Origin: Termitidicoccus mucosus | Lineage (GTDB): Bacteria > Verrucomicrobiota > Verrucomicrobiia > Opitutales > Opitutaceae | Direction of reading: 5' to 3' | NCBI RefSeq assembly: GCF_038725785.1 | Contig: NZ_CP109796.1 | Location: 6,448,501 to 6,512,500, forward strand | Length of the DNA stretch: 64,000 nt | Shown: piece after piece, positions 1-64,000 of the stretch | Layout of the letters: each line of letters opens with the position of its first letter | How positions within the stretch are numbered: the first letter of the stretch is position 1 | The notes under the pieces: model-generated | Database searches by the model: none | What the model was told of the DNA's origin: nothing | What the model saw: the letters and a program-made list of their open reading frames with translations, nothing else | Program-made: the position numbers and the translations under genes

Positions 1-2583
1 GGCGGGCGGGGTGGCGGCGGTGGCGACGCGCCCGGTGTCGAACGAGGTGAGGCTGGTGCCGCCGACGAGGCGCTCGATGGTTGCGACCACAAATTCGGCC
101 TCGGCGCGGTCGGTGCCGCATTCGCGCAGCGTGAGGCGCGTGGCGTCGGCATTCTGCGCGCGCAGGGCGCGGTCGCGCACGAGCGTGGTGGGGGCGACGG
201 CTTGCAGGGCGGCCTCGACGATGAGGCGGGCGGAGCGATAGTTGCGCGTGAGCTGGACGACGCGCGCGCCGGGATGGTCGGCCTGGAATTGCTGGAAGAA
301 ACGCACGTCGGTGCCGCGGAAGCCGTAGATCGCCTGGTCGGGGTCGCCGATGGCGCAGAGGCTGGAGGAATTTTCGATTTTGGATTCTCGATTTTCGATT
401 GAAGGCGCTGCCACGCCGGATGCAGGCGGGAGCGGCAGCTCCCCAATCGTTCCGAGCGAAGCGACATGCCTGCCAAATCGAGAATCCAAAATCGAAAATT
501 CCTCCGCGCCTGTCAGGTGTTGGACGAGTCGATACTGGCGTTCGTCCACATCCTGGTATTCGTCGATGGAGAGGTGCGGCCAGCGGGCGCGGTAGTGCGC
601 GGCGAGCGCGGGATCGGCGGCGAGGAGATCGACGGTGAGCGCGATGAGGTCGTCGAAATCCACGAGGCCGCGGGCGCGCAGCGCCTGGATGTAGGCGGCG
701 GGAATGGAGGCGCGGTCGGCGAGCAGGCGGCGGGTGTCGGCGGCGGAGACTCCGAGCGCCTCGCGGGCGAGGGCGAATGCCTCGCGCTCGCCTGCCACGC
801 GGAGCGGAGCTCCGAGGCCGAGTTTTTCCTGTTGTTCGCGGAGGATGAGCAGGCCGAGCGCGTGGAAGGTCGTCACCGGCACGCGGGCGCCGCGTCCGTC
901 GGGGAGAAGTTGCTCGAGGCGTTCGCGCATTTCGCCGGCGGCGCGGCGGGTGAAGGTGATGGCTAGGCAGGATTCCGGCGCGGCGTCGTGGTCGGCGATG
1001 AGGTGCGCGATGCGGTGCGTGAGCGTGCGGGTTTTGCCCGTGCCGGGACCGGCGATGATGAGCAGCGGGCCGGAGACGATGGCGGCGGCGGCGCGCTGGT
1101 CGGGATCAAGGCCGGCGAGAAGGGGGAAGGCGTTTTTTTCACAGGGGGCAACGGAGGAAACGGAGGGGGCTGGGGATTCCGGTTCCGGAGTCAGGCCGGA
1201 GGAGGCGGCCAATGGCTCGCCGGGTTTCCCGGACGAAATCGGAGCTGCGTTTTTCGCTGTCTTCGTTTTCTTTTGCGAAACGTCCGGCTCGGGCAAATCG
1301 AAGAGCAGGGCGGCGGATTTGGCGGTTTCGAGCTCGCCCGGTTTGAACACGCGGATGACGCCGTATTCGCCGTCGAAGCCGCCTTCGCGGATGACCTCGC
1401 CGGCGCGCATGCGGCGGATCGCCTCGGCCAGGAGCGGCGAGGCGGCACGGTCGATTTCGCCGGGTGGCAGGTCGCCGAGAATATCGAGTTCCGGGCCGAG
1501 CCGGGCGATGGCCTGCTCCCAGGCCGCGCGCACGGTTTTGCTTTTCGAGCCGGTCCCGTGGAGCTCTCCCAAAATTTCCGGCAGCGGGATGAAGCTGCGG
1601 AAGGGCGCGGCCCCGGCGGGTTTTTGCGGTTCGGCGCGGTCGGCGAGTTCGAGCACGCGGTAATGCACGCCGAGCGTGAGCGGGGCGCCGCAGACGGGGC
1701 ATTTGTTGCCGAGGCGGCGCGATTCCGCCGGCTCGCAACGGAAGTTGCAGGCCCGGTGCCCGTCCATGTGATATTTGCCCTCTTCGGGAAAAAATTCGAC
1801 GGAGCCGGCATAGCCGCGGCCGGTGGCGAGGGCGTCGCGGATGGCGAAATAATCCATCGCGCAGTCGAAGCGGCTGGCCTCGCGCCCGAGATTGCCGGGC
1901 GAGTGCGCGTCGGAACTGGAGACGAGCCGGTAGCCGTCGAGCATCGAAATCTGCCAGTTCATCGGCGGGTCGGAGGAGAGGCCGGTTTCGAGTGCGAAGA
2001 TGTGCGAAGAGAGGTCGCCGTAGCATTCGTCGAGGCGGTCAAAGCCGGACTTGGAGCCGAAGACGCTGAACCACGGCGTCCAGATGTGCGCGGGGACGAG
2101 GTAACAGCCTTCGCCGGCTTCGAGGCAGATTTCGAGCAGGTCGCGCGAGTTGAGCCCGAGGATGGGGCGCCCGTCGGAGGCGATGTTGCCGATGCGGGCG
2201 AGGCGGCCGGTCATGCGCTCGGCGCTGGCGATGTCGGGCGCGTAGAGGAGGTGGTGGACCTTGCGGACCTTGTCGCCCTGCTTGTAGATGGTGGAGATTT
2301 CCACCTCGAGGAGGAAGCGGACCGGCGCGTCGGCGGCGGCGCAGGGGCCGATCTCGGCGTTGACGGCGGCTTCGAGGTCGTCGCGCAGGCGGAAGAGGCC
2401 GGGCTCGGCGGGCACGAGTTCATCCTTGATCGCGGCGATCCAGGCGGGGTGGGTGAAATCGCCGGTGCCGACGACGCGGACGCCCTTTTTTTTGGCCCAG
2501 AGCGCGAGGTGGTAGAAATCGAGGTCTCCGCTGGTGGCCCGGGAGTATTTGGAGTGGATGTGCAGGTCGGCGTAGAACGACAT
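1..2583 (-). CDS. PHP/EndoQ-like domain fused to UvrD-family helicase, 3' end outside window
   Basis: About 861 residues are visible and the gene continues past the left edge. The N-terminus (MSFYADLHIHSKYS) is a PHP metal-hydrolase motif, followed by GTGDFTHPAW and SSDAHSPGN, then a Cys4 zinc-finger-like stretch (CNFRC...CPVCG) near residues 300-320, as in archaeal-type endonuclease Q proteins. After a Pro/Ser-rich linker (about 430-480) a UvrD/Rep helicase begins: LDPDQRAAA, Walker A GPGTGKT, DEYQDVDERQY and GDPDQAIYGFRG. The likely role is DNA repair, coupling nucleolytic incision with unwinding; that is inferred from the domains. An in-frame palindromic insertion of about 47 codons sits between motif II and motif III. 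The next gene upstream is a separate flavoprotein. Confidence 0.85.
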   Translation of the reverse strand, partial: MSFYADLHIHSKYSRATSGDLDFYHLALWAKKKGVRVVGTGDFTHPAWIAAIKDELVPAEPGLFRLRDDLEAAVNAEIGPCAAADAPVRFLLEVEISTIYKQGDKVRKVHHLLYAPDIASAERMTGRLARIGNIASDGRPILGLNSRDLLEICLEAGEGCYLVPAHIWTPWFSVFGSKSGFDRLDECYGDLSSHIFALETGLSSDPPMNWQISMLDGYRLVSSSDAHSPGNLGREASRFDCAMDYFAIRDALATGRGYAGSVEFFPEEGKYHMDGHRACNFRCEPAESRRLGNKCPVCGAPLTLGVHYRVLELADRAEPQKPAGAAPFRSFIPLPEILGELHGTGSKSKTVRAAWEQAIARLGPELDILGDLPPGEIDRAASPLLAEAIRRMRAGEVIREGGFDGEYGVIRVFKPGELETAKSAALLFDLPEPDVSQKKTKTAKNAAPISSGKPGEPLAASSGLTPEPESPAPSVSSVAPCEKNAFPLLAGLDPDQRAAAAIVSGPLLIIAGPGTGKTRTLTHRIAHLIADHDAAPESCLAITFTRRAAGEMRERLEQLLPDGRGARVPVTTFHALGLLILREQQEKLGLGAPLRVAGEREAFALAREALGVSAADTRRLLADRASIPAAYIQALRARGLVDFDDLIALTVDLLAADPALAAHYRARWPHLSIDEYQDVDERQYRLVQHLTGAEEFSILDSRFGRHVASLGTIGELPLPPASGVAAPSIENRESKIENSSSLCAIGDPDQAIYGFRGTDVRFFQQFQADHPGARVVQLTRNYRSARLIVEAALQAVAPTTLVRDRALRAQNADATRLTLRECGTDRAEAEFVVATIERLVGGTSLTSFDTGRVATAATPPA
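364..505. repeat. Palindromic element inserted in frame in the UvrD domain
   Basis: Two perfect 31-bp inverted arms (364-394 and 475-505, beginning GGAGGAATTTTCGATTTTGG on the plus strand) flank an 80-bp centre. The element adds about 47 codons between helicase motifs II and III without breaking the frame. Its central CGAGCGAAGCGACA segment (453-475) recurs at 34498-34519 inside another inverted-repeat element, so this looks like a member of a dispersed family rather than native helicase sequence. Confidence 0.85.
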
Positions 2584-2639
2584 CGCCCGCCAGCGGATGA
2601 CATCCGGCGGGCGAGGGCAAGCGTGCTGTGTGCGCGCGG

Positions 2640-3275
2640 TCAGGCGGCGGCGAGTTGCCGCGCCGTGGTGCCCGCCTCGGCCAGCGAGGCCTCGCGCTGC
2701 GGGTTGCCGTCGTTGAGGCTGTGCGCGTAGACAAAGCGCACATTGGCGAGCCCGATGAAACCGAGCACGCCGCGCAGATAAGGTTCAAGGAAGTTCAGCG
2801 CTCCGTTTGGCCCGCCCGGACGGAAGTCGCTGCCGCTGGCGACGATGATGGTGGTCCGCCGCGCTCCCACGAGGCCCTTGTAACCGTCGGGCCCCATCGT
2901 GAAGGTGCGGCCGACGCGCGAAATCTGGTCGATCCAGGCCTTGAGGACGGCGGGAAGGGAAAGATTGTAGATCGGCGTGGTGATCACGATCTCGGAGGCG
3001 GACAAAAGCTCGTCCACCAACTCGTCGGATTTCGCCATCGCCTGGCGCGCGTCGGGCGAATGGCCGTCGGGCGGCGTGAACGCGCCTTCGACCCAGGCTT
3101 CGGTGACAAAGGGCGGCGGCTCGTGGCCGAGATCGCGGCTGACGACGCGCCCGCCGGGATGAGCGGCCTGCCAGGAGGCGGTGAAGTCGCGGCCGAGGCG
3201 GCGGCTGTGCGAACGCGCGCCGCGCGGGCTGGCGTCGATGTGGAGGAGGACCGGTGTGGTGTTTTCGGTGTTCAT
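2640..3275 (-). CDS. FMN-dependent NADH-azoreductase-like flavodoxin-fold oxidoreductase
   Basis: 211 residues, the usual AzoR length. The N-terminus (LLHIDASPRGARSHSR) is the FMN phosphate-binding loop, and ITTPIYNLSLPAVLKAWIDQISRVGRTF is the flavodoxin-like signature of the family, so the expected role is two-electron reduction of quinones or azo compounds by NADH on FMN. The ATG at 3275 is chosen because family homology begins there and the operator palindrome at 3307-3323 lies 32 bp upstream. The neighbouring Rrf2-type gene has the same palindrome in front of it, so the pair is probably a small regulon responding to redox or electrophile stress. Confidence 0.85.
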   Translation of the reverse strand: MNTENTTPVLLHIDASPRGARSHSRRLGRDFTASWQAAHPGGRVVSRDLGHEPPPFVTEAWVEGAFTPPDGHSPDARQAMAKSDELVDELLSASEIVITTPIYNLSLPAVLKAWIDQISRVGRTFTMGPDGYKGLVGARRTTIIVASGSDFRPGGPNGALNFLEPYLRGVLGFIGLANVRFVYAHSLNDGNPQREASLAEAGTTARQLAAA

Positions 3276-3306
3276 GATGATGTCATTGGTTGCGGTTGAT
3301 TTTAAT

Positions 3307-3323
3307 GTAACTATAATTGTTAC
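3307..3323. promoter_or_regulatory. Operator palindrome upstream of azoreductase gene
   Basis: GTAAC-N7-GTTAC (GTAACTATAATTGTTAC). The same arms and spacing occur upstream of the adjacent Rrf2-family gene at 3786-3802, with the inner AATT also conserved. Very likely the binding site of that repressor; not shown experimentally here. Confidence 0.7.
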
Positions 3324-3343
3324 ATTTAATGGGAAATGAAAAC

Positions 3344-3778
3344 TCAGTGTTTTCCGGCGCAGACGGGTTTGATCTGCTGGTTGATGTCTTCGAGCGAGAT
3401 GCGGGCGAGTTCGGCCTCCATGCCGGACTGGGCCTTGAAAAAGGCGGCGCGCAGGATGGTCTCGATGCGGGCGCCGACGGGACATTTGTGGTTGGGGGCG
3501 AAGCGGGCCAGCCCGTGATCGGGCCGCGGCTCGACGGCGCGGTGGATGGCCAGCAAGGTGATATTGGCCGGGGTGCTGGCGAGGCTGAAACCGCCGGCGG
3601 CTCCCTTGTGGGCGGTGACCAGGCGGGCCTTCACGAGCGTGGAGAGCAGACGGCGGACAACGACGGGATTGGTGTCCACGCTCGACGCGATCTCGGCGGA
3701 CGTGGTCGCCGCCCCCTCCTTGTAGGCGAGGTAGGCGAGCACATGCACGCTGGATGCAAATCTGGAATTGCCGCTCAT
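3344..3778 (-). CDS. Rrf2-family transcriptional regulator
   Basis: 144 residues from MSGNSRFASS. The N-terminal winged helix contains the family pattern (FASSVHVLAYLAYKEG, TSAEIASSVDTNPVVVRRLLSTLVKARLV, GAAGGFSLA). The C-terminal part has one Cys in NHKCPVGARIE and another in KPVCAGKH. It lacks the three-Cys cluster of IscR/NsrR, so an Fe-S cluster is unlikely, and a thiol redox or electrophile sensor of the YwnA/SaiR kind is more plausible. The start at 3778 is preferred to 3793 because the longer version would begin inside the operator. It is likely autoregulated and represses the azoreductase gene downstream. Confidence 0.85.
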   Translation of the reverse strand: MSGNSRFASSVHVLAYLAYKEGAATTSAEIASSVDTNPVVVRRLLSTLVKARLVTAHKGAAGGFSLASTPANITLLAIHRAVEPRPDHGLARFAPNHKCPVGARIETILRAAFFKAQSGMEAELARISLEDINQQIKPVCAGKH

Positions 3779-3785
3779 AATTAAT

Positions 3786-3802
3786 GTAACCAAAATTGTT
3801 AC
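3786..3802. promoter_or_regulatory. Operator palindrome upstream of Rrf2-type regulator
   Basis: GTAAC-N7-GTTAC (GTAACCAAAATTGTTAC), 8 bp before the chosen ATG. It matches the site before the azoreductase gene in both arms and in spacing, which supports autoregulation. Confidence 0.7.
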
Positions 3803-3929
3803 TTTATTTATGGCCTGTCAAGCACTGTCTCGACAAATGCGACCTCGGGCATGATTGAGTTTACAAAGAGACTTGTCCCGGATTATCGTATCTTTTTCGT
3901 TTATCCTGCGTTAGCCACAAACATCCGCC

Positions 3930-5051
3930 ATGAAACCGTTTTCTCCTCCCATCCCAGACACGCCTCCGCCACCCGCCGCGCAAAAAGGCGACGGCATGAA
4001 TTACGCGCCGAAAGGCAAACCCCAGCCTGTCGTGAAGCCCGGCGAGTTTGCCTTCGCCGCCGCGCATCTCGACCACGGCCACATTTACGGGCAATGCAAC
4101 GGGCTCACCGAGGCGGGCGCGGAATTGCGCTGGGTGTATGATCCCGATCCGAAAAAGGTGGAGGCGTTCCGGGAAAAATTTCCGCAGGCCAAGGCCGCCC
4201 GCTCGCTCGACGAGATTCTGGACCAGGCCGACATCAGGCTCGTGGCCGCCGCGGCCGTGCCCAATGAGCGCGGACGACTCGGCTGCCGCGTGATGGAGGC
4301 GGGCAAGGATTATTTTACCGACAAAACGCCTTTCACCACGCTCGCGCAACTCGACCGGGCACGGGAGACCGTCGCGCGCACGGGCCGCAAATACATGGTG
4401 TATTTCAGCGAACGGCTGCACGTGGAATCCGCGGCGGTTGCCAGCGACTTGGTCGCGGACGGCGTGATCGGCCGCGTGGTGCAGGTGATCGGGCTCGGCC
4501 CGCACCGGCTCAACAAACCCACGCGGCCGGCGTGGTTTTTCGAGCGCGAAAGCTACGGCGGGATTTTGTGCGACATCGGCAGCCACCAATTCGAGCAGTT
4601 TCTCCATTATACGGGCGCGACGGATGCGACCGTGCTGGATGCCTCGGTTGGGAATTTCGCCAATCCCGACACGCCCGAACTGGAGGATTTCGGCCAGGCG
4701 ACCTTGCTCGCCGACAATGGTGCGTCAAATTACGTGCGGGTGGATTGGTTCACGCCCGACGGTCTCCGCACTTGGGGCGACGGGCGCACGATCATTCTGG
4801 GGACGAAGGGTTATATTGAATTGCGCAAATACATCGACGTGGGGCGCGACGCGGCTGGCGACCATGTGTATCTCGTGGATGAAAAAGGCGAGCATCACAT
4901 GGCGGTGACGGGGCAGGTGGGGTTCCGTTTTTTTGGTGAGTTGATTCTCGATTGTCTCAACCGCACGGAGCACGCCATGACCCAGGCGCACGCCTTCAAG
5001 GCCGCCGAGCTTTGCCTGCGAGCCCAGGCCCAAGCCCGGCGGATCGGGTGA
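3930..5051 (+). CDS. Gfo/Idh/MocA-family NAD(P)-dependent oxidoreductase
   Basis: 373 residues. The N-terminal Rossmann region (HIYGQCNGLTEAGAELRWVYDPDPKKVEAF) is followed by the nucleotide-pocket segment AGKDYFTDKTPFTT, where most relatives have an EKP, and a C-terminal substrate domain with GGILCDIGSHQFEQF. The family oxidises or reduces sugars, inositols and related polyols; the substrate cannot be read from sequence. An internal ATG at 3996 is an alternative start, because the first 22 residues are Pro-rich and non-conserved. No partner genes: it is a lone plus-strand gene between divergent and convergent neighbours. Confidence 0.85.
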   Translation: MKPFSPPIPDTPPPPAAQKGDGMNYAPKGKPQPVVKPGEFAFAAAHLDHGHIYGQCNGLTEAGAELRWVYDPDPKKVEAFREKFPQAKAARSLDEILDQADIRLVAAAAVPNERGRLGCRVMEAGKDYFTDKTPFTTLAQLDRARETVARTGRKYMVYFSERLHVESAAVASDLVADGVIGRVVQVIGLGPHRLNKPTRPAWFFERESYGGILCDIGSHQFEQFLHYTGATDATVLDASVGNFANPDTPELEDFGQATLLADNGASNYVRVDWFTPDGLRTWGDGRTIILGTKGYIELRKYIDVGRDAAGDHVYLVDEKGEHHMAVTGQVGFRFFGELILDCLNRTEHAMTQAHAFKAAELCLRAQAQARRIG

Positions 5052-5075
5052 GCGGCGGAGCATCGGGTCACCCCG

Positions 5076-5585
5076 TCATTTTCCTCCCATGACGGCGGCG
5101 CCGATGTTGAGCTCGCGGGCGCACCAGGTCCAGGGGCCGGCCAGGTTGGCGACGCCGCCGTCGAGGGCGAGTTCTTCGCTCCATTGGCGGGCGTTGGCCG
5201 GCTGCTGCACAACGCAGCGGGTCCTGTCCGCAGACAATGATTTCAGAACCAGCGGGCTCAGGGTAATGAGCAATTCGGTCTGGCGGTCGGAAAGGCCGCG
5301 GATGCGCTCCACGCGGCTCAGGCGCAGGCCGCCGTTTTCGTTTTGCGCAAAGATCATCCAGCGATGCCGGGCGGCGGGGGGGACGGGCGGCGGGGGCGCG
5401 GGATCCATCAGGTCCTGGATGTCGTCTTCCAGCAGGGTCCAGCATTGATCCTCGGGCATGGGCAGGGATGCGCGGAGGTGGCGGGCAATGATGCCGTTGT
5501 TGCCCGAGAAGAGCAGGAGCAGCGGGTTTTGAAGCAGCCATTCGCCGTTGTTCGCGGCGGTGGCTTCGTAGCTTTGGAAGGGCAT
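5076..5585 (-). CDS. Unrecognised protein downstream of nifV
   Basis: 169 residues, no family recognised. It starts MPFQSYEATAANNGEWLL and has no signal peptide and no membrane helix. A Pro run (PAPPPPVPPAARH) lies near residue 68, and Cys are at CWTLL, RCVVQQ and WCARE. Its minus-strand position 61 bp after nifV makes it the possible last gene of the nif transcript, but the gap is filled by a repeated GCGGATTGCGGAATG-type sequence, so co-transcription is uncertain. Reading frame quality (even composition, full-length without stops) supports a real gene. Confidence 0.6.
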   Translation of the reverse strand: MPFQSYEATAANNGEWLLQNPLLLLFSGNNGIIARHLRASLPMPEDQCWTLLEDDIQDLMDPAPPPPVPPAARHRWMIFAQNENGGLRLSRVERIRGLSDRQTELLITLSPLVLKSLSADRTRCVVQQPANARQWSEELALDGGVANLAGPWTWCARELNIGAAVMGGK

Positions 5586-5646
5586 GGGTTGCGGAATGCG
5601 GATTGTGGATTGCGGATTGCGGAATGAAAGGCGCGCGGGCGGCGGT

Positions 5647-6756
5647 TCAGGAAAGGGACTGACGCGCGAGGGCGAGCAGTTCCGGCGTGGTGAGGGCGCG
5701 GCGGGCGGAGCGGGCGGCCTGGCGCACGAGGGGCAGCAGCCGGGGGATGTCGGCGGTGGCGCCCAGTCCGGCGAGGGCGGCGGCGAGCGAGGTGGAGCCG
5801 GTTTTTTCGCCGATCACGAAGGGCTGTTCCGCGCGTCCGACGAGGGCCGGCGCAATCGGCTCATAGGTACGGCGGTCGCGCAGGAGGCCGGCGCAGTGCA
5901 GGCCGGATTCGTGCGTGAACACGGCGGAGCCGACAATGGGCTTGGCAGCGGGAACGGGCCGGCTGGCGGCACGGGCGACCAGGTCGGAGAGGGGGCCGAG
6001 CCGGGCGGTGTCGATCCGGGTGAAACCGTCGCAGCCCACGCGCCAGGCCATGACGACTTCCTCGAGGGCGGCGTTGCCGGCGCGCTCGCCGAGGCCGTTG
6101 ACGGTCACGTCGGCCCAGGCCGCGCCCGCCTCGACGGCGGCAAGGGTGTTGGCCGTGGCGAGGCCGAGGTCGTTGTGCGCGTGGATGATGACCGGCGGGG
6201 CGATGGCGCGGAGGCGCGCGACGACGCCGGCCGCGCGGGAGGGCGTCCAGACGCCGACGGTATCCGCTATACGAATACGGTCGGCGGAGGTTTCGCGGGC
6301 GGCCGCGGCGAAGGCGTCGAGGAAGCCGGGATCGGCGCGCGAGGCGTCCTGGGCTCCGACCGAGACGGTGGCGAAGCGTTCGCGCGCCCGGCCGGCGAGC
6401 GAGCGCAGGGTTTCCAGCACCCAGGCGCGGGTGCGTCCCCAAGCGAGCAGGTGGAGATCAGAGACGGGAAATGAGAGGTGGACGTGCGCGGCGCGGGTGG
6501 ACGCGGCGGCGCGGAGGTCGTCGGGATGGGCGCGGCACCAGGTGAGCACGCGGGCGGGGCCGACGGCGTCGGCGACCGCGTCGATGTCGGCGATGCTGTC
6601 GGCGCCCATGGCGGGGATGCCGACCTCCAGCAGCGGCACGCCCGCATCGACGAGCGCGCGGGCGATGGCGACCTTGTCGGCGCGAGAGACGACCACGCCG
6701 GGCGCTTGCAGGCCGTCGCGCAGGGTGGTGTCGATGAGCTGGAGTTCGGCGGGCAT
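5647..6756 (-). CDS. nifV: Homocitrate synthase NifV
   Basis: 369 residues, typical for NifV. Condenses acetyl-CoA with 2-oxoglutarate to give R-homocitrate, the organic ligand of FeMo-co and also of FeFe-co. Family motifs are in order: [15 protein letters not shown] at the N-terminus (catalytic Arg and metal-binding Asp), [13 protein letters not shown] (metal-binding His pair), [14 protein letters not shown] and HESGLHCAG. The C-terminal leucine-feedback domain of isopropylmalate synthase is absent, which favours NifV over LeuA. It is the last recognised gene of the nif run, so it can serve both nitrogenases in this window. Confidence 0.95.
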
Positions 6757-6780
6757 GCTGCGGTGTAGGGGGCGCGCGTT

Positions 6781-6812
6781 GCGCGTCCGGCGGCGGGGAC
6801 GCCGCCGCTCCG
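6781..6812. repeat. Short dispersed GC-rich hairpin repeat, copy A
   Basis: Sequence starts GCGCGTCCGGCGGCGGGGAC. It folds as GGCGGCG-GGGA-CGCCGCC and ends GCTCCG. Four more copies in this window (14439, 16311, 42484, 51887) keep the stem and mostly the loop. It sits between nifV and the ferredoxin gene. Confidence 0.8.
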
Positions 6813-6814
6813 TT

Positions 6815-6985
6815 TTATCCCGGGCTGATGGCGCCTTCGGGGCAGGTGGTTTCGCAGGAGCCGCAGTCGAGGCATTCCTCGGGTTCGATGCGGTAGGGCG
6901 TGCCGGGTTTGATGGCGGAGGCGGGGCACTCGGCGGCGCAGCTTCCGCAGGCGATGCATTTGTCGGGTGAAATTTTGTAGGCCAT
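6815..6985 (-). CDS. Small 2[4Fe-4S] ferredoxin in the nif operon
   Basis: 56 residues, too short for many gene finders. Two CxxCxxCxxxC-type clusters are visible: [12 protein letters not shown] at residues 10-21 and [12 protein letters not shown] at 37-48, spaced as in clostridial-type bacterial ferredoxins. The ATG at 6985 gives the standard MAYKIS start. Likely an electron donor to dinitrogenase reductase or to the radical SAM protein NifB, both known roles for FdxN-type ferredoxins in nif clusters. It stands between nifV and a second, 2Fe-2S, ferredoxin. Confidence 0.92.
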
Positions 6986-7037
6986 CGGCTGAAAAAATTA
7001 CGAATGACGAATTACAAATTACGAATGGGCGGTGTTG

Positions 7038-7346
7038 TTATTCGGCGATGAGGTAGTCCTCGGCGACAGAGTCTTCCTCGATGGCGTCGAGGATGGCGTC
7101 GATGGCGGCGTTGTCGGGCACGCGATAAAAATTGCCCGTCGGATAATCGACCATGACGGGGCCCTTGACGCAGAAGTTCATGCAGCCGGTCACGGCGATT
7201 TCGACGCCGTCGATCATGCGGTCCTGCACCTCGCTTTGCAGGTAGGAGAGAAGGCTCATGGAGTCTTTCTTGTGGCAAACGCCCTGGCGTTCGCCGTTGG
7301 CGCGGAAGCTGCCGCACACAAACAGGTGGTGAGTTGGTTTGGACAT
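7038..7346 (-). CDS. Thioredoxin-like [2Fe-2S] ferredoxin
   Basis: 102 residues with the four-Cys pattern of the clostridial/Azotobacter 2Fe ferredoxins: CGSF (Cys11), GVCHKKDS (Cys24), TGCMNFC (Cys55, Cys59). This family has a thioredoxin fold and is commonly encoded near nif genes, where it is thought to interact with the MoFe protein; the precise role is unsettled. Located between ferritin and 4Fe-4S ferredoxin genes of the same strand. The 52-bp gap after it (6986-7037) holds an AT-rich ATTACGAAT-type repeat. Confidence 0.88.
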   Translation of the reverse strand: MSKPTHHLFVCGSFRANGERQGVCHKKDSMSLLSYLQSEVQDRMIDGVEIAVTGCMNFCVKGPVMVDYPTGNFYRVPDNAAIDAILDAIEEDSVAEDYLIAE

Positions 7347-7367
7347 GATGGGGAAAGGGAAGACGGG

Positions 7368-7868
7368 TTACTTGGCCTCGTCGCCGAGGAGGGTCTTGAC
7401 GAGGTGGCGGTCGAGGTTGAAGAGGCCTCCGGAGCAGGTGGCGCGGCGGGTGAGTTCGAGGAGCTGGTCGGTCCAGCTTTCCTCCTCGACCTGCTCGGCG
7501 ATGAATTCGTGGAGGAAGACCTGCGTGGCGTAGTCCTTCTCGGCGAGCGCGGTCTCGTAAACGGCGTGGATGCAGCGCGTGTTTTCGCGCTCGTGGTCGT
7601 AGAGCACCTGGGCGACGCTGGTGAGGTCGGGATACGTCGATGGCGGCGTCGCGATGGGGCCGATCACGGGCGTGGCGCCGCGGTCGGTGAGGTGCTGGTA
7701 AAACTTTTTTGCGTGCGATTCCTCCTCCTCCGCCTGGATGCCGAAAAAGTCGGCGAATCCGGAAAAGTGCTCCGCTTCGGCCCAGTATTTGAGGGCGAGA
7801 AACATGAGCGAGGTGTAGTGCTCGCGGTTGGCTTGCTTGGTGAGGGCGATGGCCAGGGTGGGTGACAT
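7368..7868 (-). CDS. Ferritin-like iron storage protein
   Basis: 166 residues, close to bacterial non-haem ferritin length. The four-helix bundle shows di-iron ligands: NREHYTSLMFLALKYWAEAEHFSGFADFFGIQAEEEESHAKKFYQH carries E17, E49, E50 and H53-type positions, and FIAEQVEEESW matches the second helix pair. Placement directly after nifB in the nif operon suggests local iron supply or protection for Fe-S and cofactor assembly. That role is inference; the fold assignment is strong. Confidence 0.88.
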   Translation of the reverse strand: MSPTLAIALTKQANREHYTSLMFLALKYWAEAEHFSGFADFFGIQAEEEESHAKKFYQHLTDRGATPVIGPIATPPSTYPDLTSVAQVLYDHERENTRCIHAVYETALAEKDYATQVFLHEFIAEQVEEESWTDQLLELTRRATCSGGLFNLDRHLVKTLLGDEAK

Positions 7869-7901
7869 GATGGTGGGTTGTGGTGGGTTGAGAAAAAGCG
7901 A

Positions 7902-9260
7902 TCAGCCGCAGCCGGTGCCGGCGCCTTTGCAGGCGGAGCCGCCGCAGCCGGTGAAGCGGCGGGCGAGCGACGCGGGGATGGGCTGGTCTTTGAAAACGGC
8001 GGTGAGCCCTTCCTCGATCATGCCCTCCATCTCGATGACGCGGACGCCGCGTTCCTCGAGGGCGCGCCTGGGCTGCGGGCCGGCGGCGGAGACGAGGAGC
8101 GCGCGGCAGTCGTGGAGCAGGTCGGCAAACTCGGCCCAGCGGGCGGGACCGGAGCCGGGCTCGGGCGCGCGGCGGACTTCCACGAATTTGCAGCCGGAGG
8201 GGGTGCCGTCGTCCTGCTTGAAAACGAGCACGCGGGCGGCCTCGCCGAGGTGCTGGTTGACGAGCATGCCTTCCTGGCTGGCGACGGCGATGTAGGGGCG
8301 GCGGGCAAGGTCCTTGGCGGACGGGCGGGCGAAGCTGGCGAGCGTGGCGAGGCGCTCCTGCGACATCGGCTCGTTGATGAGGCCCACGGCGTCCGCGCGG
8401 CAGCGGGCGCAGTGCGTCATCTGCGGGACATGGCGGCCGGCGCGCAGGCGGGTGCCGGCGACGAGCGCGCCGTCGGGCGGGGGAATGTTTTCGAACTCGG
8501 CCCCGGCGACGGGCAGGAAGGCCATGCAGTTCATGATGTCCACCTTCAGCTCCGCCATTTTTTTCGCCACGTCCTCGATGTGCTGGTCGTTGATGCCGGG
8601 CATGATGATGGTGTTGATCTTGACCACGATGCCGCGCTCCTTGAGGCGTCGGATGGCTTCGAGCTGGCGGTCAAGGAGGAGCTGCGCGGCGGGGAGGCCG
8701 CGCATGGGGCGGTGGCCGTCGCGAATCCAGGCGTAGATTTTCGCTCCGATGGCAGGATCGACGGCGTTGACGGTGAGCGTGACGTGGCTGACCTGGAGCG
8801 CGGCGAGATTGTCGATGTGGGGGCCGATGCCGAGGCCGTTGGTGGCCAGGCAGAGAATCATGTCGGGATGGCGGCGGCGCACGGCGGTGAGCGTGGCCAT
8901 GGTCTCGACCGAATTGGCGAAGGGATCGCCGGGGCCGGCGATGCCGGTGACCGCGAGGTTGGGCACGCGCTTGAGCGTGTCGTCGAGATAATCGGCGGCC
9001 TGGGCGGGCGTGAGCACGGCGCTGGTGACGCCGGGGCGGCTCTCGTTCATGCAATCGAATTTGCGGTTGCAGAAATTGCACTGGAGGTTGCAGCGGGGGG
9101 CGACGGGCAGGTGGATGCGCCCGTGGGTGTGGTGCGAGGACTTGTTGAAGCAGGGGTGCTTGCTGAAATCCAAGGCGACGGCGGCGGGATTGATTTTGTC
9201 GGCGCAAACGGAGCCGGGGGCATCAGCGGTCGAGGCGGTCTCGGTGATTTCGTGTATCAT
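7902..9260 (-). CDS. nifB: Nitrogenase cofactor biosynthesis radical SAM protein NifB
   Basis: 452 residues. The N-terminal part has HPCFN, the radical SAM motif in PRCNLQCNFCNRKFDC, then NESRPGVTS and GIAGPGDPFAN, all NifB signatures. It makes NifB-co (an 8Fe-9S-C cluster), the shared precursor of FeMo-co and FeFe-co. A C-terminal NifX/NafY-like cofactor-carrier domain follows from about residue 320 (YIAVASQEGMLVNQHLGEA). The last 17 residues are Cys/Gly-rich (GCGGSACKGAGTGCG). It begins 9 bp after nifN on the same strand. It is the only nifB seen, so it must supply both nitrogenases. Confidence 0.96.
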   Translation of the reverse strand: MIHEITETASTADAPGSVCADKINPAAVALDFSKHPCFNKSSHHTHGRIHLPVAPRCNLQCNFCNRKFDCMNESRPGVTSAVLTPAQAADYLDDTLKRVPNLAVTGIAGPGDPFANSVETMATLTAVRRRHPDMILCLATNGLGIGPHIDNLAALQVSHVTLTVNAVDPAIGAKIYAWIRDGHRPMRGLPAAQLLLDRQLEAIRRLKERGIVVKINTIIMPGINDQHIEDVAKKMAELKVDIMNCMAFLPVAGAEFENIPPPDGALVAGTRLRAGRHVPQMTHCARCRADAVGLINEPMSQERLATLASFARPSAKDLARRPYIAVASQEGMLVNQHLGEAARVLVFKQDDGTPSGCKFVEVRRAPEPGSGPARWAEFADLLHDCRALLVSAAGPQPRRALEERGVRVIEMEGMIEEGLTAVFKDQPIPASLARRFTGCGGSACKGAGTGCG

Positions 9261-9268
9261 GATTTTGG

Positions 9269-10768
9269 TTACAGGTAGGCGTAACCGACGGGCGAGTCGG
9301 CCTGCTTGCGGTCGAGGAGGGTGTTGACGATGCGGTCGAACAGGGACTGCGCCCCGGCGTAGCCGACGTGGAGGATGCGCTGGCCGCCGATGCGGTCGTG
9401 GACGGGAAAGCCGCAGCGGACGAGCGGAACATTCAGCCGGCGGGCGAGGCTGTAGCCTTTGCTGGAGCCGATGAAAAAATCGGGCTGGAGCGCGGCGGCC
9501 TGGTCGGCGATGTCGGCGAAGTCGGCGCCTTCTCGAATGACGGTGCGCTCGTCGAGCTCGGGCACGGCGGCGCGGAGCGCATCGGCGAGATGCCCGCTGC
9601 GCCCGCCGGAGGCGCAGAGCACGGGAGTCACGCCGAACTCGGCGAGCAGCGAGGCGAGCCCGACCACCAGGTCCTCCTCGCCGTAAACGATGGCGCGTTT
9701 TTCGAAAACGTATTTGTGGCCGTCCACCCAGCTGTCGATGAGCCGACCGCGTTCGCGCGTGAGATCGGCGGGCATTTCGCGTCCGGCGAGGGCGGCAAGG
9801 TGCTCGATGAAACGATCGGTTTCGCGCAACCCGATGGGGAGGCCGAGCCGGCAGGGCAGCACGCCGTGGCGGCGTGCGAGCACGGTGGCGGCGGTGACGG
9901 GAGCGCGCGCGAGGACGCGGCCAAATTCGACGGAGGCCTGCGCGCGGGCAAGGGCGCGAATCGCCTCGACGGGCGTGCCGCCGGAGGGAAGTTTTTCGTA
10001 GTCCGCCCAGGAGGGGCCGTCGAGGGTGTCGCTGTAGTCGGGGAGGAGCGTGACGGGCAGGGCGAAGGCGGCGGCGATGCGCTTGAGTTCGCGCAGGTCG
10101 GCGGGCGAGAGCATGCCGGGGAAAAGGGCGACGGGAGGCGACGGGGCGGCGGCGTCCTTCAGGGGCGCCCGCGTCCCGTTGGGCGACGCGGGCGCGTCGT
10201 CTGCCGGCAGGATGCCGGCGCTCCCAGTGGAGGAGGACGCCGCTCCGGGGCAGAGGGTGTCCACGAGGGCGTGCACGGTGTCGTGGAAACCGTTGGCGTG
10301 GGTGCCGCGGTAGCTGGCGCAGGAGACGGGAACGATGGGCGGAATCGGAGCGCCGTCCACGCCGCCGGGATGTCCGTCGTGGAAATCGTGGAGGTGGCCG
10401 GGGAGGTCTTCGCCGATGGTTTCGCTGAGGCAGGTGGTGGCGAGCCCGACGAGTTCGGGTTTGTATTGGCGGATGACGTTTTCAAGCCCGATGCGGACAT
10501 TCAGGCCGCCGCCGAAGACCGCGCTGCTTTCGGAAAAATTGGACGCGGCGATGTCCATCGGTTCGCGGAAATGGCTGATGACGTAGCGCCGGATGTAGGT
10601 GGCGCAGCCTTGCGAGCCGTGGAGAAAGGGGATCGCACCCCGCACGCCGCGAAAGGCGAGGCAGGCGCCGAGTGGCGTGCAGAGTTTGCAGGCGTTGGTC
10701 GTGGCGTTCGGATACGGCTCGGGATCGGAGCCGTTGACGCGCGAGAAGGATTCAGGCGGCGCGATCAT
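9269..10768 (-). CDS. nifN: Nitrogenase cofactor scaffold subunit NifN
   Basis: 499 residues from the ATG at 10768, which overlaps the nifE stop by four bases (ATGA); an upstream in-frame ATG at 10831 lies inside nifE and is not needed. NifK/NifN features: NACKLCTPLGACLAFRGV, LHGSQGCATYIRRY and ATTCLSETIGEDLPG. With NifE it forms the E2N2 scaffold that matures NifB-co into FeMo-co. Around residues 190-225 there is a low-complexity stretch (SSSTGSAGILPADDAPASPN) not expected in NifN, encoded by a palindromic DNA insertion at about 10140-10250. The frame is kept. Confidence 0.95.
   Translation of the reverse strand: MIAPPESFSRVNGSDPEPYPNATTNACKLCTPLGACLAFRGVRGAIPFLHGSQGCATYIRRYVISHFREPMDIAASNFSESSAVFGGGLNVRIGLENVIRQYKPELVGLATTCLSETIGEDLPGHLHDFHDGHPGGVDGAPIPPIVPVSCASYRGTHANGFHDTVHALVDTLCPGAASSSTGSAGILPADDAPASPNGTRAPLKDAAAPSPPVALFPGMLSPADLRELKRIAAAFALPVTLLPDYSDTLDGPSWADYEKLPSGGTPVEAIRALARAQASVEFGRVLARAPVTAATVLARRHGVLPCRLGLPIGLRETDRFIEHLAALAGREMPADLTRERGRLIDSWVDGHKYVFEKRAIVYGEEDLVVGLASLLAEFGVTPVLCASGGRSGHLADALRAAVPELDERTVIREGADFADIADQAAALQPDFFIGSSKGYSLARRLNVPLVRCGFPVHDRIGGQRILHVGYAGAQSLFDRIVNTLLDRKQADSPVGYAYL
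10165..10195. repeat. Palindromic insertion core inside nifN
   Basis: A perfect 11-bp stem GCGCCCGCGTC/GACGCGGGCGC with a 9-bp loop, followed by GCCGGCAGGATGCCGGC. It encodes the non-NifN stretch around SAGILPADDAP. The whole extra segment spans roughly 10140-10250; its exact ends cannot be fixed without relatives. Confidence 0.65.
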
Positions 10769-12171
10769 GCGGCGGCCTCCTCGTGATGGCGCGGGGCGTG
10801 CCGTTGCGCGCGGCGGGGCGTGTATTGCCAAACCGGTGACATGACGCTGGCATAAACCTCGCGGGCGAAGTTGAGCATGCCGACGTAGCCGGCGAGGGCT
10901 TCCTTGCGCTCGTGGTTGTGGTCGCAGAAGCCGATGCCGAGCTTGTAGGCGATGGGGCGTTCCTTCACGCCGCCGATGAAAAGATCGACGTCTTTCTCCA
11001 GGCAGAATTTGGCGAGTTCGAGCGGGTTGGAATCGTCAACGATCACCGTGCCGGGGTCGCACATCCGGCGCAGCATCTCGTAGTCGTCCTTGTCGCCGGT
11101 TTGCGTGCCGACGAGCGCGGTGGCCATGCCGAGGGTGCGCAGCGCGCGGACGAGGGAAAAGGCCTTGAAGGCGCCGCCGACGTAGATGGCCGCCTTTTTG
11201 CCGGCGAGTTTTTCCCGGTAGCGGCGCAGTTCGGGCATGAGTTTTTCGATTTCCTCGCGGACGACCGTCTGGGTGCGGCCGGGCAGTCCGGGGTCTTGCG
11301 GGGCGAAAAACGCGGCCACTTCGTAGAGTGCGGCGGACATGTCCTCGATGCCGAAGAAGGAGACGCGGCGGAAGGGGATGCCGTGGTCCTTCTCCAGCAT
11401 TTTGGCGAGCGAGGTCATGGAGCCGGAACATTGCACGAGGTTGAGTTTCGCGCCGTGGCACCGGCGGATGGCATCAACGCGCCCGTCGCCGGTGAGCGTG
11501 GCTACGACGTGCACGCCCATGCGTTTGAAATAATCGCGGATGACCCAGGTCTCGCCGGCGATGTTGAAGTCGCCGAGCAGATTGATGCTGACGGGCGGGA
11601 GGCCGGCGGTGTCGCCGGTGCCGACGAGGCGGTAAACGGCATCGCAGGCGGCGCGGTAGCCGGTTTTCTTGGTGCCTTTGAAGCCCTCGGAGGCGACCGG
11701 GATGACCGGGATTCCTGTATCCAAAGAAACACTACGGCAGATGGCCTCGACGTCGTCGCCGATGAGCCCGACGATGCAGGTGGAATAAACAAAAGCGGCC
11801 TTGGGCGAGTGGCGGGCGATGAGTTCGCGCAGGGCGGCGCCGAGTTTTTTTTCGCCGCCGTAGATGACGTCCATTTCCTGGAGGTCGGTGGAGAAGCTGT
11901 TGCGGAAGAGTTGCGCGCCGCTGCTTTGCGCGCCGCGGATGTCCCACGTGTAGGCCGCGCAGCCGATGGGACCGTGAACGAGGTGGAGGGCGTCGGCGAT
12001 GGGATAGAGGATCACGCGCGAGCCGCAGAAGGCGCACGCGCGCTGGGTGACGGAGCCGGCGAGGCTGTTGCGGTCACAGGCGAGCGGGGCGGGGGCGGCG
12101 GAACCGGTTCCGGCGACGGTGATCGACGCGGCGCGGGCGGGAAGGATTTTTATGGATTGCGCGGCGTTCAT
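10765..12171 (-). CDS. nifE: Nitrogenase cofactor scaffold subunit NifE
   Basis: 468 residues. NifD/NifE family hallmarks are RACAFCGSRVILYPIADALHLVHGPIGCAAYTWDIRG near residues 45-85, STCIVGLIGDD, and a Cys equivalent to the cofactor ligand in LVQCSGSMTSLAKML. The presence of GAQSSG and the context nifE-nifN favour NifE over a second NifD. Forms the NifEN scaffold. Translationally coupled to nifN by an ATGA overlap and preceded by the GNAT gene with a 6-bp gap, so it depends on transcription from upstream. Confidence 0.95.
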   Translation of the reverse strand: MNAAQSIKILPARAASITVAGTGSAAPAPLACDRNSLAGSVTQRACAFCGSRVILYPIADALHLVHGPIGCAAYTWDIRGAQSSGAQLFRNSFSTDLQEMDVIYGGEKKLGAALRELIARHSPKAAFVYSTCIVGLIGDDVEAICRSVSLDTGIPVIPVASEGFKGTKKTGYRAACDAVYRLVGTGDTAGLPPVSINLLGDFNIAGETWVIRDYFKRMGVHVVATLTGDGRVDAIRRCHGAKLNLVQCSGSMTSLAKMLEKDHGIPFRRVSFFGIEDMSAALYEVAAFFAPQDPGLPGRTQTVVREEIEKLMPELRRYREKLAGKKAAIYVGGAFKAFSLVRALRTLGMATALVGTQTGDKDDYEMLRRMCDPGTVIVDDSNPLELAKFCLEKDVDLFIGGVKERPIAYKLGIGFCDHNHERKEALAGYVGMLNFAREVYASVMSPVWQYTPRRAQRHAPRHHEEAAA

Positions 12172-12177
12172 CGCGGG

Positions 12178-12879
12178 TCAGGGCGCGGCGGGGACGAGCT
12201 CGCGGCGCAGCGTGGTCCATTCGGAGAGCGGGGTGGCGCCGATGGATTTGTAGAACTCGAGCGCGGGCGTGTTCCACTTGAGGGCGCGCCATTCGAGGCG
12301 GGCGCAGCCGCGTTCGCTGGCGGCGGTGGCGGCGGCGGTGAGGAGCGCGAGGCCGATGCCCTGCCGGCGCAGCGCGGGGCGCACGTAGAGGTCTTCGAGA
12401 AACGCGCCGGGACGTCCGGCGAAGGTGGAGTAGGTCGGATACCACACCGCAAAGCCGGCGGGGATGCCGTAATAATGCGCGAGGAGCGCATAGGCCCAGG
12501 GCTTGGGTCCGAAGAAATGCTCGGCAAAATGGGCGGGCGTGGATTCGACCTCGTGCGACAGGCTTTCATACGCGGCCAGCTCGCTGACCAGCCGGTGCAG
12601 GAGCGCGGCGTCGGCGGGCGCGGCGGCGCGGACCTGGAGCGGAGGGCGGCGCGGATCGGAGCTGGCCGAGAGCCGCGCGATGGTGGCGGGGTTGCAGTTG
12701 CACCCGGTGAGGCTGGCGACGGCGCAGGCGGTCGGCTGGCAGGCGGTCGGGGCGTGGCCGCAGGCGCAGGGCTGGGTGGCGGAGGGGGCTGGTGTCTTTG
12801 GGGCGCGGGTGGCGTAGGCTGGCGGCATCGTGCTTGGTTGGGAACTCGCCGAGGCGGCGTCCTGGTCAGTTGCAGTCAT
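12178..12879 (-). CDS. GNAT N-acetyltransferase with Cys-rich N-terminal extension, inside nif operon
   Basis: 233 residues. Residues about 80-230 are a GNAT domain of the spermidine/diamine acetyltransferase type: VRAAAPADAALLHRLVSELAAYE, FLEDLYVRPALRRQGIGLALL (acetyl-CoA loop RRQGIG) and LEWRALKWNTPALEFYKSIGA. The first 75 residues are unlike the family and contain at least six Cys, in pairs such as CACGH and CNCN. Encoded between nifK and nifE. A role in nitrogenase assembly or in modifying a small molecule is inference only; the Cys block could bind metal or an Fe-S unit. Confidence 0.8.
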   Translation of the reverse strand: MTATDQDAASASSQPSTMPPAYATRAPKTPAPSATQPCACGHAPTACQPTACAVASLTGCNCNPATIARLSASSDPRRPPLQVRAAAPADAALLHRLVSELAAYESLSHEVESTPAHFAEHFFGPKPWAYALLAHYYGIPAGFAVWYPTYSTFAGRPGAFLEDLYVRPALRRQGIGLALLTAAATAASERGCARLEWRALKWNTPALEFYKSIGATPLSEWTTLRRELVPAAP

Positions 12880-12960
12880 GAGAGCCCTCTGTTTTTATCG
12901 GTGGAATGTATCGGTCGGACAGGGGCAGTTTTGTTGTCGGGGGGAAGCGGTCGTTGAATA

Positions 12961-12989
12961 AAAGCGGCGGCGTTTTCCGCCGCCGCTTT
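12961..12989 (-). terminator. Strong hairpin after nifK, attenuator or terminator
   Basis: Perfect 12-bp stem AAAGCGGCGGCG / CGCCGCCGCTTT with a 5-base TTTTC loop. On the minus strand the stem is followed by TTTTATTC, a Rho-independent form. It lies 15 bp past the nifK stop and before the GNAT-nifE-nifN genes, so it probably lowers expression of assembly genes relative to nifHDK. Confidence 0.75.
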
Positions 12990-13003
12990 GCATGGCTGGC
13001 GGA

Positions 13004-14380
13004 TTACATGACAAGCTCGAACCACTCCTCGGGACAGGTGCGGTCCTTCTTGTCGAAGAGCGCGCCGGTGATCTGGTCGATCAGGCGGATGGCGCCGGCG
13101 TAGCCCATCGTGGTGAAGAAGCGGTGGCCGACGCGGTCGAGGATCGGGAAGCCGAAACGCACGAGCGGGATGTCCTCCACGCGGGCGATGTATTTGCCGT
13201 AGGTGTTGGCGAGAATCAGGTCCACGGGGGCGTTCTTGATCCACTGGTGCAGCTCGAAGAAGTCGGCCTGCTGCTTGATCTTCGCGTCGGGCACGACGGG
13301 ATCGAGGAGTTCGTGGAGGCGTTTCTCGAAGTGGTTGCCCTGGCTGCCGGTGATCACGTAAACGGGCCGCAGGCCGAGCTCGAGGGCGAACTTGGTCATG
13401 GCGATGACGTGGTCGGGATCTCCGGCGATGGCGACGCGCTTCTGGTGGAAATACTGCTGCATGTCGCTGATCATGTCGATGAGGCGGCCGCGCTCGGCGG
13501 CGATGTCCTCGTGCACGGCCCCGTCGGGCGAAAAGGCGCGGAGGGCCTGGATGAAGGCGTCGGTGCCGCCGACGCCGACGGGCAGCTCGAGGAGCTGGCT
13601 GGGGACGTTGTGTTTGTTCTCCAGCGTGACGGCTCCGGGGTTGCTGGTGAAATGGCCGAACGCGAGCGTGGCGATGCTGTCGCCCATGGACTTGATCTCG
13701 GGAATGGTGGTGCCGCCCTTGGGGAACATCTGGTATTCGCCGTCGAGCCCGCCGTCGAGCACGCCGGAGGTGTCGGGGAGCATGACGAAGGGCACGCCCA
13801 TGAGCCGGGTGAGGCGCTTGAGCTCGCGCATGTCGGCGGGCTCGACGAAACCGGGGATGAGGTTGATCTGGTTTTTCGTCTCACCGGTGCGCTCGGCCAG
13901 ATACTTGATGATCGAGGAGACCATGTTGGCGAAGCCGGTGATGTGCGAGCCGACGAAGCTCGGCGTGTTGGTGTGGATGACGAGCTTGCCCTCGGGGACG
14001 GCGCCTTCCTCCTTCGCGCGCTTCACGATCGTGGGCACGTCGTCGCCGATGACCTCGGAGAGGCAGGTGGTGTGCACGGCGACGATGTCGGGATTGTAGA
14101 TCGAGAAGATGTTTTTGAGCGCCTGGGTGAGGTTGGCGAGCCCGCCGAAGACGGAGGCGCCTTCGGTGAAGGAGCTGGTCGTGGCGACGACGGGCTCCTT
14201 GAAGTGGCGGGTGAGGTGCGAGCGGTGATAGGAGCAGCAGCCTTGCGAGCCGTGGCTGTGCGGCATGCAGCCGTGGATGCCGAGCGAGGCATACATGGCC
14301 CCGATGGGCTGGCAGGTCTTGGCGGCGTTGATGCGAAGCGCCTTGCGTTCGACGATCTCTGCGGTGGTTCCGTTGAGCAT
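13004..14380 (-). CDS. nifK: Molybdenum-iron protein beta subunit NifK
   Basis: 458 residues, the short form without the N-terminal extension of proteobacterial NifK. P-cluster ligand regions are visible: KTCQPIGAMYASLGIHGCMPHSHGSQGCCSYHRSHLTRHF near residues 22-60 and TTCLSEVIGDDVPT. SSFTEGASVFGG is the expected NifK signature. With NifD it forms the alpha2-beta2 dinitrogenase that reduces N2. It follows nifD by 90 bp; that gap holds AT-rich TTAATAATTAAG sequence and one copy of the GC-rich hairpin repeat. Confidence 0.97.
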   Translation of the reverse strand: MLNGTTAEIVERKALRINAAKTCQPIGAMYASLGIHGCMPHSHGSQGCCSYHRSHLTRHFKEPVVATTSSFTEGASVFGGLANLTQALKNIFSIYNPDIVAVHTTCLSEVIGDDVPTIVKRAKEEGAVPEGKLVIHTNTPSFVGSHITGFANMVSSIIKYLAERTGETKNQINLIPGFVEPADMRELKRLTRLMGVPFVMLPDTSGVLDGGLDGEYQMFPKGGTTIPEIKSMGDSIATLAFGHFTSNPGAVTLENKHNVPSQLLELPVGVGGTDAFIQALRAFSPDGAVHEDIAAERGRLIDMISDMQQYFHQKRVAIAGDPDHVIAMTKFALELGLRPVYVITGSQGNHFEKRLHELLDPVVPDAKIKQQADFFELHQWIKNAPVDLILANTYGKYIARVEDIPLVRFGFPILDRVGHRFFTTMGYAGAIRLIDQITGALFDKKDRTCPEEWFELVM

Positions 14381-14438
14381 GATTTGGAATGAAGAATTAA
14401 AGATTAATAATTAAGAATCGGGAGAGGGGCGCGCTGGC

Positions 14439-14470
14439 GCGCGCCCGGCGGCGGGGCCGCCGCCGCTCCG
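14439..14470. repeat. Short dispersed GC-rich hairpin repeat, copy B
   Basis: Same unit as at 6781, here with loop GGGC in place of GGGA (GGCGGCG-GGGC-CGCCGCC). Ends one base before the nifD stop codon, in the nifD-nifK gap. Confidence 0.8.
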
Positions 14471-16213
14471 TTATTTCTTCCAGGCTTTGGGGGCGTCGTC
14501 GGTTTCGGCGGCGGCGGTTTTGTCCTTCGGTTTCAGGACGGGACGGGCGGGAACCGTCGGGTCGCCCTTCCAGGGAGCGGTGACGAGTTTCCAGACCTTG
14601 GTGTTCACCATGCGGTCGATTTCCTTGTAGAAATTGGCCGCGCCGGTGAAGGCGGCGTAGGGCCCGCCGTAGTCGTAGCTGTGGAGCTGCTTGCAGGGGA
14701 CGCCGAGTTTTTCGATGATGAACTTTTCCTTGATGCCGGAGCCGATGACGTCGGGTTTGTAGATCTCGATGAGCTTCTCGATCTCGTGGTGCGAGATGTC
14801 GTCGATGACCAGGGTGTTTTTGGACATCTCCTTCATCATGCCCTCGTAGTCCTTGTAGGTGAAGCCGCCGGCCTCGAGCGCGGCGTTTTGCTCGGGGGTC
14901 TTGCGGGCGCGGAACCGCCGCGGATCGGCCTCGACGGAGATTTCCTCGATGTTGCGGGAGTCGGCGTCGATCTTGATCGTGGGGAGCACGGCGCGGCCTT
15001 CGTAGTCGTCGCGATGGGCGAATTCGTAGCCGGCGGCGATGGTCTTCATGCCCATGTCACGGAAGAGGTCCTGATAATGGTGGGCGCGGGAGCCGCCGAC
15101 GAAGAGGGCGGCGGTCTTGCCCTGGCAGCGAGAGCGGACATCGTCGCGGATCGGGCGGAGCACGGCCATTTCCTGGGCGATGACTTCCTCGACGCGATCG
15201 GTGAGCTTTTTCGAGTCGAAATACTTGGCGATCTTGCGCAGCGACTTGGCGGTGGTCTCGGCGCCGATGAAGTTGACCTTGAACCAGGGGATGCCGAATT
15301 TTTTCTCCATCATGTCGGCCATGTAGTTGATGGAGCGATGGCACTGGACGATGTTGAGGTCGACGGTGTGGCAGCGGGTGACCTGCTCGTAGGAGATGTC
15401 GCCGGAGAGGGTGGCGGTGACGTGGATGCCGCACTTGCGCAGGAGGGAGTCGATCTCCCAGGCGTCGCCGCCGATGTTGTATTCACCGAGCATGTTGATG
15501 CGGAACTCGGCGTCGTCGGGGGTATCGTCGAGGCCGACCATGTGCTTGAACACGCCGTTGTTGGCGATGTGGTGGCCGGCGGACTGGGAGACGCCCTTGT
15601 AGCCTTCGCAGGAGAAACCGAAAATGTTGATGCCGAGTTCCTCCTTGGCGAGGCGGCAGACGGTGTGGATGTCGTCGCCGATGAGGCCGACGGGGCAGGT
15701 GGCGTAGACGGCGATGGCCTTGGGCTTGAAGATGCGGTAGGCCTCGCGGATGGCGGCGGCGAGTTTCTTTTCCCCGCCGAAGATGATCTCGTCCTCCATC
15801 ATGTCGGTGGTCATCGAATATTGGAGGTAGTTGATCTGGCCGGGAGTCGGGCGGGCGAGGTTGCGGCGGGTCTGCCACGAATAGAAGGAGCAGCCGATGG
15901 GGCCGTGCGTGATGTGGAGGACATCGTGCATGGGGCCGATGACGACGCCGCGGCAGCCGGCGTAGGTGCAGCCGCGCTGCGTGATGATGCCGGGGATGGT
16001 GCGGGTGTTGGCGGCGATCTGCGGCGGGTTCTCCGGGTCGTTGAGAAGAAACTGCTTGGCGCGCTTCTTCTTGGTTTTGTCGGGATAGATTTTAAGCATT
16101 TCCTCGCGCGCGGCCGCGGGGTCGATGCCGGCGGCAAAGGCGATGGAGGAATTGGGCGGCGGGGATTCCGAGGAGGAGGCGCCGTCGGAGAGTGGATCGG
16201 AAATGGTGCTCAT
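14471..16213 (-). CDS. nifD: Molybdenum-iron protein alpha subunit NifD
   Basis: 580 residues, about 90 longer than proteobacterial NifD, from a Ser/Pro-rich N-terminal extension of roughly 30, internal differences, and a C-terminal tail rich in Pro/Lys/Asp. P-cluster Cys occur in CTYAGCRG, GPIGCSFYSW and ATCPVGLIGDD. The FeMo-co Cys ligand is in NIVQCHRSINYM and the His ligand in QLHSYDYGGPY. FGGEKKLAAAIREAY is a NifD signature. Forms the catalytic subunit where N2 is reduced. It is 135 bp downstream of nifH; that gap has a palindromic hairpin and a dispersed repeat. Confidence 0.97.
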   Translation of the reverse strand: MSTISDPLSDGASSSESPPPNSSIAFAAGIDPAAAREEMLKIYPDKTKKKRAKQFLLNDPENPPQIAANTRTIPGIITQRGCTYAGCRGVVIGPMHDVLHITHGPIGCSFYSWQTRRNLARPTPGQINYLQYSMTTDMMEDEIIFGGEKKLAAAIREAYRIFKPKAIAVYATCPVGLIGDDIHTVCRLAKEELGINIFGFSCEGYKGVSQSAGHHIANNGVFKHMVGLDDTPDDAEFRINMLGEYNIGGDAWEIDSLLRKCGIHVTATLSGDISYEQVTRCHTVDLNIVQCHRSINYMADMMEKKFGIPWFKVNFIGAETTAKSLRKIAKYFDSKKLTDRVEEVIAQEMAVLRPIRDDVRSRCQGKTAALFVGGSRAHHYQDLFRDMGMKTIAAGYEFAHRDDYEGRAVLPTIKIDADSRNIEEISVEADPRRFRARKTPEQNAALEAGGFTYKDYEGMMKEMSKNTLVIDDISHHEIEKLIEIYKPDVIGSGIKEKFIIEKLGVPCKQLHSYDYGGPYAAFTGAANFYKEIDRMVNTKVWKLVTAPWKGDPTVPARPVLKPKDKTAAAETDDAPKAWKK

Positions 16214-16257
16214 AGTTTGGTTGCGAATGGTGAAGGAGGGATGCGGATGCGGGAGCC

Positions 16258-16281
16258 GGACGGGACGAGATCGTCCCGTCC
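16258..16281. repeat. Hairpin in nifH-nifD intergenic space
   Basis: Palindrome with arms GGACGGGACGA / TCGTCCCGTCC around a GA centre. Position between nifH and nifD suggests a 3' stabiliser or partial terminator giving excess nifH message. The anfH-anfD gap also has a hairpin. Confidence 0.65.
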
Positions 16282-16310
16282 AGACTCGTCAACAGGCGGG
16301 GCGCGCTGGT

Positions 16311-16342
16311 GCGCGTCCGGCGGCGGGGACGCCGCAGCTCCG
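16311..16342. repeat. Short dispersed GC-rich hairpin repeat, copy C
   Basis: GCGCGTCCGGCGGCGGGGAC followed by GCCGCAGCTCCG; one stem mismatch relative to copy A. It lies 7 bp beyond the nifH stop. Confidence 0.8.
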
Positions 16343-16348
16343 TGGAGG

Positions 16349-17230
<882 letters not shown>

Positions 17231-17232
17231 TT

Positions 17233-17248
17233 AGCGGATGCGGTGCCA
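17233..17248 (-). promoter_or_regulatory. Sigma54 (-24/-12) promoter of nifH
   Basis: On the minus strand TGGCACCGCATCCGCT: GG and GC doublets separated by exactly 10 bases, with the full TGGCAC -24 box. About 60 bp upstream of the nifH ATG. Expected to need RpoN and a NifA-type activator. Confidence 0.85.
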
Positions 17249-17390
17249 CCGGCGTTTCGCCGGGCCCGGGACAGGCGTTAGTGCTTGTTGAGATGGCGGA
17301 TAAAAATGCGGATTTTTTTCGCGGGCCTGGCACGGCGGCCGGGGAGGGGCGCGGAAAGCTACCGCGGAGTCGGGCGAAGAGGGTCGTTCC

Positions 17391-17402
17391 TACCAAAATG
17401 TA
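17391..17402. promoter_or_regulatory. Dyad TAC-N6-GTA upstream of nifH promoter
   Basis: TCCTACCAAAATGTAGGA: six-base arms (TCCTAC/GTAGGA) and a TAC-N6-GTA core, about 145 bp upstream of the -24 box, a normal distance for a bacterial enhancer-binding protein. No classical NifA site (TGT-N10-ACA) was found in the interval. Binding protein unknown. Confidence 0.45.
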
Positions 17403-17463
17403 GGAAGCGGCGGCGGTGTGCCGGGGCAAATGTGGCATGGAAAAAGCAATGCGAGGAGGCGGA

Positions 17464-18453
17464 ATGAGTGTGCTTTCGCTTTCCGAAACGAGCCCGCCGC
17501 GGCCCTCGCTGGAAGAGCGCGCATTGGGCGCGTATCTCGGGTTTGCCGTCGGCGACGCGCTGGGCGCGCCGGTGGAGTTCATGACGCCGCGCGAGATCCG
17601 GGCCACACACAATGGCATCCACGATTCGATGACGGGCGGAGGGTGGCTGCGATTGAGGCCGGGACAGGTGACGGACGACACGCAGATGAGCCTGGCGCTC
17701 GGCGGCGCGATGCTGGCGAGCGGCGGATGGAATCTTCGCGCGGTGGCGGATTCGTTCGTGGGCTGGCTCCAGAGCCGTCCGGTGGATGTGGGCAACACCT
17801 GCCGCCGCGGAATCCGGCGTTATTTGCAGACGGGGACCTTGCGCGGGGCGCCGGCGGAGGAGGATGGAGGGAACGGCGCGTTGATGCGCAACCTGCCGGT
17901 GGCGCTCGGCACGCCGCCGCCGCGGGATGCGGGCGGGACGGACACCGGCGCGGGCCAGGCGGAGGGCGAGGACGCGGTGTTTGCGCAGCGGAGCATCGAG
18001 CAGGCGCGCATCACGCACGGGCATGCGCTTTCGGACGAGGCCACGGTGGCGTTGGGGCGGATGACGCGGATTTTGTTGTCGGGCGGGGAGCGCGGGGATT
18101 GCAGGCGGATCGCGGACGAGCTCGTGGCACGGCACCGGGTGTTTGCGTTTGAGCCGTGGCCGGGAAGGACGAGCGGCTACGTGGTGGACACGGTGCAGAC
18201 GGTGCTGGATGTTTTTTTCCGCGGGGAGACTTTCGAGGCGTGCCTGCTGGATGCGGTCAACCGCGGCGGCGACGCGGATACGAACGGCGCGCTGACCGGG
18301 CAGCTCGCGGGCGCATTGTGGGGAGTCCGGGCGATCCCGGAGCGATGGCTGCGAAAGCTGGACGAGCGGGTGCGCGCGGAAATAAGCGCGCAGGCGCGCG
18401 GGCTGTTGCTGCTGGGCCGGTGGAGCGGCGAGGGCGGCGGCGCGGGGAGATAA
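17464..18453 (+). CDS. draG: ADP-ribosyl-dinitrogenase reductase glycohydrolase DraG
   Basis: 329 residues from the ATG at 17464, chosen because GAGGAGG stands 5 bases before it. ADP-ribosylglycohydrolase motifs: GAYLGFAVGDALGAPVEFM, VTDDTQMSLALG (metal-binding Thr-Asp-Asp), GNGALMRNLPVAL, GGDADTNGALTGQLAGALWG. DraG removes ADP-ribose from the NifH Arg, restoring activity. Divergent from nifH and immediately followed by draT, which settles the assignment over generic ARH-family enzymes. Gene order draG-draT is the reverse of the commonly described draTG order. Confidence 0.9.
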   Translation: MSVLSLSETSPPRPSLEERALGAYLGFAVGDALGAPVEFMTPREIRATHNGIHDSMTGGGWLRLRPGQVTDDTQMSLALGGAMLASGGWNLRAVADSFVGWLQSRPVDVGNTCRRGIRRYLQTGTLRGAPAEEDGGNGALMRNLPVALGTPPPRDAGGTDTGAGQAEGEDAVFAQRSIEQARITHGHALSDEATVALGRMTRILLSGGERGDCRRIADELVARHRVFAFEPWPGRTSGYVVDTVQTVLDVFFRGETFEACLLDAVNRGGDADTNGALTGQLAGALWGVRAIPERWLRKLDERVRAEISAQARGLLLLGRWSGEGGGAGR

Positions 18454-18471
18454 AACCTGAAAATAAAAAAC

Positions 18472-19398
18472 GTGGAAACTTTTCGGAACAATGACGCGGC
18501 GGCACAGACGGCGAAGGAGGGCGCCACCGGCACGGAGCGGACGGCGGGGACAGTCCCGCGCGAGGAGTCGGCGCAGGCATTGTCGGTGTTCAGCCGGTGC
18601 AACCTGCCGCCGTGGAAAATAGGGGCCGTGGAATTCCAGGACGACCCCGAATGGCTGGAGATCGAGGGCGTGCGGACGATGGACCCGCGGCTGTTCGCGC
18701 GACTGACCGGCATCGCCGATGAGGCGGAACGGGGAAATGTGTTTCACGATTATGTGTCGGTGAAGTTTCGCCTGCACGAGTGGGAGCAGCATCAGGCCTC
18801 GGCGCGGTCGAGCCTGCGGCACAGCTACGTGCAGCTCCTGCACGGCTGGAGCGCGGACAGCAACGGGCGGGCGGGCGCGGTGCTGAAGGGATGGGTGGAG
18901 AGCAGGTTCGGCCTGCGGGCCACGTTCCATTGCGGGCGGCTCGGCGAGGACGAGACCGCGCGGGAGCGTTATTGGAACGACCGGATGCGCGGCGCGGCGG
19001 GCATGATGGGCGTGGCGATGCAGCTCGATTTGCTTTACACGTTTTGCCAGGACGAACTGCGGCGCCAGTTCGGCGGACACGAACGCTGGGTGACGCTGTA
19101 TCGCGGAACGCACGATCCCGAGGAATACGCGGTAAAAACGGATGCGGTCCCGGGCAAGGCGAGCGCCGGGCCGGAGGCGGACCTCAGCGGGGAGGAGGTG
19201 GTGGAGCTGAACTGCCTGAGTTCGTTTACCTCGGACCGGGAAGTGGCGTGGGAATTCGGCTCGCGGGTGTGGGAGGTGCGCGTACCGCTGGCCAAGGTGG
19301 TATTTTTCAACGGGCTGCTGCCGCGCTGGCTGCTCGGCGGCGAATCGGAATGGCTGGTGCTCGGCGGCGAATACCGCGTGCGGATGCTGCGGTGGTGA
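18472..19398 (+). CDS. draT: NAD-dinitrogenase reductase ADP-D-ribosyltransferase DraT
   Basis: 308 residues. DraT-type features: FSRCNLPPWKIGAVEFQDDP, LHGWSADSNGRAGAVLKGWVESRFGL, VTLYRGTHDPEEY (NAD-binding Arg region), LSSFTSDREVAWEFG (STS-like element) and FFNGLLPRWLLGGESEWLVLGGEYRVR, with the ESEWLVLGGEY carrying the catalytic Glu. Inactivates NifH, and likely AnfH, by ADP-ribosylation when fixed nitrogen or energy status changes. The 18-bp gap to draG implies one transcript. The first 30 residues are low-complexity, so the start is less sure. Confidence 0.9.
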   Translation: METFRNNDAAAQTAKEGATGTERTAGTVPREESAQALSVFSRCNLPPWKIGAVEFQDDPEWLEIEGVRTMDPRLFARLTGIADEAERGNVFHDYVSVKFRLHEWEQHQASARSSLRHSYVQLLHGWSADSNGRAGAVLKGWVESRFGLRATFHCGRLGEDETARERYWNDRMRGAAGMMGVAMQLDLLYTFCQDELRRQFGGHERWVTLYRGTHDPEEYAVKTDAVPGKASAGPEADLSGEEVVELNCLSSFTSDREVAWEFGSRVWEVRVPLAKVVFFNGLLPRWLLGGESEWLVLGGEYRVRMLRW

Positions 19399-19437
19399 GC
19401 GGTCACGTCATTTCCCAATGAAAATCACCCTTTTGTT

Positions 19438-19516
19438 GGAGGGCCGAGCTTCTGCGAGGCCGTCGCGGTTATACGCGAGGTTTTTCCGCGACGGCCTCGC
19501 AGGAGCTCGGCCCTCC
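19438..19516. repeat. Large hairpin between convergent draT and modC
   Basis: 31-bp arms (19438-19468, 19486-19516) that pair at 30 of 31 positions, loop 17 bases. Arms begin GGAGGGCCGAGCTTCTGCGA. Sits between convergent gene ends, so it can act as a bidirectional terminator or be a mobile palindrome. Confidence 0.8.
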
Positions 19517-19545
19517 AGAAGAGTGAATTTCGTTCGGAATTGGCA

Positions 19546-20646
19546 TCACACCAGCACCGCGACGGCCTTGACCTGCGCCCAGACTTGCCGGCCGGGGGCG
19601 AGGCCGAGGCGGTCGCGGGAATGGCGGGTGATGCGCGCGGAGAGGCGGGTGCCTGCGCCGAGATCGAGGCTGAGCAGGACGTGTCCGGGATCGGCGGCGG
19701 GGATTTGCTCGACGATGCGGGCCGGAAGGCTGTTCGCGATGGTGGTGCCGTCGGGCGGCTGAAGGGCGAGGCTGACATCGCCGGCCTTGATGCGGATGCG
19801 CAGGGCGCGGCCGGGGACATCGGGCGACGGGCGCGTGATGCGGAGTTCGCCGCCGGGGAAGGCCACCGTGGAAAAATGATAATCCGGATCGTGGGCGACA
19901 ACCGTGCCGTCGATCACGACGCTGGCATCGTCGAAGAAACCGGGAGGAAGATCGAGGCGGGCGAGCGTGGACGCCAGCGGCCCGCTGGCCGCGACGCGCC
20001 CGCCGGAGAGCAGCACGAGATGGTCGGCGAGGCGGATCACCTCGTCGGGCGAATGGCTGACGTAGATGACCGGGATGTCGAGCGCGTCGCGGAGGCGTTC
20101 GAGGTAGGGCAGGATCTCGGCCTTGCGGGCGTGGTCGAGCGCGGCGAGCGGCTCGTCCATGAGGAGCAGGCGCGGCGAGGCGAGCAGGGCGCGAGCGATG
20201 GCGACGCGCTGGCGTTCGCCGCCGGAGAGGGTTTGCGGGCGGCGGTCCAGCAGATGGCCGATGCCGAGAAGCCCCGTGAGGTCCGCGATGTCGGCCGAGG
20301 GCGCGGCGGGGGCGGGCGGGCGCCGCCTGCGCCCGTATTCGAGATTTTGATACACGCTGAGGTGGGGAAACAGGCTGGCCTCCTGGAAAACATAACCGAG
20401 CGCGCGGCGATGCACGGGCACGCGGTGGCGGCGCCCGCTGTCGAGCCACGTTTCCCCGTTGACGGAAAGAAAGCCGGACGCCGCCGGTTCGAGCCCGGCG
20501 AAGGCGCGCAGGCACGTGGTCTTGCCGGAGCCAGAATGCCCGAAGAGCGCGGTGACGCCGCGGCCGGGCAGCGCGAGATCGACATCGAGCGTGAATCCCG
20601 GATGGGCCACGCGGATGCGCGCGTGGATGGAGGCCGCCGCGCTCAT
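19546..20646 (-). CDS. modC: Molybdate ABC transporter ATP-binding protein ModC
   Basis: 366 residues, typical ModC. ABC ATPase with Walker [10 protein letters not shown] (about residue 35), signature [10 protein letters not shown], Walker [13 protein letters not shown] and H-loop SHS. A C-terminal Mop/TOBE domain follows ([14 protein letters not shown]...[35 protein letters not shown]), which binds molybdate in other ModC proteins and can inhibit transport. The start at 20646 overlaps the modB stop in an ATGA; longer frames would sit inside modB. Confidence 0.95.
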
Positions 20647-21302
20647 GCGTTTTTGCGGACAAGGCGCTCGCTGAGCCAGAGGGCGCCGAAGGCGAGCGCG
20701 ATGGAAATGGCGAGCAGGACGGAGGCCTCGGCGTCGCGCCCGAGCTGCACGTGATGGTAGATGCCGAGAGCCAGCGTGATGGTCTCGCCGGGAATGACGC
20801 CGGCGATCATGATGGTGGCGCCGAACTCGCCGAGGGCGCGGGCGAAGGCGAGCACGGCGCCCGCCAGCAGGCCGCGAGCCGCGAGCGGGAGCGTGACGGT
20901 GAAGAACGCGTCCCACGGCCCGGCGCCGAGGGTGCGGGCCACCTGGTTGAAGCGCGGATCGACCTCCTCGAAGGCCACGCGGGCCGTGCGCACGAAAAGC
21001 GGAAACGACATGACGGCGGTGGCGATGAGCACCGCCTTCCAGGTGAAGACGATTTCGATGCCGAGCATGTTTTCAAAAAAACTCCCCAGCGGCCCGCGGC
21101 GCCCCACGAGTTTCAGCAGGATCAGCCCGGTGGCCACGGGCGGGATGACGAGCGGGAGCGCCACGAGCGTCTCCACGGCGGCTTTGCCCGGCCAGGCCGG
21201 ACGGGCAAGCAGCCAGGCGAGCGCGATGCCGGGCGGAAGGATGAGCAGCGTGCCGGCCAGCGCGATCGCGAGCGTGAAGAGCGTGATTTGCAGGACGTCC
21301 AT
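20643..21302 (-). CDS. modB: Molybdate ABC transporter permease ModB
   Basis: 219 residues with about five hydrophobic segments, e.g. [20 protein letters not shown] at the N-terminus. The cytoplasmic EAA coupling loop is seen in [37 protein letters not shown], and [13 protein letters not shown] is the classic ModB stretch. Inner-membrane channel of the molybdate importer; coupled to modC by a 4-bp overlap. Confidence 0.95.
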
Positions 21303-21350
21303 GCAGGGGAGGCGGCGGGGCCGGTCGCCCCGATTTTCGATTTTTGGATT

Positions 21351-22118
21351 TCAGGGGCCGGGCGGGAGGAAGCCGTATTTGGCGAAGACCGCCTGTGCCT
21401 CGGACCCGGCCAGCCAGGCTGCGAACCGTTTGGCGGCCTCCGGAGATTTGCCGGCTTTGACGACGGCCACGGGATAGGTGATCGACGGGCCCTCGGCGAG
21501 CGGGACTTCGACGGCGATTTTCACCTTTTGGGAAATCAACGCGTCGGTTTTGTAAACGATGCCGGCGTCGGCATTGCCGGCCTCGACGGCGGCAAGCACG
21601 GCGCGGACGTTGTCCAGAAAAACGGTCTTCGCCTGCAAGCCGTCCCAGAGTCCGAGTTTGCCGAGATATTCCTTCGAATAGGTGCCGACGGGCACGGTGG
21701 CGGGATCGCCGAAGGCCACGCGTCTGACCGCGGGAGAGGCGAGATCGGACATCGCGGCAACGGGGGCGGGACGGTCGGCGGCGACGACCAGCACGAGCGT
21801 GTTGGCGAGGATGGTCTTGCGCGTGCCGGGGAGGAGGAGTCCGCCGTTTTCGAGCTGATCGACGCGGAGTTCGTCGGCCGAGATGATGACGTCGGCGGGC
21901 GCACCTTCGCGGATCTGGCGGGTGAGGGCGCCGGAGGATGCGAGATTGAAGCGGAGCTTGTCGCCCGTGGCCTTGGCGTAGCCGGGGGCAAGCTCATTGA
22001 GCGCGTCGGAGAGGCTGGCGGCGGCGAAGACGGTGAGGTCGGCGGCGCGCGCGGCGGTGGTGGCGAGGCCGGAGAGGGCCAGCGCGAGGGCGAGCGTGAG
22101 AGTGAGGATGCGTTTCAT
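21351..22118 (-). CDS. modA: Molybdate-binding periplasmic protein ModA
   Basis: 255 residues. Signal peptide with hydrophobic core LTLTLALALALSGLATTAARA. Mature start DLTVFAAASLSDALNELAPGYAKATG, the ModA hallmark; NLASSGALTRQIREGAPADVIISA contains the Ser residues that hydrogen-bond the oxyanion. GNADAGIVYKTDAL is the second lobe signature. Delivers molybdate or tungstate to ModBC. The 48-bp gap to modB contains a GATTTTCGATTTTTGGATTT repeat phrase also seen in the UvrD insertion. Confidence 0.95.
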   Translation of the reverse strand: MKRILTLTLALALALSGLATTAARAADLTVFAAASLSDALNELAPGYAKATGDKLRFNLASSGALTRQIREGAPADVIISADELRVDQLENGGLLLPGTRKTILANTLVLVVAADRPAPVAAMSDLASPAVRRVAFGDPATVPVGTYSKEYLGKLGLWDGLQAKTVFLDNVRAVLAAVEAGNADAGIVYKTDALISQKVKIAVEVPLAEGPSITYPVAVVKAGKSPEAAKRFAAWLAGSEAQAVFAKYGFLPPGP

Positions 22119-22167
22119 GTGATGCGGATTGTTTCAGGAGGATTAGCAGGAACGGGGCCCGGCCGGG

Positions 22168-23577
22168 TCAGAACAGGAGCTGGAGGCGGGAGAAAAAGTT
22201 GAGTTCGTTGTCGAGCGACGCGGGCGCGTCGCTGTAGTCGGTTTTTTCGAGACCGAAGCGGGCTTGGACGACGTCGTTGAAATACCAATGAAGGCCGATG
22301 CCGTAACTGAAGGCCTTTGACGGGGCGGAAGTGAGCGCGTCGTCGATGCCGAGCCCGGCCACGCGGCCCACGAGTTCAAAGGCGCCCCAGGCGCCGTTTT
22401 CCACGCTGAACGGCCTGGACGGGGACACGCCTTTGGCCGTGGCTTTTTCGCCGGTGAGAACATAACCGCCGCTGACGCGCCAGGCGGTGTTGCTGATGGT
22501 GTCGCCGGCGGGGCGGTCAAACCGGTCCAGCGCGTATTCGGCAATCGCGCTGTAAGGTTTTCCGGGAAACCAGGCGATGGCGGGGGCGATGCGGAGATGG
22601 TCGCCGTCCACGCTGCTGCCCGTGCCGGGAATGTTCTCCTGGCTGCCGGCTTTGATGGCCGGGCTTGAAGCCGTTTCCTTGCCGAAAGAGGCCCCGACGC
22701 TGAAGGCGAGGGCGGAGAGGAGGTTTTGCTGTTTCTTGAACGGGGTTGCCGTGAGGCGGCCCGAGAAGGTGAAGTCGCGGTCGTTGTCGCCCGTATGGAC
22801 ATTGGCCCAGTCGTTGTTGGCCGCGCCGTTAAAAACGCCCAGCCGATAGTCGATCAGCCCGTCGGCGAAGGATCCGAATGCCTCGAGTCCCAGATCGCGA
22901 TTGGGTAGGAGCTGGTTGGTGAAAGAAGCCTCGATGAAGTGGCGGTTGTCGGGCCCTTCGAGGGAGGCGGGGGTTTTGAATTTGCCGGCCTTGATATTAA
23001 ACTCAGGGGTCAGGCCGGCCTGTATCCAGCCGTCGAACAGTTTGTGGGCTTGGGTGCCGGCAAACTCCGGCGTCAGGTTAAAACTAAAGATTTTATAGAA
23101 GGTCCCGCTGATGGGCGTGCGGACGCGGCGCATGAGAAAGCCGTCGTTTTTCGTCTCGTTTCCCTTGATATAAACCCGCGCGTCGGCCTGGACAAACGCG
23201 CCGATTTTCACCGAAAAATCCTTGGCGGGCGAAGTCACCGCGAAGCCTTTGCCGTCGAGCGAGACCTTGGGCGTGGTGGCGACATCCTTGCCCTCGTCGG
23301 CATCGGCCATGACTTGGCGCTTTTCGAGGGTCTCAACTTTCTTCGAGAGAAGCTCGATCTGCCGGCGCAGGAGGCTGATTTCGTCGCTGTCGGAGGCGGC
23401 TGCGCGCGCCGGGACGGGCGCAACGAGGGCCGCCGCGCAGGCGACGGCGAGAAGCGCGAGCCTTCCCCGGGAAGCGCATGCGGACAGCGCGCGGAAAAAC
23501 GCGCCTTGGCGGGAGGCGCGGTGAGCTGAGGGAGCATGAGTTTGCCTGTGTGAGTCCGGCAATGTGCAATTTTTCAT
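22168..23577 (-). CDS. OprO/OprP-like porin upstream of modA
   Basis: 469 residues. The signal peptide ends near PARAAA; then a coiled segment (DEISLLRRQIELLSKKVETLEKRQV) typical of phosphate-selective porins, followed by a 16-strand-type barrel with GFLMRRVRTPISGTFYKIFSFNLTPEF and C-terminal ...FFSRLQLLF ending in Phe for BAM recognition. Position 50 bp upstream of modA on the same strand suggests an outer-membrane entry for molybdate or tungstate. That specificity is inference; OprO/P relatives carry phosphate or polyphosphate. Start at 23577 (MKNCTL) chosen over 23604 for the signal peptide. Confidence 0.85.
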   Translation of the reverse strand: MKNCTLPDSHRQTHAPSAHRASRQGAFFRALSACASRGRLALLAVACAAALVAPVPARAAASDSDEISLLRRQIELLSKKVETLEKRQVMADADEGKDVATTPKVSLDGKGFAVTSPAKDFSVKIGAFVQADARVYIKGNETKNDGFLMRRVRTPISGTFYKIFSFNLTPEFAGTQAHKLFDGWIQAGLTPEFNIKAGKFKTPASLEGPDNRHFIEASFTNQLLPNRDLGLEAFGSFADGLIDYRLGVFNGAANNDWANVHTGDNDRDFTFSGRLTATPFKKQQNLLSALAFSVGASFGKETASSPAIKAGSQENIPGTGSSVDGDHLRIAPAIAWFPGKPYSAIAEYALDRFDRPAGDTISNTAWRVSGGYVLTGEKATAKGVSPSRPFSVENGAWGAFELVGRVAGLGIDDALTSAPSKAFSYGIGLHWYFNDVVQARFGLEKTDYSDAPASLDNELNFFSRLQLLF

Positions 23578-23613
23578 AGACACGATATCAAAAGCATGTG
23601 ACATTCCTGTTAC

Positions 23614-24747
23614 ATGAAAAAGACCACGCAGGACTTGGCATTACCTTTGCATAAAATGTCCGGCAGGCGGCATGCGCTGGGTTTTTCCCAAGCCGAACTG
23701 GCGCGCCGCTGCGGGGTGACGCGGCAGTTTGTAAATCTGGTCGAATGCGGACGGACGCAGCCCAACGTGCAGGTCGCATTGCGCCTCGCGTCGGAGTTGC
23801 AGACCTCGGTGGAAGAACTGTTCGGCGAAAAGGTGGAGCCCGCCGCCGAGGAGATTCCGGTAAACTTGGTGGCCGAAAACCCGTCCCCGTCCGCGCGCAT
23901 TAATCTGGCATGGGTGTCGCGGCGCTGGATCGGGCACAGGGCCGACACCGCGGCGTCACTGGGCGGCGGATTCCAGGAGGCGGATGCGGTGGCGACAAAA
24001 ACCGGCGGCGCATGGCATGCCCGGGTCGCGCGGGGGAAAATGCTGGCGGACATGCAGCATAACGTCGCGATTGCGGGATGCGATCCGGCTCTGGCGCTGC
24101 TCGTGGACGGACGGATCGGGCCGGGGTTGCCGGGACGCAGCTTCTGGGTGAACTGTGGGAGCGGGCGAGCGCTTGAATTGCTGGCGGGCGGGGCGGTGCA
24201 TGTCGCAGGTTTGCACAGCGGCAATGGCCGGAGGGAGGAAAACCTGCACGAACTGCGGCGGCTCGATCCTCACCGGCGCTGGCGGCTGGTGCGTTTCACC
24301 CAATGGGAGCAGGGATGGATGGTGCGGCCCGGCATGGAAAGAAAGCTCGGCAAGGCGGAAAGCCTGGCGGCGGGCGGTCTGCGGCTGGCCAACCGCGAGC
24401 GGGGATCAGGCAGCCGGAATTGGATAGACGGCCAGTTGCGCGCGATGGGACTGGCCGGCTCGCTGGTGCCGGGCTACGGGAGGGAATTCGAAAGCCACTG
24501 GGAATGCGCGCGGGCGCTGCTGCAAGGCGATGCGGATGTCGCGGCCGGACCGCGGGCGGTCGCCGAGATGACGGGACTGAAATTCGTGCCCGACGGCATG
24601 GTCGCCTTTGACCTGGTCATTCCGCGGGCATTGCTGGAGCTGCCGCGCGTGGCGGCGTTGCTGGACGGATTGCGCACGCGCCGGCTGCGCGGCGAGATCG
24701 AAAGCCTGCCGGGCTATCGCGCGGACGAGGCGGGGATGCTGGTGTGA
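23614..24747 (+). CDS. XRE regulator fused to periplasmic-binding-protein-like domain (Mo-responsive candidate)
   Basis: 377 residues. Residues 15-70 are an HTH_3 domain (RRHALGFSQAELARRCGVTRQFVNLVECGRTQPNVQVALRLASELQ). The rest is a PBP-like ligand domain of the type found fused to MerR/XRE helices and related to ModA-like proteins (IAGCDPALALLV, HVAGLHSGNG, DGQLRAMGL, DVAAGPRAVAEMTGLKFVP). Divergent from the porin-modABC operon with only 36 bp between starts; that interval contains CATGT-N12-ACATG, a possible operator. No ModE is seen, so this is the likely regulator of the mod operon. Ligand is inferred. Confidence 0.82.
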   Translation: MKKTTQDLALPLHKMSGRRHALGFSQAELARRCGVTRQFVNLVECGRTQPNVQVALRLASELQTSVEELFGEKVEPAAEEIPVNLVAENPSPSARINLAWVSRRWIGHRADTAASLGGGFQEADAVATKTGGAWHARVARGKMLADMQHNVAIAGCDPALALLVDGRIGPGLPGRSFWVNCGSGRALELLAGGAVHVAGLHSGNGRREENLHELRRLDPHRRWRLVRFTQWEQGWMVRPGMERKLGKAESLAAGGLRLANRERGSGSRNWIDGQLRAMGLAGSLVPGYGREFESHWECARALLQGDADVAAGPRAVAEMTGLKFVPDGMVAFDLVIPRALLELPRVAALLDGLRTRRLRGEIESLPGYRADEAGMLV

Positions 24748-24781
24748 GCGAAGCGGCGGATGAAAACAAGGAGCGGGGAAA

Positions 24782-24991
24782 TCACTCCACGCCGACCATG
24801 ACCGAGGAGGCCTTGATGACGGCGGAGGCGGTCATGCCTTTTTTCAGTTTCAGCTCGGTCGCGGCGCTGGTGGTCACACTGGCCGAGATGCTCACGCCGG
24901 GGGCGATCTCGATGGTGATGAGGCTGCTGATCGGGCCTTTTTTGATGGCGGTTATTTTTCCGGGGAGGATGTTGCGGGCGCTTAGTTTCAT
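24782..24991 (-). CDS. mop: Mono-domain Mop molybdate-binding protein (molbindin)
   Basis: 69 residues, one Mop/TOBE domain: MKLSARNILPGKITAIKKGPISSLITIEIAPGVSISASVTTSAATELKLKKG, then TASAVIKASSVMVGVE. Clostridial and proteobacterial Mop proteins of this size form hexamers that store molybdate in the cytosol. A sigma54 promoter ends 30 bp upstream of its ATG, which ties it to nitrogen-fixation regulation. It is convergent with the XRE-PBP regulator gene. Confidence 0.93.
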   Translation of the reverse strand: MKLSARNILPGKITAIKKGPISSLITIEIAPGVSISASVTTSAATELKLKKGMTASAVIKASSVMVGVE

Positions 24992-25019
24992 GGGCTTTCA
25001 GTTTGGCTCCATTTTATGA

Positions 25020-25035
25020 TGCAAAGAGCATGCCA
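25020..25035 (-). promoter_or_regulatory. Sigma54 promoter of mop
   Basis: Minus strand TGGCATGCTCTTTGCA: GG-N10-GC spacing and TTGCA -12 box. The mop ATG lies about 30 bp downstream. Just upstream (25043-25081) is an interrupted palindrome ATGCCGGCGCC...GGCGCCCGCTGGCAT that could be a regulatory site. Confidence 0.8.
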
Positions 25036-25085
25036 CAATGTCATGCCGGCGCCAGAATTTGCATCCGGCGCCCGCTGGCATTTAT

Positions 25086-25254
25086 GGGTGTGACTCAAAG
25101 TGATGTCAGCGAATAACCCGAAGATGCGTGCGTAGCGCATCCTGCCTGCCGTCGTTATTTTATCACGCGAAGCGCGGCATTCTCTTTGGAAAAAATAAAG
25201 CCAGCGGCGCTTCGCGCCTTCTTTTTCGACGGCAGGCAGGATGCCTGCGCTACG
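25086..25254. repeat. Dispersed double-stem palindromic element, copy 1
   Basis: Left border GGGTGTGACTCAAAGTGATG. Outer arms 25128-25154 and 25227-25254 (CCTGCCTGCCGTCG / CGACGGCAGGCAGG) enclose inner arms CGCGAAGCGC / GCGCTTCGCG. A second copy with the same layout is at 41379-41565. It ends 16 bp before a sigma54 promoter. Confidence 0.85.
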
Positions 25255-25270
25255 AGGCTAATGGCTTGAA

Positions 25271-25286
25271 TGGCACGCCACTTGCT
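25271..25286 (+). promoter_or_regulatory. Near-consensus sigma54 promoter pointing to anfA
   Basis: TGGCACGCCACTTGCT, a near-perfect match to TGGCAC-N5-TTGCW. The first convincing plus-strand gene downstream is anfA, 505 bp away, so a long leader or a missed small gene is implied. Confidence 0.75.
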
Positions 25287-25791
25287 TGGATAGATGAACG
25301 CCTTGGTTGCAGGAGTATTTCCCGAATAAGGATGATGAGCGATCCTGCTTTGGTGTAGGCAACGCCGCCAACGGAAATTTTATGATTCGCGCGCGCGCGT
25401 GAATCCACTGTTCCGGCATCGATTAATATGCATGTCACCAGCGCATGGCTTCTTTATTTTTATCATCACTGCTTCGTTGCGAAGCCGGGCATGGCCGCGT
25501 TGGTGTTGTTGTATATTAAAAAGGTTCCCCGCTATTTTGAATGGCATGTTCAAAACATGCTTTTTCGAATATCGTTCCGAGTGCAGCGACATCCTCAAAC
25601 AATGACTAACCAAAACTTATGCATCCAAGAAGCTGTCTTTCCACAGGTGCGGCGGAGCGAGGATAACGGCCGGGCTTCGGGGTGCTGGCATGTTTACTGC
25701 TCGCCTGTATATCATATCCGGCAATGGCCTGTATCACGACGCAAACAGGATCAACGCACGATATGGGAGGGGTTAATTTTTATATGAATCC
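25287..25791. other. Non-coding leader between sigma54 promoter and anfA
   Basis: Fairly AT-rich compared with the flanks. Plus-strand frames of 68 and 119 codons exist (25399-25605, 25428-25787) but show no recognisable motif and no good ribosome binding site. No terminator was recognised. It is best read as a long 5' leader or regulatory region for anfA. Confidence 0.5.
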
Positions 25792-27513
25792 GTGGTAAAC
25801 CAATGTGTGAAATCCCGAGTCGAAGCGGACGGGGACAAGGCCGTTGTCATGCCTGACGAAAAACAGCACCAGTCTGGCGCGAACGAGTGCCAAGCAAGAG
25901 TCTGCCGGCATGCAGACCCGCAGGTGAGGGATTGCCATGCGGGAGTGTGCCGGGGGCGGATTGTCCCGCTGTTTTTTTCCATCGGACGGGCGATTTCACA
26001 GGAGAACGACCTGCCGGGCGCCATGGATGCGTTGCTCGACTACATGAGCCGGATCATGGGAATGAAGCTGGCGATGATCAACCTGCACCATCGGGAGAGT
26101 GGAAAGATTTTCATTCACAAGTCGATCGGGCTGACCGAGGAGGAGCAATCCCGCGGTGTCTATTTTCCCGGTGAGGGCATCACGGGCCGGGTGGTGGAAA
26201 ACGCCCGGCCGGTGGTCGTGCTCCGCATCGGAGACGAGCCGGCGCTTTTGAACCGGACAGGGATCCTGTCCCGGGGAGCGGATCGGGAGGATGCCTTTAT
26301 CTGCATACCGATCCTGCGCGGCAGGAAGGTGCTGGGGACGATCAGCGCCGCCCGCCATTATGAAAACCAGGACATGCTCAACAAGCATGTCGATGCCCTT
26401 GTCGTGGTCGCCGACTTGCTGGTCCAGGGAGTCGAGCTGTTCTTGATCGAGAATGCGGACAGGATGTCGCGGGGGCAGGAGAGGGGGGATGCGCAGGGAG
26501 AGGCTTCGAAACGTTACCGGCCGGCCAACCTGATCGGCACATCGCGGGCGATGATGGATGTATTTTCCATGCTCTACAAAGTGGCCCGGACCCGGACCAC
26601 CGTGCTCCTGCTCGGGGAGAGCGGCGTGGGCAAGGAATTGATCGCCGAGGCCATTCATCGCGACGGGATGAATCCCGGGGGACCCATGATCCGGTTCAAC
26701 TGCGCCGCATTGCCGGAGAGCATCCTGGAGAGCGAACTGTTCGGCCATGAGAAGGGCGCGTTCACGGGGGCGGAGCAGACGCGCAAGGGACGCTTCGAGG
26801 AGGCGGACGGGGGCACGATATTTCTCGACGAAGTGGGGGAGTTGTCATTGTCCGTGCAGGCAAAATTGCTGCGCGTGCTGCAGGAGCGCTCATTCGAGCG
26901 GGTGGGGGGCAACAAAACGGTGACCGTCAACATCCGCGTGGTGGCCGCCACCAACCGCGATCTGGCCGGGATGGTGGAGAAGGGGATGTTCCGCCAGGAC
27001 CTGTATTTCCGCCTCAATGTATTTCCCATATTGATACCGCCCTTGCGCGACCGGGGGAGCGACATCATCACGCTGGCGGAGCATTTCGTCACCCGTTTCG
27101 CCAAGGCCGGCGGCAAACAGATCAACCGGATCACCACGCCGGTCATCAACATGCTGATGAACTATTCCTGGCCGGGAAATGTCCGGGAGCTGGAGAATGT
27201 CATCGAGCGCGCCGTCATCCTGACCGAGGACGATGCGATCCACGCTTATCACCTGCCGCTCGCGTTGCAGACGCCGGTGTTCGCCGCGAAAAACATACCG
27301 AACGGAATGGAGGCCAGGCTCGCCGCCATCGAATATGAAATGCTGGTGGAGGCTTTGCGCCTGCACCACGGCAACGGAAGCAAGGCTGCCATGGAACTGG
27401 GGCTGACGCGCCGGACGATGGGGCTGCGCATGGCGAAATACAAACTCGACTACCGCGATTTCCGCCGGGGCGACAGCCTGCCGCCGACGGCCGCCGGCGG
27501 ACAAAGATCGTGA
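25792..27513 (+). CDS. anfA: Sigma54-dependent activator AnfA (AnfA/VnfA type)
   Basis: 573 residues. N-terminal segment has two C-x4-C motifs (CQARVC near residue 33, CHAGVC near 48), resembling the functional Cys pair known in Azotobacter AnfA. A GAF domain follows (about 75-215). The AAA+ domain has Walker A GESGVGKE, the sigma54-contact loop GAFTGA and Walker [13 protein letters not shown]. The C-terminal Fis-type HTH is [20 protein letters not shown]. Expected to activate anfH and perhaps mop under Mo limitation. Convergent with anfO at the far end of the anf cluster. The exact start is uncertain; 25792 is close to a poor ribosome site. Confidence 0.87.
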
Positions 27514-27581
27514 CGACCGCATCGGGATGCGGGATTGGCAACAAAAGCCGGACTCCAAAACCGCGCTTTGCGCGGCCGGCC

Positions 27582-28265
27582 CTACTCCATGCAGGAGCAG
27601 CCGCAACGGTGTGACCGCGGGCGGCGGACCGGCCGCCGGGTCGTTTCGCCGGGAGGGATCGGTTTGATTGTGATCGCAAGTCCTGTTTCGTCCCATTGCC
27701 CTTCGTCGGATTGGAGATTCAACCGGTCCAGCTCCTCATCCAGCCAGCGCGGGCAATGATCGCAGAGCACGGTCAGTTCCTTGAAGGAGGCGGATTCCAG
27801 AAAGGGCAGCAGGAGCTGACGGGAGTTGAGCCGTCCGTTGCTTTTCAGGGCGCGTCCCAAATCGAAATGATAAATCCCCGCCGCCGGATTGCCCACCGGT
27901 TCGGGTGAGAGGGCAAAATCGGCATTCATTGCCAACGAAGTTTCGATTTGGCGGGCAAGGTAAGGCAATTGTTCCTGAATCGGAACAAGGCCGGCTTTCC
28001 AGAGGCTAAAACCCATGCTGTCGAGAATTGCACAGGGCACCCCGCGAAGTTCGCCCACGACAAAGATGCGGCAATCGCCGAGCAGGGATACCATCTGCTT
28101 GAACACGACATTGAGCTCGCCGAGGCCCATGTCCGTTTGCAACCGAAGGGGGATTTCAGCCATGGCTTCCCAGTCTTCCTGTTTTTTCGCATAGATGCGA
28201 ACGACCCCGTCCGAATAGAAACCGGCGGGACATCCCTGCTCGTCGACATAAGAGGCAATTTTCAT
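27582..28265 (-). CDS. anfO: Fe-only nitrogenase accessory protein AnfO
   Basis: 227 residues. Matches the AnfO family: start MKIASYVDEQGCPAGFYSDGVVRIYAKKQEDWEAM, then GDCRIFVVGELRGVPCAILDSMGFSLWKAG and GIYHFDLGRALKSNGRLNSRQLLLPFL. AnfO is required for full diazotrophy with iron-only nitrogenase in other bacteria but its chemistry is not settled. The C-terminal tail is Cys-rich (HRCGCSCME). It is last in the anf run, 80 bp after the PNPOx-like gene. Confidence 0.9.
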   Translation of the reverse strand: MKIASYVDEQGCPAGFYSDGVVRIYAKKQEDWEAMAEIPLRLQTDMGLGELNVVFKQMVSLLGDCRIFVVGELRGVPCAILDSMGFSLWKAGLVPIQEQLPYLARQIETSLAMNADFALSPEPVGNPAAGIYHFDLGRALKSNGRLNSRQLLLPFLESASFKELTVLCDHCPRWLDEELDRLNLQSDEGQWDETGLAITIKPIPPGETTRRPVRRPRSHRCGCSCME

Positions 28266-28346
28266 ATGCGGCCTGGATCGTGGTTGGGCGAACCGGACGC
28301 GGACGTCCGGAATATGGCGGGTGGAAGGGTGGCTCGGGTCGAAATT

Positions 28347-28841
28347 CTAGAAGCCGTGCTTTTTCCCCTTGATCGATTCGAGGTCGATGCGGACGACCAT
28401 CGTCCGGTCGAGATTCGCCTTCGGGTATTCGAATTTTCGTGACGTGAATCTGGCGACGAGCATGTCGAGAACCCGGATTTTTTCCGCCTCGTCGGTGACG
28501 AACGCGGCCTTGCCGAAACCGATCACCGTGCGATGGCGCGCCTCGAAGTCGCAGGGTTTTTCATCGGGTATGACATCATGGTCGATGGTCATTTCGACGC
28601 AAACCAGGTTGTTGCGTTTCAGGATCTCGATTTTCGTCCCCTTTTGTGACGAATGAAAATAAAGCGCCTGGCCGTCGTAGGCGAAAAACACCGGCACCAG
28701 AAACGGGACGTTGTTGTCGGCCAGCGCCAGGTGCATCACGCGTGTTTGCCCGATGATCTCGTCGATCTCGGCGCGATCGGTGATCTCGCGATCTTTTCGA
28801 CGCATGGCTCCGTGCGGGTGTCCTTCAGGCATAGTGTGCAT
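28347..28841 (-). CDS. PNPOx-fold flavin/haem-binding protein in anf cluster
   Basis: 164 residues of the pyridoxamine-5'-phosphate-oxidase-like split-barrel family (NimA type): RKDREITDRAEIDEIIGQTRVMHLALADNNVPFLVPVFFAYDGQALYFHSSQKGTKIEILKRN. His and Gly positions match FMN-binding relatives. Homologues sit in many anaerobe genomes as general flavin reductases. Position between anfO and the glutamylcyclotransferase-like gene suggests an electron-transfer or redox role for iron-only nitrogenase, but that is inferred from context only. Confidence 0.8.
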   Translation of the reverse strand: MHTMPEGHPHGAMRRKDREITDRAEIDEIIGQTRVMHLALADNNVPFLVPVFFAYDGQALYFHSSQKGTKIEILKRNNLVCVEMTIDHDVIPDEKPCDFEARHRTVIGFGKAAFVTDEAEKIRVLDMLVARFTSRKFEYPKANLDRTMVVRIDLESIKGKKHGF

Positions 28842-28970
28842 AATCAGGTTCCTTGGTAATCGAGACGATGGTTTGATTCCCGTCTTGCCGGTGGCAAAAG
28901 AGAGAAAGGCCGGCGGGAATGGGCATGTATAAAGGGCATGATGAATGAGCGCGCAATGATCTTTGGCGCT

Positions 28971-29558
28971 TCAGCCTCCTCCACATCCGCCACGGCAGCC
29001 GACGAGCAGGAATTCCCGGTTGAAGTGTTTCCGCCGGGGCACGGGATAGCCCGCCGCGATTGATTCGGTTTGACGCAGGCCGGTGATATAAGCTTCAGGC
29101 AGTCCGCGTCCGAGCGCGCCTTCGACGATGAAGTCCAGATACTCGCGGCTGGGAGGACGGGGAACGCCGAGGATGTCCTTTTTATACAGGAGAACCAGGT
29201 GTTCCCGCCCGCCAGCGTCGATGACCGTGGCCGGATAATGAAAATATACTCCGCCGCCGTCCTGCCGGACATCCTGCCAGACGTCGAGCACCTCGCCGTC
29301 CTCGAAACTCAATTGGCAGAGGACGCCCCAGACATCGGCCCGTGGCTCGGGGACGATGGTTTCCATGCCGCCGTCCCATACGCGCGAATATCCGAAAAAA
29401 CCGACGCGATGCCCGGGCAGCCGGGCGGTGATGATCGACGAGGGCTTGATTCCGCGGGATGCGAGCTGCCGTTCGTTCATGTTGGAGCCGTAGGCAAAAT
29501 AAAAGAGTTCGCTCAGCTTCCCTGGATAAACGACTTTATTGATGTGCGTGGCGGTCAT
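28971..29558 (-). CDS. Gamma-glutamylcyclotransferase (GGCT/AIG2)-like protein in anf cluster
   Basis: 195 residues from the ATG at 29558. GGCT-fold motif FYFAYGSNMNERQLASRGI (the YGSN loop), RLPGHRVGFFGYSRVWDGGMETIVPEP, VWGVLCQLSF and a central Asp/Glu pair (DGEVLDVWQDV). Enzymes of this fold release 5-oxoproline from gamma-glutamyl compounds; others bind nucleotides. C-terminus GCRGGCGGG carries two Cys. Lies directly after anfK with a 229-bp gap that contains an inverted repeat, so it may be on the same message. Confidence 0.82.
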   Translation of the reverse strand: MTATHINKVVYPGKLSELFYFAYGSNMNERQLASRGIKPSSIITARLPGHRVGFFGYSRVWDGGMETIVPEPRADVWGVLCQLSFEDGEVLDVWQDVRQDGGGVYFHYPATVIDAGGREHLVLLYKKDILGVPRPPSREYLDFIVEGALGRGLPEAYITGLRQTESIAAGYPVPRRKHFNREFLLVGCRGGCGGG

Positions 29559-29680
29559 GTCCGGATGGGTGTTTGGCTTGGATTTCTTATGCGTTTTAAA
29601 ATCCGCAGATTGATGCCGGGACGCCGCCGTGAAGTCGGTGCGTTTGCCCTCCGCCTTTATGCGGCGGGTTCGAGCCCGGA

Positions 29681-29721
29681 GGGAAGGCCCCGCGGCGCAA
29701 CCTTTCCGCAAGGGCCTTCCC
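29681..29721. repeat. Inverted repeat between anfK and GGCT-like gene
   Basis: Perfect 10-bp arms GGGAAGGCCC/GGGCCTTCCC with a 21-base loop. No T-run follows on the minus strand, so it is more likely an mRNA stabiliser or processing site than a terminator. The remaining gap (29559-29680, 29722-29787) shows nothing recognisable. Confidence 0.55.
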
Positions 29722-29787
29722 GGTTTCTGCACACAGGGGCGGCGGCTTCTTTGTTCCATGAAAACGACCCCCTGCAAGTGTCGCGGA

Positions 29788-31176
29788 TCACCACATGTTG
29801 AGGATCCATTCCCTGTCTTTTTTATACTCCATGTCGGCGAACAGGGTGTTGGCCATGGCCTCGGCGAGCCACAGGGCCCCGGCGTAACCGACCACGGGAT
29901 GCCGGTAAAGGCCGGCGCGGTCGTAAGTGGGGAAACCCACGCGAAGCATGGGGATGTTGTATTCGATGCTGGTGAAGCGCCCCTTGGAATGCCCGAGGAT
30001 GAGGTCGAGCTCGATTTTGCCTTCCTTGATTCGCTTTTCGAGTTCCCAGAGGTCGGCGTTGGTGACGATCTCCATCTCGAAATCGATGTTCGCCTGCAAG
30101 GCTTTGATCCGGGGATCGTCGCCATAGAAGGCGTTGTCGTCGCCGAGCAGGAGCAGCACGGGTTTCATCTCCATGTCGATGCAGGCCTCGGCCAGGCCGA
30201 TGACGAGGTCGGGGTTGCCGTAGATGGCGACTTTTTTCTCGGCGAGGAACATGTGGGTGACATCGGTGATCGCATCGATGGCCACGCCGCGCTCCCGCAC
30301 GAGCGATTCGGGGATCGGCTTGCCCGTGAGCTTTTTCAGGTTCTGGAGAAAGGTGTCCGTGTTGCGGATGCCGATCGGGGTCGGGCCGATGATGGTCGGG
30401 ATGCCGAACTCGGTTTCCAGGTGCCGGGCGGCCTTGGCGCATTCGTAGCGGTTGAGCGCGAGGGTGCCGAGGGCGTTGGCCGTGCCCTGCATGTCCGCAA
30501 TGGTTGTGCCGCCGTGGGAGACGAAGTTGCCATGGGGCATGAGCGGCGAGTCGAAGGACTCGATCTCGAAGAGCACGGTCGCGTCGATCTGCATCTCGGC
30601 GAGGAGGTGCTTGAGCGCCTTGACGTCGCCGGGGTTCACCCAGCCGGTGAACAGGTTGAGCTTGCCGTTGGGCTCTGTCTTTTGGGCGAAGTGGGCGATG
30701 AAATCCCGCGTGGCGACGTCGTAGCCGCTCACCATGCTGCCGACGAAGCTCGGCGTGTGGATCGCCACGAGGTGCACCTCGCGGCCGGCGTATTTTTCCT
30801 GGAGCAGGCCGCGGTTCAGCTTGGAGACGACGCCGTCGATGTCGTCGCCGATGACCTCGGTGCAGCAGGTGGAGATGATCGGCACGACCTTCACGTCCGG
30901 ATAGCGCATGAGGAGCACGTCAACCGCCTCCTCGACCCGGCGGACCGCGCCGAACACCGCGCCCTCCTCGTGAACGGAGGACGAGGCCAGCTCGAAGCTT
31001 TCCTTGAAGTGCTGGGAGAAGATGAGGCGCACGAACATGACGCAGCCCTGGCCTCCGTGGACGATGCCGATGCAGTCCTTGATGCCGATGCTGGCAAACT
31101 GCGCGCCGGCGGGCTGGCAGGTGAAGACCGGGTTGATGATGCCGGCCCGTTCCCGTGGTTTTAATTCGCAAAGCAT
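29788..31176 (-). CDS. anfK: Iron-only nitrogenase beta subunit AnfK
   Basis: 462 residues. P-cluster region FTCQPAGAQFASIGIKDCIGIVHGGQGCVMFVRLIFSQHF near residues 19-58; STCCTEVIGDDIDG near 125-138; ASSSVHEEGAVFGAVRRVEEAV is characteristic of AnfK/VnfK. Partner of AnfD in the alternative dinitrogenase. Start gap of 16 bp to anfG. DNA is a diverged paralogue of nifK at 13004. Confidence 0.96.
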   Translation of the reverse strand: MLCELKPRERAGIINPVFTCQPAGAQFASIGIKDCIGIVHGGQGCVMFVRLIFSQHFKESFELASSSVHEEGAVFGAVRRVEEAVDVLLMRYPDVKVVPIISTCCTEVIGDDIDGVVSKLNRGLLQEKYAGREVHLVAIHTPSFVGSMVSGYDVATRDFIAHFAQKTEPNGKLNLFTGWVNPGDVKALKHLLAEMQIDATVLFEIESFDSPLMPHGNFVSHGGTTIADMQGTANALGTLALNRYECAKAARHLETEFGIPTIIGPTPIGIRNTDTFLQNLKKLTGKPIPESLVRERGVAIDAITDVTHMFLAEKKVAIYGNPDLVIGLAEACIDMEMKPVLLLLGDDNAFYGDDPRIKALQANIDFEMEIVTNADLWELEKRIKEGKIELDLILGHSKGRFTSIEYNIPMLRVGFPTYDRAGLYRHPVVGYAGALWLAEAMANTLFADMEYKKDREWILNMW

Positions 31177-31192
31177 GATATTTCGCAGTGTT

Positions 31193-31543
31193 TCAGTAGT
31201 GTTGGTCGGTGAGCTCCGCGTTGAGGGAGCCGGTGACGGTGAGGAAGTCCATGCGTTCGTGGACGGCTTTCATGAGCGCCCTGATTTCGTCCCTGGCGAG
31301 GGTGTTGATCCACTCGAAGCGGGCCTTGTAGGCCTCGGCCAGGCAGACGGCGTCCACCCAGTAGCAGCGGTCGGCGGGTGTGTCGGTCTTGGGCTTATCG
31401 CCGCACAGCAACTCGGTGGTTTTGCCCAGGATGCCCGCGTTCTGGTCTTTGCGGTCCCAGGCGCGGGAGTGGAACTGCCAGAGGCATTTCTTCATGATGT
31501 GGTCCACCAGTTGGTCCATTCTGGTTTTCGTGAGGTCGTCCAT
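31193..31543 (-). CDS. anfG: Iron-only nitrogenase delta subunit AnfG
   Basis: 116 residues. Characteristic delta-subunit sequence: LVDHIMKKCLWQFHSRAWDRKDQNAGILGKTTELLCG and RCYWVDAVCLAEAY. Present only in V and Fe-only nitrogenases, where it gives the extra subunit of the hexamer and is needed for activity. Its presence between anfD and anfK excludes a molybdenum enzyme for this locus. Confidence 0.96.
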   Translation of the reverse strand: MDDLTKTRMDQLVDHIMKKCLWQFHSRAWDRKDQNAGILGKTTELLCGDKPKTDTPADRCYWVDAVCLAEAYKARFEWINTLARDEIRALMKAVHERMDFLTVTGSLNAELTDQHY

Positions 31544-31558
31544 AAGAGGTGCGTGGGT

Positions 31559-33239
<1,681 letters not shown>

Positions 33240-33268
33240 GGTGTCTATGGCCAATTTGATGCAGGTGC

Positions 33269-34189
<921 letters not shown>

Positions 34190-34414
34190 TTATCCCGGGA
34201 AGGGGATGAAATATGATATTTTTCCCGCGCGGGGCGGTTTTATTTAAAATATCGGAGGATTATATATACGGGCGGGTGCGTTGCGGGTGGAATAGTCCCG
34301 ATGCGTATATTTTTTTGAAAAGCGGGGAGCACAAAGGATGGCCGGAATTGCACCGTGGCGAACGTTTTCGCCGATGTGGTTCGTCAAGGTAAGAATCGCG
34401 GTCAGCCGCAAGGG

Positions 34415-34575
34415 GGGCGCAACTCAAAGTGGTGTCACTCCCTCTTTCTTCTTTCCTCTTTATCTTTCGTCAGGAACGGGCAGGGAGAAAGAGGTTTCGA
34501 GCGAAGCGACAGTCTGCCAAGATAAAGAATAAAGAGGAAAGATTCCGGCGGTGACTTCATTTTGGGCTGCACCCC
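34415..34575. repeat. MITE-like element upstream of anfH
   Basis: About 24-bp imperfect terminal inverted repeats: left CAACTCAAAGTGGTGTCAC, right GTGACTTCATTTTGGGCTG. Inside, a second inverted pair (TCTTTCCTCTTTATC / GATAAAGAATAAAGAGGAAAGA). Core CGAGCGAAGCGACA matches the UvrD insertion. No transposase. The rest of the 34180-34651 gap shows only AT-rich stretches. Confidence 0.75.
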
Positions 34576-34651
34576 TGTGCTACCTTGATAATAAGGAACA
34601 GGCGGCCAAGCCGGGCCGGAAAGACGATGACGCATGGCCAGCGGGGGCCGG

Positions 34652-35656
34652 CTACGGGGTGGGGAAGACGAGAGGCTGCTCGATGCGCCGGCCATGGCGG
34701 AGCGCCTCGCGGAGGGCTCCGAGTTGTTTGTCGAGGTGGACGAGGCGGCGGTGATTTTCTTTTTCGGCGGCGGTGGGTTCGATCACGTCGCTTACGGCGC
34801 CGTTGCGAATGACCAGGCGGCAGGTGCCGGAAAGGGCCAGCAGGGGGTCGTGCGTGGAGAGGAGCACGATTTTGCCCTGGTCGGTGAAAAGCTCCAGCGC
34901 GCGCGTGCGGTCCACGCCGGCGTTTTCGATCTCGTCGATGAGGATCACCGGCTTCGGGCTGAGAAAGGCGGCGTCGGCGATCATGAGCGCGCGGGACTGT
35001 CCGCCGCTGAGCTGGGTGAGCTCGGTTTCCGGACCGAAAGGCTCGCCAGCCATGCCGACGGCGGATTCGAGCACGCGGCGGACCGCGCTCTCGGCCTCGT
35101 GCGGCGGAAGCGCGCGGCTTTCCGCATGCAGGCGAAGAAAAGCGGCGACCGGGAGGTCCATGATGAAATTCATGTTCTGCGTGATCTGCGCCACGATTTT
35201 TCCCTCGCCCGAGAAGCGCGATTCCGGGTCGGGCGCGCGGCCGTTGACGCGGACCACGCGCCCGGTCGGCGTGTCGCCTTGGGCGAGGCATTCGATGTCG
35301 GCAAGCAGGCGGCTTTTCCCCGCCCCGGTCGGGCCGACCAGCGCCACGATGTCGCCGGGCCGCAGGCAAAGAGCATGCCGCTCGGGGGCGCCGGATTTGT
35401 CGCGGCCCGGCAGAATCTCAAGCGTGTCCAGCACCGGTGCCGTGCCCGCATGCGCGGAGGCCGAGAGAAACGCCGCGAGCGCCTCCCGCAGGCGGTCGTA
35501 GTCCCAGCCGGCCTCCGCGCGGATCGCCCAGGGTTGCGCCTCCCACCACGAGCGCAGCGTGCGGTGGCCGTCCAGGCCGGGCAGGTGATTCAGCGCGAGG
35601 AAATCCCCGCAGCGCGGATCGGAGAGCGGGATGTCGGGGCCGGGCGTATCAGACAT
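34652..35656 (-). CDS. Orphan ABC ATPase domain protein (third gene of cytosolic trio)
   Basis: 334 residues. Walker A VALVGPTGAGKS near residue 130, Q-loop ITQNMNF, signature LSGGQSRAL, Walker B PVILIDEIENAG and H-loop LLSTHDPL. No membrane helices and no ABC permease beside it. The N-terminal 100 residues are not ABC-like (CGDFLALNHLPGLDGHRTLRSWWEAQPWAI). Overlaps the GTPase gene by 8 bp, so the trio is translationally coupled. Domain form suggests ATP-driven assembly, storage or release of a cargo rather than import; cargo unknown. Confidence 0.78.
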   Translation of the reverse strand: MSDTPGPDIPLSDPRCGDFLALNHLPGLDGHRTLRSWWEAQPWAIRAEAGWDYDRLREALAAFLSASAHAGTAPVLDTLEILPGRDKSGAPERHALCLRPGDIVALVGPTGAGKSRLLADIECLAQGDTPTGRVVRVNGRAPDPESRFSGEGKIVAQITQNMNFIMDLPVAAFLRLHAESRALPPHEAESAVRRVLESAVGMAGEPFGPETELTQLSGGQSRALMIADAAFLSPKPVILIDEIENAGVDRTRALELFTDQGKIVLLSTHDPLLALSGTCRLVIRNGAVSDVIEPTAAEKENHRRLVHLDKQLGALREALRHGRRIEQPLVFPTP

Positions 35657-36356
35657 GGGTCGCGGGTGCGCCGGGGATCTGGATTTTGCGCAGCGTGCCG
35701 TTCTGGAAATCGGCGCCGAGGCGCGTTTCCCCGAGGCAATAGGAGCAGACCGCCGCCGGCACGGAGAAGCGCAGGCGCCCGCCCGTGACCGGCGCGTCGT
35801 CCGGGGCGGCGCGCCAGAGTCGGCTGGCCTCCCAGGCGCCCTGGCCGGTGATGCCGTTGACGAAGAGGATGCGGGCGCGGGAGTTGACCTGTCGTATCCG
35901 AAACGCGAATACCTCGCGCTCGGCCTGGCTCACGATGTCGCCCTTGGTGACGAGGACGAGGTCGGCGGTGCGGAGCATGGGGCCGACCTTGCGCGGCGTG
36001 TCCACGCCGGCGAGGAGGTCGAGCACGCAGACGGCGAGGTGGCCGCGGAGGTGCGGGGCGCAGCGGTTGCACAGCCCCGCGCTTTCGCTCACGAGGAGGT
36101 CGAGCCGCTGCCGCGCGCCCCACGCGACGCAGTCCTCGATGTTGGTGATGAAAAAATGATCCGGGCAGAAATTGGCCGACAGCCCCGTGAGGACAGGAAA
36201 TCCGGCTGCCTCGAATGTCGCCGCGTCGCCCGTCGTCAGGCAGTCGAATTTCACCACCCCGGCGCGCAGGCCGTCGTCGCGCAGCCAGCGCAGCGTCTTG
36301 AGGATGACCGCGGTTTTTCCCGACGAGGGCGGTCCGGCCACGGTGACGAGCTTCAT
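35649..36356 (-). CDS. HypB/CobW-like P-loop GTPase with Cys pairs (second gene of cytosolic trio)
   Basis: 235 residues. P-loop VAGPPSSGKTAV at residues 6-17. Metal-binding-like Cys pairs in SESAGLCNRCAPHL (near 95) and VCSYCLGETRLG (near 208), and LVTKGDIVSQAE as a G4-type motif. HypB and UreG relatives insert nickel or other metals into enzymes by GTP hydrolysis. Overlaps both neighbours by 4-8 bp. The metal and client are unknown. Confidence 0.78.
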   Translation of the reverse strand: MKLVTVAGPPSSGKTAVILKTLRWLRDDGLRAGVVKFDCLTTGDAATFEAAGFPVLTGLSANFCPDHFFITNIEDCVAWGARQRLDLLVSESAGLCNRCAPHLRGHLAVCVLDLLAGVDTPRKVGPMLRTADLVLVTKGDIVSQAEREVFAFRIRQVNSRARILFVNGITGQGAWEASRLWRAAPDDAPVTGGRLRFSVPAAVCSYCLGETRLGADFQNGTLRKIQIPGAPATHV

Positions 36357-37384
36357 GCGGAATAACCGCGCGCGAAAGCCGCATTGAGCATCGTGCTCAT
36401 CGCCTCGATGTCATGGTGGCGCACGAAGTCCCAGCCCACCCAGCGCAGGCGTCCGGGCAGCGGGGGCGAGCCGGCGCGGGAGGGCGCGAAGCCGATTTTC
36501 GCCAGATGCGCGGCCCACTCCCCGCCGCAAAGATAGTTGGCAAACAAGTCGGACTCGGGGCGCGCGTCGCGGCGGCGCAGGATGTATTGGGGCGTCAAAT
36601 ACGCGCCCTCCTCGGGCCAGACGACGCGCGTGTTTTCGCGGTGCGGGCAACTGGCGGAGAAGAACCCGGGCAGCAGATAAAGTGCCGCGCCGCGCGGGTT
36701 GGACGAACCGGCGGTCTTGGCCATTTCCGCCGGGTGCATGAAATTGCGGACATTCGCGCCCAAGGCGGCGAGAGCCTTCTCGCCGTGGTCGCGGTAGAGG
36801 CCGAAAAGGATGGACTCGTGAATGCTCTCGGGGCTGCCGCTCACGATGACATCGCGCCGGAACCTCGGGTGGAGCACATCGGCCCAATTGCGGGGCGTGG
36901 GCCGGTCGCCGAGGCGGTTCAGGTCCACGAGGATGATTTCGAGGTTCGCGCCATAGACGCGGTGAAAACCCTGCGGGTCAACCAAGCCGGCCTCCCGGAA
37001 TTCCGGGCGCAACTCGTCACCGGCGGCAATGCGCGCGAAGGTTTTGTCGTCGTCGAGCCAGCGGCGCACGAATGCGGGACGGTTGAAGTCGCCGAACCCG
37101 GTGTCGGAAATCAAGCCGGGCAGTTCGCCGGCCTCGGTCGTTTGCCAAAGGCCGTCATAGATGTCGTCGCCGTGGCAGCCGCCTGCCATGTACCATTGTG
37201 GCGCGGGATTCATGGCGCGGCAGCGCGCATGGAACCGGCGGCGGAGTTCGGCCCGCACCGGGCAGGGCGCGTAACCGAGATAATCGAGGGCGCGACGCCG
37301 GCCGGTCTCGTGCTCGGGAAACGAGGGTTCCAAGTCAAGCAGGTCGTCGTCGGATGATGGTGTGGCGATGGCGGTGTTTTCCAT
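36353..37384 (-). CDS. Binding-protein-fold protein without signal peptide (first gene of cytosolic trio)
   Basis: 343 residues. The fold resembles extracellular solute-binding proteins of Fe(III)/spermidine ABC systems (NWADVLHPRFRRDVIVSGSPESIHESILFGLYRDHG, NPRGAALYLLPGFFSASCP, WPEEGAYLTPQYIL). The N-terminus (MENTAIATPSSDDDLLDLEPSFPEH) lacks a signal peptide, so the protein should be cytosolic. Followed at 4-bp overlap by the GTPase and then the ATPase. It could hold a metal complex before GTP-driven transfer; this is inference. Confidence 0.72.
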   Translation of the reverse strand: MENTAIATPSSDDDLLDLEPSFPEHETGRRRALDYLGYAPCPVRAELRRRFHARCRAMNPAPQWYMAGGCHGDDIYDGLWQTTEAGELPGLISDTGFGDFNRPAFVRRWLDDDKTFARIAAGDELRPEFREAGLVDPQGFHRVYGANLEIILVDLNRLGDRPTPRNWADVLHPRFRRDVIVSGSPESIHESILFGLYRDHGEKALAALGANVRNFMHPAEMAKTAGSSNPRGAALYLLPGFFSASCPHRENTRVVWPEEGAYLTPQYILRRRDARPESDLFANYLCGGEWAAHLAKIGFAPSRAGSPPLPGRLRWVGWDFVRHHDIEAMSTMLNAAFARGYSA

Positions 37385-37476
37385 GACAGGACGGAGTGCG
37401 GGCCGAAAGCCGGAATGCAGCCTAATCCGGGCCGCGAGGTGTCCCGGTTTTTGTCAATCTATGCGCGTTTTTTGTA

Positions 37477-37998
37477 TTATGGCGTGGGCGCAAGCGGGAT
37501 CACCTCGATGGTGGAGATCTGGCGCACGCAGCGTTTGCCGCATTTGTCCTGGTCGAGGATCAGCTGGAACGGCCCGGTTTTGTCGGGCAGCGGCGCCCCG
37601 TCCTGCCGGATGGCCAGCACGGGATTTTGTTTGCTGATGGATTTTTCGAAGTCGGCGAGCGCGAACACCACGGTGTAGCCGTCGGCCGCGGTCACGCGCA
37701 CCGCGCTCGACAGGATCGCGCGCATCGGGGCGCCCTTGCCGAGCCGGACGCCGACGGCGGAAAATACCGCCGCCGGATCGACCCCGGCGTAGCGGTGTTT
37801 TTTTCCGTGGTGCTCCACCTCGGTTTCGATCTGCGGGAGCGCGGCGAGTTCGGCCACGGTGATTTGCTTCCGCGTGTCGCCGCTGACCAGCGTGAGCGCG
37901 TCGGCGGAATCGGCGGCGCGAAGCGCGGGAGCGCCCAGAACAATAATATATACGGCGAGCGAGAGGAAGAAACGACGGTATGTATTCATGGCATGCAT
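37477..37998 (-). CDS. Small exported molybdopterin-oxidoreductase-fold (SUOX-like) protein
   Basis: About 173 residues from the ATG at 37998 (another in-frame ATG at 37989). Signal peptide: FFLSLAVYIIVLGAPALRAADS. The mature part resembles the molybdopterin-binding fold of sulfite-oxidase-like enzymes (ITVAELAALPQIETEVEHHGKKHRYAGVDPAAVF and RVTAADGYTVVFALADFE). The cofactor-ligand Cys region is not seen, so the catalytic function is doubtful; it may only bind a pterin or metal. C-terminal CGKRCVRQ holds a Cys pair. Located 6 bp after the binding-protein gene upstream. Confidence 0.65.
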   Translation of the reverse strand: MHAMNTYRRFFLSLAVYIIVLGAPALRAADSADALTLVSGDTRKQITVAELAALPQIETEVEHHGKKHRYAGVDPAAVFSAVGVRLGKGAPMRAILSSAVRVTAADGYTVVFALADFEKSISKQNPVLAIRQDGAPLPDKTGPFQLILDQDKCGKRCVRQISTIEVIPLAPTP

Positions 37999-38003
37999 AT
38001 GAT

Positions 38004-39116
38004 TTATTCGGATTGGTTTTGCAGGCAGCAGTTGGCGGGAGGCGGCAGCGGCAGGCGTGACTTTGCCAGCAAGTCGCGCGCATCCCATTCACTTAATTCG
38101 CAATGATAAAAGAGGCGGTAGAAAGCGCGCGTCTCGGCCACCATGTCGTGGGAAACACGGTCGGGGTAGAGAACCGAGGCCAGCCATTTGAGGCCGATGA
38201 GACGGTTGACGGAAGGCGGGCGGTCGAACCAGTTGAACGGCTCGACCGGGATTATATAAACCCGCTTGCTGGCCACGGCCGGGACACGCTGCCATGCGGG
38301 GTCGGCCAGCCATGCGGGATCGCCCGATCCGGCATCGTCGGGGCAGACGAGAATGACATCCGGCCGCCCGGCTATGATGTGCTCCATGGAGACGGAGGCA
38401 TGCCGGGAATGCTCGACCATGTCGTCGCGGATGATGTTTTCCGCGCCGAGCAAATCGAGCAACTCGGCATGCAGCGAGCCCTTGGTGTCGGTCTGGAGGC
38501 CGCGCGGCCCCTGGGCATAATAAACCCGGACCGGCCTGCCCGGCGGAAGCGAACGGGCGAGGGCATGGGTGTCACGCATCACGGCACGGCAATAACCGGC
38601 CAGTTGCGCGGCCCGCTCCTCCGCGCCGAGGGCGCGGCCGACGAGCTCGCAGGTTTCGGCCAGCTCGTCGAGGCGTCCGCCTGCGAGAAAAACAGGAATG
38701 CCGGTCTGGGTCTGGAGGCGGTTGGAAAAATCGACGGCGGTGGGATTGTTATAGCCGACCGAGAGGATGACATCGGGCCGCGCGGCGATCAGCGTCTCGC
38801 GATTGGCGTTGCCCGCCGGTCCGAACCAGTTTCCATAGGCGGGAAGATCGCGCACGGCGGGGAGCAGGAACCGGGCGGCCTCCGGTGTGAGAGGCAGATT
38901 CCAGCCGATCATCTTTTCCGGGGCGAGTGCGTAGAGCAGGATGCTGGCGACCGGACTGGTGCCGTAGGCGCGGCCCACGCCGGCGGCGGGCAGCGGGAGC
39001 ACGCGCCCGGCTCCGTCGGTGAACGGGCGCGTGGCCGCCGCCTGCGCGTGCAGCGCAACCGCCGCCGCCGCGAGGACAAACGCCCGGCGCATGAAGGAAA
39101 GCGTTCGCATGGACAT
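38004..39116 (-). CDS. BtuF/FepB-type periplasmic binding protein
   Basis: 370 residues. Signal peptide near MRRAFVLAAAAVALHAQAAATRP. Helical-backbone binding fold: VYYAQGPRG, RPDVILVCPDDAG, IIPVEPFNWFDRPPSVNRLIGLKWLASVLYP, RNETL-type. It belongs to the family that includes iron-siderophore, B12 and the Haemophilus MolA molybdate-binding protein. Three bp after the TonB receptor stop on the same strand; the permease and ATPase are a little further upstream. Substrate: probably a metal chelate or molybdate; unresolved. Confidence 0.8.
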   Translation of the reverse strand: MSMRTLSFMRRAFVLAAAAVALHAQAAATRPFTDGAGRVLPLPAAGVGRAYGTSPVASILLYALAPEKMIGWNLPLTPEAARFLLPAVRDLPAYGNWFGPAGNANRETLIAARPDVILSVGYNNPTAVDFSNRLQTQTGIPVFLAGGRLDELAETCELVGRALGAEERAAQLAGYCRAVMRDTHALARSLPPGRPVRVYYAQGPRGLQTDTKGSLHAELLDLLGAENIIRDDMVEHSRHASVSMEHIIAGRPDVILVCPDDAGSGDPAWLADPAWQRVPAVASKRVYIIPVEPFNWFDRPPSVNRLIGLKWLASVLYPDRVSHDMVAETRAFYRLFYHCELSEWDARDLLAKSRLPLPPPANCCLQNQSE

Positions 39117-39119
39117 ATG

Positions 39120-41180
39120 CTAGAAAGAATAGCGCACGTTTGTATAGACAGTGCGTCCCCTGCCAGGGTAGGCGGTGTCGTAATAACGGGTGTCGCGCTC
39201 AAAAATGTTTTCGATTCCGATACTCAGGACGCAATTGCTGCCGGGCGGCGTGAATGATGCCTTCAGGTTGTAGAGGGCGAATCCCCCTATCTTCTTGCCC
39301 GCGCTGTTGCTGTAACGCCACGAGCGCGCCTCCATGGAGGGGACAATGGCCAGCCACCGCCACGGTTGGATTTTTGCATGAAGGCTCCCGGAGTGCCGGG
39401 GGGCCTCGGTCAGTTTGTTCGCCGGATTCCTGAGATCCTTCATGTAGATAAAAGTATAGCTGCCCCCGGCGGAGAGGATGGAGTTTAATGAATAATCCAC
39501 GCCGAGTTCGGCGCCGTCCTGCTGCACGTCACCGGACACATTATACGACTGGCGGACATCCATGCCGTCGAGCTTTTCGGGAAGGACTTTATAAGTGATC
39601 TTGTCGGTCACGCGGCTGAAGAAGACATTGGCCGTGACGGTGAGGCCGGAGACCGGCTCGCCGATGTATCCGATTTCATAGTGCATGGCGGTCTCGGGTC
39701 CGAGGTCGGGATTGGGGATGGCGATGAGGTTGGGCGTCATGTGCGCCGAGTAGCGGTCCTTGATGGAGGGCATGCGGGTCTTGCGGGCGATGGTGGCATG
39801 AAAGGTGTTTTTCTCATCGAGCTTGAAAAACACGCCCGCCTGCGGATTGAAGCTGTCCATGGTGATGAGCCCCAGCGTTTGCTCGCCGGCTTTTCTGGTG
39901 TCGCGCCAGTCGTAGGCGACGCCGGCCTGGAAGTCCCATTTGGACGTAATGTGGAATGTGTCCTCGATGCCCGCCGAGACGGTCACGTCCTTGTAGGTTT
40001 CCTCGTTGTCCTTTTCCCCGGTGACGAGTTCGTAATATTCATAATGACGGTCATATTTATAATGGACGACGCCCTTTAATATGTTTTTGGGGATCAATTC
40101 CGTGCCGAGTTCGAGCGATCCACCGTAGGAATAATCATCATAAATGCTGGGATCGCGGCCGACACCCATGATGAGCGTGTTGTCGTATTTGTCGAAAAAC
40201 ACGCGCGGCTTCACATAACTTTTGTCCCCGAGCCGGGTGTTCGAAATGAAATAGACGGTCTCCTTGTTCCATTCCGGCCAGCGCCAGCTCGTGAAGGAAT
40301 AGCCCTTGCCTCCGACCTTCGGGCCTTTTTCGCCCTCCTGATGCTGGTAACCGATGGCGTATTCGTCGGTCGCGTTGGGGGCGAAGCCGGCCTTGGCGCT
40401 GAATTTCCAGTCGCGGGTATGATAGTTCTGCCGGTCCGTCCCGTTGTATTCCTCCGCCATTTTTATCCAGTCGCGCTCATAAAAGGAAACGCCACCCTGC
40501 GCATACCATTTGCCCTGCCTGGTGCCGATGTTCAGCGAGCTTTCCACGCCGTCCCCGGTGGAAACGCCCGCGCTTATATTGCCCTCGAGGGGGCGCGTGG
40601 GGCGGCGGCTGACGAGGTTGATGGCACCGCCCATGGCATTGGGGCCGTAAATCACGGAACTGTAACCCTTGGCGACATGGATGGACGCGACATCGAACGT
40701 GGTGAAGCGCCCGAGATCGAGATTTCCGTCGTAGGGAATGTAGGCGGGGATGCCGTCAATATAAATGGGCACCGACAGGCTGCCGAAGCCGCGGACATAC
40801 GCGAAGGTTTCATAACGGTTGCCACTGCCGGGGGAGAGCGTGACGCCCGGCGTGGTGGCGAGGGCTTCGGCCACGGTTTTCTTTTCGAGCAGCTCTATCT
40901 TGGATGCCGTTATCGAGGTTTCCATCTGCTCGGAGGGCAGAGGGCGCTCCCCGTAAACAGTCAGCGTGCCGAGCTGGAAAACAGGCTCCTTGCTGGCGGA
41001 GGCGGCGGTTGTGGAGGTCGTGACCAGTGTGCCTGACGCCGTGGCGCCGGTGGTCTGCGCGATGGCGGCGCGGGGCGCGGCCAGAAGCGAGCACAGGGCG
41101 AGAAGCGAAGGCACGGTTTGCGATGAGACAATGGCGCGCAGGCGGAATGTCCCCCGCGCGGCGATAAGGGAAGACGGCAT
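39120..41180 (-). CDS. TonB-dependent outer-membrane receptor
   Basis: 686 residues. Signal peptide up to AIAQTT; TonB-box-like region LGTLTVYGERPLPSEQ; plug domain (VAEALATTPGVTLSPGSGNRYETFAYVRGFGSLSVPIYIDGIPAYIP, GAINLVSRRPTRPLEGNISAG); 22-strand barrel; C-terminal aromatic strand VYTNVRYSF. Energised by TonB to import a large or scarce ligand. Followed by its binding protein gene. The gap before it (41181-41617) is 437 bp and holds a repeat element, so it has its own transcription unit. Ligand not identified. Confidence 0.85.
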   Translation of the reverse strand: MPSSLIAARGTFRLRAIVSSQTVPSLLALCSLLAAPRAAIAQTTGATASGTLVTTSTTAASASKEPVFQLGTLTVYGERPLPSEQMETSITASKIELLEKKTVAEALATTPGVTLSPGSGNRYETFAYVRGFGSLSVPIYIDGIPAYIPYDGNLDLGRFTTFDVASIHVAKGYSSVIYGPNAMGGAINLVSRRPTRPLEGNISAGVSTGDGVESSLNIGTRQGKWYAQGGVSFYERDWIKMAEEYNGTDRQNYHTRDWKFSAKAGFAPNATDEYAIGYQHQEGEKGPKVGGKGYSFTSWRWPEWNKETVYFISNTRLGDKSYVKPRVFFDKYDNTLIMGVGRDPSIYDDYSYGGSLELGTELIPKNILKGVVHYKYDRHYEYYELVTGEKDNEETYKDVTVSAGIEDTFHITSKWDFQAGVAYDWRDTRKAGEQTLGLITMDSFNPQAGVFFKLDEKNTFHATIARKTRMPSIKDRYSAHMTPNLIAIPNPDLGPETAMHYEIGYIGEPVSGLTVTANVFFSRVTDKITYKVLPEKLDGMDVRQSYNVSGDVQQDGAELGVDYSLNSILSAGGSYTFIYMKDLRNPANKLTEAPRHSGSLHAKIQPWRWLAIVPSMEARSWRYSNSAGKKIGGFALYNLKASFTPPGSNCVLSIGIENIFERDTRYYDTAYPGRGRTVYTNVRYSF

Positions 41181-41378
41181 GGTGCAGGATGTAAGGACTG
41201 CCTCGCGTTATCCGTTGGTCGGCCTGGCGGCGGCGGAGTGGTGATGATTATTATATATCTCCGCAATCCGACAGGGCCGCGCCAGCGAAGGCGCCCCTGC
41301 ATCCGCGATGCGAATAATATTCACCCGGTTGATCCGGTGTGCGGGAAATCAAGCAGCTCGCATGCCATTTTCCGTGCC

Positions 41379-41565
41379 GGGTGCAGCCGGAAGTGATGCC
41401 AGCGAAAAAACAAGCGCCAGCGCCGTGCGTAGCGCAGGCTTCCAGCCTGCCGTCGTTATTTTTTCGCGCGAAGCGCGGCATTTATTGGTTTTTTGGAAGG
41501 GAAAAGAGTCAGCGGCGCTTCGCGCCTTCTGTTTCGACGGCAGGCAAGGATGCCCGCGCTACGCG
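41379..41565. repeat. Dispersed double-stem palindromic element, copy 2
   Basis: Left border GGGTGCAGCCGGAAGTGATG resembles the left border of copy 1. Outer arms (41427-41455, 41535-41565) and inner arms CGCGAAGCGC / GCGCTTCGCG are arranged as in copy 1. It occupies the gap between the TonB receptor and the TrmO-like gene; no gene is seen in the rest of 41181-41617. Confidence 0.85.
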
Positions 41566-41617
41566 CTCCCGCATCTTTCTGGCCGCGGCCGTCATTTGTC
41601 CATTGACCGCGCTTCGT

Positions 41618-42508
41618 TCAACGCGCGAACAGGGCGCGGTTGTCCGCCGCCATGACGGCGGCGGCATCGGGCCAGTCGAGGCGGTGAAGCGCGAGGCGGC
41701 AGCGGCGTTTGCCGGAGCCCGCGAGCGACGCCTCCCAGGGTGGCGCGCCGGAGTCGCGCTCCTCCAGCGCGAGCGTGGCCCGGAGCGGCGTGCAGCCGGT
41801 CGCGAGTTCCCAGCCTTGGGCAAAAAAGAGGCTGCCCGCGAGGCGCGAATGGAGCCCGGGGGCATTGCGCCGGGTTCCAAGCCGTTTCATCGCGGCCAGT
41901 CCCGCGCGCAGGCCGAGCGCGAACTCGGGGCCGGTGGTGTCCCAGTGCAGCCAGCGGGTGGCGCGGGTCGCGTCGTCGTCATGCGCGAGAACGGAGGCCC
42001 AGCCCAGCGGCGTGAGCGCGCCGGGAAAGGCGTCGAATTGCGGCACATAGACTTTGATATCCAGCAAGGGCGTGCCATCGAGGGCATCGAGTCCCCGCAC
42101 GGTGAGCAGAGTGCCGCGGCGTTCCAGCAGCTCGACGATGCACGAGCCGAGTCCCGACGGACGGCATGGCGCGCGCGAACTGAAAACTCCCTGCCCGGAG
42201 CGGTCGTCGCATTCCGGCAGCACCAGCGGCGCCGTGCCATCTGCGGCCCAGCCGCGGCCGCGCAGCCATTCCGCGGAGCGGTGCTGGTGATAAATGACCC
42301 AGAGGTGGGAAAAATATTCCACGCCTTTCAGCGCGTCGAGCAGGTCGTCGCGCAGACGCAGGCGCGCCGGAGTTTTATAATCGCAATGGTCGGAGACCGA
42401 GCGCCAGGGCGATTCGATGACGCCGATCGGCGTGAGCACGATGGGCGAGGGGAGGGCGGCCGGGCGGGATTTGGCGCGCGGATGCGCGTCCGGTGGCGGG
42501 GACGCCAT
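41618..42508 (-). CDS. TrmO-family SAM-dependent methyltransferase-like protein
   Basis: 296 residues. The N-terminal 160 or so residues are TrmO/TsaA/YaeB-like: IVLTPIGVIESPWR, GVEYFSHLWVIYHQH, DDRSGQGVFSSRAPCRPSGLGSCIVELLERRGTLLTVRGLDALDGTPLLDIKVYVPQFD. The family methylates threonylcarbamoyl-adenosine in tRNA, but related proteins accompany metal ABC systems. The C-terminal 130 residues are not recognised. The ATG at 42508 lies inside a dispersed repeat copy, which supplies the first codons. Confidence 0.75.
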   Translation of the reverse strand: MASPPPDAHPRAKSRPAALPSPIVLTPIGVIESPWRSVSDHCDYKTPARLRLRDDLLDALKGVEYFSHLWVIYHQHRSAEWLRGRGWAADGTAPLVLPECDDRSGQGVFSSRAPCRPSGLGSCIVELLERRGTLLTVRGLDALDGTPLLDIKVYVPQFDAFPGALTPLGWASVLAHDDDATRATRWLHWDTTGPEFALGLRAGLAAMKRLGTRRNAPGLHSRLAGSLFFAQGWELATGCTPLRATLALEERDSGAPPWEASLAGSGKRRCRLALHRLDWPDAAAVMAADNRALFAR

Positions 42509-42515
42509 CGCTCCC
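42484..42515. repeat. Short dispersed GC-rich hairpin repeat, copy D
   Basis: GGTGGCG-GGGA-CGCCATC keeps pairing in the stem (T-A and G-T) despite changes from copy A. It contains the ATG of the TrmO-like gene. Confidence 0.7.
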
Positions 42516-42531
42516 GGGCTTCGTTTCGGTT

Positions 42532-43323
42532 TCAATTGATGATCGGAGCGCATACGCGGATGGGGGAAGACGCGGCCCCGTCCCCGGAGGAGGGAAGGTC
42601 GGAGACGACAAACGGGACGTGATAGACCTCCTCGAGCGCCTCGGCCGTGAGCGCCTCGGCCGGCGCGCGGGCCGGGGCGAGCCGGCCGCCGCGCATGATG
42701 GCGACCCGCGTGGCGCAGCGCAGCGCGTGCTCGGGATGATGCGTGGCCATCAGGATGCCGATGCCTTCGCGCGCGAGCCGGCGCAGCGTTTGCAGGACGC
42801 GCACCTGGTTGCCGAAGTCGAGGCTGGATGCGGGCTCGTCGAGCACGAGATAGCGCGCCTGCTGCGCCAGCGCGCGGGCGATGAGGACCATCTGCCGCTC
42901 GCCTCCGCTGATCCGGGTGTAGAGGCGTTCGGCAAAGGCGCCGAGGCCGACCAGCGCCAGCGCCTCGTCCGCGGCCCGCCAGTCGGCGGAGCGGGGGCCG
43001 CCCCAGACCGGCCATTGCGCGGCGCGGCCCATGACGACGACGTCGCGCGCGCTGAACGCGAAAACGGGGGCGTGCGCCTGCGGCACATACGCGAGCAGGC
43101 GCGCGCGTTCGCGGGCGCGGCGGTGCGCGAGGGGCGCGCCGTCCAGCCGGATGTCGCCCGCGAGGGGCGGCAGGATGCCGGCGAGGGTTTTCAGCAGCGC
43201 GGTTTTTCCCGAGCCGTTGGGCCCGAGCAGGCACACAAACTCGCCCGCGCGCACGCCGAGCTCGATGTCGCTGACCACGGGGCGCCGGGTGTAGCCGCAG
43301 GAAAGATTGCGAAGGTGAAGCAT
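42532..43323 (-). CDS. FecE/MolC-type ABC transporter ATP-binding protein
   Basis: 263 residues. Walker A GPNGSGKTAL, signature ISGGERQMV (the ISGGE form is typical of siderophore/B12-class ATPases), Walker B YLVLDEPASSLD and H-loop THHPEH. Start at 43323 (MLHLRNLSCGY). Forms an importer with the permease just upstream. Also possible for MolBC-like molybdate transport. Confidence 0.88.
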   Translation of the reverse strand: MLHLRNLSCGYTRRPVVSDIELGVRAGEFVCLLGPNGSGKTALLKTLAGILPPLAGDIRLDGAPLAHRRARERARLLAYVPQAHAPVFAFSARDVVVMGRAAQWPVWGGPRSADWRAADEALALVGLGAFAERLYTRISGGERQMVLIARALAQQARYLVLDEPASSLDFGNQVRVLQTLRRLAREGIGILMATHHPEHALRCATRVAIMRGGRLAPARAPAEALTAEALEEVYHVPFVVSDLPSSGDGAASSPIRVCAPIIN

Positions 43324-43361
43324 GACGCGGAAGGAGGCTTGCGGGCGGGCTTGGCGCGGGC

Positions 43362-44489
43362 TCACTCGGCCCAGGTTTTTTGCGAGCGCCGCAGCATGAC
43401 GAGAAACACCGGCGCGCCGCACGCGCAGGTGACCACGCCGAGCGGAAACTCCACGGCGAACAGGCAGCGGGCGAGGTTGTCCGCCCAAAGCAGGCAGATA
43501 CCTCCGATGAGCAACGACGAGGGCAGCAGGTCGCGGTGGTTCGGCCCGACCCAGAAACGCGCCGCATGCGGCACCATCAGGCCGATCCAGCCGATGATGC
43601 CCGCGACGGCGACGGTGGCGGACGTGATGAGCGTGGCGCCGACCAGCACGAGCACGCGCACCGCCGTCACGGGGACGCCGAGCGAGCGCGCCTCGTCCTC
43701 GCCCAACGCCATCAGGTTGAGCGGCCAGCGCAGCAACAGCAGCACCGTCACGCCGAGCGCAAGCGGTGGAAACAGCAGCGCGAGGTCCGCCCGCGTGGTC
43801 GCGGCCAGGCTGCCCATCAGCCAGAAGGTGATGGCCGGGAGCTTGGAATACGGGTCGGCCAGTATTTTAATCACGGATACACCGGCCATGAAAAGGCTGC
43901 CGACCACCATGCCGGTCAGGACCAGCCGCAGGGTGAAATGCCCGCCGCCGCCCACGGCGCGGCCGAGGCCGCAGGTGAGGATGACCGCGGCCAGCCCGAA
44001 AAGAAAGCCGAGGGTCTGCACGCCGACGACCGGCAGCGAAAGCGTGAGTCCCAGCGCCGCGCCCAGGGCGGCGCCGGCGGACGATCCCAGGATGTCCGGG
44101 GAAACCAGGGAGTTTCTGAACAATCCCTGGTAGGCCGCGCCCGCCATGGAAAGCCCGGCGCCGACGCCCAGCGCCGCCAGCAGGCGCGGCAGGCGGATTT
44201 CCCAGAGCAGGGACACGACCGTGCCGCGGTCCGTGACGGCGTCGGCGGCGAACCGGGGAAACCAGAGTTGCAGGATGTCGGCCCAGGCCAGCGGGTGCGC
44301 GCCGACGCGCAGCGAAACGAGCGCGCTGGCCGCCAGCAAGGCGAGCAGCACCGGCGTGCGCGCATGCGCGGCGAGGCGCCCGGGCGGTTTTTTCCGCCGG
44401 CCGGGCATCCCGGTTGCGGAGGATGTGGAGGCCCGCGGCTTGTCCGGGCCGGCCTCCGTCGTTTCCGTGGCAGCTCGCGTCGTGATCAT
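43362..44489 (-). CDS. FecCD-family ABC permease
   Basis: 375 residues. FecCD motif GLSMAGAAYQGLFRNSLVSPDILGSSAGAALGA and a coupling helix near GVSVIKILADPYSKLPAITFWLMGSL; about ten hydrophobic segments. The family transports iron-siderophores, cobalamin and, in HI1470/1471 (MolBC), molybdate or tungstate. Start at 44489 overlaps the DUF364 stop by four bases (ATGA), so the two are coupled. N-terminal 45 residues are polar and unusual. Confidence 0.88.
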   Translation of the reverse strand: MITTRAATETTEAGPDKPRASTSSATGMPGRRKKPPGRLAAHARTPVLLALLAASALVSLRVGAHPLAWADILQLWFPRFAADAVTDRGTVVSLLWEIRLPRLLAALGVGAGLSMAGAAYQGLFRNSLVSPDILGSSAGAALGAALGLTLSLPVVGVQTLGFLFGLAAVILTCGLGRAVGGGGHFTLRLVLTGMVVGSLFMAGVSVIKILADPYSKLPAITFWLMGSLAATTRADLALLFPPLALGVTVLLLLRWPLNLMALGEDEARSLGVPVTAVRVLVLVGATLITSATVAVAGIIGWIGLMVPHAARFWVGPNHRDLLPSSLLIGGICLLWADNLARCLFAVEFPLGVVTCACGAPVFLVMLRRSQKTWAE

Positions 44490-45292
44490 CGGGCGGCGGC
44501 GCGTTCGATTTGGACCATGCGGGCTCCGTGCTCGAAAAAGGCATGCCGCCCGCCTTCCTGCACGACGGGCCAGACCTCGTCCGGATTTTCCACCACCAGT
44601 CCGGCGAGAAGATCGACGCCGAATGCGAAGAGCCCGGGCGCGAGCGGCGTGGTCGGGCCGGCAAGACACACGAAGGCATCGCGCGCAAGCTCCAGCAGGC
44701 GCGGAAGCGTTTTGTTGATCAAGGTGGTCCCGGTGATGAAGACGTAATCGCTTTCCGGCAAAACCGCCTCGCACGCGGGATCGGGCAGGTCGCCGGATTG
44801 CGGGCGGCGTTCGAGGATGGAGAGCTTGCAGGCGCGCGCCACTTCCTCGAGCCCGTGGAAATGGCCGATGACCGCCACGCGGCGCCCGGCGATGCGCGGA
44901 AGCATTTGGGTGAAGACGCTGGCGCCGGTTTCGGAGAAAACACATCCGGCGCGCTCCGCCCGCTCCCGGGCGCGCGCGGGCTGGTTATGATGGGCGTTCA
45001 GCGCGGCGATGCCGAGCGCCGCCTCGCCAAAATCCCACGACCGCGCGAGGGCCGCGATCTCGCGCAGCGGGCTGCCGGCGACCCGGCCGGCCGGGCCGAT
45101 GCGGACCGGCGTTTCCCGCGGCGACATGGCCAGCCCGAGCCCGCCGTCGGCGCGGACGCCAAACCAGTTGATTCCGGCCGCAAAGGCATCGACGCGGGCG
45201 TCCTCCGGGAGACCGGAGACCAGCACATCATAAATGGACCAGAAGGAAGACGGGAGGGAATGCGCGGCGCGCGCGGCGGATGAATCGGACAT
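44486..45292 (-). CDS. DUF364-family putative heavy-metal-chelation protein
   Basis: 268 residues. DUF364 features: NWFGVRADGGLGLAMSPRETPV, RMLPRIAGRRVAVIGHFHGLEEVA and YVFITGTTLINKTLPRLLELA. Structures of relatives show a Rossmann-like fold with an enolase-N-like domain and were proposed to chelate heavy metals; the function is unproven. It opens a four-gene unit with permease, ATPase and TrmO-like protein. Confidence 0.82.
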   Translation of the reverse strand: MSDSSAARAAHSLPSSFWSIYDVLVSGLPEDARVDAFAAGINWFGVRADGGLGLAMSPRETPVRIGPAGRVAGSPLREIAALARSWDFGEAALGIAALNAHHNQPARARERAERAGCVFSETGASVFTQMLPRIAGRRVAVIGHFHGLEEVARACKLSILERRPQSGDLPDPACEAVLPESDYVFITGTTLINKTLPRLLELARDAFVCLAGPTTPLAPGLFAFGVDLLAGLVVENPDEVWPVVQEGGRHAFFEHGARMVQIERAAAR

Positions 45293-45822
45293 GGATAAAA
45301 CTCGCCACCCGTGCTCTGGCGCGTTGGCCGCGTCCCGGTCCGGGTGAATAGGATGACGGAAAAGTCGTCGTGCTGCCGGCGTGTGGTTGGGTCCACGCGC
45401 AGCGCGGCGGGCGGGTTATCCAGTTGGTCTGGTCACCGGGTTTCAGCAGAAAACATGCCGTGCGTTTCGCGCGCGGCATCCTCCTCCTCGGAGCCTTCTG
45501 GCTCCGGCCAGCGTGCGATGGCCGTCCAACGCGGCGTGGGGCGAATGTGCCCGCTTGAGCGCTTCACTCCATCGCCTTAGATGCTTGTTTGAAATGTCAA
45601 ATATATGTAACTTGTTTATTAAAAACAATTTATGTGATTTATATTTCTAGCGACAGCGGCAGTCTGCTAGTTGTGCTTACTCTTGTGCGTCCAGGAAAAA
45701 ACCCGCCGAGAAAATACAATTCTGATTCCTGCATGCCATCGTTTTTTGAACGGAAAACATTTATTGATAATGTGTAATATTTCCAAGTTCGATTTCCAGC
45801 CATCAACACATCCACCACATCC
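45293..45822. other. Intergenic region, no gene seen
   Basis: The left 270 bp is GC-rich and precedes the DUF364 gene on the minus strand; it has a GGAGCC-TTCT-GGCTCC hairpin at 45498-45513. The right 220 bp (45590 onwards) becomes AT-rich and leads into the autotransporter pseudogene. No tRNA, riboswitch or convincing small gene was recognised. Confidence 0.6.
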
Positions 45823-48800
45823 ATGTCCTATACAACCCCCCTCCGGTGTCCCTTATGGGCCGTCCTTGCCGCCGTTGTTTTTTCGAGCGCTTTGTTTTTA
45901 CCGCTCTTTGCCGATCCTCTGCCGCCTGACGGCACCGTTATAAGCAGCAACACCACCGTGACTGATCGCACCACCATTGTCGCAGGATCGTCGCTCGCCC
46001 TCACCCTTGCAGACAGCGCGACCCTGACCATCAGGGACAGCTTTTTCTCCGGCATGGGCGGCGCGGTCTATGTCAATGATGGCGCGACTTTCACCATTGC
46101 CCCGGCAACCACAAACGGCACCGGCCGGGTCGTCTATACCGGCAACACCGCCAGCCTTTACGGCGGCGCAATCTCCAACTCCGGCAGCGTGACGCTGACC
46201 GAGGTGACCTTCGCCAGCAACACCGCCGTCATGGATGGCGGCGCAATCGAAAACTATGACAGCGTAATGCTGACCAACGTCACCTTCACCGGCAATACTG
46301 TCAGCGGGCGGGGTGGGGCAATCGACAATTGGGGCGGCACCGTGAGCATTAACGTGACCAGCGGGACGCACATCGAGGCAACGGGCAACACCGCTGGAAC
46401 GGGCGGCTTCCTCTATGCCTATGCGAGCGCCCTCACCACCTTCAACATCGAGGCCGGGGCGACCCTGACCATCGGCGACGCTGGCGAGACGAACAAGGCG
46501 ATCGACTCCATTGCCAGCTACAATGCCACCGCCGTCCTGACCAAGAGCGGGGCGGGCAAGCTGGTGCTTCATGCGGACAACTCGCAGTTCACCGGCACCT
46601 TCAACATCGACGCAGGCGCGGTGGAGATCGATGGCGGGACGGCGAGCCATGCGCTCAACGCCACGCTGGCGAGCGCCAATGCCGGTGCCGCGCTCACCAA
46701 GCTCGGCGGCGGCACACTCACGCTCTACCAAGGACAACACCGCCTACACCGGCGCCTTCAACATCGACGAAGGCGTGGTGCAAGCCAGCCAGTCCGTTAA
46801 CCTCACCGGCGGCGCGCTCAACGGCAGCGGCACGCTCGCGCTCGACCGGGCGGGTGAAACCGGGGCGTTTTTCACCGCCGCGCAGGCTTCGGGCAGCTTC
46901 ACCGGCGTCGTGCGCCTGCAAAACAGCTCGACCTTGAGCCTGTCGCAGCTCGCCGCCGCCACCCAGTCGGTTCTGGCGGGTTCGCCGCTGCAACTCGCCT
47001 CCGGTGGCAGAGTGCTGATCGACGACAGTACCCGAACCCTCGACCATCTCGATCTCGCCGGCGGCAGCCTCATCGTCGCCACCAACACCGCCGCCGGCCT
47101 GCCGACGCCGCACGTGCTCGCCACCGGCACGCTTTCCGCCTCGGGCGCCGGGAGTGAGGTGTGGGTCGCCGACACTCTTCTCGCGGGGCTCGCCACCGCC
47201 CCGGCCACGCTCAACAGCCATGTCTTCGACGCCGACGCCGACACCCAGGCCGCCATCGTGCGAACGTCCTCCCTCGGCGCCGGGCTCGTCGCAGGCACGG
47301 GCCTGACCGTGAAAAACATGCGGGGCCGCGCGCTCACCACCGCGACCAGCGCCATCGAGGACGCCGCGGGCGCGAAGACCGGCGCGCTCCACTACGGCTA
47401 CACCGCCGTGGTGACCGCCACCGGCATTTCCCTCGGCTGGGGCGTGAGCGCGATCGAGAGCACCACGCAACTCGTGGACGGCCTCGGCGTGGAAATCACG
47501 TCCGCAGGTTCCGTCGACAAGACCCTCGGCGCCCAGCTCACCGGCACCGGCGGCTTTACTTTCACCGGCGGCGAGACCATGACGCTCGCGCACACCGGCA
47601 ACGATTACCAAGGGGCCACCCTCATCACCGGCAGCGCGACGGTCAAGGCCGGCGTGGACAACGCCCTCGGCCAGACCAGTGCGCTCGCCATCCGGGAAGG
47701 TTCGGCCTTCGACCTGAACAGCAGAAACCAGCGCGTCGGCGCGCTCGCCATCGACGACGGCGGCCTGCTCGCGCTGGGCGACCGCGGCGACTTCACGGTG
47801 AGCGGCGTGGCCCTTTTTTCCGGCTCCAACGTGCTCACCGGCGGGACGGACTCAAAATTGCGTCTCGCCAACTCTGGCTCCGCCGCGATCCGCGTCTCCA
47901 ATACCGGCTTCACAGGCGATGTTTACCTCGGCGACGCTGCCAGCTCCTATGACCTTTATCTGGGCAATCTGTCCGGGCTCGGCGATGCCGGCCGCGTGTG
48001 GCTCGACGGCGGAAGTCTCCTTTATCTCGAAACCGGCGGCACCTTCGCCAAGGCGCTGGCCGGCGGCGCCGGAACGGTGTTGGTGGGCGGGGACCAGGAC
48101 GTGCTCCTGACCGGAAACAACAGCGGCTTTGCCGGCGAAGGGGCTGAATTTGAGATCGGGCAGAATGCCACGCTGCGGGCGCAAAACGCCGCCGCGCTCG
48201 GCTCCGCGCTGGTCGGCCGGCGATCACCAACAGCGGCAGCCTGGTCATCAGCCACTCCGGCACCTTCGCTCACGCCATCGCCAACACCGGCGGCGTGGTG
48301 GAACTGCGCACGTCCGGCGCGCTCGAGTTCGGCACCGCGCTCGCCGCCGGCACGCTCGTGAAGACCGGCGCGGGCGTCGCCACGCTCGCCGCCGCGCAAA
48401 CCCACGACGGCCTCACCGACATCCGCGCGGGCACGCTCGCCGTGAGCGCCGCCAACCAGCTTTCGGCGCGCAGCGAACACCGCGTCGCCGCCGGCGCGGT
48501 CCTCAGCCTCGGCGGGTTCGACCAGAAAGTCGGCCACCTGCGCAACGACGGGCTCGTGAATTTTGTCGCGCTCGGCAAAACCCTCACCGTCGCCAGCCTC
48601 TCCGGCACCGGCGCCTACGCGATGGATGTGAACCTCGCCACCAAGGAGACCGACCGCCTTGTCATCACCGGTTCGGCCACCGGCTCGCATACGCTCCAGC
48701 TCACCCCCATCGGCGGCGCGCCCGTCAATGGCGACAGTTTCTCGCTGGAACTGGTGAGCATCGGCTCCGGCGACGCAACTTTCACGGCCGCCCCCGTCGA

Positions 48801-49809
48801 TTATGGCATGGATAGCTACGCCCTCCAGCAAGGCACCGCGGACGACCCGCTGACACCCTCGATCCAGAACTGGTATTTCGGCCGCACCGCCCAAAGCCGC
48901 GCCGCGGATGCGATCCTGCTGACCGCCGGGGTGCTGTCCACCGACTGGCACTACAGCCTCGACTCGCTGCGCCTGCGCATGGGCGAGCTGCGCGGCGCGT
49001 CCGCCGGCGCCGTCCCCGGCAATGTCTGGGTGCGCGCCTCCGCCTATCACCTCAGCGCCGGCGGCTCGCAACTCGGCGCGGCCTTCGAGCAGGACACCTA
49101 TGCCGTGACCGCCGGCGGCGACCGGAGCTTTGCGCTGGAGAGCGGGAGGCTGCTGGTTGGCGGCTTCATCGCCATGGGCCGGAGCGAGCGCGACCACGAT
49201 CATCGCGGCGAGAGTTCGGCGGGCAGCATCGGCGCGGGCGTGTATGCCACCTGGCTGCACCACGCCGGCTGGTATGCGGACTTGATCGCGCGGGCTGACC
49301 GCTATGACAACGAACTCACCGCGCGCTCCGATGACGGGCAGGTCACCCGGGCCGATTACGGCAGCCAGGCGCAGGGCCTCTCGCTGGAATGGGGCCGCCG
49401 GCTTCGCGCCCGCGGCGCCTTCTGGTTCGAGCCCTCGGCCCAGGCCGCCGTGGCGTGGCTCAACGGCGAAAGCTACGAGACCGTCAACCCGCTGCATCGC
49501 ATGACCGTGCGCATCGGCGGGGCGACGGCGGCGCAATACCGCCTGCAACTGCGCGCGGGCGCGGACCTCGGCGCGTGGCAGCCCTATATGAAGATGGGCG
49601 AGGTGAAGAGCGACACCCGCGGCGGCGTGGTGCATGCCGACGGGCGCGAGTTCGATCCGAACTTCGACGGCTGGCGCTTCGAGACCGGCGCGGGCGTGAG
49701 CTACCTGATCGACCCGCAGAGCTAGGTGTATTTCGATTATGAATACAACAAGGCCCGCGCCTACGAGCGCCCCTGGTCGCTGAACCTCGGCTACCGCCGC
49801 GCCTGGTGA
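45823..49809 (+). pseudogene. Autotransporter with three disabling lesions
   Basis: A type V secretion autotransporter of about 1300 codons in pieces. Frame 1 (from 45823) has a signal peptide (VLAAVVFSSALFLPLFADP) and beta-helix passenger repeats. A 1-bp insertion near 46725 (CTCTACC for CTCACC) shifts frame. A 1-bp deletion near 48218 shifts it back after more passenger repeats. The last part is an autotransporter beta-barrel domain (from about residue 880 of the whole: ANVWVRASAYHLSAGG). It stops at TAG 49723-49725, where CAG (Gln) fits, and then continues in frame as VYFDYEYNKARAYERPWSLNLGYRRAW to a TGA at 49807. Looks like recent decay; sequencing error cannot be ruled out. Confidence 0.85.
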
Positions 49810-49858
49810 CGGGCTGTTTTTTGGCGTTTGCAGTTTCACAGTGGCGCGGCAGCGCCGG

Positions 49859-49908
49859 TAGGGCGAGGCCTCCGGCTGAGCCGCGGCTCGGCGGGACGCC
49901 TCGCCCTA
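49859..49908. terminator. Hairpin after the autotransporter pseudogene
   Basis: Perfect 11-bp arms TAGGGCGAGGC/GCCTCGCCCTA with a further inner pairing, then TCTTTT on the plus strand. A reasonable terminator for the pseudogene, or a repeat. Confidence 0.6.
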
Positions 49909-49953
49909 TCTTTTGGGACAAGGTTGAGAGAGAATGCTATATTGCCATCGGCT

Positions 49954-50153
49954 TTACTTGACCGGGGAGCGCTGCTGCGGAGTTGGCGGCTCGAAGCGGA
50001 TTTTTTCGATTTTCCGCACCTCGATCACCTGGCCGCGATGCACGGTGAGCTGCACCTCGCCAAATTCGAGGCCGCCGATCATGGCGCGCACCACTTTCAC
50101 CCATTTCCCGGGCGTGGTCTCACAGTAATCAATGCCGCTGACTTCGGAGTGTT

Positions 50154-50157
<4 letters not shown>
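49954..50157 (-). CDS. YezD-like (DUF2292) small protein
   Basis: 67 residues. Resembles YezD-family proteins (KVVRAMIGGLEFGEVQLTVHRGQVIEVRKIEKIRF): a short beta-rich domain often encoded near sulfur or metal transport genes; function unknown. Its ATG at 50157 overlaps the stop of the NifA-like gene (50154-50156), so the two are translationally coupled. The coupling suggests a partner or feedback protein. Confidence 0.75.
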
Positions 50158-51818
<1,661 letters not shown>

Positions 51819-51886
51819 CCGGAAGGCGGGCGGGCGGAGGACCGCGGCGAGGCCTAACTTGTTGCGCAGACCGGTTTATGCCCATC

Positions 51887-51918
51887 GCGCGTCCGGCGGC
51901 GGGGACGCCGCTGCTCCG
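51887..51918. repeat. Short dispersed GC-rich hairpin repeat, copy E
   Basis: Same unit as at 6781, with GGCGGCG-GGGA-CGCCGCT. It sits between the NifA-like gene and the copper-type receptor gene. Confidence 0.8.
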
Positions 51919-51937
51919 ATGCGAGGTGGTGGCGCGG

Positions 51938-54067
51938 TCAGAATGAGAGCCGGAATTTTATCCAGAAGGTGCGGCCGGGTTCGTTGACGCGAATGTTTTG
52001 GACATAACCTGGGTCGCCGGAGCCGGCGCGGTTGACATGCTCCGCATAGGTTTTGTCGAGGAGGTTGTCGATGCCGGCCGTGAGTTGTGCGTAGCGGGTG
52101 ATTTGCCAGCCGGCGTTGAGCGAGAGGACGGCAAAGCCCCCGGTCGCGCCGATGTCCTGGCCGGCGATGCCGCCTTGGTTGAGGGCGTAGCGGTCCTGGC
52201 CGGCGACGAGGCGGGAGAGCACGCCGGCTGACCACACGGGGGTCGCATAAGTGAGGCTGACGCGGCCTTCCAGCGGAGGCTGCTGCGCGAGCGGGAGGTC
52301 GTCGGTGCGATTTTCGCCGCGCACATGGGCGATGCTGGCGTCGATCTGGAGACGCTCCCACAAGGCATAGGTGACGCCCGCCTCGCCGCCCCAGGCGCGG
52401 CTGTCGATGTTGCGGGTCACGGCGGCGGAGCCCATGCCTTTGGGATAGGAGGAGTGGATGAGGATGTGGTCGGAGACGTCGTTGGCGAAGAGGGAGACAA
52501 ACGCGGTCAGCGCGCCGCGCCGCCAGGTCGCGCCGGCATCCAGCTGGGAGACGTTGGCGAAGAGGGAGACAAACGCGGTCAGCGCGCCGCGCCGCCAGGT
52601 CGCGCCGGCATCCAGCTGGGTCGTCTTTTCGGGGCTGGCATGGAATGCGCTGGACGTGGCGATGCCCTGATAGCTGAAGAGTTCCCAATAGTCGGGCGCG
52701 CGCCGGGTGTATCCGATTCCCGCATACAACGTGACGGGGACGGCGGCGAGGTCGTGCTCGTAGCGCAGGAACGCGGCGGGAAGGACCTCGTTCCTGTCCG
52801 CGCCCGCGGTGGGATTGGGCGTGGCGCCCATCATGCCGGAGATGACGGCGCGTTTGTCCTCGGCATGCCAGGAGTTGAGGCGGGCCCCGGCGATGAGGCG
52901 GCGGTTTCCGGCAAAGGTCCGGGTGAGTTCGGCAAAGATGCCCTGGGTGTTGATTTCCGCGTCGTCGGCCGAGCCGGTCGCGTTGCGCGTGCTGTGCCTG
53001 CCGGACTGGAAATCGGCGCCGAAGGTGAGCTTGGTGCTGTCGGCGAGGGCGAGGGTGGCGAGGGCGCGTCCGCCATAGAGTTCGTGCCGGGGATTGGAGG
53101 AGGAGGGCATCGGCATCATCATGGAGGGGACGAAGGCGCGGAGGCTGTAGTTGTCCATGACATGATCGATGTGGTTATAATAAAGGCTGGCCTCGACGGT
53201 TTCGACCAGCGGGGAAATGTCGGTTTTCTCGAAACGCAGGCCGATGTTTTCGCGGTCGAGCCTGGCGGCGTCCATCATGCTGTGCGCGTAGGCGGCCTCG
53301 CCGTTGCTGAGCGAGCCGTGCAGCTCGACGACGGTGCGGGCGTCGGGCGTCCAGCCCAGCGCGAGGCGGCCTCCGGTGCGTTTGTAGCGGGAGTGGACTT
53401 TGTCCCCGTTGCCGTCCTCGTAGTCGTCGGACTCGGTGCGGACGCCCTCGATTCTGGCATAAAATTGCGGAGTGCCGGCGAGGACGGCGGCAGATTGGTC
53501 GTTGCGTCCGAAGCTGCCGAGGACAAACGAGGCGTCGAGCGCGGCGGACGGAGCGTCGAGGTGGACGGGGTCATTTTTGAAGAGGACGACCCCGGCGGAG
53601 TTGCCCGGGCCGTAGCGAACGCTCTGGGGACCTTTCAGGAGGGTGACGTTGTCGTAGGCGCCGGGGAAAATGTAGGCGGTGGGCGGGTCCATGCGATTGG
53701 GGCAGCCGCCGAGGATGCTTTCGTGATCGACGAGAATATCGAGGCGGGAGCCGGCGGCGCCGCGCAGGATGACTTCGCCGCCGGTGCCGCCTTTGCGGCT
53801 GATGGTCACGCCGGGGATGGACTTGATGATGTCGGCGCCGTCCTGCGCGGGGATGGGCTGGGCGGCGGCCTGCGTGTCGATGGTGACTTGCAGCGGTCTG
53901 TCGCCGACGGCGGGCGCGGTGACAACCAGGGGTTCGATGTGCGTGACGGGCTCGGAGTCGGCGAGGGGCCGGGCCGGAGCCGCCGCGAGGGCGAGGGTGT
54001 TGAGGAGCGCGCCGAGGACGAGTGCCGCGGCGGGCCGGGTTTTATCTTGGGACAAAAGGATGGTCAT
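51938..54067 (-). CDS. TonB-dependent receptor, copper-receptor (OprC/NosA) type
   Basis: 709 residues from the ATG at 54067 (MTILLSQDK), with signal peptide ending AAPARP. Barrel sequence carries OprC-type features: NIGLRFEKTD and EASLYYNHIDHVMDNYSLRAFVPSMMM near the third quarter. Plug: AAAQPIPAQDGADIIKSIPGVTISRKGGTGGEVILRGAAGSRLDILVDHESILGGCPNRMDPPTAYIFPGAYDNVTLLKGPQSVRYGPGNSAG. A Met-rich loop fits copper. C-terminus ends ...FRLSF. A 24-residue internal duplication is present (see repeat). Part of the operon with exbB-exbD-tonB. Confidence 0.8.
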   Translation of the reverse strand: MTILLSQDKTRPAAALVLGALLNTLALAAAPARPLADSEPVTHIEPLVVTAPAVGDRPLQVTIDTQAAAQPIPAQDGADIIKSIPGVTISRKGGTGGEVILRGAAGSRLDILVDHESILGGCPNRMDPPTAYIFPGAYDNVTLLKGPQSVRYGPGNSAGVVLFKNDPVHLDAPSAALDASFVLGSFGRNDQSAAVLAGTPQFYARIEGVRTESDDYEDGNGDKVHSRYKRTGGRLALGWTPDARTVVELHGSLSNGEAAYAHSMMDAARLDRENIGLRFEKTDISPLVETVEASLYYNHIDHVMDNYSLRAFVPSMMMPMPSSSNPRHELYGGRALATLALADSTKLTFGADFQSGRHSTRNATGSADDAEINTQGIFAELTRTFAGNRRLIAGARLNSWHAEDKRAVISGMMGATPNPTAGADRNEVLPAAFLRYEHDLAAVPVTLYAGIGYTRRAPDYWELFSYQGIATSSAFHASPEKTTQLDAGATWRRGALTAFVSLFANVSQLDAGATWRRGALTAFVSLFANDVSDHILIHSSYPKGMGSAAVTRNIDSRAWGGEAGVTYALWERLQIDASIAHVRGENRTDDLPLAQQPPLEGRVSLTYATPVWSAGVLSRLVAGQDRYALNQGGIAGQDIGATGGFAVLSLNAGWQITRYAQLTAGIDNLLDKTYAEHVNRAGSGDPGYVQNIRVNEPGRTFWIKFRLSF
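52481..52620. repeat. In-frame 72-bp tandem duplication in receptor
   Basis: Two identical 68-bp blocks (52481-52548, 52553-52620) with a 72-bp period. The protein shows two copies of QLDAGATWRRGALTAFVSLFAN. The multiple-of-three period keeps the frame, so the barrel gains 24 residues. Could be a replication slip and a source of variation. Confidence 0.92.
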
Positions 54068-54306
54068 GGTGAGTGGGAATGGGCCGCATGGATTGAAAGG
54101 ATTGAGCACGAGGACGCGGGCAGGGAGCGCGCATGCGGCGATGCGGCTGCGTTGTGAGTTGTCCCCCGTGGCGATTGGGTGGAAAGTGCGCTGGGATGCC
54201 AATCCGGCCGCGGCGCGATGGCTTGTATCACTCCATCGTTCCGGTGCGAGTCGTCTCGTGCGGGCGGCCGAAGCCGGGATTGGCTTATGTTGCCTGACAA
54301 CCGGTT

Positions 54307-54711
54307 TCAGGCGCGCGGCGGGGGCACGGGGACGGGGTAGGCGGGGGAAGCAGGTTCACGCGTGTCGGCGTCGAACCACTCCGGCTCTGCCGGGGCGTTG
54401 TATACGATAAAGGGGGCCGGCGGGAGCGTGCAGATGATTTTGCCGCTGGAGTCCTTTCCGGCATTGGAGGAGGGAGGCACCGAGGTGTCGTCGGATTGCC
54501 TGGCTTGGGCGACCGTTTCGCAGATGGAGCAGGGGCGCTCGCCGCTGAAGGTGTCGGTGATGGCCTTGGCGAGCGTGGAGTTTTCCTCGGTGGAATAAGC
54601 GACGATCATGCGGCCCCAGCCGACGAACTGGAGGATGTCCCACTGCACGCCGGTGGCGAGGGTCCAGGCGAGCATGGCGGCGATCAGGGTGAGGCGTTTC
54701 GCGGACGCCAT
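54307..54711 (-). CDS. Small membrane protein with CxxC, near copper receptor
   Basis: 134 residues from 54711 (MASAKRL). One N-terminal membrane segment (LTLIAAMLAWTLATGVQWDILQFVGWGRMIVAY) then a CSIC pair in FSGERPCSICETVAQ and a Pro-rich tail. Resembles poorly characterised proteins adjacent to copper-type receptors. An upstream ATG at 54780 gives an Arg-rich non-conserved prefix. Possibly periplasmic metal handling; unproven. Confidence 0.6.
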   Translation of the reverse strand: MASAKRLTLIAAMLAWTLATGVQWDILQFVGWGRMIVAYSTEENSTLAKAITDTFSGERPCSICETVAQARQSDDTSVPPSSNAGKDSSGKIICTLPPAPFIVYNAPAEPEWFDADTREPASPAYPVPVPPPRA

Positions 54712-54823
54712 CGCCACGCCGTCACGCCGCCGCGCGCGGGCGCGCGGGCAAAGGGCGTGAACTGGCGTGGCGGGCGGCATGGAAATTTCGGGCAGGGAGG
54801 GGGGAGGCGGCGCGCCGGTGCGG

Positions 54824-55966
54824 TCAGCGCTGGACGATGATCTCCTTGGTGGTCATGACGGGATAATCGCGGTCGAGGGCGGCTCCGGGAGCGAGGAAGC
54901 GCGTGTAGGCCTGGGTCCAGCCGCCGAACGTTTCGTCGAGGGTGAGCAGCTTGACGGGGGCGAAGGCGGAGGCGTGTTTTTGCGCCACCGCTTCGTCGAT
55001 CGGGCGGTAGTGATGACGCACGGCGATTTCCTGCACTTCGGGCGAAAACAGGTGCATCAGGTAGGAAATGGTGACGCGGGCGGTGCCGTGTTTCTCGATG
55101 TTTTTGTCCAGCCAGGCGACGGGCGTTTCGACGCGGAGGCTGGCGGGGGGCGCGACGACTTCGTATGCCTTGTCCTGGGCCGCGAGCGCGAGGGCCTCGC
55201 TTTCGAGCAGCAGGAGAACATCGCCGGTTTTTTTCTCGGTGAAGGTTTGCGCGGCACCGTCGGAGTTGGAGTTGAGCACGGCGACATTATGATAGAGTTC
55301 GATGATGGAGGCGCGGGCCTTTTCGACGTCGCCGCCCTCGCGCTGGAGCGCGGTGCTCCATGCGGCGAGGTAGATCCACTGGCCGACGCTGTTCAGCTTC
55401 GGGTCGGGGGTGACAATGGCGACACCGGATTTGGCGAGGTCGGGCCAGTCGCGGATGGCCTTGGGGTTTCCCTTGCGGACCAGGAAGACGATGGTGGTGT
55501 TGAAAGGGACGCTGTTGTTCGGAAGGCGGGTGCGCCAGTTTTCCGGGAGGAACCGGCCGCGGAGCGCGAGTTCGTCGATGGCGGAGGGATGATCGAGGGT
55601 GACAAAGTCGGCATCGGACGTGTCGGCGAGGAGCACCCGGGTCTGGGCGAAGGAGGGACCGTGGGTGCCGTTGACGGTGAGACTGTAGTTGGTTTTTTTC
55701 ACCCACTCCTTGCCAAAGGTCGCGTTGATCTCGGCATAGAGGTCGCGGGTGGAGCCGAAGGAGGCGTTGTGGATGGAGACGATGCGCTCCTTCTTCGGCA
55801 CCGGAGGCAGGTCGAGCGGCGTCCAGCGTCCGTCGAGGCCGAAGGCGCCGGTGCCGCCGCAGCAACCGGCACTGGCGCGAAGCTCGGACGAGGCGATGAG
55901 CAACGTGCTGCCGGCGAGGAGGGCGATGCGGAGGAGCGCGCGGAGGGAGCGAGTGTTGGATTTCAT
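54824..55966 (-). CDS. Sulfate-binding-protein (Sbp/CysP) paralogue with altered ligand loops
   Basis: 380 residues. Signal peptide ends near SELRAS. Overall Sbp alignment is clear: STRDLYAEINATFGKEW, DADFVTLDHPSAIDELALRGRF, LPNNSVPFNTTIVFLVRKGNPKAIRDWPDLAKSGVAIVTPDPK. But loops that bind sulfate in Sbp are replaced: the usual SHGGSGKQ appears as THGPSFAQ, SSGGAR as LNSVGQ, and GARGSTNTF as NSDGAAQTF. Mature start has GCCGG. Its ATG overlaps the tonB stop, so it is made with TonB. No permease gene is adjacent. Ligand is probably not sulfate. Confidence 0.8.
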   Translation of the reverse strand: MKSNTRSLRALLRIALLAGSTLLIASSELRASAGCCGGTGAFGLDGRWTPLDLPPVPKKERIVSIHNASFGSTRDLYAEINATFGKEWVKKTNYSLTVNGTHGPSFAQTRVLLADTSDADFVTLDHPSAIDELALRGRFLPENWRTRLPNNSVPFNTTIVFLVRKGNPKAIRDWPDLAKSGVAIVTPDPKLNSVGQWIYLAAWSTALQREGGDVEKARASIIELYHNVAVLNSNSDGAAQTFTEKKTGDVLLLLESEALALAAQDKAYEVVAPPASLRVETPVAWLDKNIEKHGTARVTISYLMHLFSPEVQEIAVRHHYRPIDEAVAQKHASAFAPVKLLTLDETFGGWTQAYTRFLAPGAALDRDYPVMTTKEIIVQR

Positions 55967-56976
55967 GATGAGCTGCTTTTTTTGTTGGCGAGACGAAATT
56001 CAAAAGGCTGCACGACGAGGCGGGTGACTTCGCGGGGAAATTTCCATTGGCGGCGGACCCATTTGGCGGCGGCCTCGTCGAGGATGACATAGCCGGAGGA
56101 CTGGCGGATTTCGGTGGAGACGATGCGCCCGTTTTCGACCCGGATGGCAATGATGACAGCGCCCGTGTAGCCGTTGCGGCGCGCTTCATAGGGATAGGGC
56201 GGGCGCGTGAAGTTTTTGTTGTCGATGACGACGGCGCTTTCGTCGTTATCGCCGCCGGAGGAAAAGGCGTCGGTGCCGTGGGCATTGGGTTGCCCGAGCG
56301 CGCGGGCGGGTGTGGCAGAGGCGGGCGCGGCGGCGGCTACAGGCTGCTCGGGTCGGGATGCCTCGGGCGCCGGGGGCGGCGTCTCGACCGCGCGCGGGGC
56401 GGGGGCGAGTTCGGGGGCGGGCTCGAGTGTTTTGACCTCGGGAATGGGTTCGAGCGCAGGCTCGGGTTTTTCCTCGGGTGGAGGGGGCGGCTCGGGTGTC
56501 TCGATGGAGACGGGGACTTTAAAGTCGGGAGCCGTTTCTGGTTCCGGAGGCGGTTCGGGCAGGGTCTGGGGTTCCGGCTCGGGCGCGGGCGAGGGGGCAA
56601 GCGTGACGGCGGGCTCGGGTGCCGGGGCGGGGAGCCATTCGATTTCGATGGCGCCGCCGGACGGGGCGGCGATTTCGCCGTTGGCGGCGGCGGCGAGCCG
56701 GAATTTGGCGGAGGGCGGCGGCTGCGCGGGGGCGATGTCCATGAAGAAGCCGGTCAACGTGAGGGAGGCATGCAGGGCGAGGGCGATGAGGAGCGGGGTT
56801 TTCCAGCCCGATTTTTTTTCATGGACCGGACGGAGGAGCGTGATGCGCCGCCCCACGTCCGCGGGCGGGCGTGGGGCGGCGGTGCGGCGGGCCAGGCGTC
56901 CGCCGGGGCGTTTGCCATTGGCGTGGAGCGACCGGGGCGGACGCGGCGGCGGGCTGTTTTCGCGTTGCGTGATCAT
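55963..56976 (-). CDS. tonB: TonB energy-transducer protein
   Basis: 337 residues. N-terminal cytosolic segment then one membrane helix (TPLLIALALHASLTLTGFFMDIAP), a long Pro/Glu-rich spacer (PPPEPETAPDF...PEPPPPPEEKPEPAL), and a C-terminal TonB domain (PPYPYEARRNGYTGAVIIAIRVENGRIVSTEIRQSSGYVILDEAAAKWVRRQWKFP). Transfers proton-motive-force energy to receptors. Starts inside the end of exbD by a 4-bp overlap. Confidence 0.9.
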   Translation of the reverse strand: MITQRENSPPPRPPRSLHANGKRPGGRLARRTAAPRPPADVGRRITLLRPVHEKKSGWKTPLLIALALHASLTLTGFFMDIAPAQPPPSAKFRLAAAANGEIAAPSGGAIEIEWLPAPAPEPAVTLAPSPAPEPEPQTLPEPPPEPETAPDFKVPVSIETPEPPPPPEEKPEPALEPIPEVKTLEPAPELAPAPRAVETPPPAPEASRPEQPVAAAAPASATPARALGQPNAHGTDAFSSGGDNDESAVVIDNKNFTRPPYPYEARRNGYTGAVIIAIRVENGRIVSTEIRQSSGYVILDEAAAKWVRRQWKFPREVTRLVVQPFEFRLANKKSSSS

Positions 56977-57404
56977 GGCTGCGCGGTCGCGGATGGCTGG
57001 GCCTTGGTTTGAAAGGCGACTTTTTGAATGCCGGCGGCATGGACGCGGTCGAGCACCGCGATGACGTCGCCGTGGCTGGCCGCCGTGTCGCCTTGGATAT
57101 ACACACGGACATCGGGCGCGGCGCTTTTCTGGCGGGCAAGTTCGGCGACGAGCGCCTCGATGTCGGGATAGCGGGTGCCTTCCAAGTAGAGGCTGCCGTC
57201 GGCCTTGACGGAGAGGGTGAGGAAATCGGCGCGGTTGTCCGGCGTGGCGGCGGTGGCGGCGGGGAGGTTGAGGTTGAGCCCCTTGAGGCGCACCATGTTC
57301 AGGCTCACCAGCATCATGACGGCGAGCAGGAAGAACATGATGTCGATCAGGGGGATGATCTCGATGCGGGCCTTCTTACGCGGCTGTGGCGTGACCAAGT
57401 TCAT
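56973..57404 (-). CDS. exbD: Biopolymer transport protein ExbD
   Basis: 143 residues from the ATG at 57404. One membrane helix with the essential Asp: KKARIEIIPLIDIMFFLLAVMMLVSL. C-terminal periplasmic domain has DVRVYIQGDTAASHGDVIAVLDRVHAAGIQKVAFQT. Overlaps exbB by 29 bp. Forms the stator with ExbB. Confidence 0.92.
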   Translation of the reverse strand: MNLVTPQPRKKARIEIIPLIDIMFFLLAVMMLVSLNMVRLKGLNLNLPAATAATPDNRADFLTLSVKADGSLYLEGTRYPDIEALVAELARQKSAAPDVRVYIQGDTAASHGDVIAVLDRVHAAGIQKVAFQTKAQPSATAQP

Positions 57405-58110
57405 GGTGGATGGCGGCACTGGCGGCGGCCGGCGCGGCGGTTTCGGGTTGGTTGTCGCCGGCGGCCGTGGCGGCGGTGGCGGGCGCCTCGGTGATTTCGC
57501 GGACACGGATCGCCCCGAGCGCGATCTCGATGTTGTTGGCGGCGGTCTGGAGGTGGAACGTGAGGCGGGCGAGGCGGGAGTTGAAATAAGAGAAAGGCAG
57601 CAGCGTGAGCATGGCGATGGCAAGGCCGGCGGCGGTCGCGATCAGGGCTTCCGCGATGCCGCCGCTGACGTTGATGGCGGCCACTTCCGCGTCGCCCACA
57701 AACTGGAATGCGCGCATGATGCCGGTGACGGTGCCGAGCAGGCCGAGGAGGGGGGCGAGGGTGATGATGACGTCGAGGACATTGAGGAAGCGCCCGGCCC
57801 GCTCGAGCTCGGCGGCGGCGGAGTTTTGCAGCGCGACCTTGAATTCGGCGTCGCGGTGTTCGAGCCCGTGCGAGATGACGCGGAGCACGGGATCGGAGGA
57901 GCCGGCCGCAAGCGCGGCGGCCTGGCCTACGCGGCCGTTTTCGAGCGCGGCGTAAACCCCGGCGCGCGCGCGCCTGTCGGAACGCAGATGGAAATGAACC
58001 CACCAGCGGGTGCGTTCGGCGATGACGGTCAGCGCGGCCAGCGACGTGGCCAGAATGGGCCACATGATCGGGCCGCCTTTGATGAAGGTGTCGATGACGA
58101 GATTGGACAT
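57376..58110 (-). CDS. exbB: Biopolymer transport protein ExbB
   Basis: 244 residues. Three membrane segments: FIKGGPIMWPILATSLAALTVIAER, VLDVIITLAPLLGLLGTVTGIMRAF and GIAEALIATAAGLAIAMLTLLPFSYFNSRL, with the LGLLGTVTG and ALIATAAGL family blocks. Ala/Pro-rich C-terminus. First gene of exbB-exbD-tonB-sbp-hypothetical-receptor; the module at 58256-58336 lies 146 bp upstream. Confidence 0.92.
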   Translation of the reverse strand: MSNLVIDTFIKGGPIMWPILATSLAALTVIAERTRWWVHFHLRSDRRARAGVYAALENGRVGQAAALAAGSSDPVLRVISHGLEHRDAEFKVALQNSAAAELERAGRFLNVLDVIITLAPLLGLLGTVTGIMRAFQFVGDAEVAAINVSGGIAEALIATAAGLAIAMLTLLPFSYFNSRLARLTFHLQTAANNIEIALGAIRVREITEAPATAATAAGDNQPETAAPAAASAAIHHELGHATAA

Positions 58111-58255
58111 GAGCGAGTAAAGAGTGCCCTTGTGGCGGGCAGGTGATTTGCCGGTGGCTCGCGTCTTCGCGACGTGGAGCCTGATGCGGTTCCTTCCTGT
58201 TTTATCTCATGCAGGCCGGCTTTTGGGCCGGGATACCTGCACCGCATTCTTGTTT

Positions 58256-58336
58256 CTCCAGCGGTCTGGTCGATGTCGGGCAGGCAAGGAACTTTGAATA
58301 AACGTCATAGTTTACTATTTTAGTGAGAATACAAAT
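58256..58336 (-). promoter_or_regulatory. Conserved upstream module, copy 1 (exbB-1)
   Basis: Read toward exbB: an AT-rich block (ATTTGTATTCTCACTAAAAT), a 33-bp spacer and CGACCAGACCGCTGGAG, whose CCAG-ACCG-CTGG forms a small hairpin. Two further copies at 61279-61367 and 61621-61713 share order, orientation and spacing. Confidence 0.7.
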
Positions 58337-58482
58337 ATAAATCAGGTGTCCCTTGGGTATTGATAAGAATTTTAACGGGGAAACAGCTTTCCGCCATTTG
58401 CCATTCGGATATCGGAAATGGCGACGAGTCATAAAAAGCGAGACCCGGCGCACCGGGTCTCGCGATGGAATCGATGCGGGTA

Positions 58483-61074
58483 TCAGAACCGATACGTCGC
58501 CTTGAACTGCACGCCGAAGCGCTCGGCGGGCAGCAGGTAGCCGACGGTGTCGCCGGCGTAGTTGCCCGAGGGGGCCCAGTTTTTCTCGTCGGTGAGGTTC
58601 AGCACGTCCACGTCGAAGCGCCAGCCCTTGAGGGAGTAGAACACGCCGGCATCCACGTTGTATTGGGTGGGCACATACGCGGTGTTGCTGACCTTCCACT
58701 CGGAGGTGATCCAGGCGCTGGCCTTCAGGCCGAGGCCGTTGGAGAAGGTGTAGGCCGCCCAGACGTTGCCGCTGTTGCGCGGAATGGCGCGCGCCCAGGA
58801 ACCGTCGTTTTCGGTGACCGCGATGTGGCTGAAGTTGACGCCCGTCGCGAGGCTGTTCGTCGGTTGATACGACGCGGCCAGCTCGACGCCTTCAAAGGTC
58901 TGCTTGGTCATGCCGCCATAGGGCGTGGTCACCGTGACGGAGATCGGCGTGTGGCGGGTCTGGTGAAACCACGCCGCGCTCGCGAAAAGCTTGCCGGGGA
59001 TGATTTCGAACTTGGTGCCAAACTCGACCAACTGGCTCTTCAGTTTGAAGTGGTCGCGGTTGAGGCCCTGGTCCTTGGCGTCGTTCGGGTTGGAGGCCAT
59101 GAAACCCTGCGTCAAGCAGCAGCCGCAGTCGCCGGCGGCGATGTCGTGGTCGAAGGCGCCATAGAGGCTCAGCCACTTCTTCGGCTGCCAGGTGAGGCTG
59201 CTGTTGAGGTCGTAGTTGGTCTCGGCCACCTTGTCGTCGAAATTGTAGCCGGTGAGGACGCCGGCGGCGACGGCCTCGTAGGTCGGCTCGAGCGCGCGCA
59301 GCTTGTCGCGGATGGCGGTCACGCGGGCACCGAAACGCCAGATGAATTTCTCCCATTGGAATTTTTGCTCCGTGAAGAAGTTATATTGCTGGAGGCGGTT
59401 GAGGCGCACGTCGGTGCCGCTGGCGGCGCGCAGGGAGAGCTGCGCGTAGCGTCCGCCGCCGCGGTGGTAGGCGGGCGCGATGGCGAGCCAGCCGTAGGTG
59501 GGGCTGTTGATCGCGAAGTAGGGGATGTCACTGCGGTAGTAATAATCGGCGGGGGAGCCGACGCCGTTGTCGCCCTGGGCGTAGATGTTGTCGATGCCGA
59601 GGAGGTTGCCCGCGCCGAGATGGCCGCCGCCGGTGGAGCGGTCGGAGGCGTCCTCGTCGTTGACCGTGCGCTCGGAGTTGCCGGCGTTGTCGCACAGGTT
59701 CCAGAGGTAGCGGTATTCGAAGCCGGAGTTGCTTTGGTGGCGCAGCGTGCCGGAGCCGAGATTGAAGGTGTGGTCGGTCAGGAACTCGAGGCGCGTGGTG
59801 AACATCTTGTTCACCATGAAGCTGTGGTAGCCGTCGTAGCCGAAGACGTAGCTCTTGCTGTACTGGTAGAGCGTGTTGTTGCGGAACGAGTAATTTTCGT
59901 TGAAGCGGACGTTTACGATGTTCTGGCCGATGACCTCGTAGGTGTCGCTGAACGCGTCGTTGGTGTGGAGCGTCTGGCTGCCGTCGATGGGAACGTCCTC
60001 GGACGGCTGCTCGTCGGGATTGCGCCACCAGCCGGTGATGACTGCGGGATTCTCCTGCGTGAACGCCGCCGCCGGCGGGGTGGGGACGGCGGTGGTGGCG
60101 ACAGGCGTGAAGGCGCCCGTGGTGGCGGAGCCGCGGTAAACGATGGCCGCCGTCGCGGGGTTGCCGTCGTGGTCCCACGAGACGACGGGCGCGATGGGGC
60201 CGGCGTCGTAGAGCCAGTTGTCGATGAGGTTTTGCGTGACGCGGTTGATGCCGTAGGGCATGGCGCCGCGCGAACTCGTATAGGTGAAGTTGGTGTCAAC
60301 GGTCACCTTCGAGGTGGGCTGCCAGGTCGTGGCGACATAGACGTCCTCGAAATCGCTTTCGGAGTTGCCCCAGTATTGCGTGGCGTCGGTCTTCTGGAGG
60401 CTGACGCGGGCGGCCAGCTTGTCCTTGAGGAGGACGCGGTTGTAGTCGGCCTGCACGGTGTATTGGCCGTAGGTCGTGCGGTCGTCGAGGCCGATGCGTC
60501 CCAGGGTGGTGGAGAGTTGCAGGTGCTCGCCGTCGAAGAGCGGGCGCTTGGTGACGTAGTTGATGACGCCGGCGGTGCGGGTGGTGGAGCCCTGGATGAC
60601 GCTGGGGACGCCGGCGACGATGTCCACGGATTCCCAGGCGTTGTTGTCGAACGGGCGCACGGCGGGGTTGAGGAGCAGGATGCCGTTGCGCGTGGTGTCG
60701 GCGGGGCCGCCGCGGATTTTGGCGAAGGTCGAGAAGTTCGACGCCGTGCCGCGGCCGATGCTCGGCGAATAGCGGGCGAGGTCGGAGAAGTTGTGGAAGT
60801 GATCGTTGTCGATCTGCGCCTTCGTCACCTGAAAGATGGAGCGCGGCGTGTCCTTGATGAGTTCGTCGAAGCCGTAGAAGGCGTTGTTCGGGCGGATCGG
60901 CAGGACGGATTTTTCAACGTCAACGTCCTCGATGAGGACTTTGTCGAGCACGGTGGCTTCTTCGTCCTGGGTGCTTGCCGGGGCCGCCGCGAGAGGCGGC
61001 AGGTCCAGCAGCAGCAAGGACGCCGCCAGGGAGGCAAAACGCGGTATGAACCGCGGTATGGAAGGATTGGTCAT
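58483..61074 (-). CDS. Large TonB-dependent receptor
   Basis: 863 residues from the ATG at 61074; a longer frame to 61158 is unlikely because the signal peptide (FASLAASLLLLDLPPLAAAPAS) would be moved inside. Plug: AFYGFDELIKDTPRSIFQVTKAQIDNDHFHNFSDLARYSPSIGRG, NGILLLNPAVRPFDNNAWESVDIVAGVPSVIQGSTTRTAGVINYVTKRP. C-terminus ends in a Phe strand (FGVQFKATYRF). Likely a siderophore- or carbohydrate-type receptor; ligand unknown. The regulatory module at 61279 is about 205 bp upstream. Confidence 0.85.
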   Translation of the reverse strand: MTNPSIPRFIPRFASLAASLLLLDLPPLAAAPASTQDEEATVLDKVLIEDVDVEKSVLPIRPNNAFYGFDELIKDTPRSIFQVTKAQIDNDHFHNFSDLARYSPSIGRGTASNFSTFAKIRGGPADTTRNGILLLNPAVRPFDNNAWESVDIVAGVPSVIQGSTTRTAGVINYVTKRPLFDGEHLQLSTTLGRIGLDDRTTYGQYTVQADYNRVLLKDKLAARVSLQKTDATQYWGNSESDFEDVYVATTWQPTSKVTVDTNFTYTSSRGAMPYGINRVTQNLIDNWLYDAGPIAPVVSWDHDGNPATAAIVYRGSATTGAFTPVATTAVPTPPAAAFTQENPAVITGWWRNPDEQPSEDVPIDGSQTLHTNDAFSDTYEVIGQNIVNVRFNENYSFRNNTLYQYSKSYVFGYDGYHSFMVNKMFTTRLEFLTDHTFNLGSGTLRHQSNSGFEYRYLWNLCDNAGNSERTVNDEDASDRSTGGGHLGAGNLLGIDNIYAQGDNGVGSPADYYYRSDIPYFAINSPTYGWLAIAPAYHRGGGRYAQLSLRAASGTDVRLNRLQQYNFFTEQKFQWEKFIWRFGARVTAIRDKLRALEPTYEAVAAGVLTGYNFDDKVAETNYDLNSSLTWQPKKWLSLYGAFDHDIAAGDCGCCLTQGFMASNPNDAKDQGLNRDHFKLKSQLVEFGTKFEIIPGKLFASAAWFHQTRHTPISVTVTTPYGGMTKQTFEGVELAASYQPTNSLATGVNFSHIAVTENDGSWARAIPRNSGNVWAAYTFSNGLGLKASAWITSEWKVSNTAYVPTQYNVDAGVFYSLKGWRFDVDVLNLTDEKNWAPSGNYAGDTVGYLLPAERFGVQFKATYRF

Positions 61075-61278
61075 GGTTATCAGGTTTTTGGTTGATTTGT
61101 GATACAAGCGTGACCCGCCCCGAGTGATTCGGGCTTGGCCAGTTAACAGGGCCTCCATGTGGCTGCCGTGGTCGGCCAGCGTGCATGCGGCATCCCCCTG
61201 ATTGAATTTCTGCCTTGGGCAGTCCGGCTTTGGTGCGGTGACCGGACAAATTCGAGCTGGAGGGCGTCCCTAGCATTC

Positions 61279-61367
61279 CTCCAGCAGTCTGGTCGTATGC
61301 TTAACGGAAGTGAGTTCCTGTTAGCAGCCGTGATAGTTTAGTAAGATAGCTAAGATACAAATCTAAA
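61279..61367 (-). promoter_or_regulatory. Conserved upstream module, copy 2 (large receptor)
   Basis: Minus strand: TTTAGATTTGTATCTTAGCT, then a 35-bp spacer, then CATACGACCAGACTGCTGGAG with the CCAG-ACTG-CTGG hairpin. Upstream of the receptor gene at 61074. Confidence 0.7.
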
Positions 61368-61369
61368 AT

Positions 61370-61612
61370 CTCGGAAATTTATCTTAATTGATTTTTTTAT
61401 ATTATAAATTAGAAAATCTAATTCAATGGATATTTTAAAAGTATAAAAATAACTCATAAGATAAAAATATTTAATAAATTAAATAATATTTATCTATTTT
61501 AATTATAAATTAAACTATTTGTATAAAATTGCCTGATATTAGGCCAATGGTATTTGGCATAGGCATAATTTTATCTTATCTAATATATTATCATATCTTA
61601 ATAGTGTGGATT
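61370..61612. other. Strongly AT-rich island between receptor and exbB-2
   Basis: Long runs such as TATTATAAATTAGAAAATC in otherwise GC-rich DNA, with small hairpins (GCCTGATATTAGGC near 61533). No open frame of substance. Likely promoter, binding or curved DNA between the divergent receptor and exbB-2 genes. Confidence 0.75.
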
Positions 61613-61620
61613 GCGACAAG

Positions 61621-61713
61621 TTTAGATTTGTATCCATACTAAGATAGTAGAGTAATTAGTTTTGCCAAAAGAAACAGATTTCTTTTGAGCAGCATGCGAC
61701 CAGGCCTCTGGAG
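61621..61713 (+). promoter_or_regulatory. Conserved upstream module, copy 3 (exbB-2)
   Basis: Plus strand TTTAGATTTGTATCCATACT, then a 33-bp spacer, then CATGCGACCAGGCCTCTGGAG (hairpin CCAG-GCCT-CTGG). It ends 145 bp before the exbB ATG, the same distance as copy 1. Confidence 0.75.
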
Positions 61714-61857
61714 GATGCGTTCAGGCCTTTCCCTCCATGGACTCTACTAAACAAAATGTGAGTCGAGGCGCTGCTGTTCCTGCCGATTGACGGCGGTCCG
61801 CGGACGACCACTTGGCGGGGATGCCGACACTGATTTAACCCAGGCATCAAAGATAAA

Positions 61858-62547
61858 ATGACTACCAACATCACTTTCGCATTTCTCATGGGGCAGAACC
61901 CCCTCGAGCTGTTCAAGCACGGCGGGCCGATCATGTGGCCCATCATCATCGTTTCGTTTCTTGCGCTTTCCGTGGTCGCGGAGCGCATCCTGTTCCTTCT
62001 CCGGGAGAAGGCCTCCCGCGATCCGAAAATCGCCGGCAAGATTTACGAACGGGTGGAAAAGCACGACATCGAGGGTGCGATCCGCATCGGGCAAAAAAGC
62101 AACGATTATATCGCCCGCATCCTCGTGTCGGCGCTCACGCACCGGGAGTTTTCGCTCGACGACGCCTTCAACCAGGCGGCCAGCAACGAGCTCGAGCGCT
62201 ACCAGCGCGGCCTCGCCATTCTCGACACCTGCATCACCGCCGCCCCGCTGCTCGGATTGCTCGGCACGGTCACGGGCATGATGAACACCTTTGGCGCGCT
62301 TGGCGGCGGCGACATCGCCGCGAGCGCGGGCACGATCACCGGCGGCGTGGGCGAGGCGCTCATCGCCACCGCCTCCGGCCTCGTCATCGCCATCGTCGTG
62401 CTCTTCCCGTTCAATCTCCTCAACACGCGCATCGAGCAGGTGCGCCGGGACATCGCCAACGCCGCCAACGCCCTCAACCTGGTCGGCCAGAAAGCCGGCG
62501 GGATTCTCGACGTCACCCCGGCCAGCGGCACCGGCGGAGGCATCTGA
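61858..62547 (+). CDS. exbB: Biopolymer transport protein ExbB, second copy
   Basis: 229 residues. LFKHGGPIMWPIIIVSFLALSVVAER, ILDTCITAAPLLGLLGTVTGMMNTFGALGGGDI and GVGEALIATASGLVIAIVVLFPFNLLNTRI are the three ExbB helices. It starts the plus-strand exbB-exbD-exbD-tonB unit at the right edge. Confidence 0.93.
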   Translation: MTTNITFAFLMGQNPLELFKHGGPIMWPIIIVSFLALSVVAERILFLLREKASRDPKIAGKIYERVEKHDIEGAIRIGQKSNDYIARILVSALTHREFSLDDAFNQAASNELERYQRGLAILDTCITAAPLLGLLGTVTGMMNTFGALGGGDIAASAGTITGGVGEALIATASGLVIAIVVLFPFNLLNTRIEQVRRDIANAANALNLVGQKAGGILDVTPASGTGGGI

Positions 62548-62679
62548 CAAGTCCGGAATGCGGAACCCGGGATGCGGAATGCCGCCCGCGGCACCGTTTC
62601 CGCCGCCGCCATCGCACTGGCACGGCAGCGCCCGCCTTTCGCATTCCGAAATCCACATTCCGAAATCCGCATTCAGCAC

Positions 62680-63114
62680 ATGGCCATCTCCGTCAAAGCA
62701 TTCACCGACGAACCCGTCAGAAAGCGCGCCCGCATCGAGATCATTCCGCTTATCGACGTGATCTTTTTCCTGCTGGCAACCTTCGTCCTCTTCACCCTTT
62801 CGCTCAACCAGTCGGGAGGGCTGGCCGTGCTCCTGCCCGCGGCTGAGACGGGCCGCCCGCGCGACGCCGACGGCGCGGTCACGCTCACCGTCACCGCCGA
62901 TGGCGCGATCGCCTGGGACAAGGCCCTCATCTCACTCGATGAGTTCATCCCGCGTCTTCAGGCATGGAAACAAGTCGAGCCCGATCCCCGTGTTCTCATC
63001 AACGGCGACGAAAGCGCCCTCTTCTCGCAGGTGCGCTACGTCGTGGATGAGGTCCGCAAGGCCGGCATCACGAAAATCAACATCGAAACCCGCATCCGCT
63101 CCGCCGCCCGCTGA
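62680..63114 (+). CDS. exbD: Biopolymer transport protein ExbD, second copy
   Basis: 144 residues from 62680. Essential Asp helix RARIEIIPLIDVIFFLLATFVLFTLSL and periplasmic DPRVLINGDESALFSQVRYVVDEVRKAGITKINIET. The 132-bp gap to exbB contains a GCGGAATG/GCATTCCG inverted phrase (62548-62679). Confidence 0.92.
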   Translation: MAISVKAFTDEPVRKRARIEIIPLIDVIFFLLATFVLFTLSLNQSGGLAVLLPAAETGRPRDADGAVTLTVTADGAIAWDKALISLDEFIPRLQAWKQVEPDPRVLINGDESALFSQVRYVVDEVRKAGITKINIETRIRSAAR

Positions 63115-63170
63115 CCGTCCGCAAGCCGGCGCAACCGCGCCGCGCTCCCACATCACGCCCGATCCATCAC

Positions 63171-63605
63171 ATGGCCTCATTTTCACCTTCATCCGCCATC
63201 CGCAAAAAAGCCCGGGTCGAGATCATTCCGCTCATCGACGTGATCTTTTTCCTGCTGGCGACCTTTGTTCTCTTCACCCTCTCGCTGAACAAAATCCAGT
63301 CCCTCCCGGTGGATCTCCCGCAAGCCGCGCCCGCCACGGCCTCCGCAAAAAACGACGAGGAGAACCTGGTCGTTCTCCAGCTTTCGGATGCCAGCACCGC
63401 CTTCTGGAACAAAGAGCCCATTGCCATCGGCGAGATCGCGCCGCGGCTGTTTGATTTCAAGGCCGCGCATGCCACGCCGCGCGTCCTCGTCACCGGGGAC
63501 GACCATGCCACCTACGGCGCCGTGGTCCGGGCGCTCGACGAAGTCTGCAAAGCCGGGATCAACGAGGTTTCCATCGAAACCATCTGGCGCGCCTCCGGCC
63601 GCTGA
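63171..63605 (+). CDS. exbD: Biopolymer transport protein ExbD, third copy
   Basis: 144 residues. Helix KARVEIIPLIDVIFFLLATFVLFTLSLNKIQSL and periplasmic ATPRVLVTGDDHATYGAVVRALDEVCKAGINEVSIET. It is close to the preceding ExbD, suggesting tandem duplication. Two ExbD paralogues for one ExbB is a known arrangement in some Bacteroidetes-like systems. Confidence 0.92.
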   Translation: MASFSPSSAIRKKARVEIIPLIDVIFFLLATFVLFTLSLNKIQSLPVDLPQAAPATASAKNDEENLVVLQLSDASTAFWNKEPIAIGEIAPRLFDFKAAHATPRVLVTGDDHATYGAVVRALDEVCKAGINEVSIETIWRASGR

Positions 63606-63727
63606 CCGCATCAGGACAAAACCGACCGCGGGAAAATTCCACCATCCGCCCGGCGCCACCGCCGCCGCCTTTCAACTTAAACTTCAACTTAAAACTTAAA
63701 CTGCCGCGCCCCGGCGCGGCCCTCCTC

Positions 63728-64000
63728 ATGCACCGCGACCAACTCCTCGGCATCCTCATCGCCTTGCTGATCCACGCAGGGTTTGCTTTCGGCCACTATC
63801 TCATCCCGGGTGGCTCTGGCAGGAAAAGCGCCGATGCCGAGGACGTCCCCACCATCGCCATCACCCCCATGCCCATCCTGGCGCCGGAGCCGCCCGATCC
63901 CAGCGAAGCGGACGCGCTCGCCGAGGCCGAACCGGCCGACCTCTCCGACCTCGCCCCGCCGCCCATGCAGGCGGACACGCCCGCCGTCGTCGCCCCCTCG
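63728..64000 (+). CDS. tonB: TonB-like protein, 3' end outside window
   Basis: 91 residues visible. Membrane helix DQLLGILIALLIHAGFAFGHYLIP then a Pro/Glu/Asp-rich spacer (ITPMPILAPEPPDPSEADALAEAEPADL). Position after exbD supports TonB; the C-terminal domain is beyond the right edge. Confidence 0.75.
   Translation, partial: MHRDQLLGILIALLIHAGFAFGHYLIPGGSGRKSADAEDVPTIAITPMPILAPEPPDPSEADALAEAEPADLSDLAPPPMQADTPAVVAPS

Follow-up and report, generated by a model that had tools for sequence, protein, structure and literature searches.

A permease-free trio of binding protein, G3E-type GTPase and ABC ATPase next to nitrogenase genes in Termitidicoccus mucosus appears to represent a hitherto unnamed system of anaerobes

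Results

Gene organization and sequence motifs of the trio

The window analyzed here, which is the whole stretch of 64,000 nucleotides, contains three overlapping genes for a binding protein (SBP), a GTPase and an ABC ATPase. These genes, hereafter the trio, and their surroundings are as follows.

21354-22118, minus strand: ModA-like protein (local profile)
23614-24744, plus strand: HTH + PBP_like regulator (local profile)
29788..34180, minus strand: nitrogenase genes read as anfK, anfG, anfD and anfH, directly downstream of the trio (nifH and local profiles)
34652..35656, minus strand: trio ABC ATPase (PF00005), 334 aa, with an N-terminal extension and no permease
35649..36356, minus strand: trio G3E-type GTPase (PF02492), 235 aa
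36353..37384, minus strand: trio SBP_bac_6 protein (PF13343), 343 aa, encoded first in the trio, predicted cytosolic with a FutA/FbpA fold
37477..38019, minus strand: secreted-looking small protein, weak match to PF00174 (molybdopterin-binding oxidoreductase domain; 23.2 bits, cut-off 24)
38004..39116, minus strand: periplasmic binding protein, Peripla_BP_2 (PF01497)
39120..41180, minus strand: TonB-dependent receptor
41621-43567: TrmO-type ORF (local profile), overlapping the low end of the ATPase/FecCD block at 42532..44945
42532-43488, minus strand: ABC ATPase, importer part separate from the trio
43362-44945 (ORF), minus strand: FecCD permease, importer part separate from the trio
44486..45292, minus strand: DUF364/DUF4213 protein, 'putative heavy-metal chelation'

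The trio genes overlap by 4 bp (SBP and GTPase, 36353-36356) and by 8 bp (GTPase and ATPase, 35649-35656), just as the first-pass annotation of this DNA had reported. That annotation had also placed them after TonB receptor and binding-protein genes and beside nitrogenase genes. Both are present, with the anf names of the downstream genes resting on similarity to a locus of Pelosinus fermentans JBW45 (L102) whose AnfG passes PF03139, and with a curated profile applied in this stretch to NifH only. The small PF00174-like gene ends 92 bp from the start of the SBP gene, on its upstream side.

All three domain assignments exceeded the Pfam cut-offs, with 162.8 bits for SBP_bac_6 (cut-off 24.6), 40 bits for cobW (PF02492; gathering score 20.7) and 49.1 bits for ABC_tran (cut-off 25). 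The window GTPase has cysteines at positions 39, 64, 76, 96, 99, 110, 204 and 207. The two cysteine pairs noticed earlier, CNRC (C96, C99) and CSYC (C204, C207), are indeed there, and all four residues are invariant among 40 aligned members, as is E91, the Glu in the G3 motif; CPDH (64-67) and C110 are also conserved. The ATPase carries the Walker A and B, signature, Q-loop and H-loop elements by which ABC ATPases are recognized, and Walker A, the Q-loop (AQxxQNMNF), LSGGQSRALM, LIDEIENAG and THD are kept among 31 aligned members. In the SBP, Cys41 is near-invariant. The structural model of this protein (pLDDT 90.5) has FutA1 as its best structural match (Z 20.5, 281 residues aligned, rmsd 3.6), and a DUF1858 domain was found at the N-terminus of all four SBPs tested from outside the window.

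The trio proteins are predicted to be cytosolic

The first-pass annotation had held that the trio proteins lack signal peptides and that the ATPase lacks a partner permease, and that an export signal or a permease in most homologous loci would count against its reading. By a simple hydropathy test, the N-terminus looked export-like for 2 SBPs out of 81 and, out of 88 each, for 1 GTPase and 2 ATPases. At 9 of 92 loci, one of the two closest genes on the same strand encodes a protein with at least five predicted transmembrane segments. These counts include one locus twice (L112 is a copy of L036). The same test scored 30 of 36 Peripla_BP_2 proteins and 24 of 26 ModA proteins, the exported controls from the same loci, as export-like. 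Both statements thus held in most of the homologous loci examined. These numbers bear on the possibility that the trio consists of ordinary importer parts, with the ATPase and SBP working with a nearby permease and the SBP mistaken for a cytosolic protein. FecCD is one of the two genes closest to the trio in L041, L042, L075, L080 and L131, as this would predict; however, the rarity of many-transmembrane neighbors and of export-like SBPs, the fact that the FecCD permease in the window has an ATPase of its own, and the existence of GTPase-ATPase fusions (see below) make it hardly credible.

GTPase and ATPase form a conserved core

We examined the co-occurrence of the three genes, as had been suggested, in 80 related loci chosen by rank of similarity to the query; this ranking over-represents type A (defined below). 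The trio recurs, with a separate ATPase gene in 76 of the loci and an SBP called in 65. The four loci without a separate ATPase gene comprise three GTPase-ATPase fusions, of 632 aa in a Puniceicoccales MAG (L038) and of 508 and 514 aa in Clostridium (L076 and L083), and one that stops at a contig edge (L056). Pfam detected both domains in the L076 fusion, which is from Clostridium puniceum, and ABC-type proteins are among the best 50 matches listed in a fold search with the fusion; the fusion model (pLDDT 75, pTM 0.52) is too weak for any interface reading. Aligned GTPases are 55-79% identical to that of the window and aligned ATPases 41-68%, and a mixed alignment (A4) was left out because its ATPases fell onto the GTPase half. 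SBPs of other phyla show 19-34% identity to the window SBP, with one exception at 43% (L041). In L048 the core is flanked by an SBP on either side, and DUF364 genes adjoin it in several loci without an SBP. The trio is thus a conserved and widespread three-gene unit. Its conserved core consists of the GTPase and the ATPase, sometimes as one polypeptide; the SBP is the variable part, sometimes doubled or missing.

Among viral contigs, 13 pattern matches included no relative. Of plasmid records, 27 matched, and among the 20 listed only the Fusobacterium record exceeded 50% identity. The trio is not described in the literature searched, which covered neither bioRxiv nor most subscription papers, and is absent from the accessible parts of PMC2954201, PMC9164220, PMC10418091, PMC9765008, PMC13056359 and PMC6147048. 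It appears to be a system of anaerobes that has yet to receive a name.

Two types of trio differ in their link to nitrogenase

The GTPase tree contains a clade, here called type B, in which nifH was present in 1 of 20 genomes, whereas it was present in 42 of 48 genomes with the remaining GTPases, type A, which include that of the window. Type A comprises all sequences that fall outside clade B, is not established as a clade and includes the divergent copies L123 and L131-L133; one genome (G477) counts in both types, and many genomes are drafts. The nifH-positive genomes of type A span several bacterial phyla and one methanogen, and the type B trio mostly stands alone. On this tree, a quick one without bootstrap whose nifH label is missing for 29 of 102 rows (23 A, 6 B), nifH required 6 changes, while 200 shuffles averaged 20.8 changes and never needed fewer than 16. 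Background frequencies of nifH were 27 of 288 in Verrucomicrobiota and 26 of 245 in Clostridia. In the Clostridia sample, enrichment in carriers of the trio was weak for both nifH (4 of 14 versus 22 of 231 non-carriers) and modB (6 of 14 versus 39 of 231). Nor were nif genes enriched close to the trio, being found in 10 of 80 loci and in 2 of 31 control windows (p 0.50), 30 of which are non-random, mostly the starts of early contigs. For these controls, stretches shorter than 15 kb were excluded (7 of 39), and L159 was dropped (32 to 31) because it overlaps the trio locus L042; L159 alone had supplied all control matches to FecCD, Peripla_BP_2, DUF364, TonB and the regulator.

The association between type A and nitrogenase is strong, and the type A trio may supply nitrogenase with a metal. 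The earlier suggestion of service to nitrogenase finds support, as a link by co-occurrence, in type A, but the family as a whole is not tied to nitrogenase. Nitrogenase or molybdenum as a family-wide function is ruled out by type B and, within it, by Fusobacterium vincentii, whose 2.1-Mb record has the trio, no nifH at E<=1e-60 and no MoaA; molybdenum is for this reason not a universal cargo.

The anf-type genes that adjoin the trio in the window, and lie near it in Pelosinus L102 and, judged by a similar gene order, in L104, raise the possibility of a factor specific to alternative (Fe-only or V) nitrogenase. AnfG/VnfG was found in just 15 of 50 carriers, however, compared with 38 of the same 50 for nifH above the cut-off. 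Alternative nitrogenase as sole client is thereby rejected, Fe-only nitrogenase is not the general client, and we consider a specific factor of this kind very improbable. Only 4 of 50 carriers have NifQ, and by name these belong to Pseudomonadota genera. All four keep the trio GTPase, so the trio is not a simple replacement for NifQ.

Neighboring importer genes fit molybdenum or iron

Of the 80 carrier loci, 26 have Mod genes (ModA/B/D/E) and 31 have FecCD or Peripla_BP_2, each compared with 0 of 31 control windows (p 9e-5 and 8e-6, respectively, uncorrected for kinship, as are all neighborhood counts, and with context labels from our own profiles and thresholds). Neighbors of the FecCD type outnumber Mod in type A loci (35 of 75 versus 22 of 75), so iron fits as well; ModA or ModB lies nearby in four type B loci. 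We considered whether the cargo is set by the SBP and rejected this. Over 66 loci, importer context labels changed 11 (Mo) and 10 (Fec) times on the SBP tree and 10 and 12 times on the GTPase tree; the labels track the SBP tree no better than the GTPase tree, and the SBP fails to predict the neighboring importer.

The same neighborhoods could reflect an iron relay, in which the trio unloads iron chelates imported through TonB and FecCD and gives the iron to Fe-rich enzymes, foremost nitrogenase. Such a relay would suit carriers without Mo genes. FecCD or Peripla_BP_2 genes occur near type A but not near type B trios (0 of 26 loci), and the modeled FutA/FbpA fold of the SBP is consistent with iron as well. 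A Tyr pair of FbpA/FutA-type proteins binds Fe(III). In one sequence alignment, however, the Tyr pair (YY) of SfuA falls on 'lP' in trio SBPs and is not conserved, and iron leaves the enrichment of Mod genes unexplained. We regard an iron relay as unlikely.

Hybrid cluster protein and regulators near the trio

For type B in particular, the trio could act in maturing or repairing an elaborate Fe-S enzyme, of which hybrid cluster protein (HCP) is one example. HCP was present in 14 of 14 Clostridia carriers of both types versus 101 of 231 non-carriers (Fisher p 1.6e-5, uncorrected for kinship), lies at most five genes from the trio in L099, L121 and L125, and is present in F. vincentii. A small type B companion, a protein with a double CxxC, adjoins the trio in L114 and L121 and would fit this reading by its sub-threshold match to HypA (PF01155), with 20 and 19.5 bits in two members against a cut-off of 28.9 and no match in a third. 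On the other hand, HCP has no need of the trio, because it is present in those 101 non-carrier Clostridia and in E. coli records, and none of the 22 clusters that recur in the first 86 loci was recognized as HCP, though these clusters are only partly identified. Maturation or repair of such an enzyme appears improbable.

Ten of the 80 loci have a regulator with HTH and PBP_like domains in the neighborhood of the trio, compared with 0 of 31 controls, which would suit a metal or redox sensor complex acting in signaling rather than delivery. The trio itself has neither a DNA-binding nor a kinase part, and we view a sensor as quite improbable.

Discussion

We propose that the trio is a soluble, NTP-driven metallochaperone, i.e. 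a cytosolic metal relay. The type A target would most likely be nitrogenase cofactor assembly, with molybdenum the likeliest metal and iron close behind, and the type B target another enzyme, for which HCP is a lead. We put the probability of this reading at a little over 40%. A metal species would enter through a nearby importer, either the molybdate importer ModABC or a chelate importer of the FecCD type, and would be captured in the cytosol by the SBP. A dimer of the permease-free ATPase would act on soluble partners and drive unloading. The GTPase would then take the metal on the side chains of CPDH, CNRC and CSYC in a GTP-gated dimer, by analogy with UreG and HypB and their nickel, and pass it to the target. 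The first-pass annotation had proposed GTP- and ATP-driven handling of a metal or cofactor in the cytosol; of this, the conserved cytosolic unit is supported, and the UreG/HypB-type positions of the GTPase are putative metal ligands.

A more ambitious version is conceivable, although we would not favor it: a new metallochaperone machine in which a cytosolic FutA-like receptor, a membrane-free ABC ATPase and a G3E GTPase with thiolate sites of its own carry metal from importer to enzyme assembly. One group would deliver molybdenum, perhaps as a Mo-S species, or iron to the assembly of the nitrogenase cofactor in anaerobes mostly without NifQ, and a separate clade would serve a nitrogenase-free client such as HCP. 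The trio would bear on how molybdenum gets to the cofactor assembly of nitrogenase in diazotrophs that lack NifQ, by the scarcity of NifQ among its carriers and the frequency of nifH with type A. If true, cooperation of an ABC ATPase with a binding protein off the membrane would be unusual biochemistry, and an unrecognized metal supply would be relevant to the transfer of nitrogenase into new hosts.

Comparison with known systems

The trio GTPase belongs to the same G3E superfamily as the nickel-insertion GTPases UreG and HypB (PF02492, TIGR00101, TIGR00073). It scores far below both equivalog cut-offs, with 47 bits against 121.2 for HypB (TIGR00073) and 30.6 bits against 204.2 for UreG (TIGR00101). 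It has in common with both the Glu in the G3 motif (ESAG), and with UreG the stretch VIDxxxGxxxPxKxGP. The HypB/UreG metal site is made of Cys/His ligands in the switch region and a third Cys in the G3 region. The CP of the trio GTPase aligns with the CPH motif of UreG, where its CPDH has one extra residue. In a comparison with a single HypB-like protein, its C and H fall on the C-H and its GLCNRC sits over NMVCP. In these alignments, UreG/HypB-type positions for putative metal ligands appear to be kept. The trio GTPase differs in the additional cysteines of CNRC, C110 and CSYC and in having an SBP and an ABC ATPase as operon partners. The superfamily also includes the COG0523/CobW metallochaperones. 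Their CxCC motif, given for the CobW type in the accessible part of PMC9164220, is missing from the window GTPase as read from its sequence.

Models for anti-phage defence (PADLOC) gave partial matches to the trio ATPase only (best 43.9 bits) and none to the GTPase or SBP at E<=0.001. The modeled SBP has the fold of FutA1/FbpA across the whole domain (Z about 20) but differs by its near-invariant Cys41 and the lack of an export signal. The ModABC and FecBCD importers, often nearby, share the component types SBP and ABC ATPase with the trio, which differs in having neither a permease nor an exported SBP. The NifQ route employs unrelated proteins; if the molybdenum reading is right, the trio would act at the same step.

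The trio in the window

The genes for the binding protein (SBP), GTPase and ABC ATPase overlap by 4 bp (SBP/GTPase) and 8 bp (GTPase/ATPase) in the window.

Features of the trio and its surroundings (window positions)
36353-37384, minus strand: SBP, Pfam SBP_bac_6
35649-36356, minus strand: GTPase, Pfam cobW (CobW/HypB/UreG)
34652-35656, minus strand: ATPase, Pfam ABC_tran
37477-38019: secreted-looking protein between the Peripla_BP_2 gene and the trio, scoring slightly below the cut-off of PF00174 (molybdopterin-binding oxidoreductase)
23614-24744: HTH + PBP_like regulator (local profile)
21354-22118: ModA-like gene (local profile)
9272-17173: nif-type genes (local profiles)

NCBIfam names none of the three proteins. 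The SBP was without any match, the ATPase matched many ABC models, all far under their cut-offs, and the GTPase scored 47 bits against HypB (cut-off 121.2) and 30.6 bits against UreG (cut-off 204.2). Upstream on the same strand are genes for the PF00174-like small protein, a Peripla_BP_2 protein, a TonB receptor, a TrmO-type ORF, an ABC ATPase, a FecCD permease and a DUF364 protein. On the downstream side are nitrogenase genes, interpreted as anf. The nif-type and anf-type gene sets, the ModA-like gene and the regulator all fall within one 25-kb stretch (9272-34180).

Distribution and unity

The trio is a genuine, widespread gene unit and, as far as our searches show, it is without a description in the literature searched. 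At least 587 genome-contig stretches matched a pattern. By tblastn, at least 494 were found to encode a relative, of which the analysis used the best 80. Record titles assign these 80 loci to Verrucomicrobiota, Chlorobi, Bacillota, Geobacter-type bacteria, Deferribacteres, Bacteroidales, Proteobacteria, Krumholzibacteriia, Cetobacterium, Acidobacteria, methanogens and others. A separate ATPase was called in 76 of these best 80 and an SBP in 65. Three of the remaining loci encode GTPase and ATPase in a single reading frame (L038, 632 aa; L076, 508 aa, with both domains detected by Pfam; L083, 514 aa), and the fourth, L056, stops at a contig edge. These counts and fusions uphold the first-pass annotation of a three-gene unit.

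The closest relatives are in Opitutaceae and other Verrucomicrobiota. A full-length GTPase relative above 280 bits was found in 5 of 288 Verrucomicrobiota genomes; the remaining 26 matches scored at most 59 bits, and the three of these that were aligned were all UreG- or HypB-like. Two genomes carry two or three diverged GTPase copies in differing contexts (SBP, DUF364, FecCD): G426 (L135, L136, L137) and G290 (L069, L110). At L133 (G477:C35:229501-249500, 9611-18049), a divergent GTPase-ATPase-SBP set directly adjoins genes for nitrogenase-like NifH and component 1, followed by Peripla_BP_2, FecCD and ABC genes.

Cellular location

Export was judged from the hydropathy of the first 60 residues of each protein. 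An export-like N-terminus was seen in 2/81 SBPs, 1/88 GTPases and 2/88 ATPases; among exported comparison proteins from the same loci, 30/36 Peripla_BP_2 proteins and 24/26 ModA proteins were flagged. A protein with at least five predicted TM segments was among the two closest same-strand genes in 9 of 92 loci, five of them with FecCD. The trio thus appears, as previously proposed, to be cytosolic and, at most loci examined, without a permease partner.

Two groups and the nitrogenase link

Fifty carrier records were examined, comprising the genomes of 49 loci (isolates first, then mostly high-ranking MAGs) and a Fusobacterium record. nifH exceeded the cut-off in 38 of them, against backgrounds of 27/288 in Verrucomicrobiota and 26/245 in Clostridia. 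In a GTPase tree of 102 rows, 29 of which have no nifH label, one clade of 26 rows (type B; SH-aLRT 96) contains 19 of the 24 nifH-negative carrier genomes. All other rows, including the window, are type A. By genome, nifH is present in 42/48 of type A (exceptions G335, G477, G322, G449, G305 and G311) and in 1/20 of type B (G579), with a Fisher p of 9e-11 uncorrected for kinship. The nifH label changes 6 times on this tree; 200 shuffles required 20.8 changes on average and never fewer than 16. All 19 type B rows present in the SBP tree (66 loci) likewise form a single clade (SH-aLRT 100). The nitrogenase link is strong for type A and absent for type B.

Neighboring importer and nif genes

Within about 10 kb of the trio, ModA/B/D/E genes occur at 26, FecCD or Peripla_BP_2 at 31 and nif genes at 10 of the best 80 loci. 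Carrier genomes also supplied 32 control windows. One of these, L159, overlapped trio locus L042 and was dropped; the other 31 held 0, 0 and 2, respectively. Importer genes are enriched near the trio (uncorrected p of 9e-5 for Mod and 8e-6 for FecCD/Peripla_BP_2) but nif genes are not (p 0.50), so the nitrogenase link is one by genome and not by close position. Type A contexts (75 loci) include Fec at 35, Mo at 22, nif at 11 and DUF364 at 11, whereas type B contexts (26 loci) include Mo at 4 and none of the others. The Mo and Fec labels show no closer fit to the SBP tree than to the GTPase tree. Among representatives, one each of ModA, ModB and the ModE type was confirmed by NCBIfam; a ModD-like one fell under the modD cut-off. 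PMC2954201 ties DUF364 by genome context to iron, tungstate, vanadium and molybdate importers.

Several observations limit a molybdenum reading. F. vincentii carries the trio, and its 2.1-Mb record gave no nifH match at E<=1e-60 and no MoaA match at E<=1e-20. This record (NZ_CP084075.1) is filed as plasmid pSB055A, and its size and genes are chromosome-like. A MoaA match was absent in 11 of 28 carriers tested, several of them drafts. Among nifH-positive Verrucomicrobiota, 24/27 are without a close GTPase relative. Within the Clostridia, carriers show weak enrichment over the other genomes for nifH (4/14 vs 22/231, p 0.048) and modB (6/14 vs 39/231, p 0.026). AnfG/VnfG was found in 15/50 carriers and NifQ in 4/50.

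Companions of type B

Recurrent type B companions are few. A small double-CxxC protein is encoded directly downstream of the trio at L101 and three further loci, its hosts being a Verrucomicrobiota genome, Clostridia and a Deferribacteraceae MAG.

Small double-CxxC protein (locus positions)
L114: 6205-6444
L121: 11208-11447
L125: 11424-11696

Two of three members tested matched HypA below threshold (20 and 19.5 bits; threshold 28.9). Other neighbors are hybrid cluster protein (HCP; L099, L121, L125), a flavodiiron-type protein (L126, L128, L129) and ModA/ModB (L055, L060, L066, L068). HCP is present in 14/14 Clostridia carriers of both types, compared with 101/231 non-carriers, and also in F. 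vincentii. Since HCP is common without the trio, we regard its association with the trio as no more than a lead for type B.

Protein features and comparison with known systems

The AlphaFold model of the window SBP (57 sequences; pLDDT 90.5, pTM 0.88) most closely matches the folds of FutA1 and ferric-binding proteins (Z 20.5, rmsd 3.6, 281 aligned). The aligned ranges suggest that the nearly invariant Cys41 may lie near FutA1 residue 55, in a loop which we take to be the site of iron ligands in FbpA/FutA. The Tyr pair of SfuA aligns with 'lP' in the trio SBP. Pfam detected an N-terminal DUF1858 domain in all four non-window SBPs scanned and none in the window SBP. The ABC motifs are all kept among 31 aligned ATPases. 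The GTPase-ATPase fusion model was too weak to reveal contact between the two.

C64, P65, D66, H67, C96, C99, C110, C204 and C207 are invariant among 40 aligned GTPases. The CP pair aligns with the CPH motif of UreG; in the one HypB-like protein compared, the C and H lie over its C-H and GLCNRC over its NMVCP. Among solved structures, UreG and HypB are those that match the sequence beyond the P-loop region; RecA chains match over the P-loop. UreG and HypB are described in PMC9164220 as G3E metallochaperones under GTP gating.

As to cargo and mechanism, we infer that the trio handles metal, with a probability of roughly 0.7. Nitrogenase is, by a little over even odds, the client of type A, and molybdenum is a tentative candidate for the metal carried. 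The lack of nif enrichment close to the trio slightly lowers confidence in this overall reading. Nothing in the compared UreG rows corresponds to the CSYC pair or C110 of the trio GTPase. The parts of the trio are of known kinds, and its novelty is their combination, a variant of NTPase metallochaperone systems.
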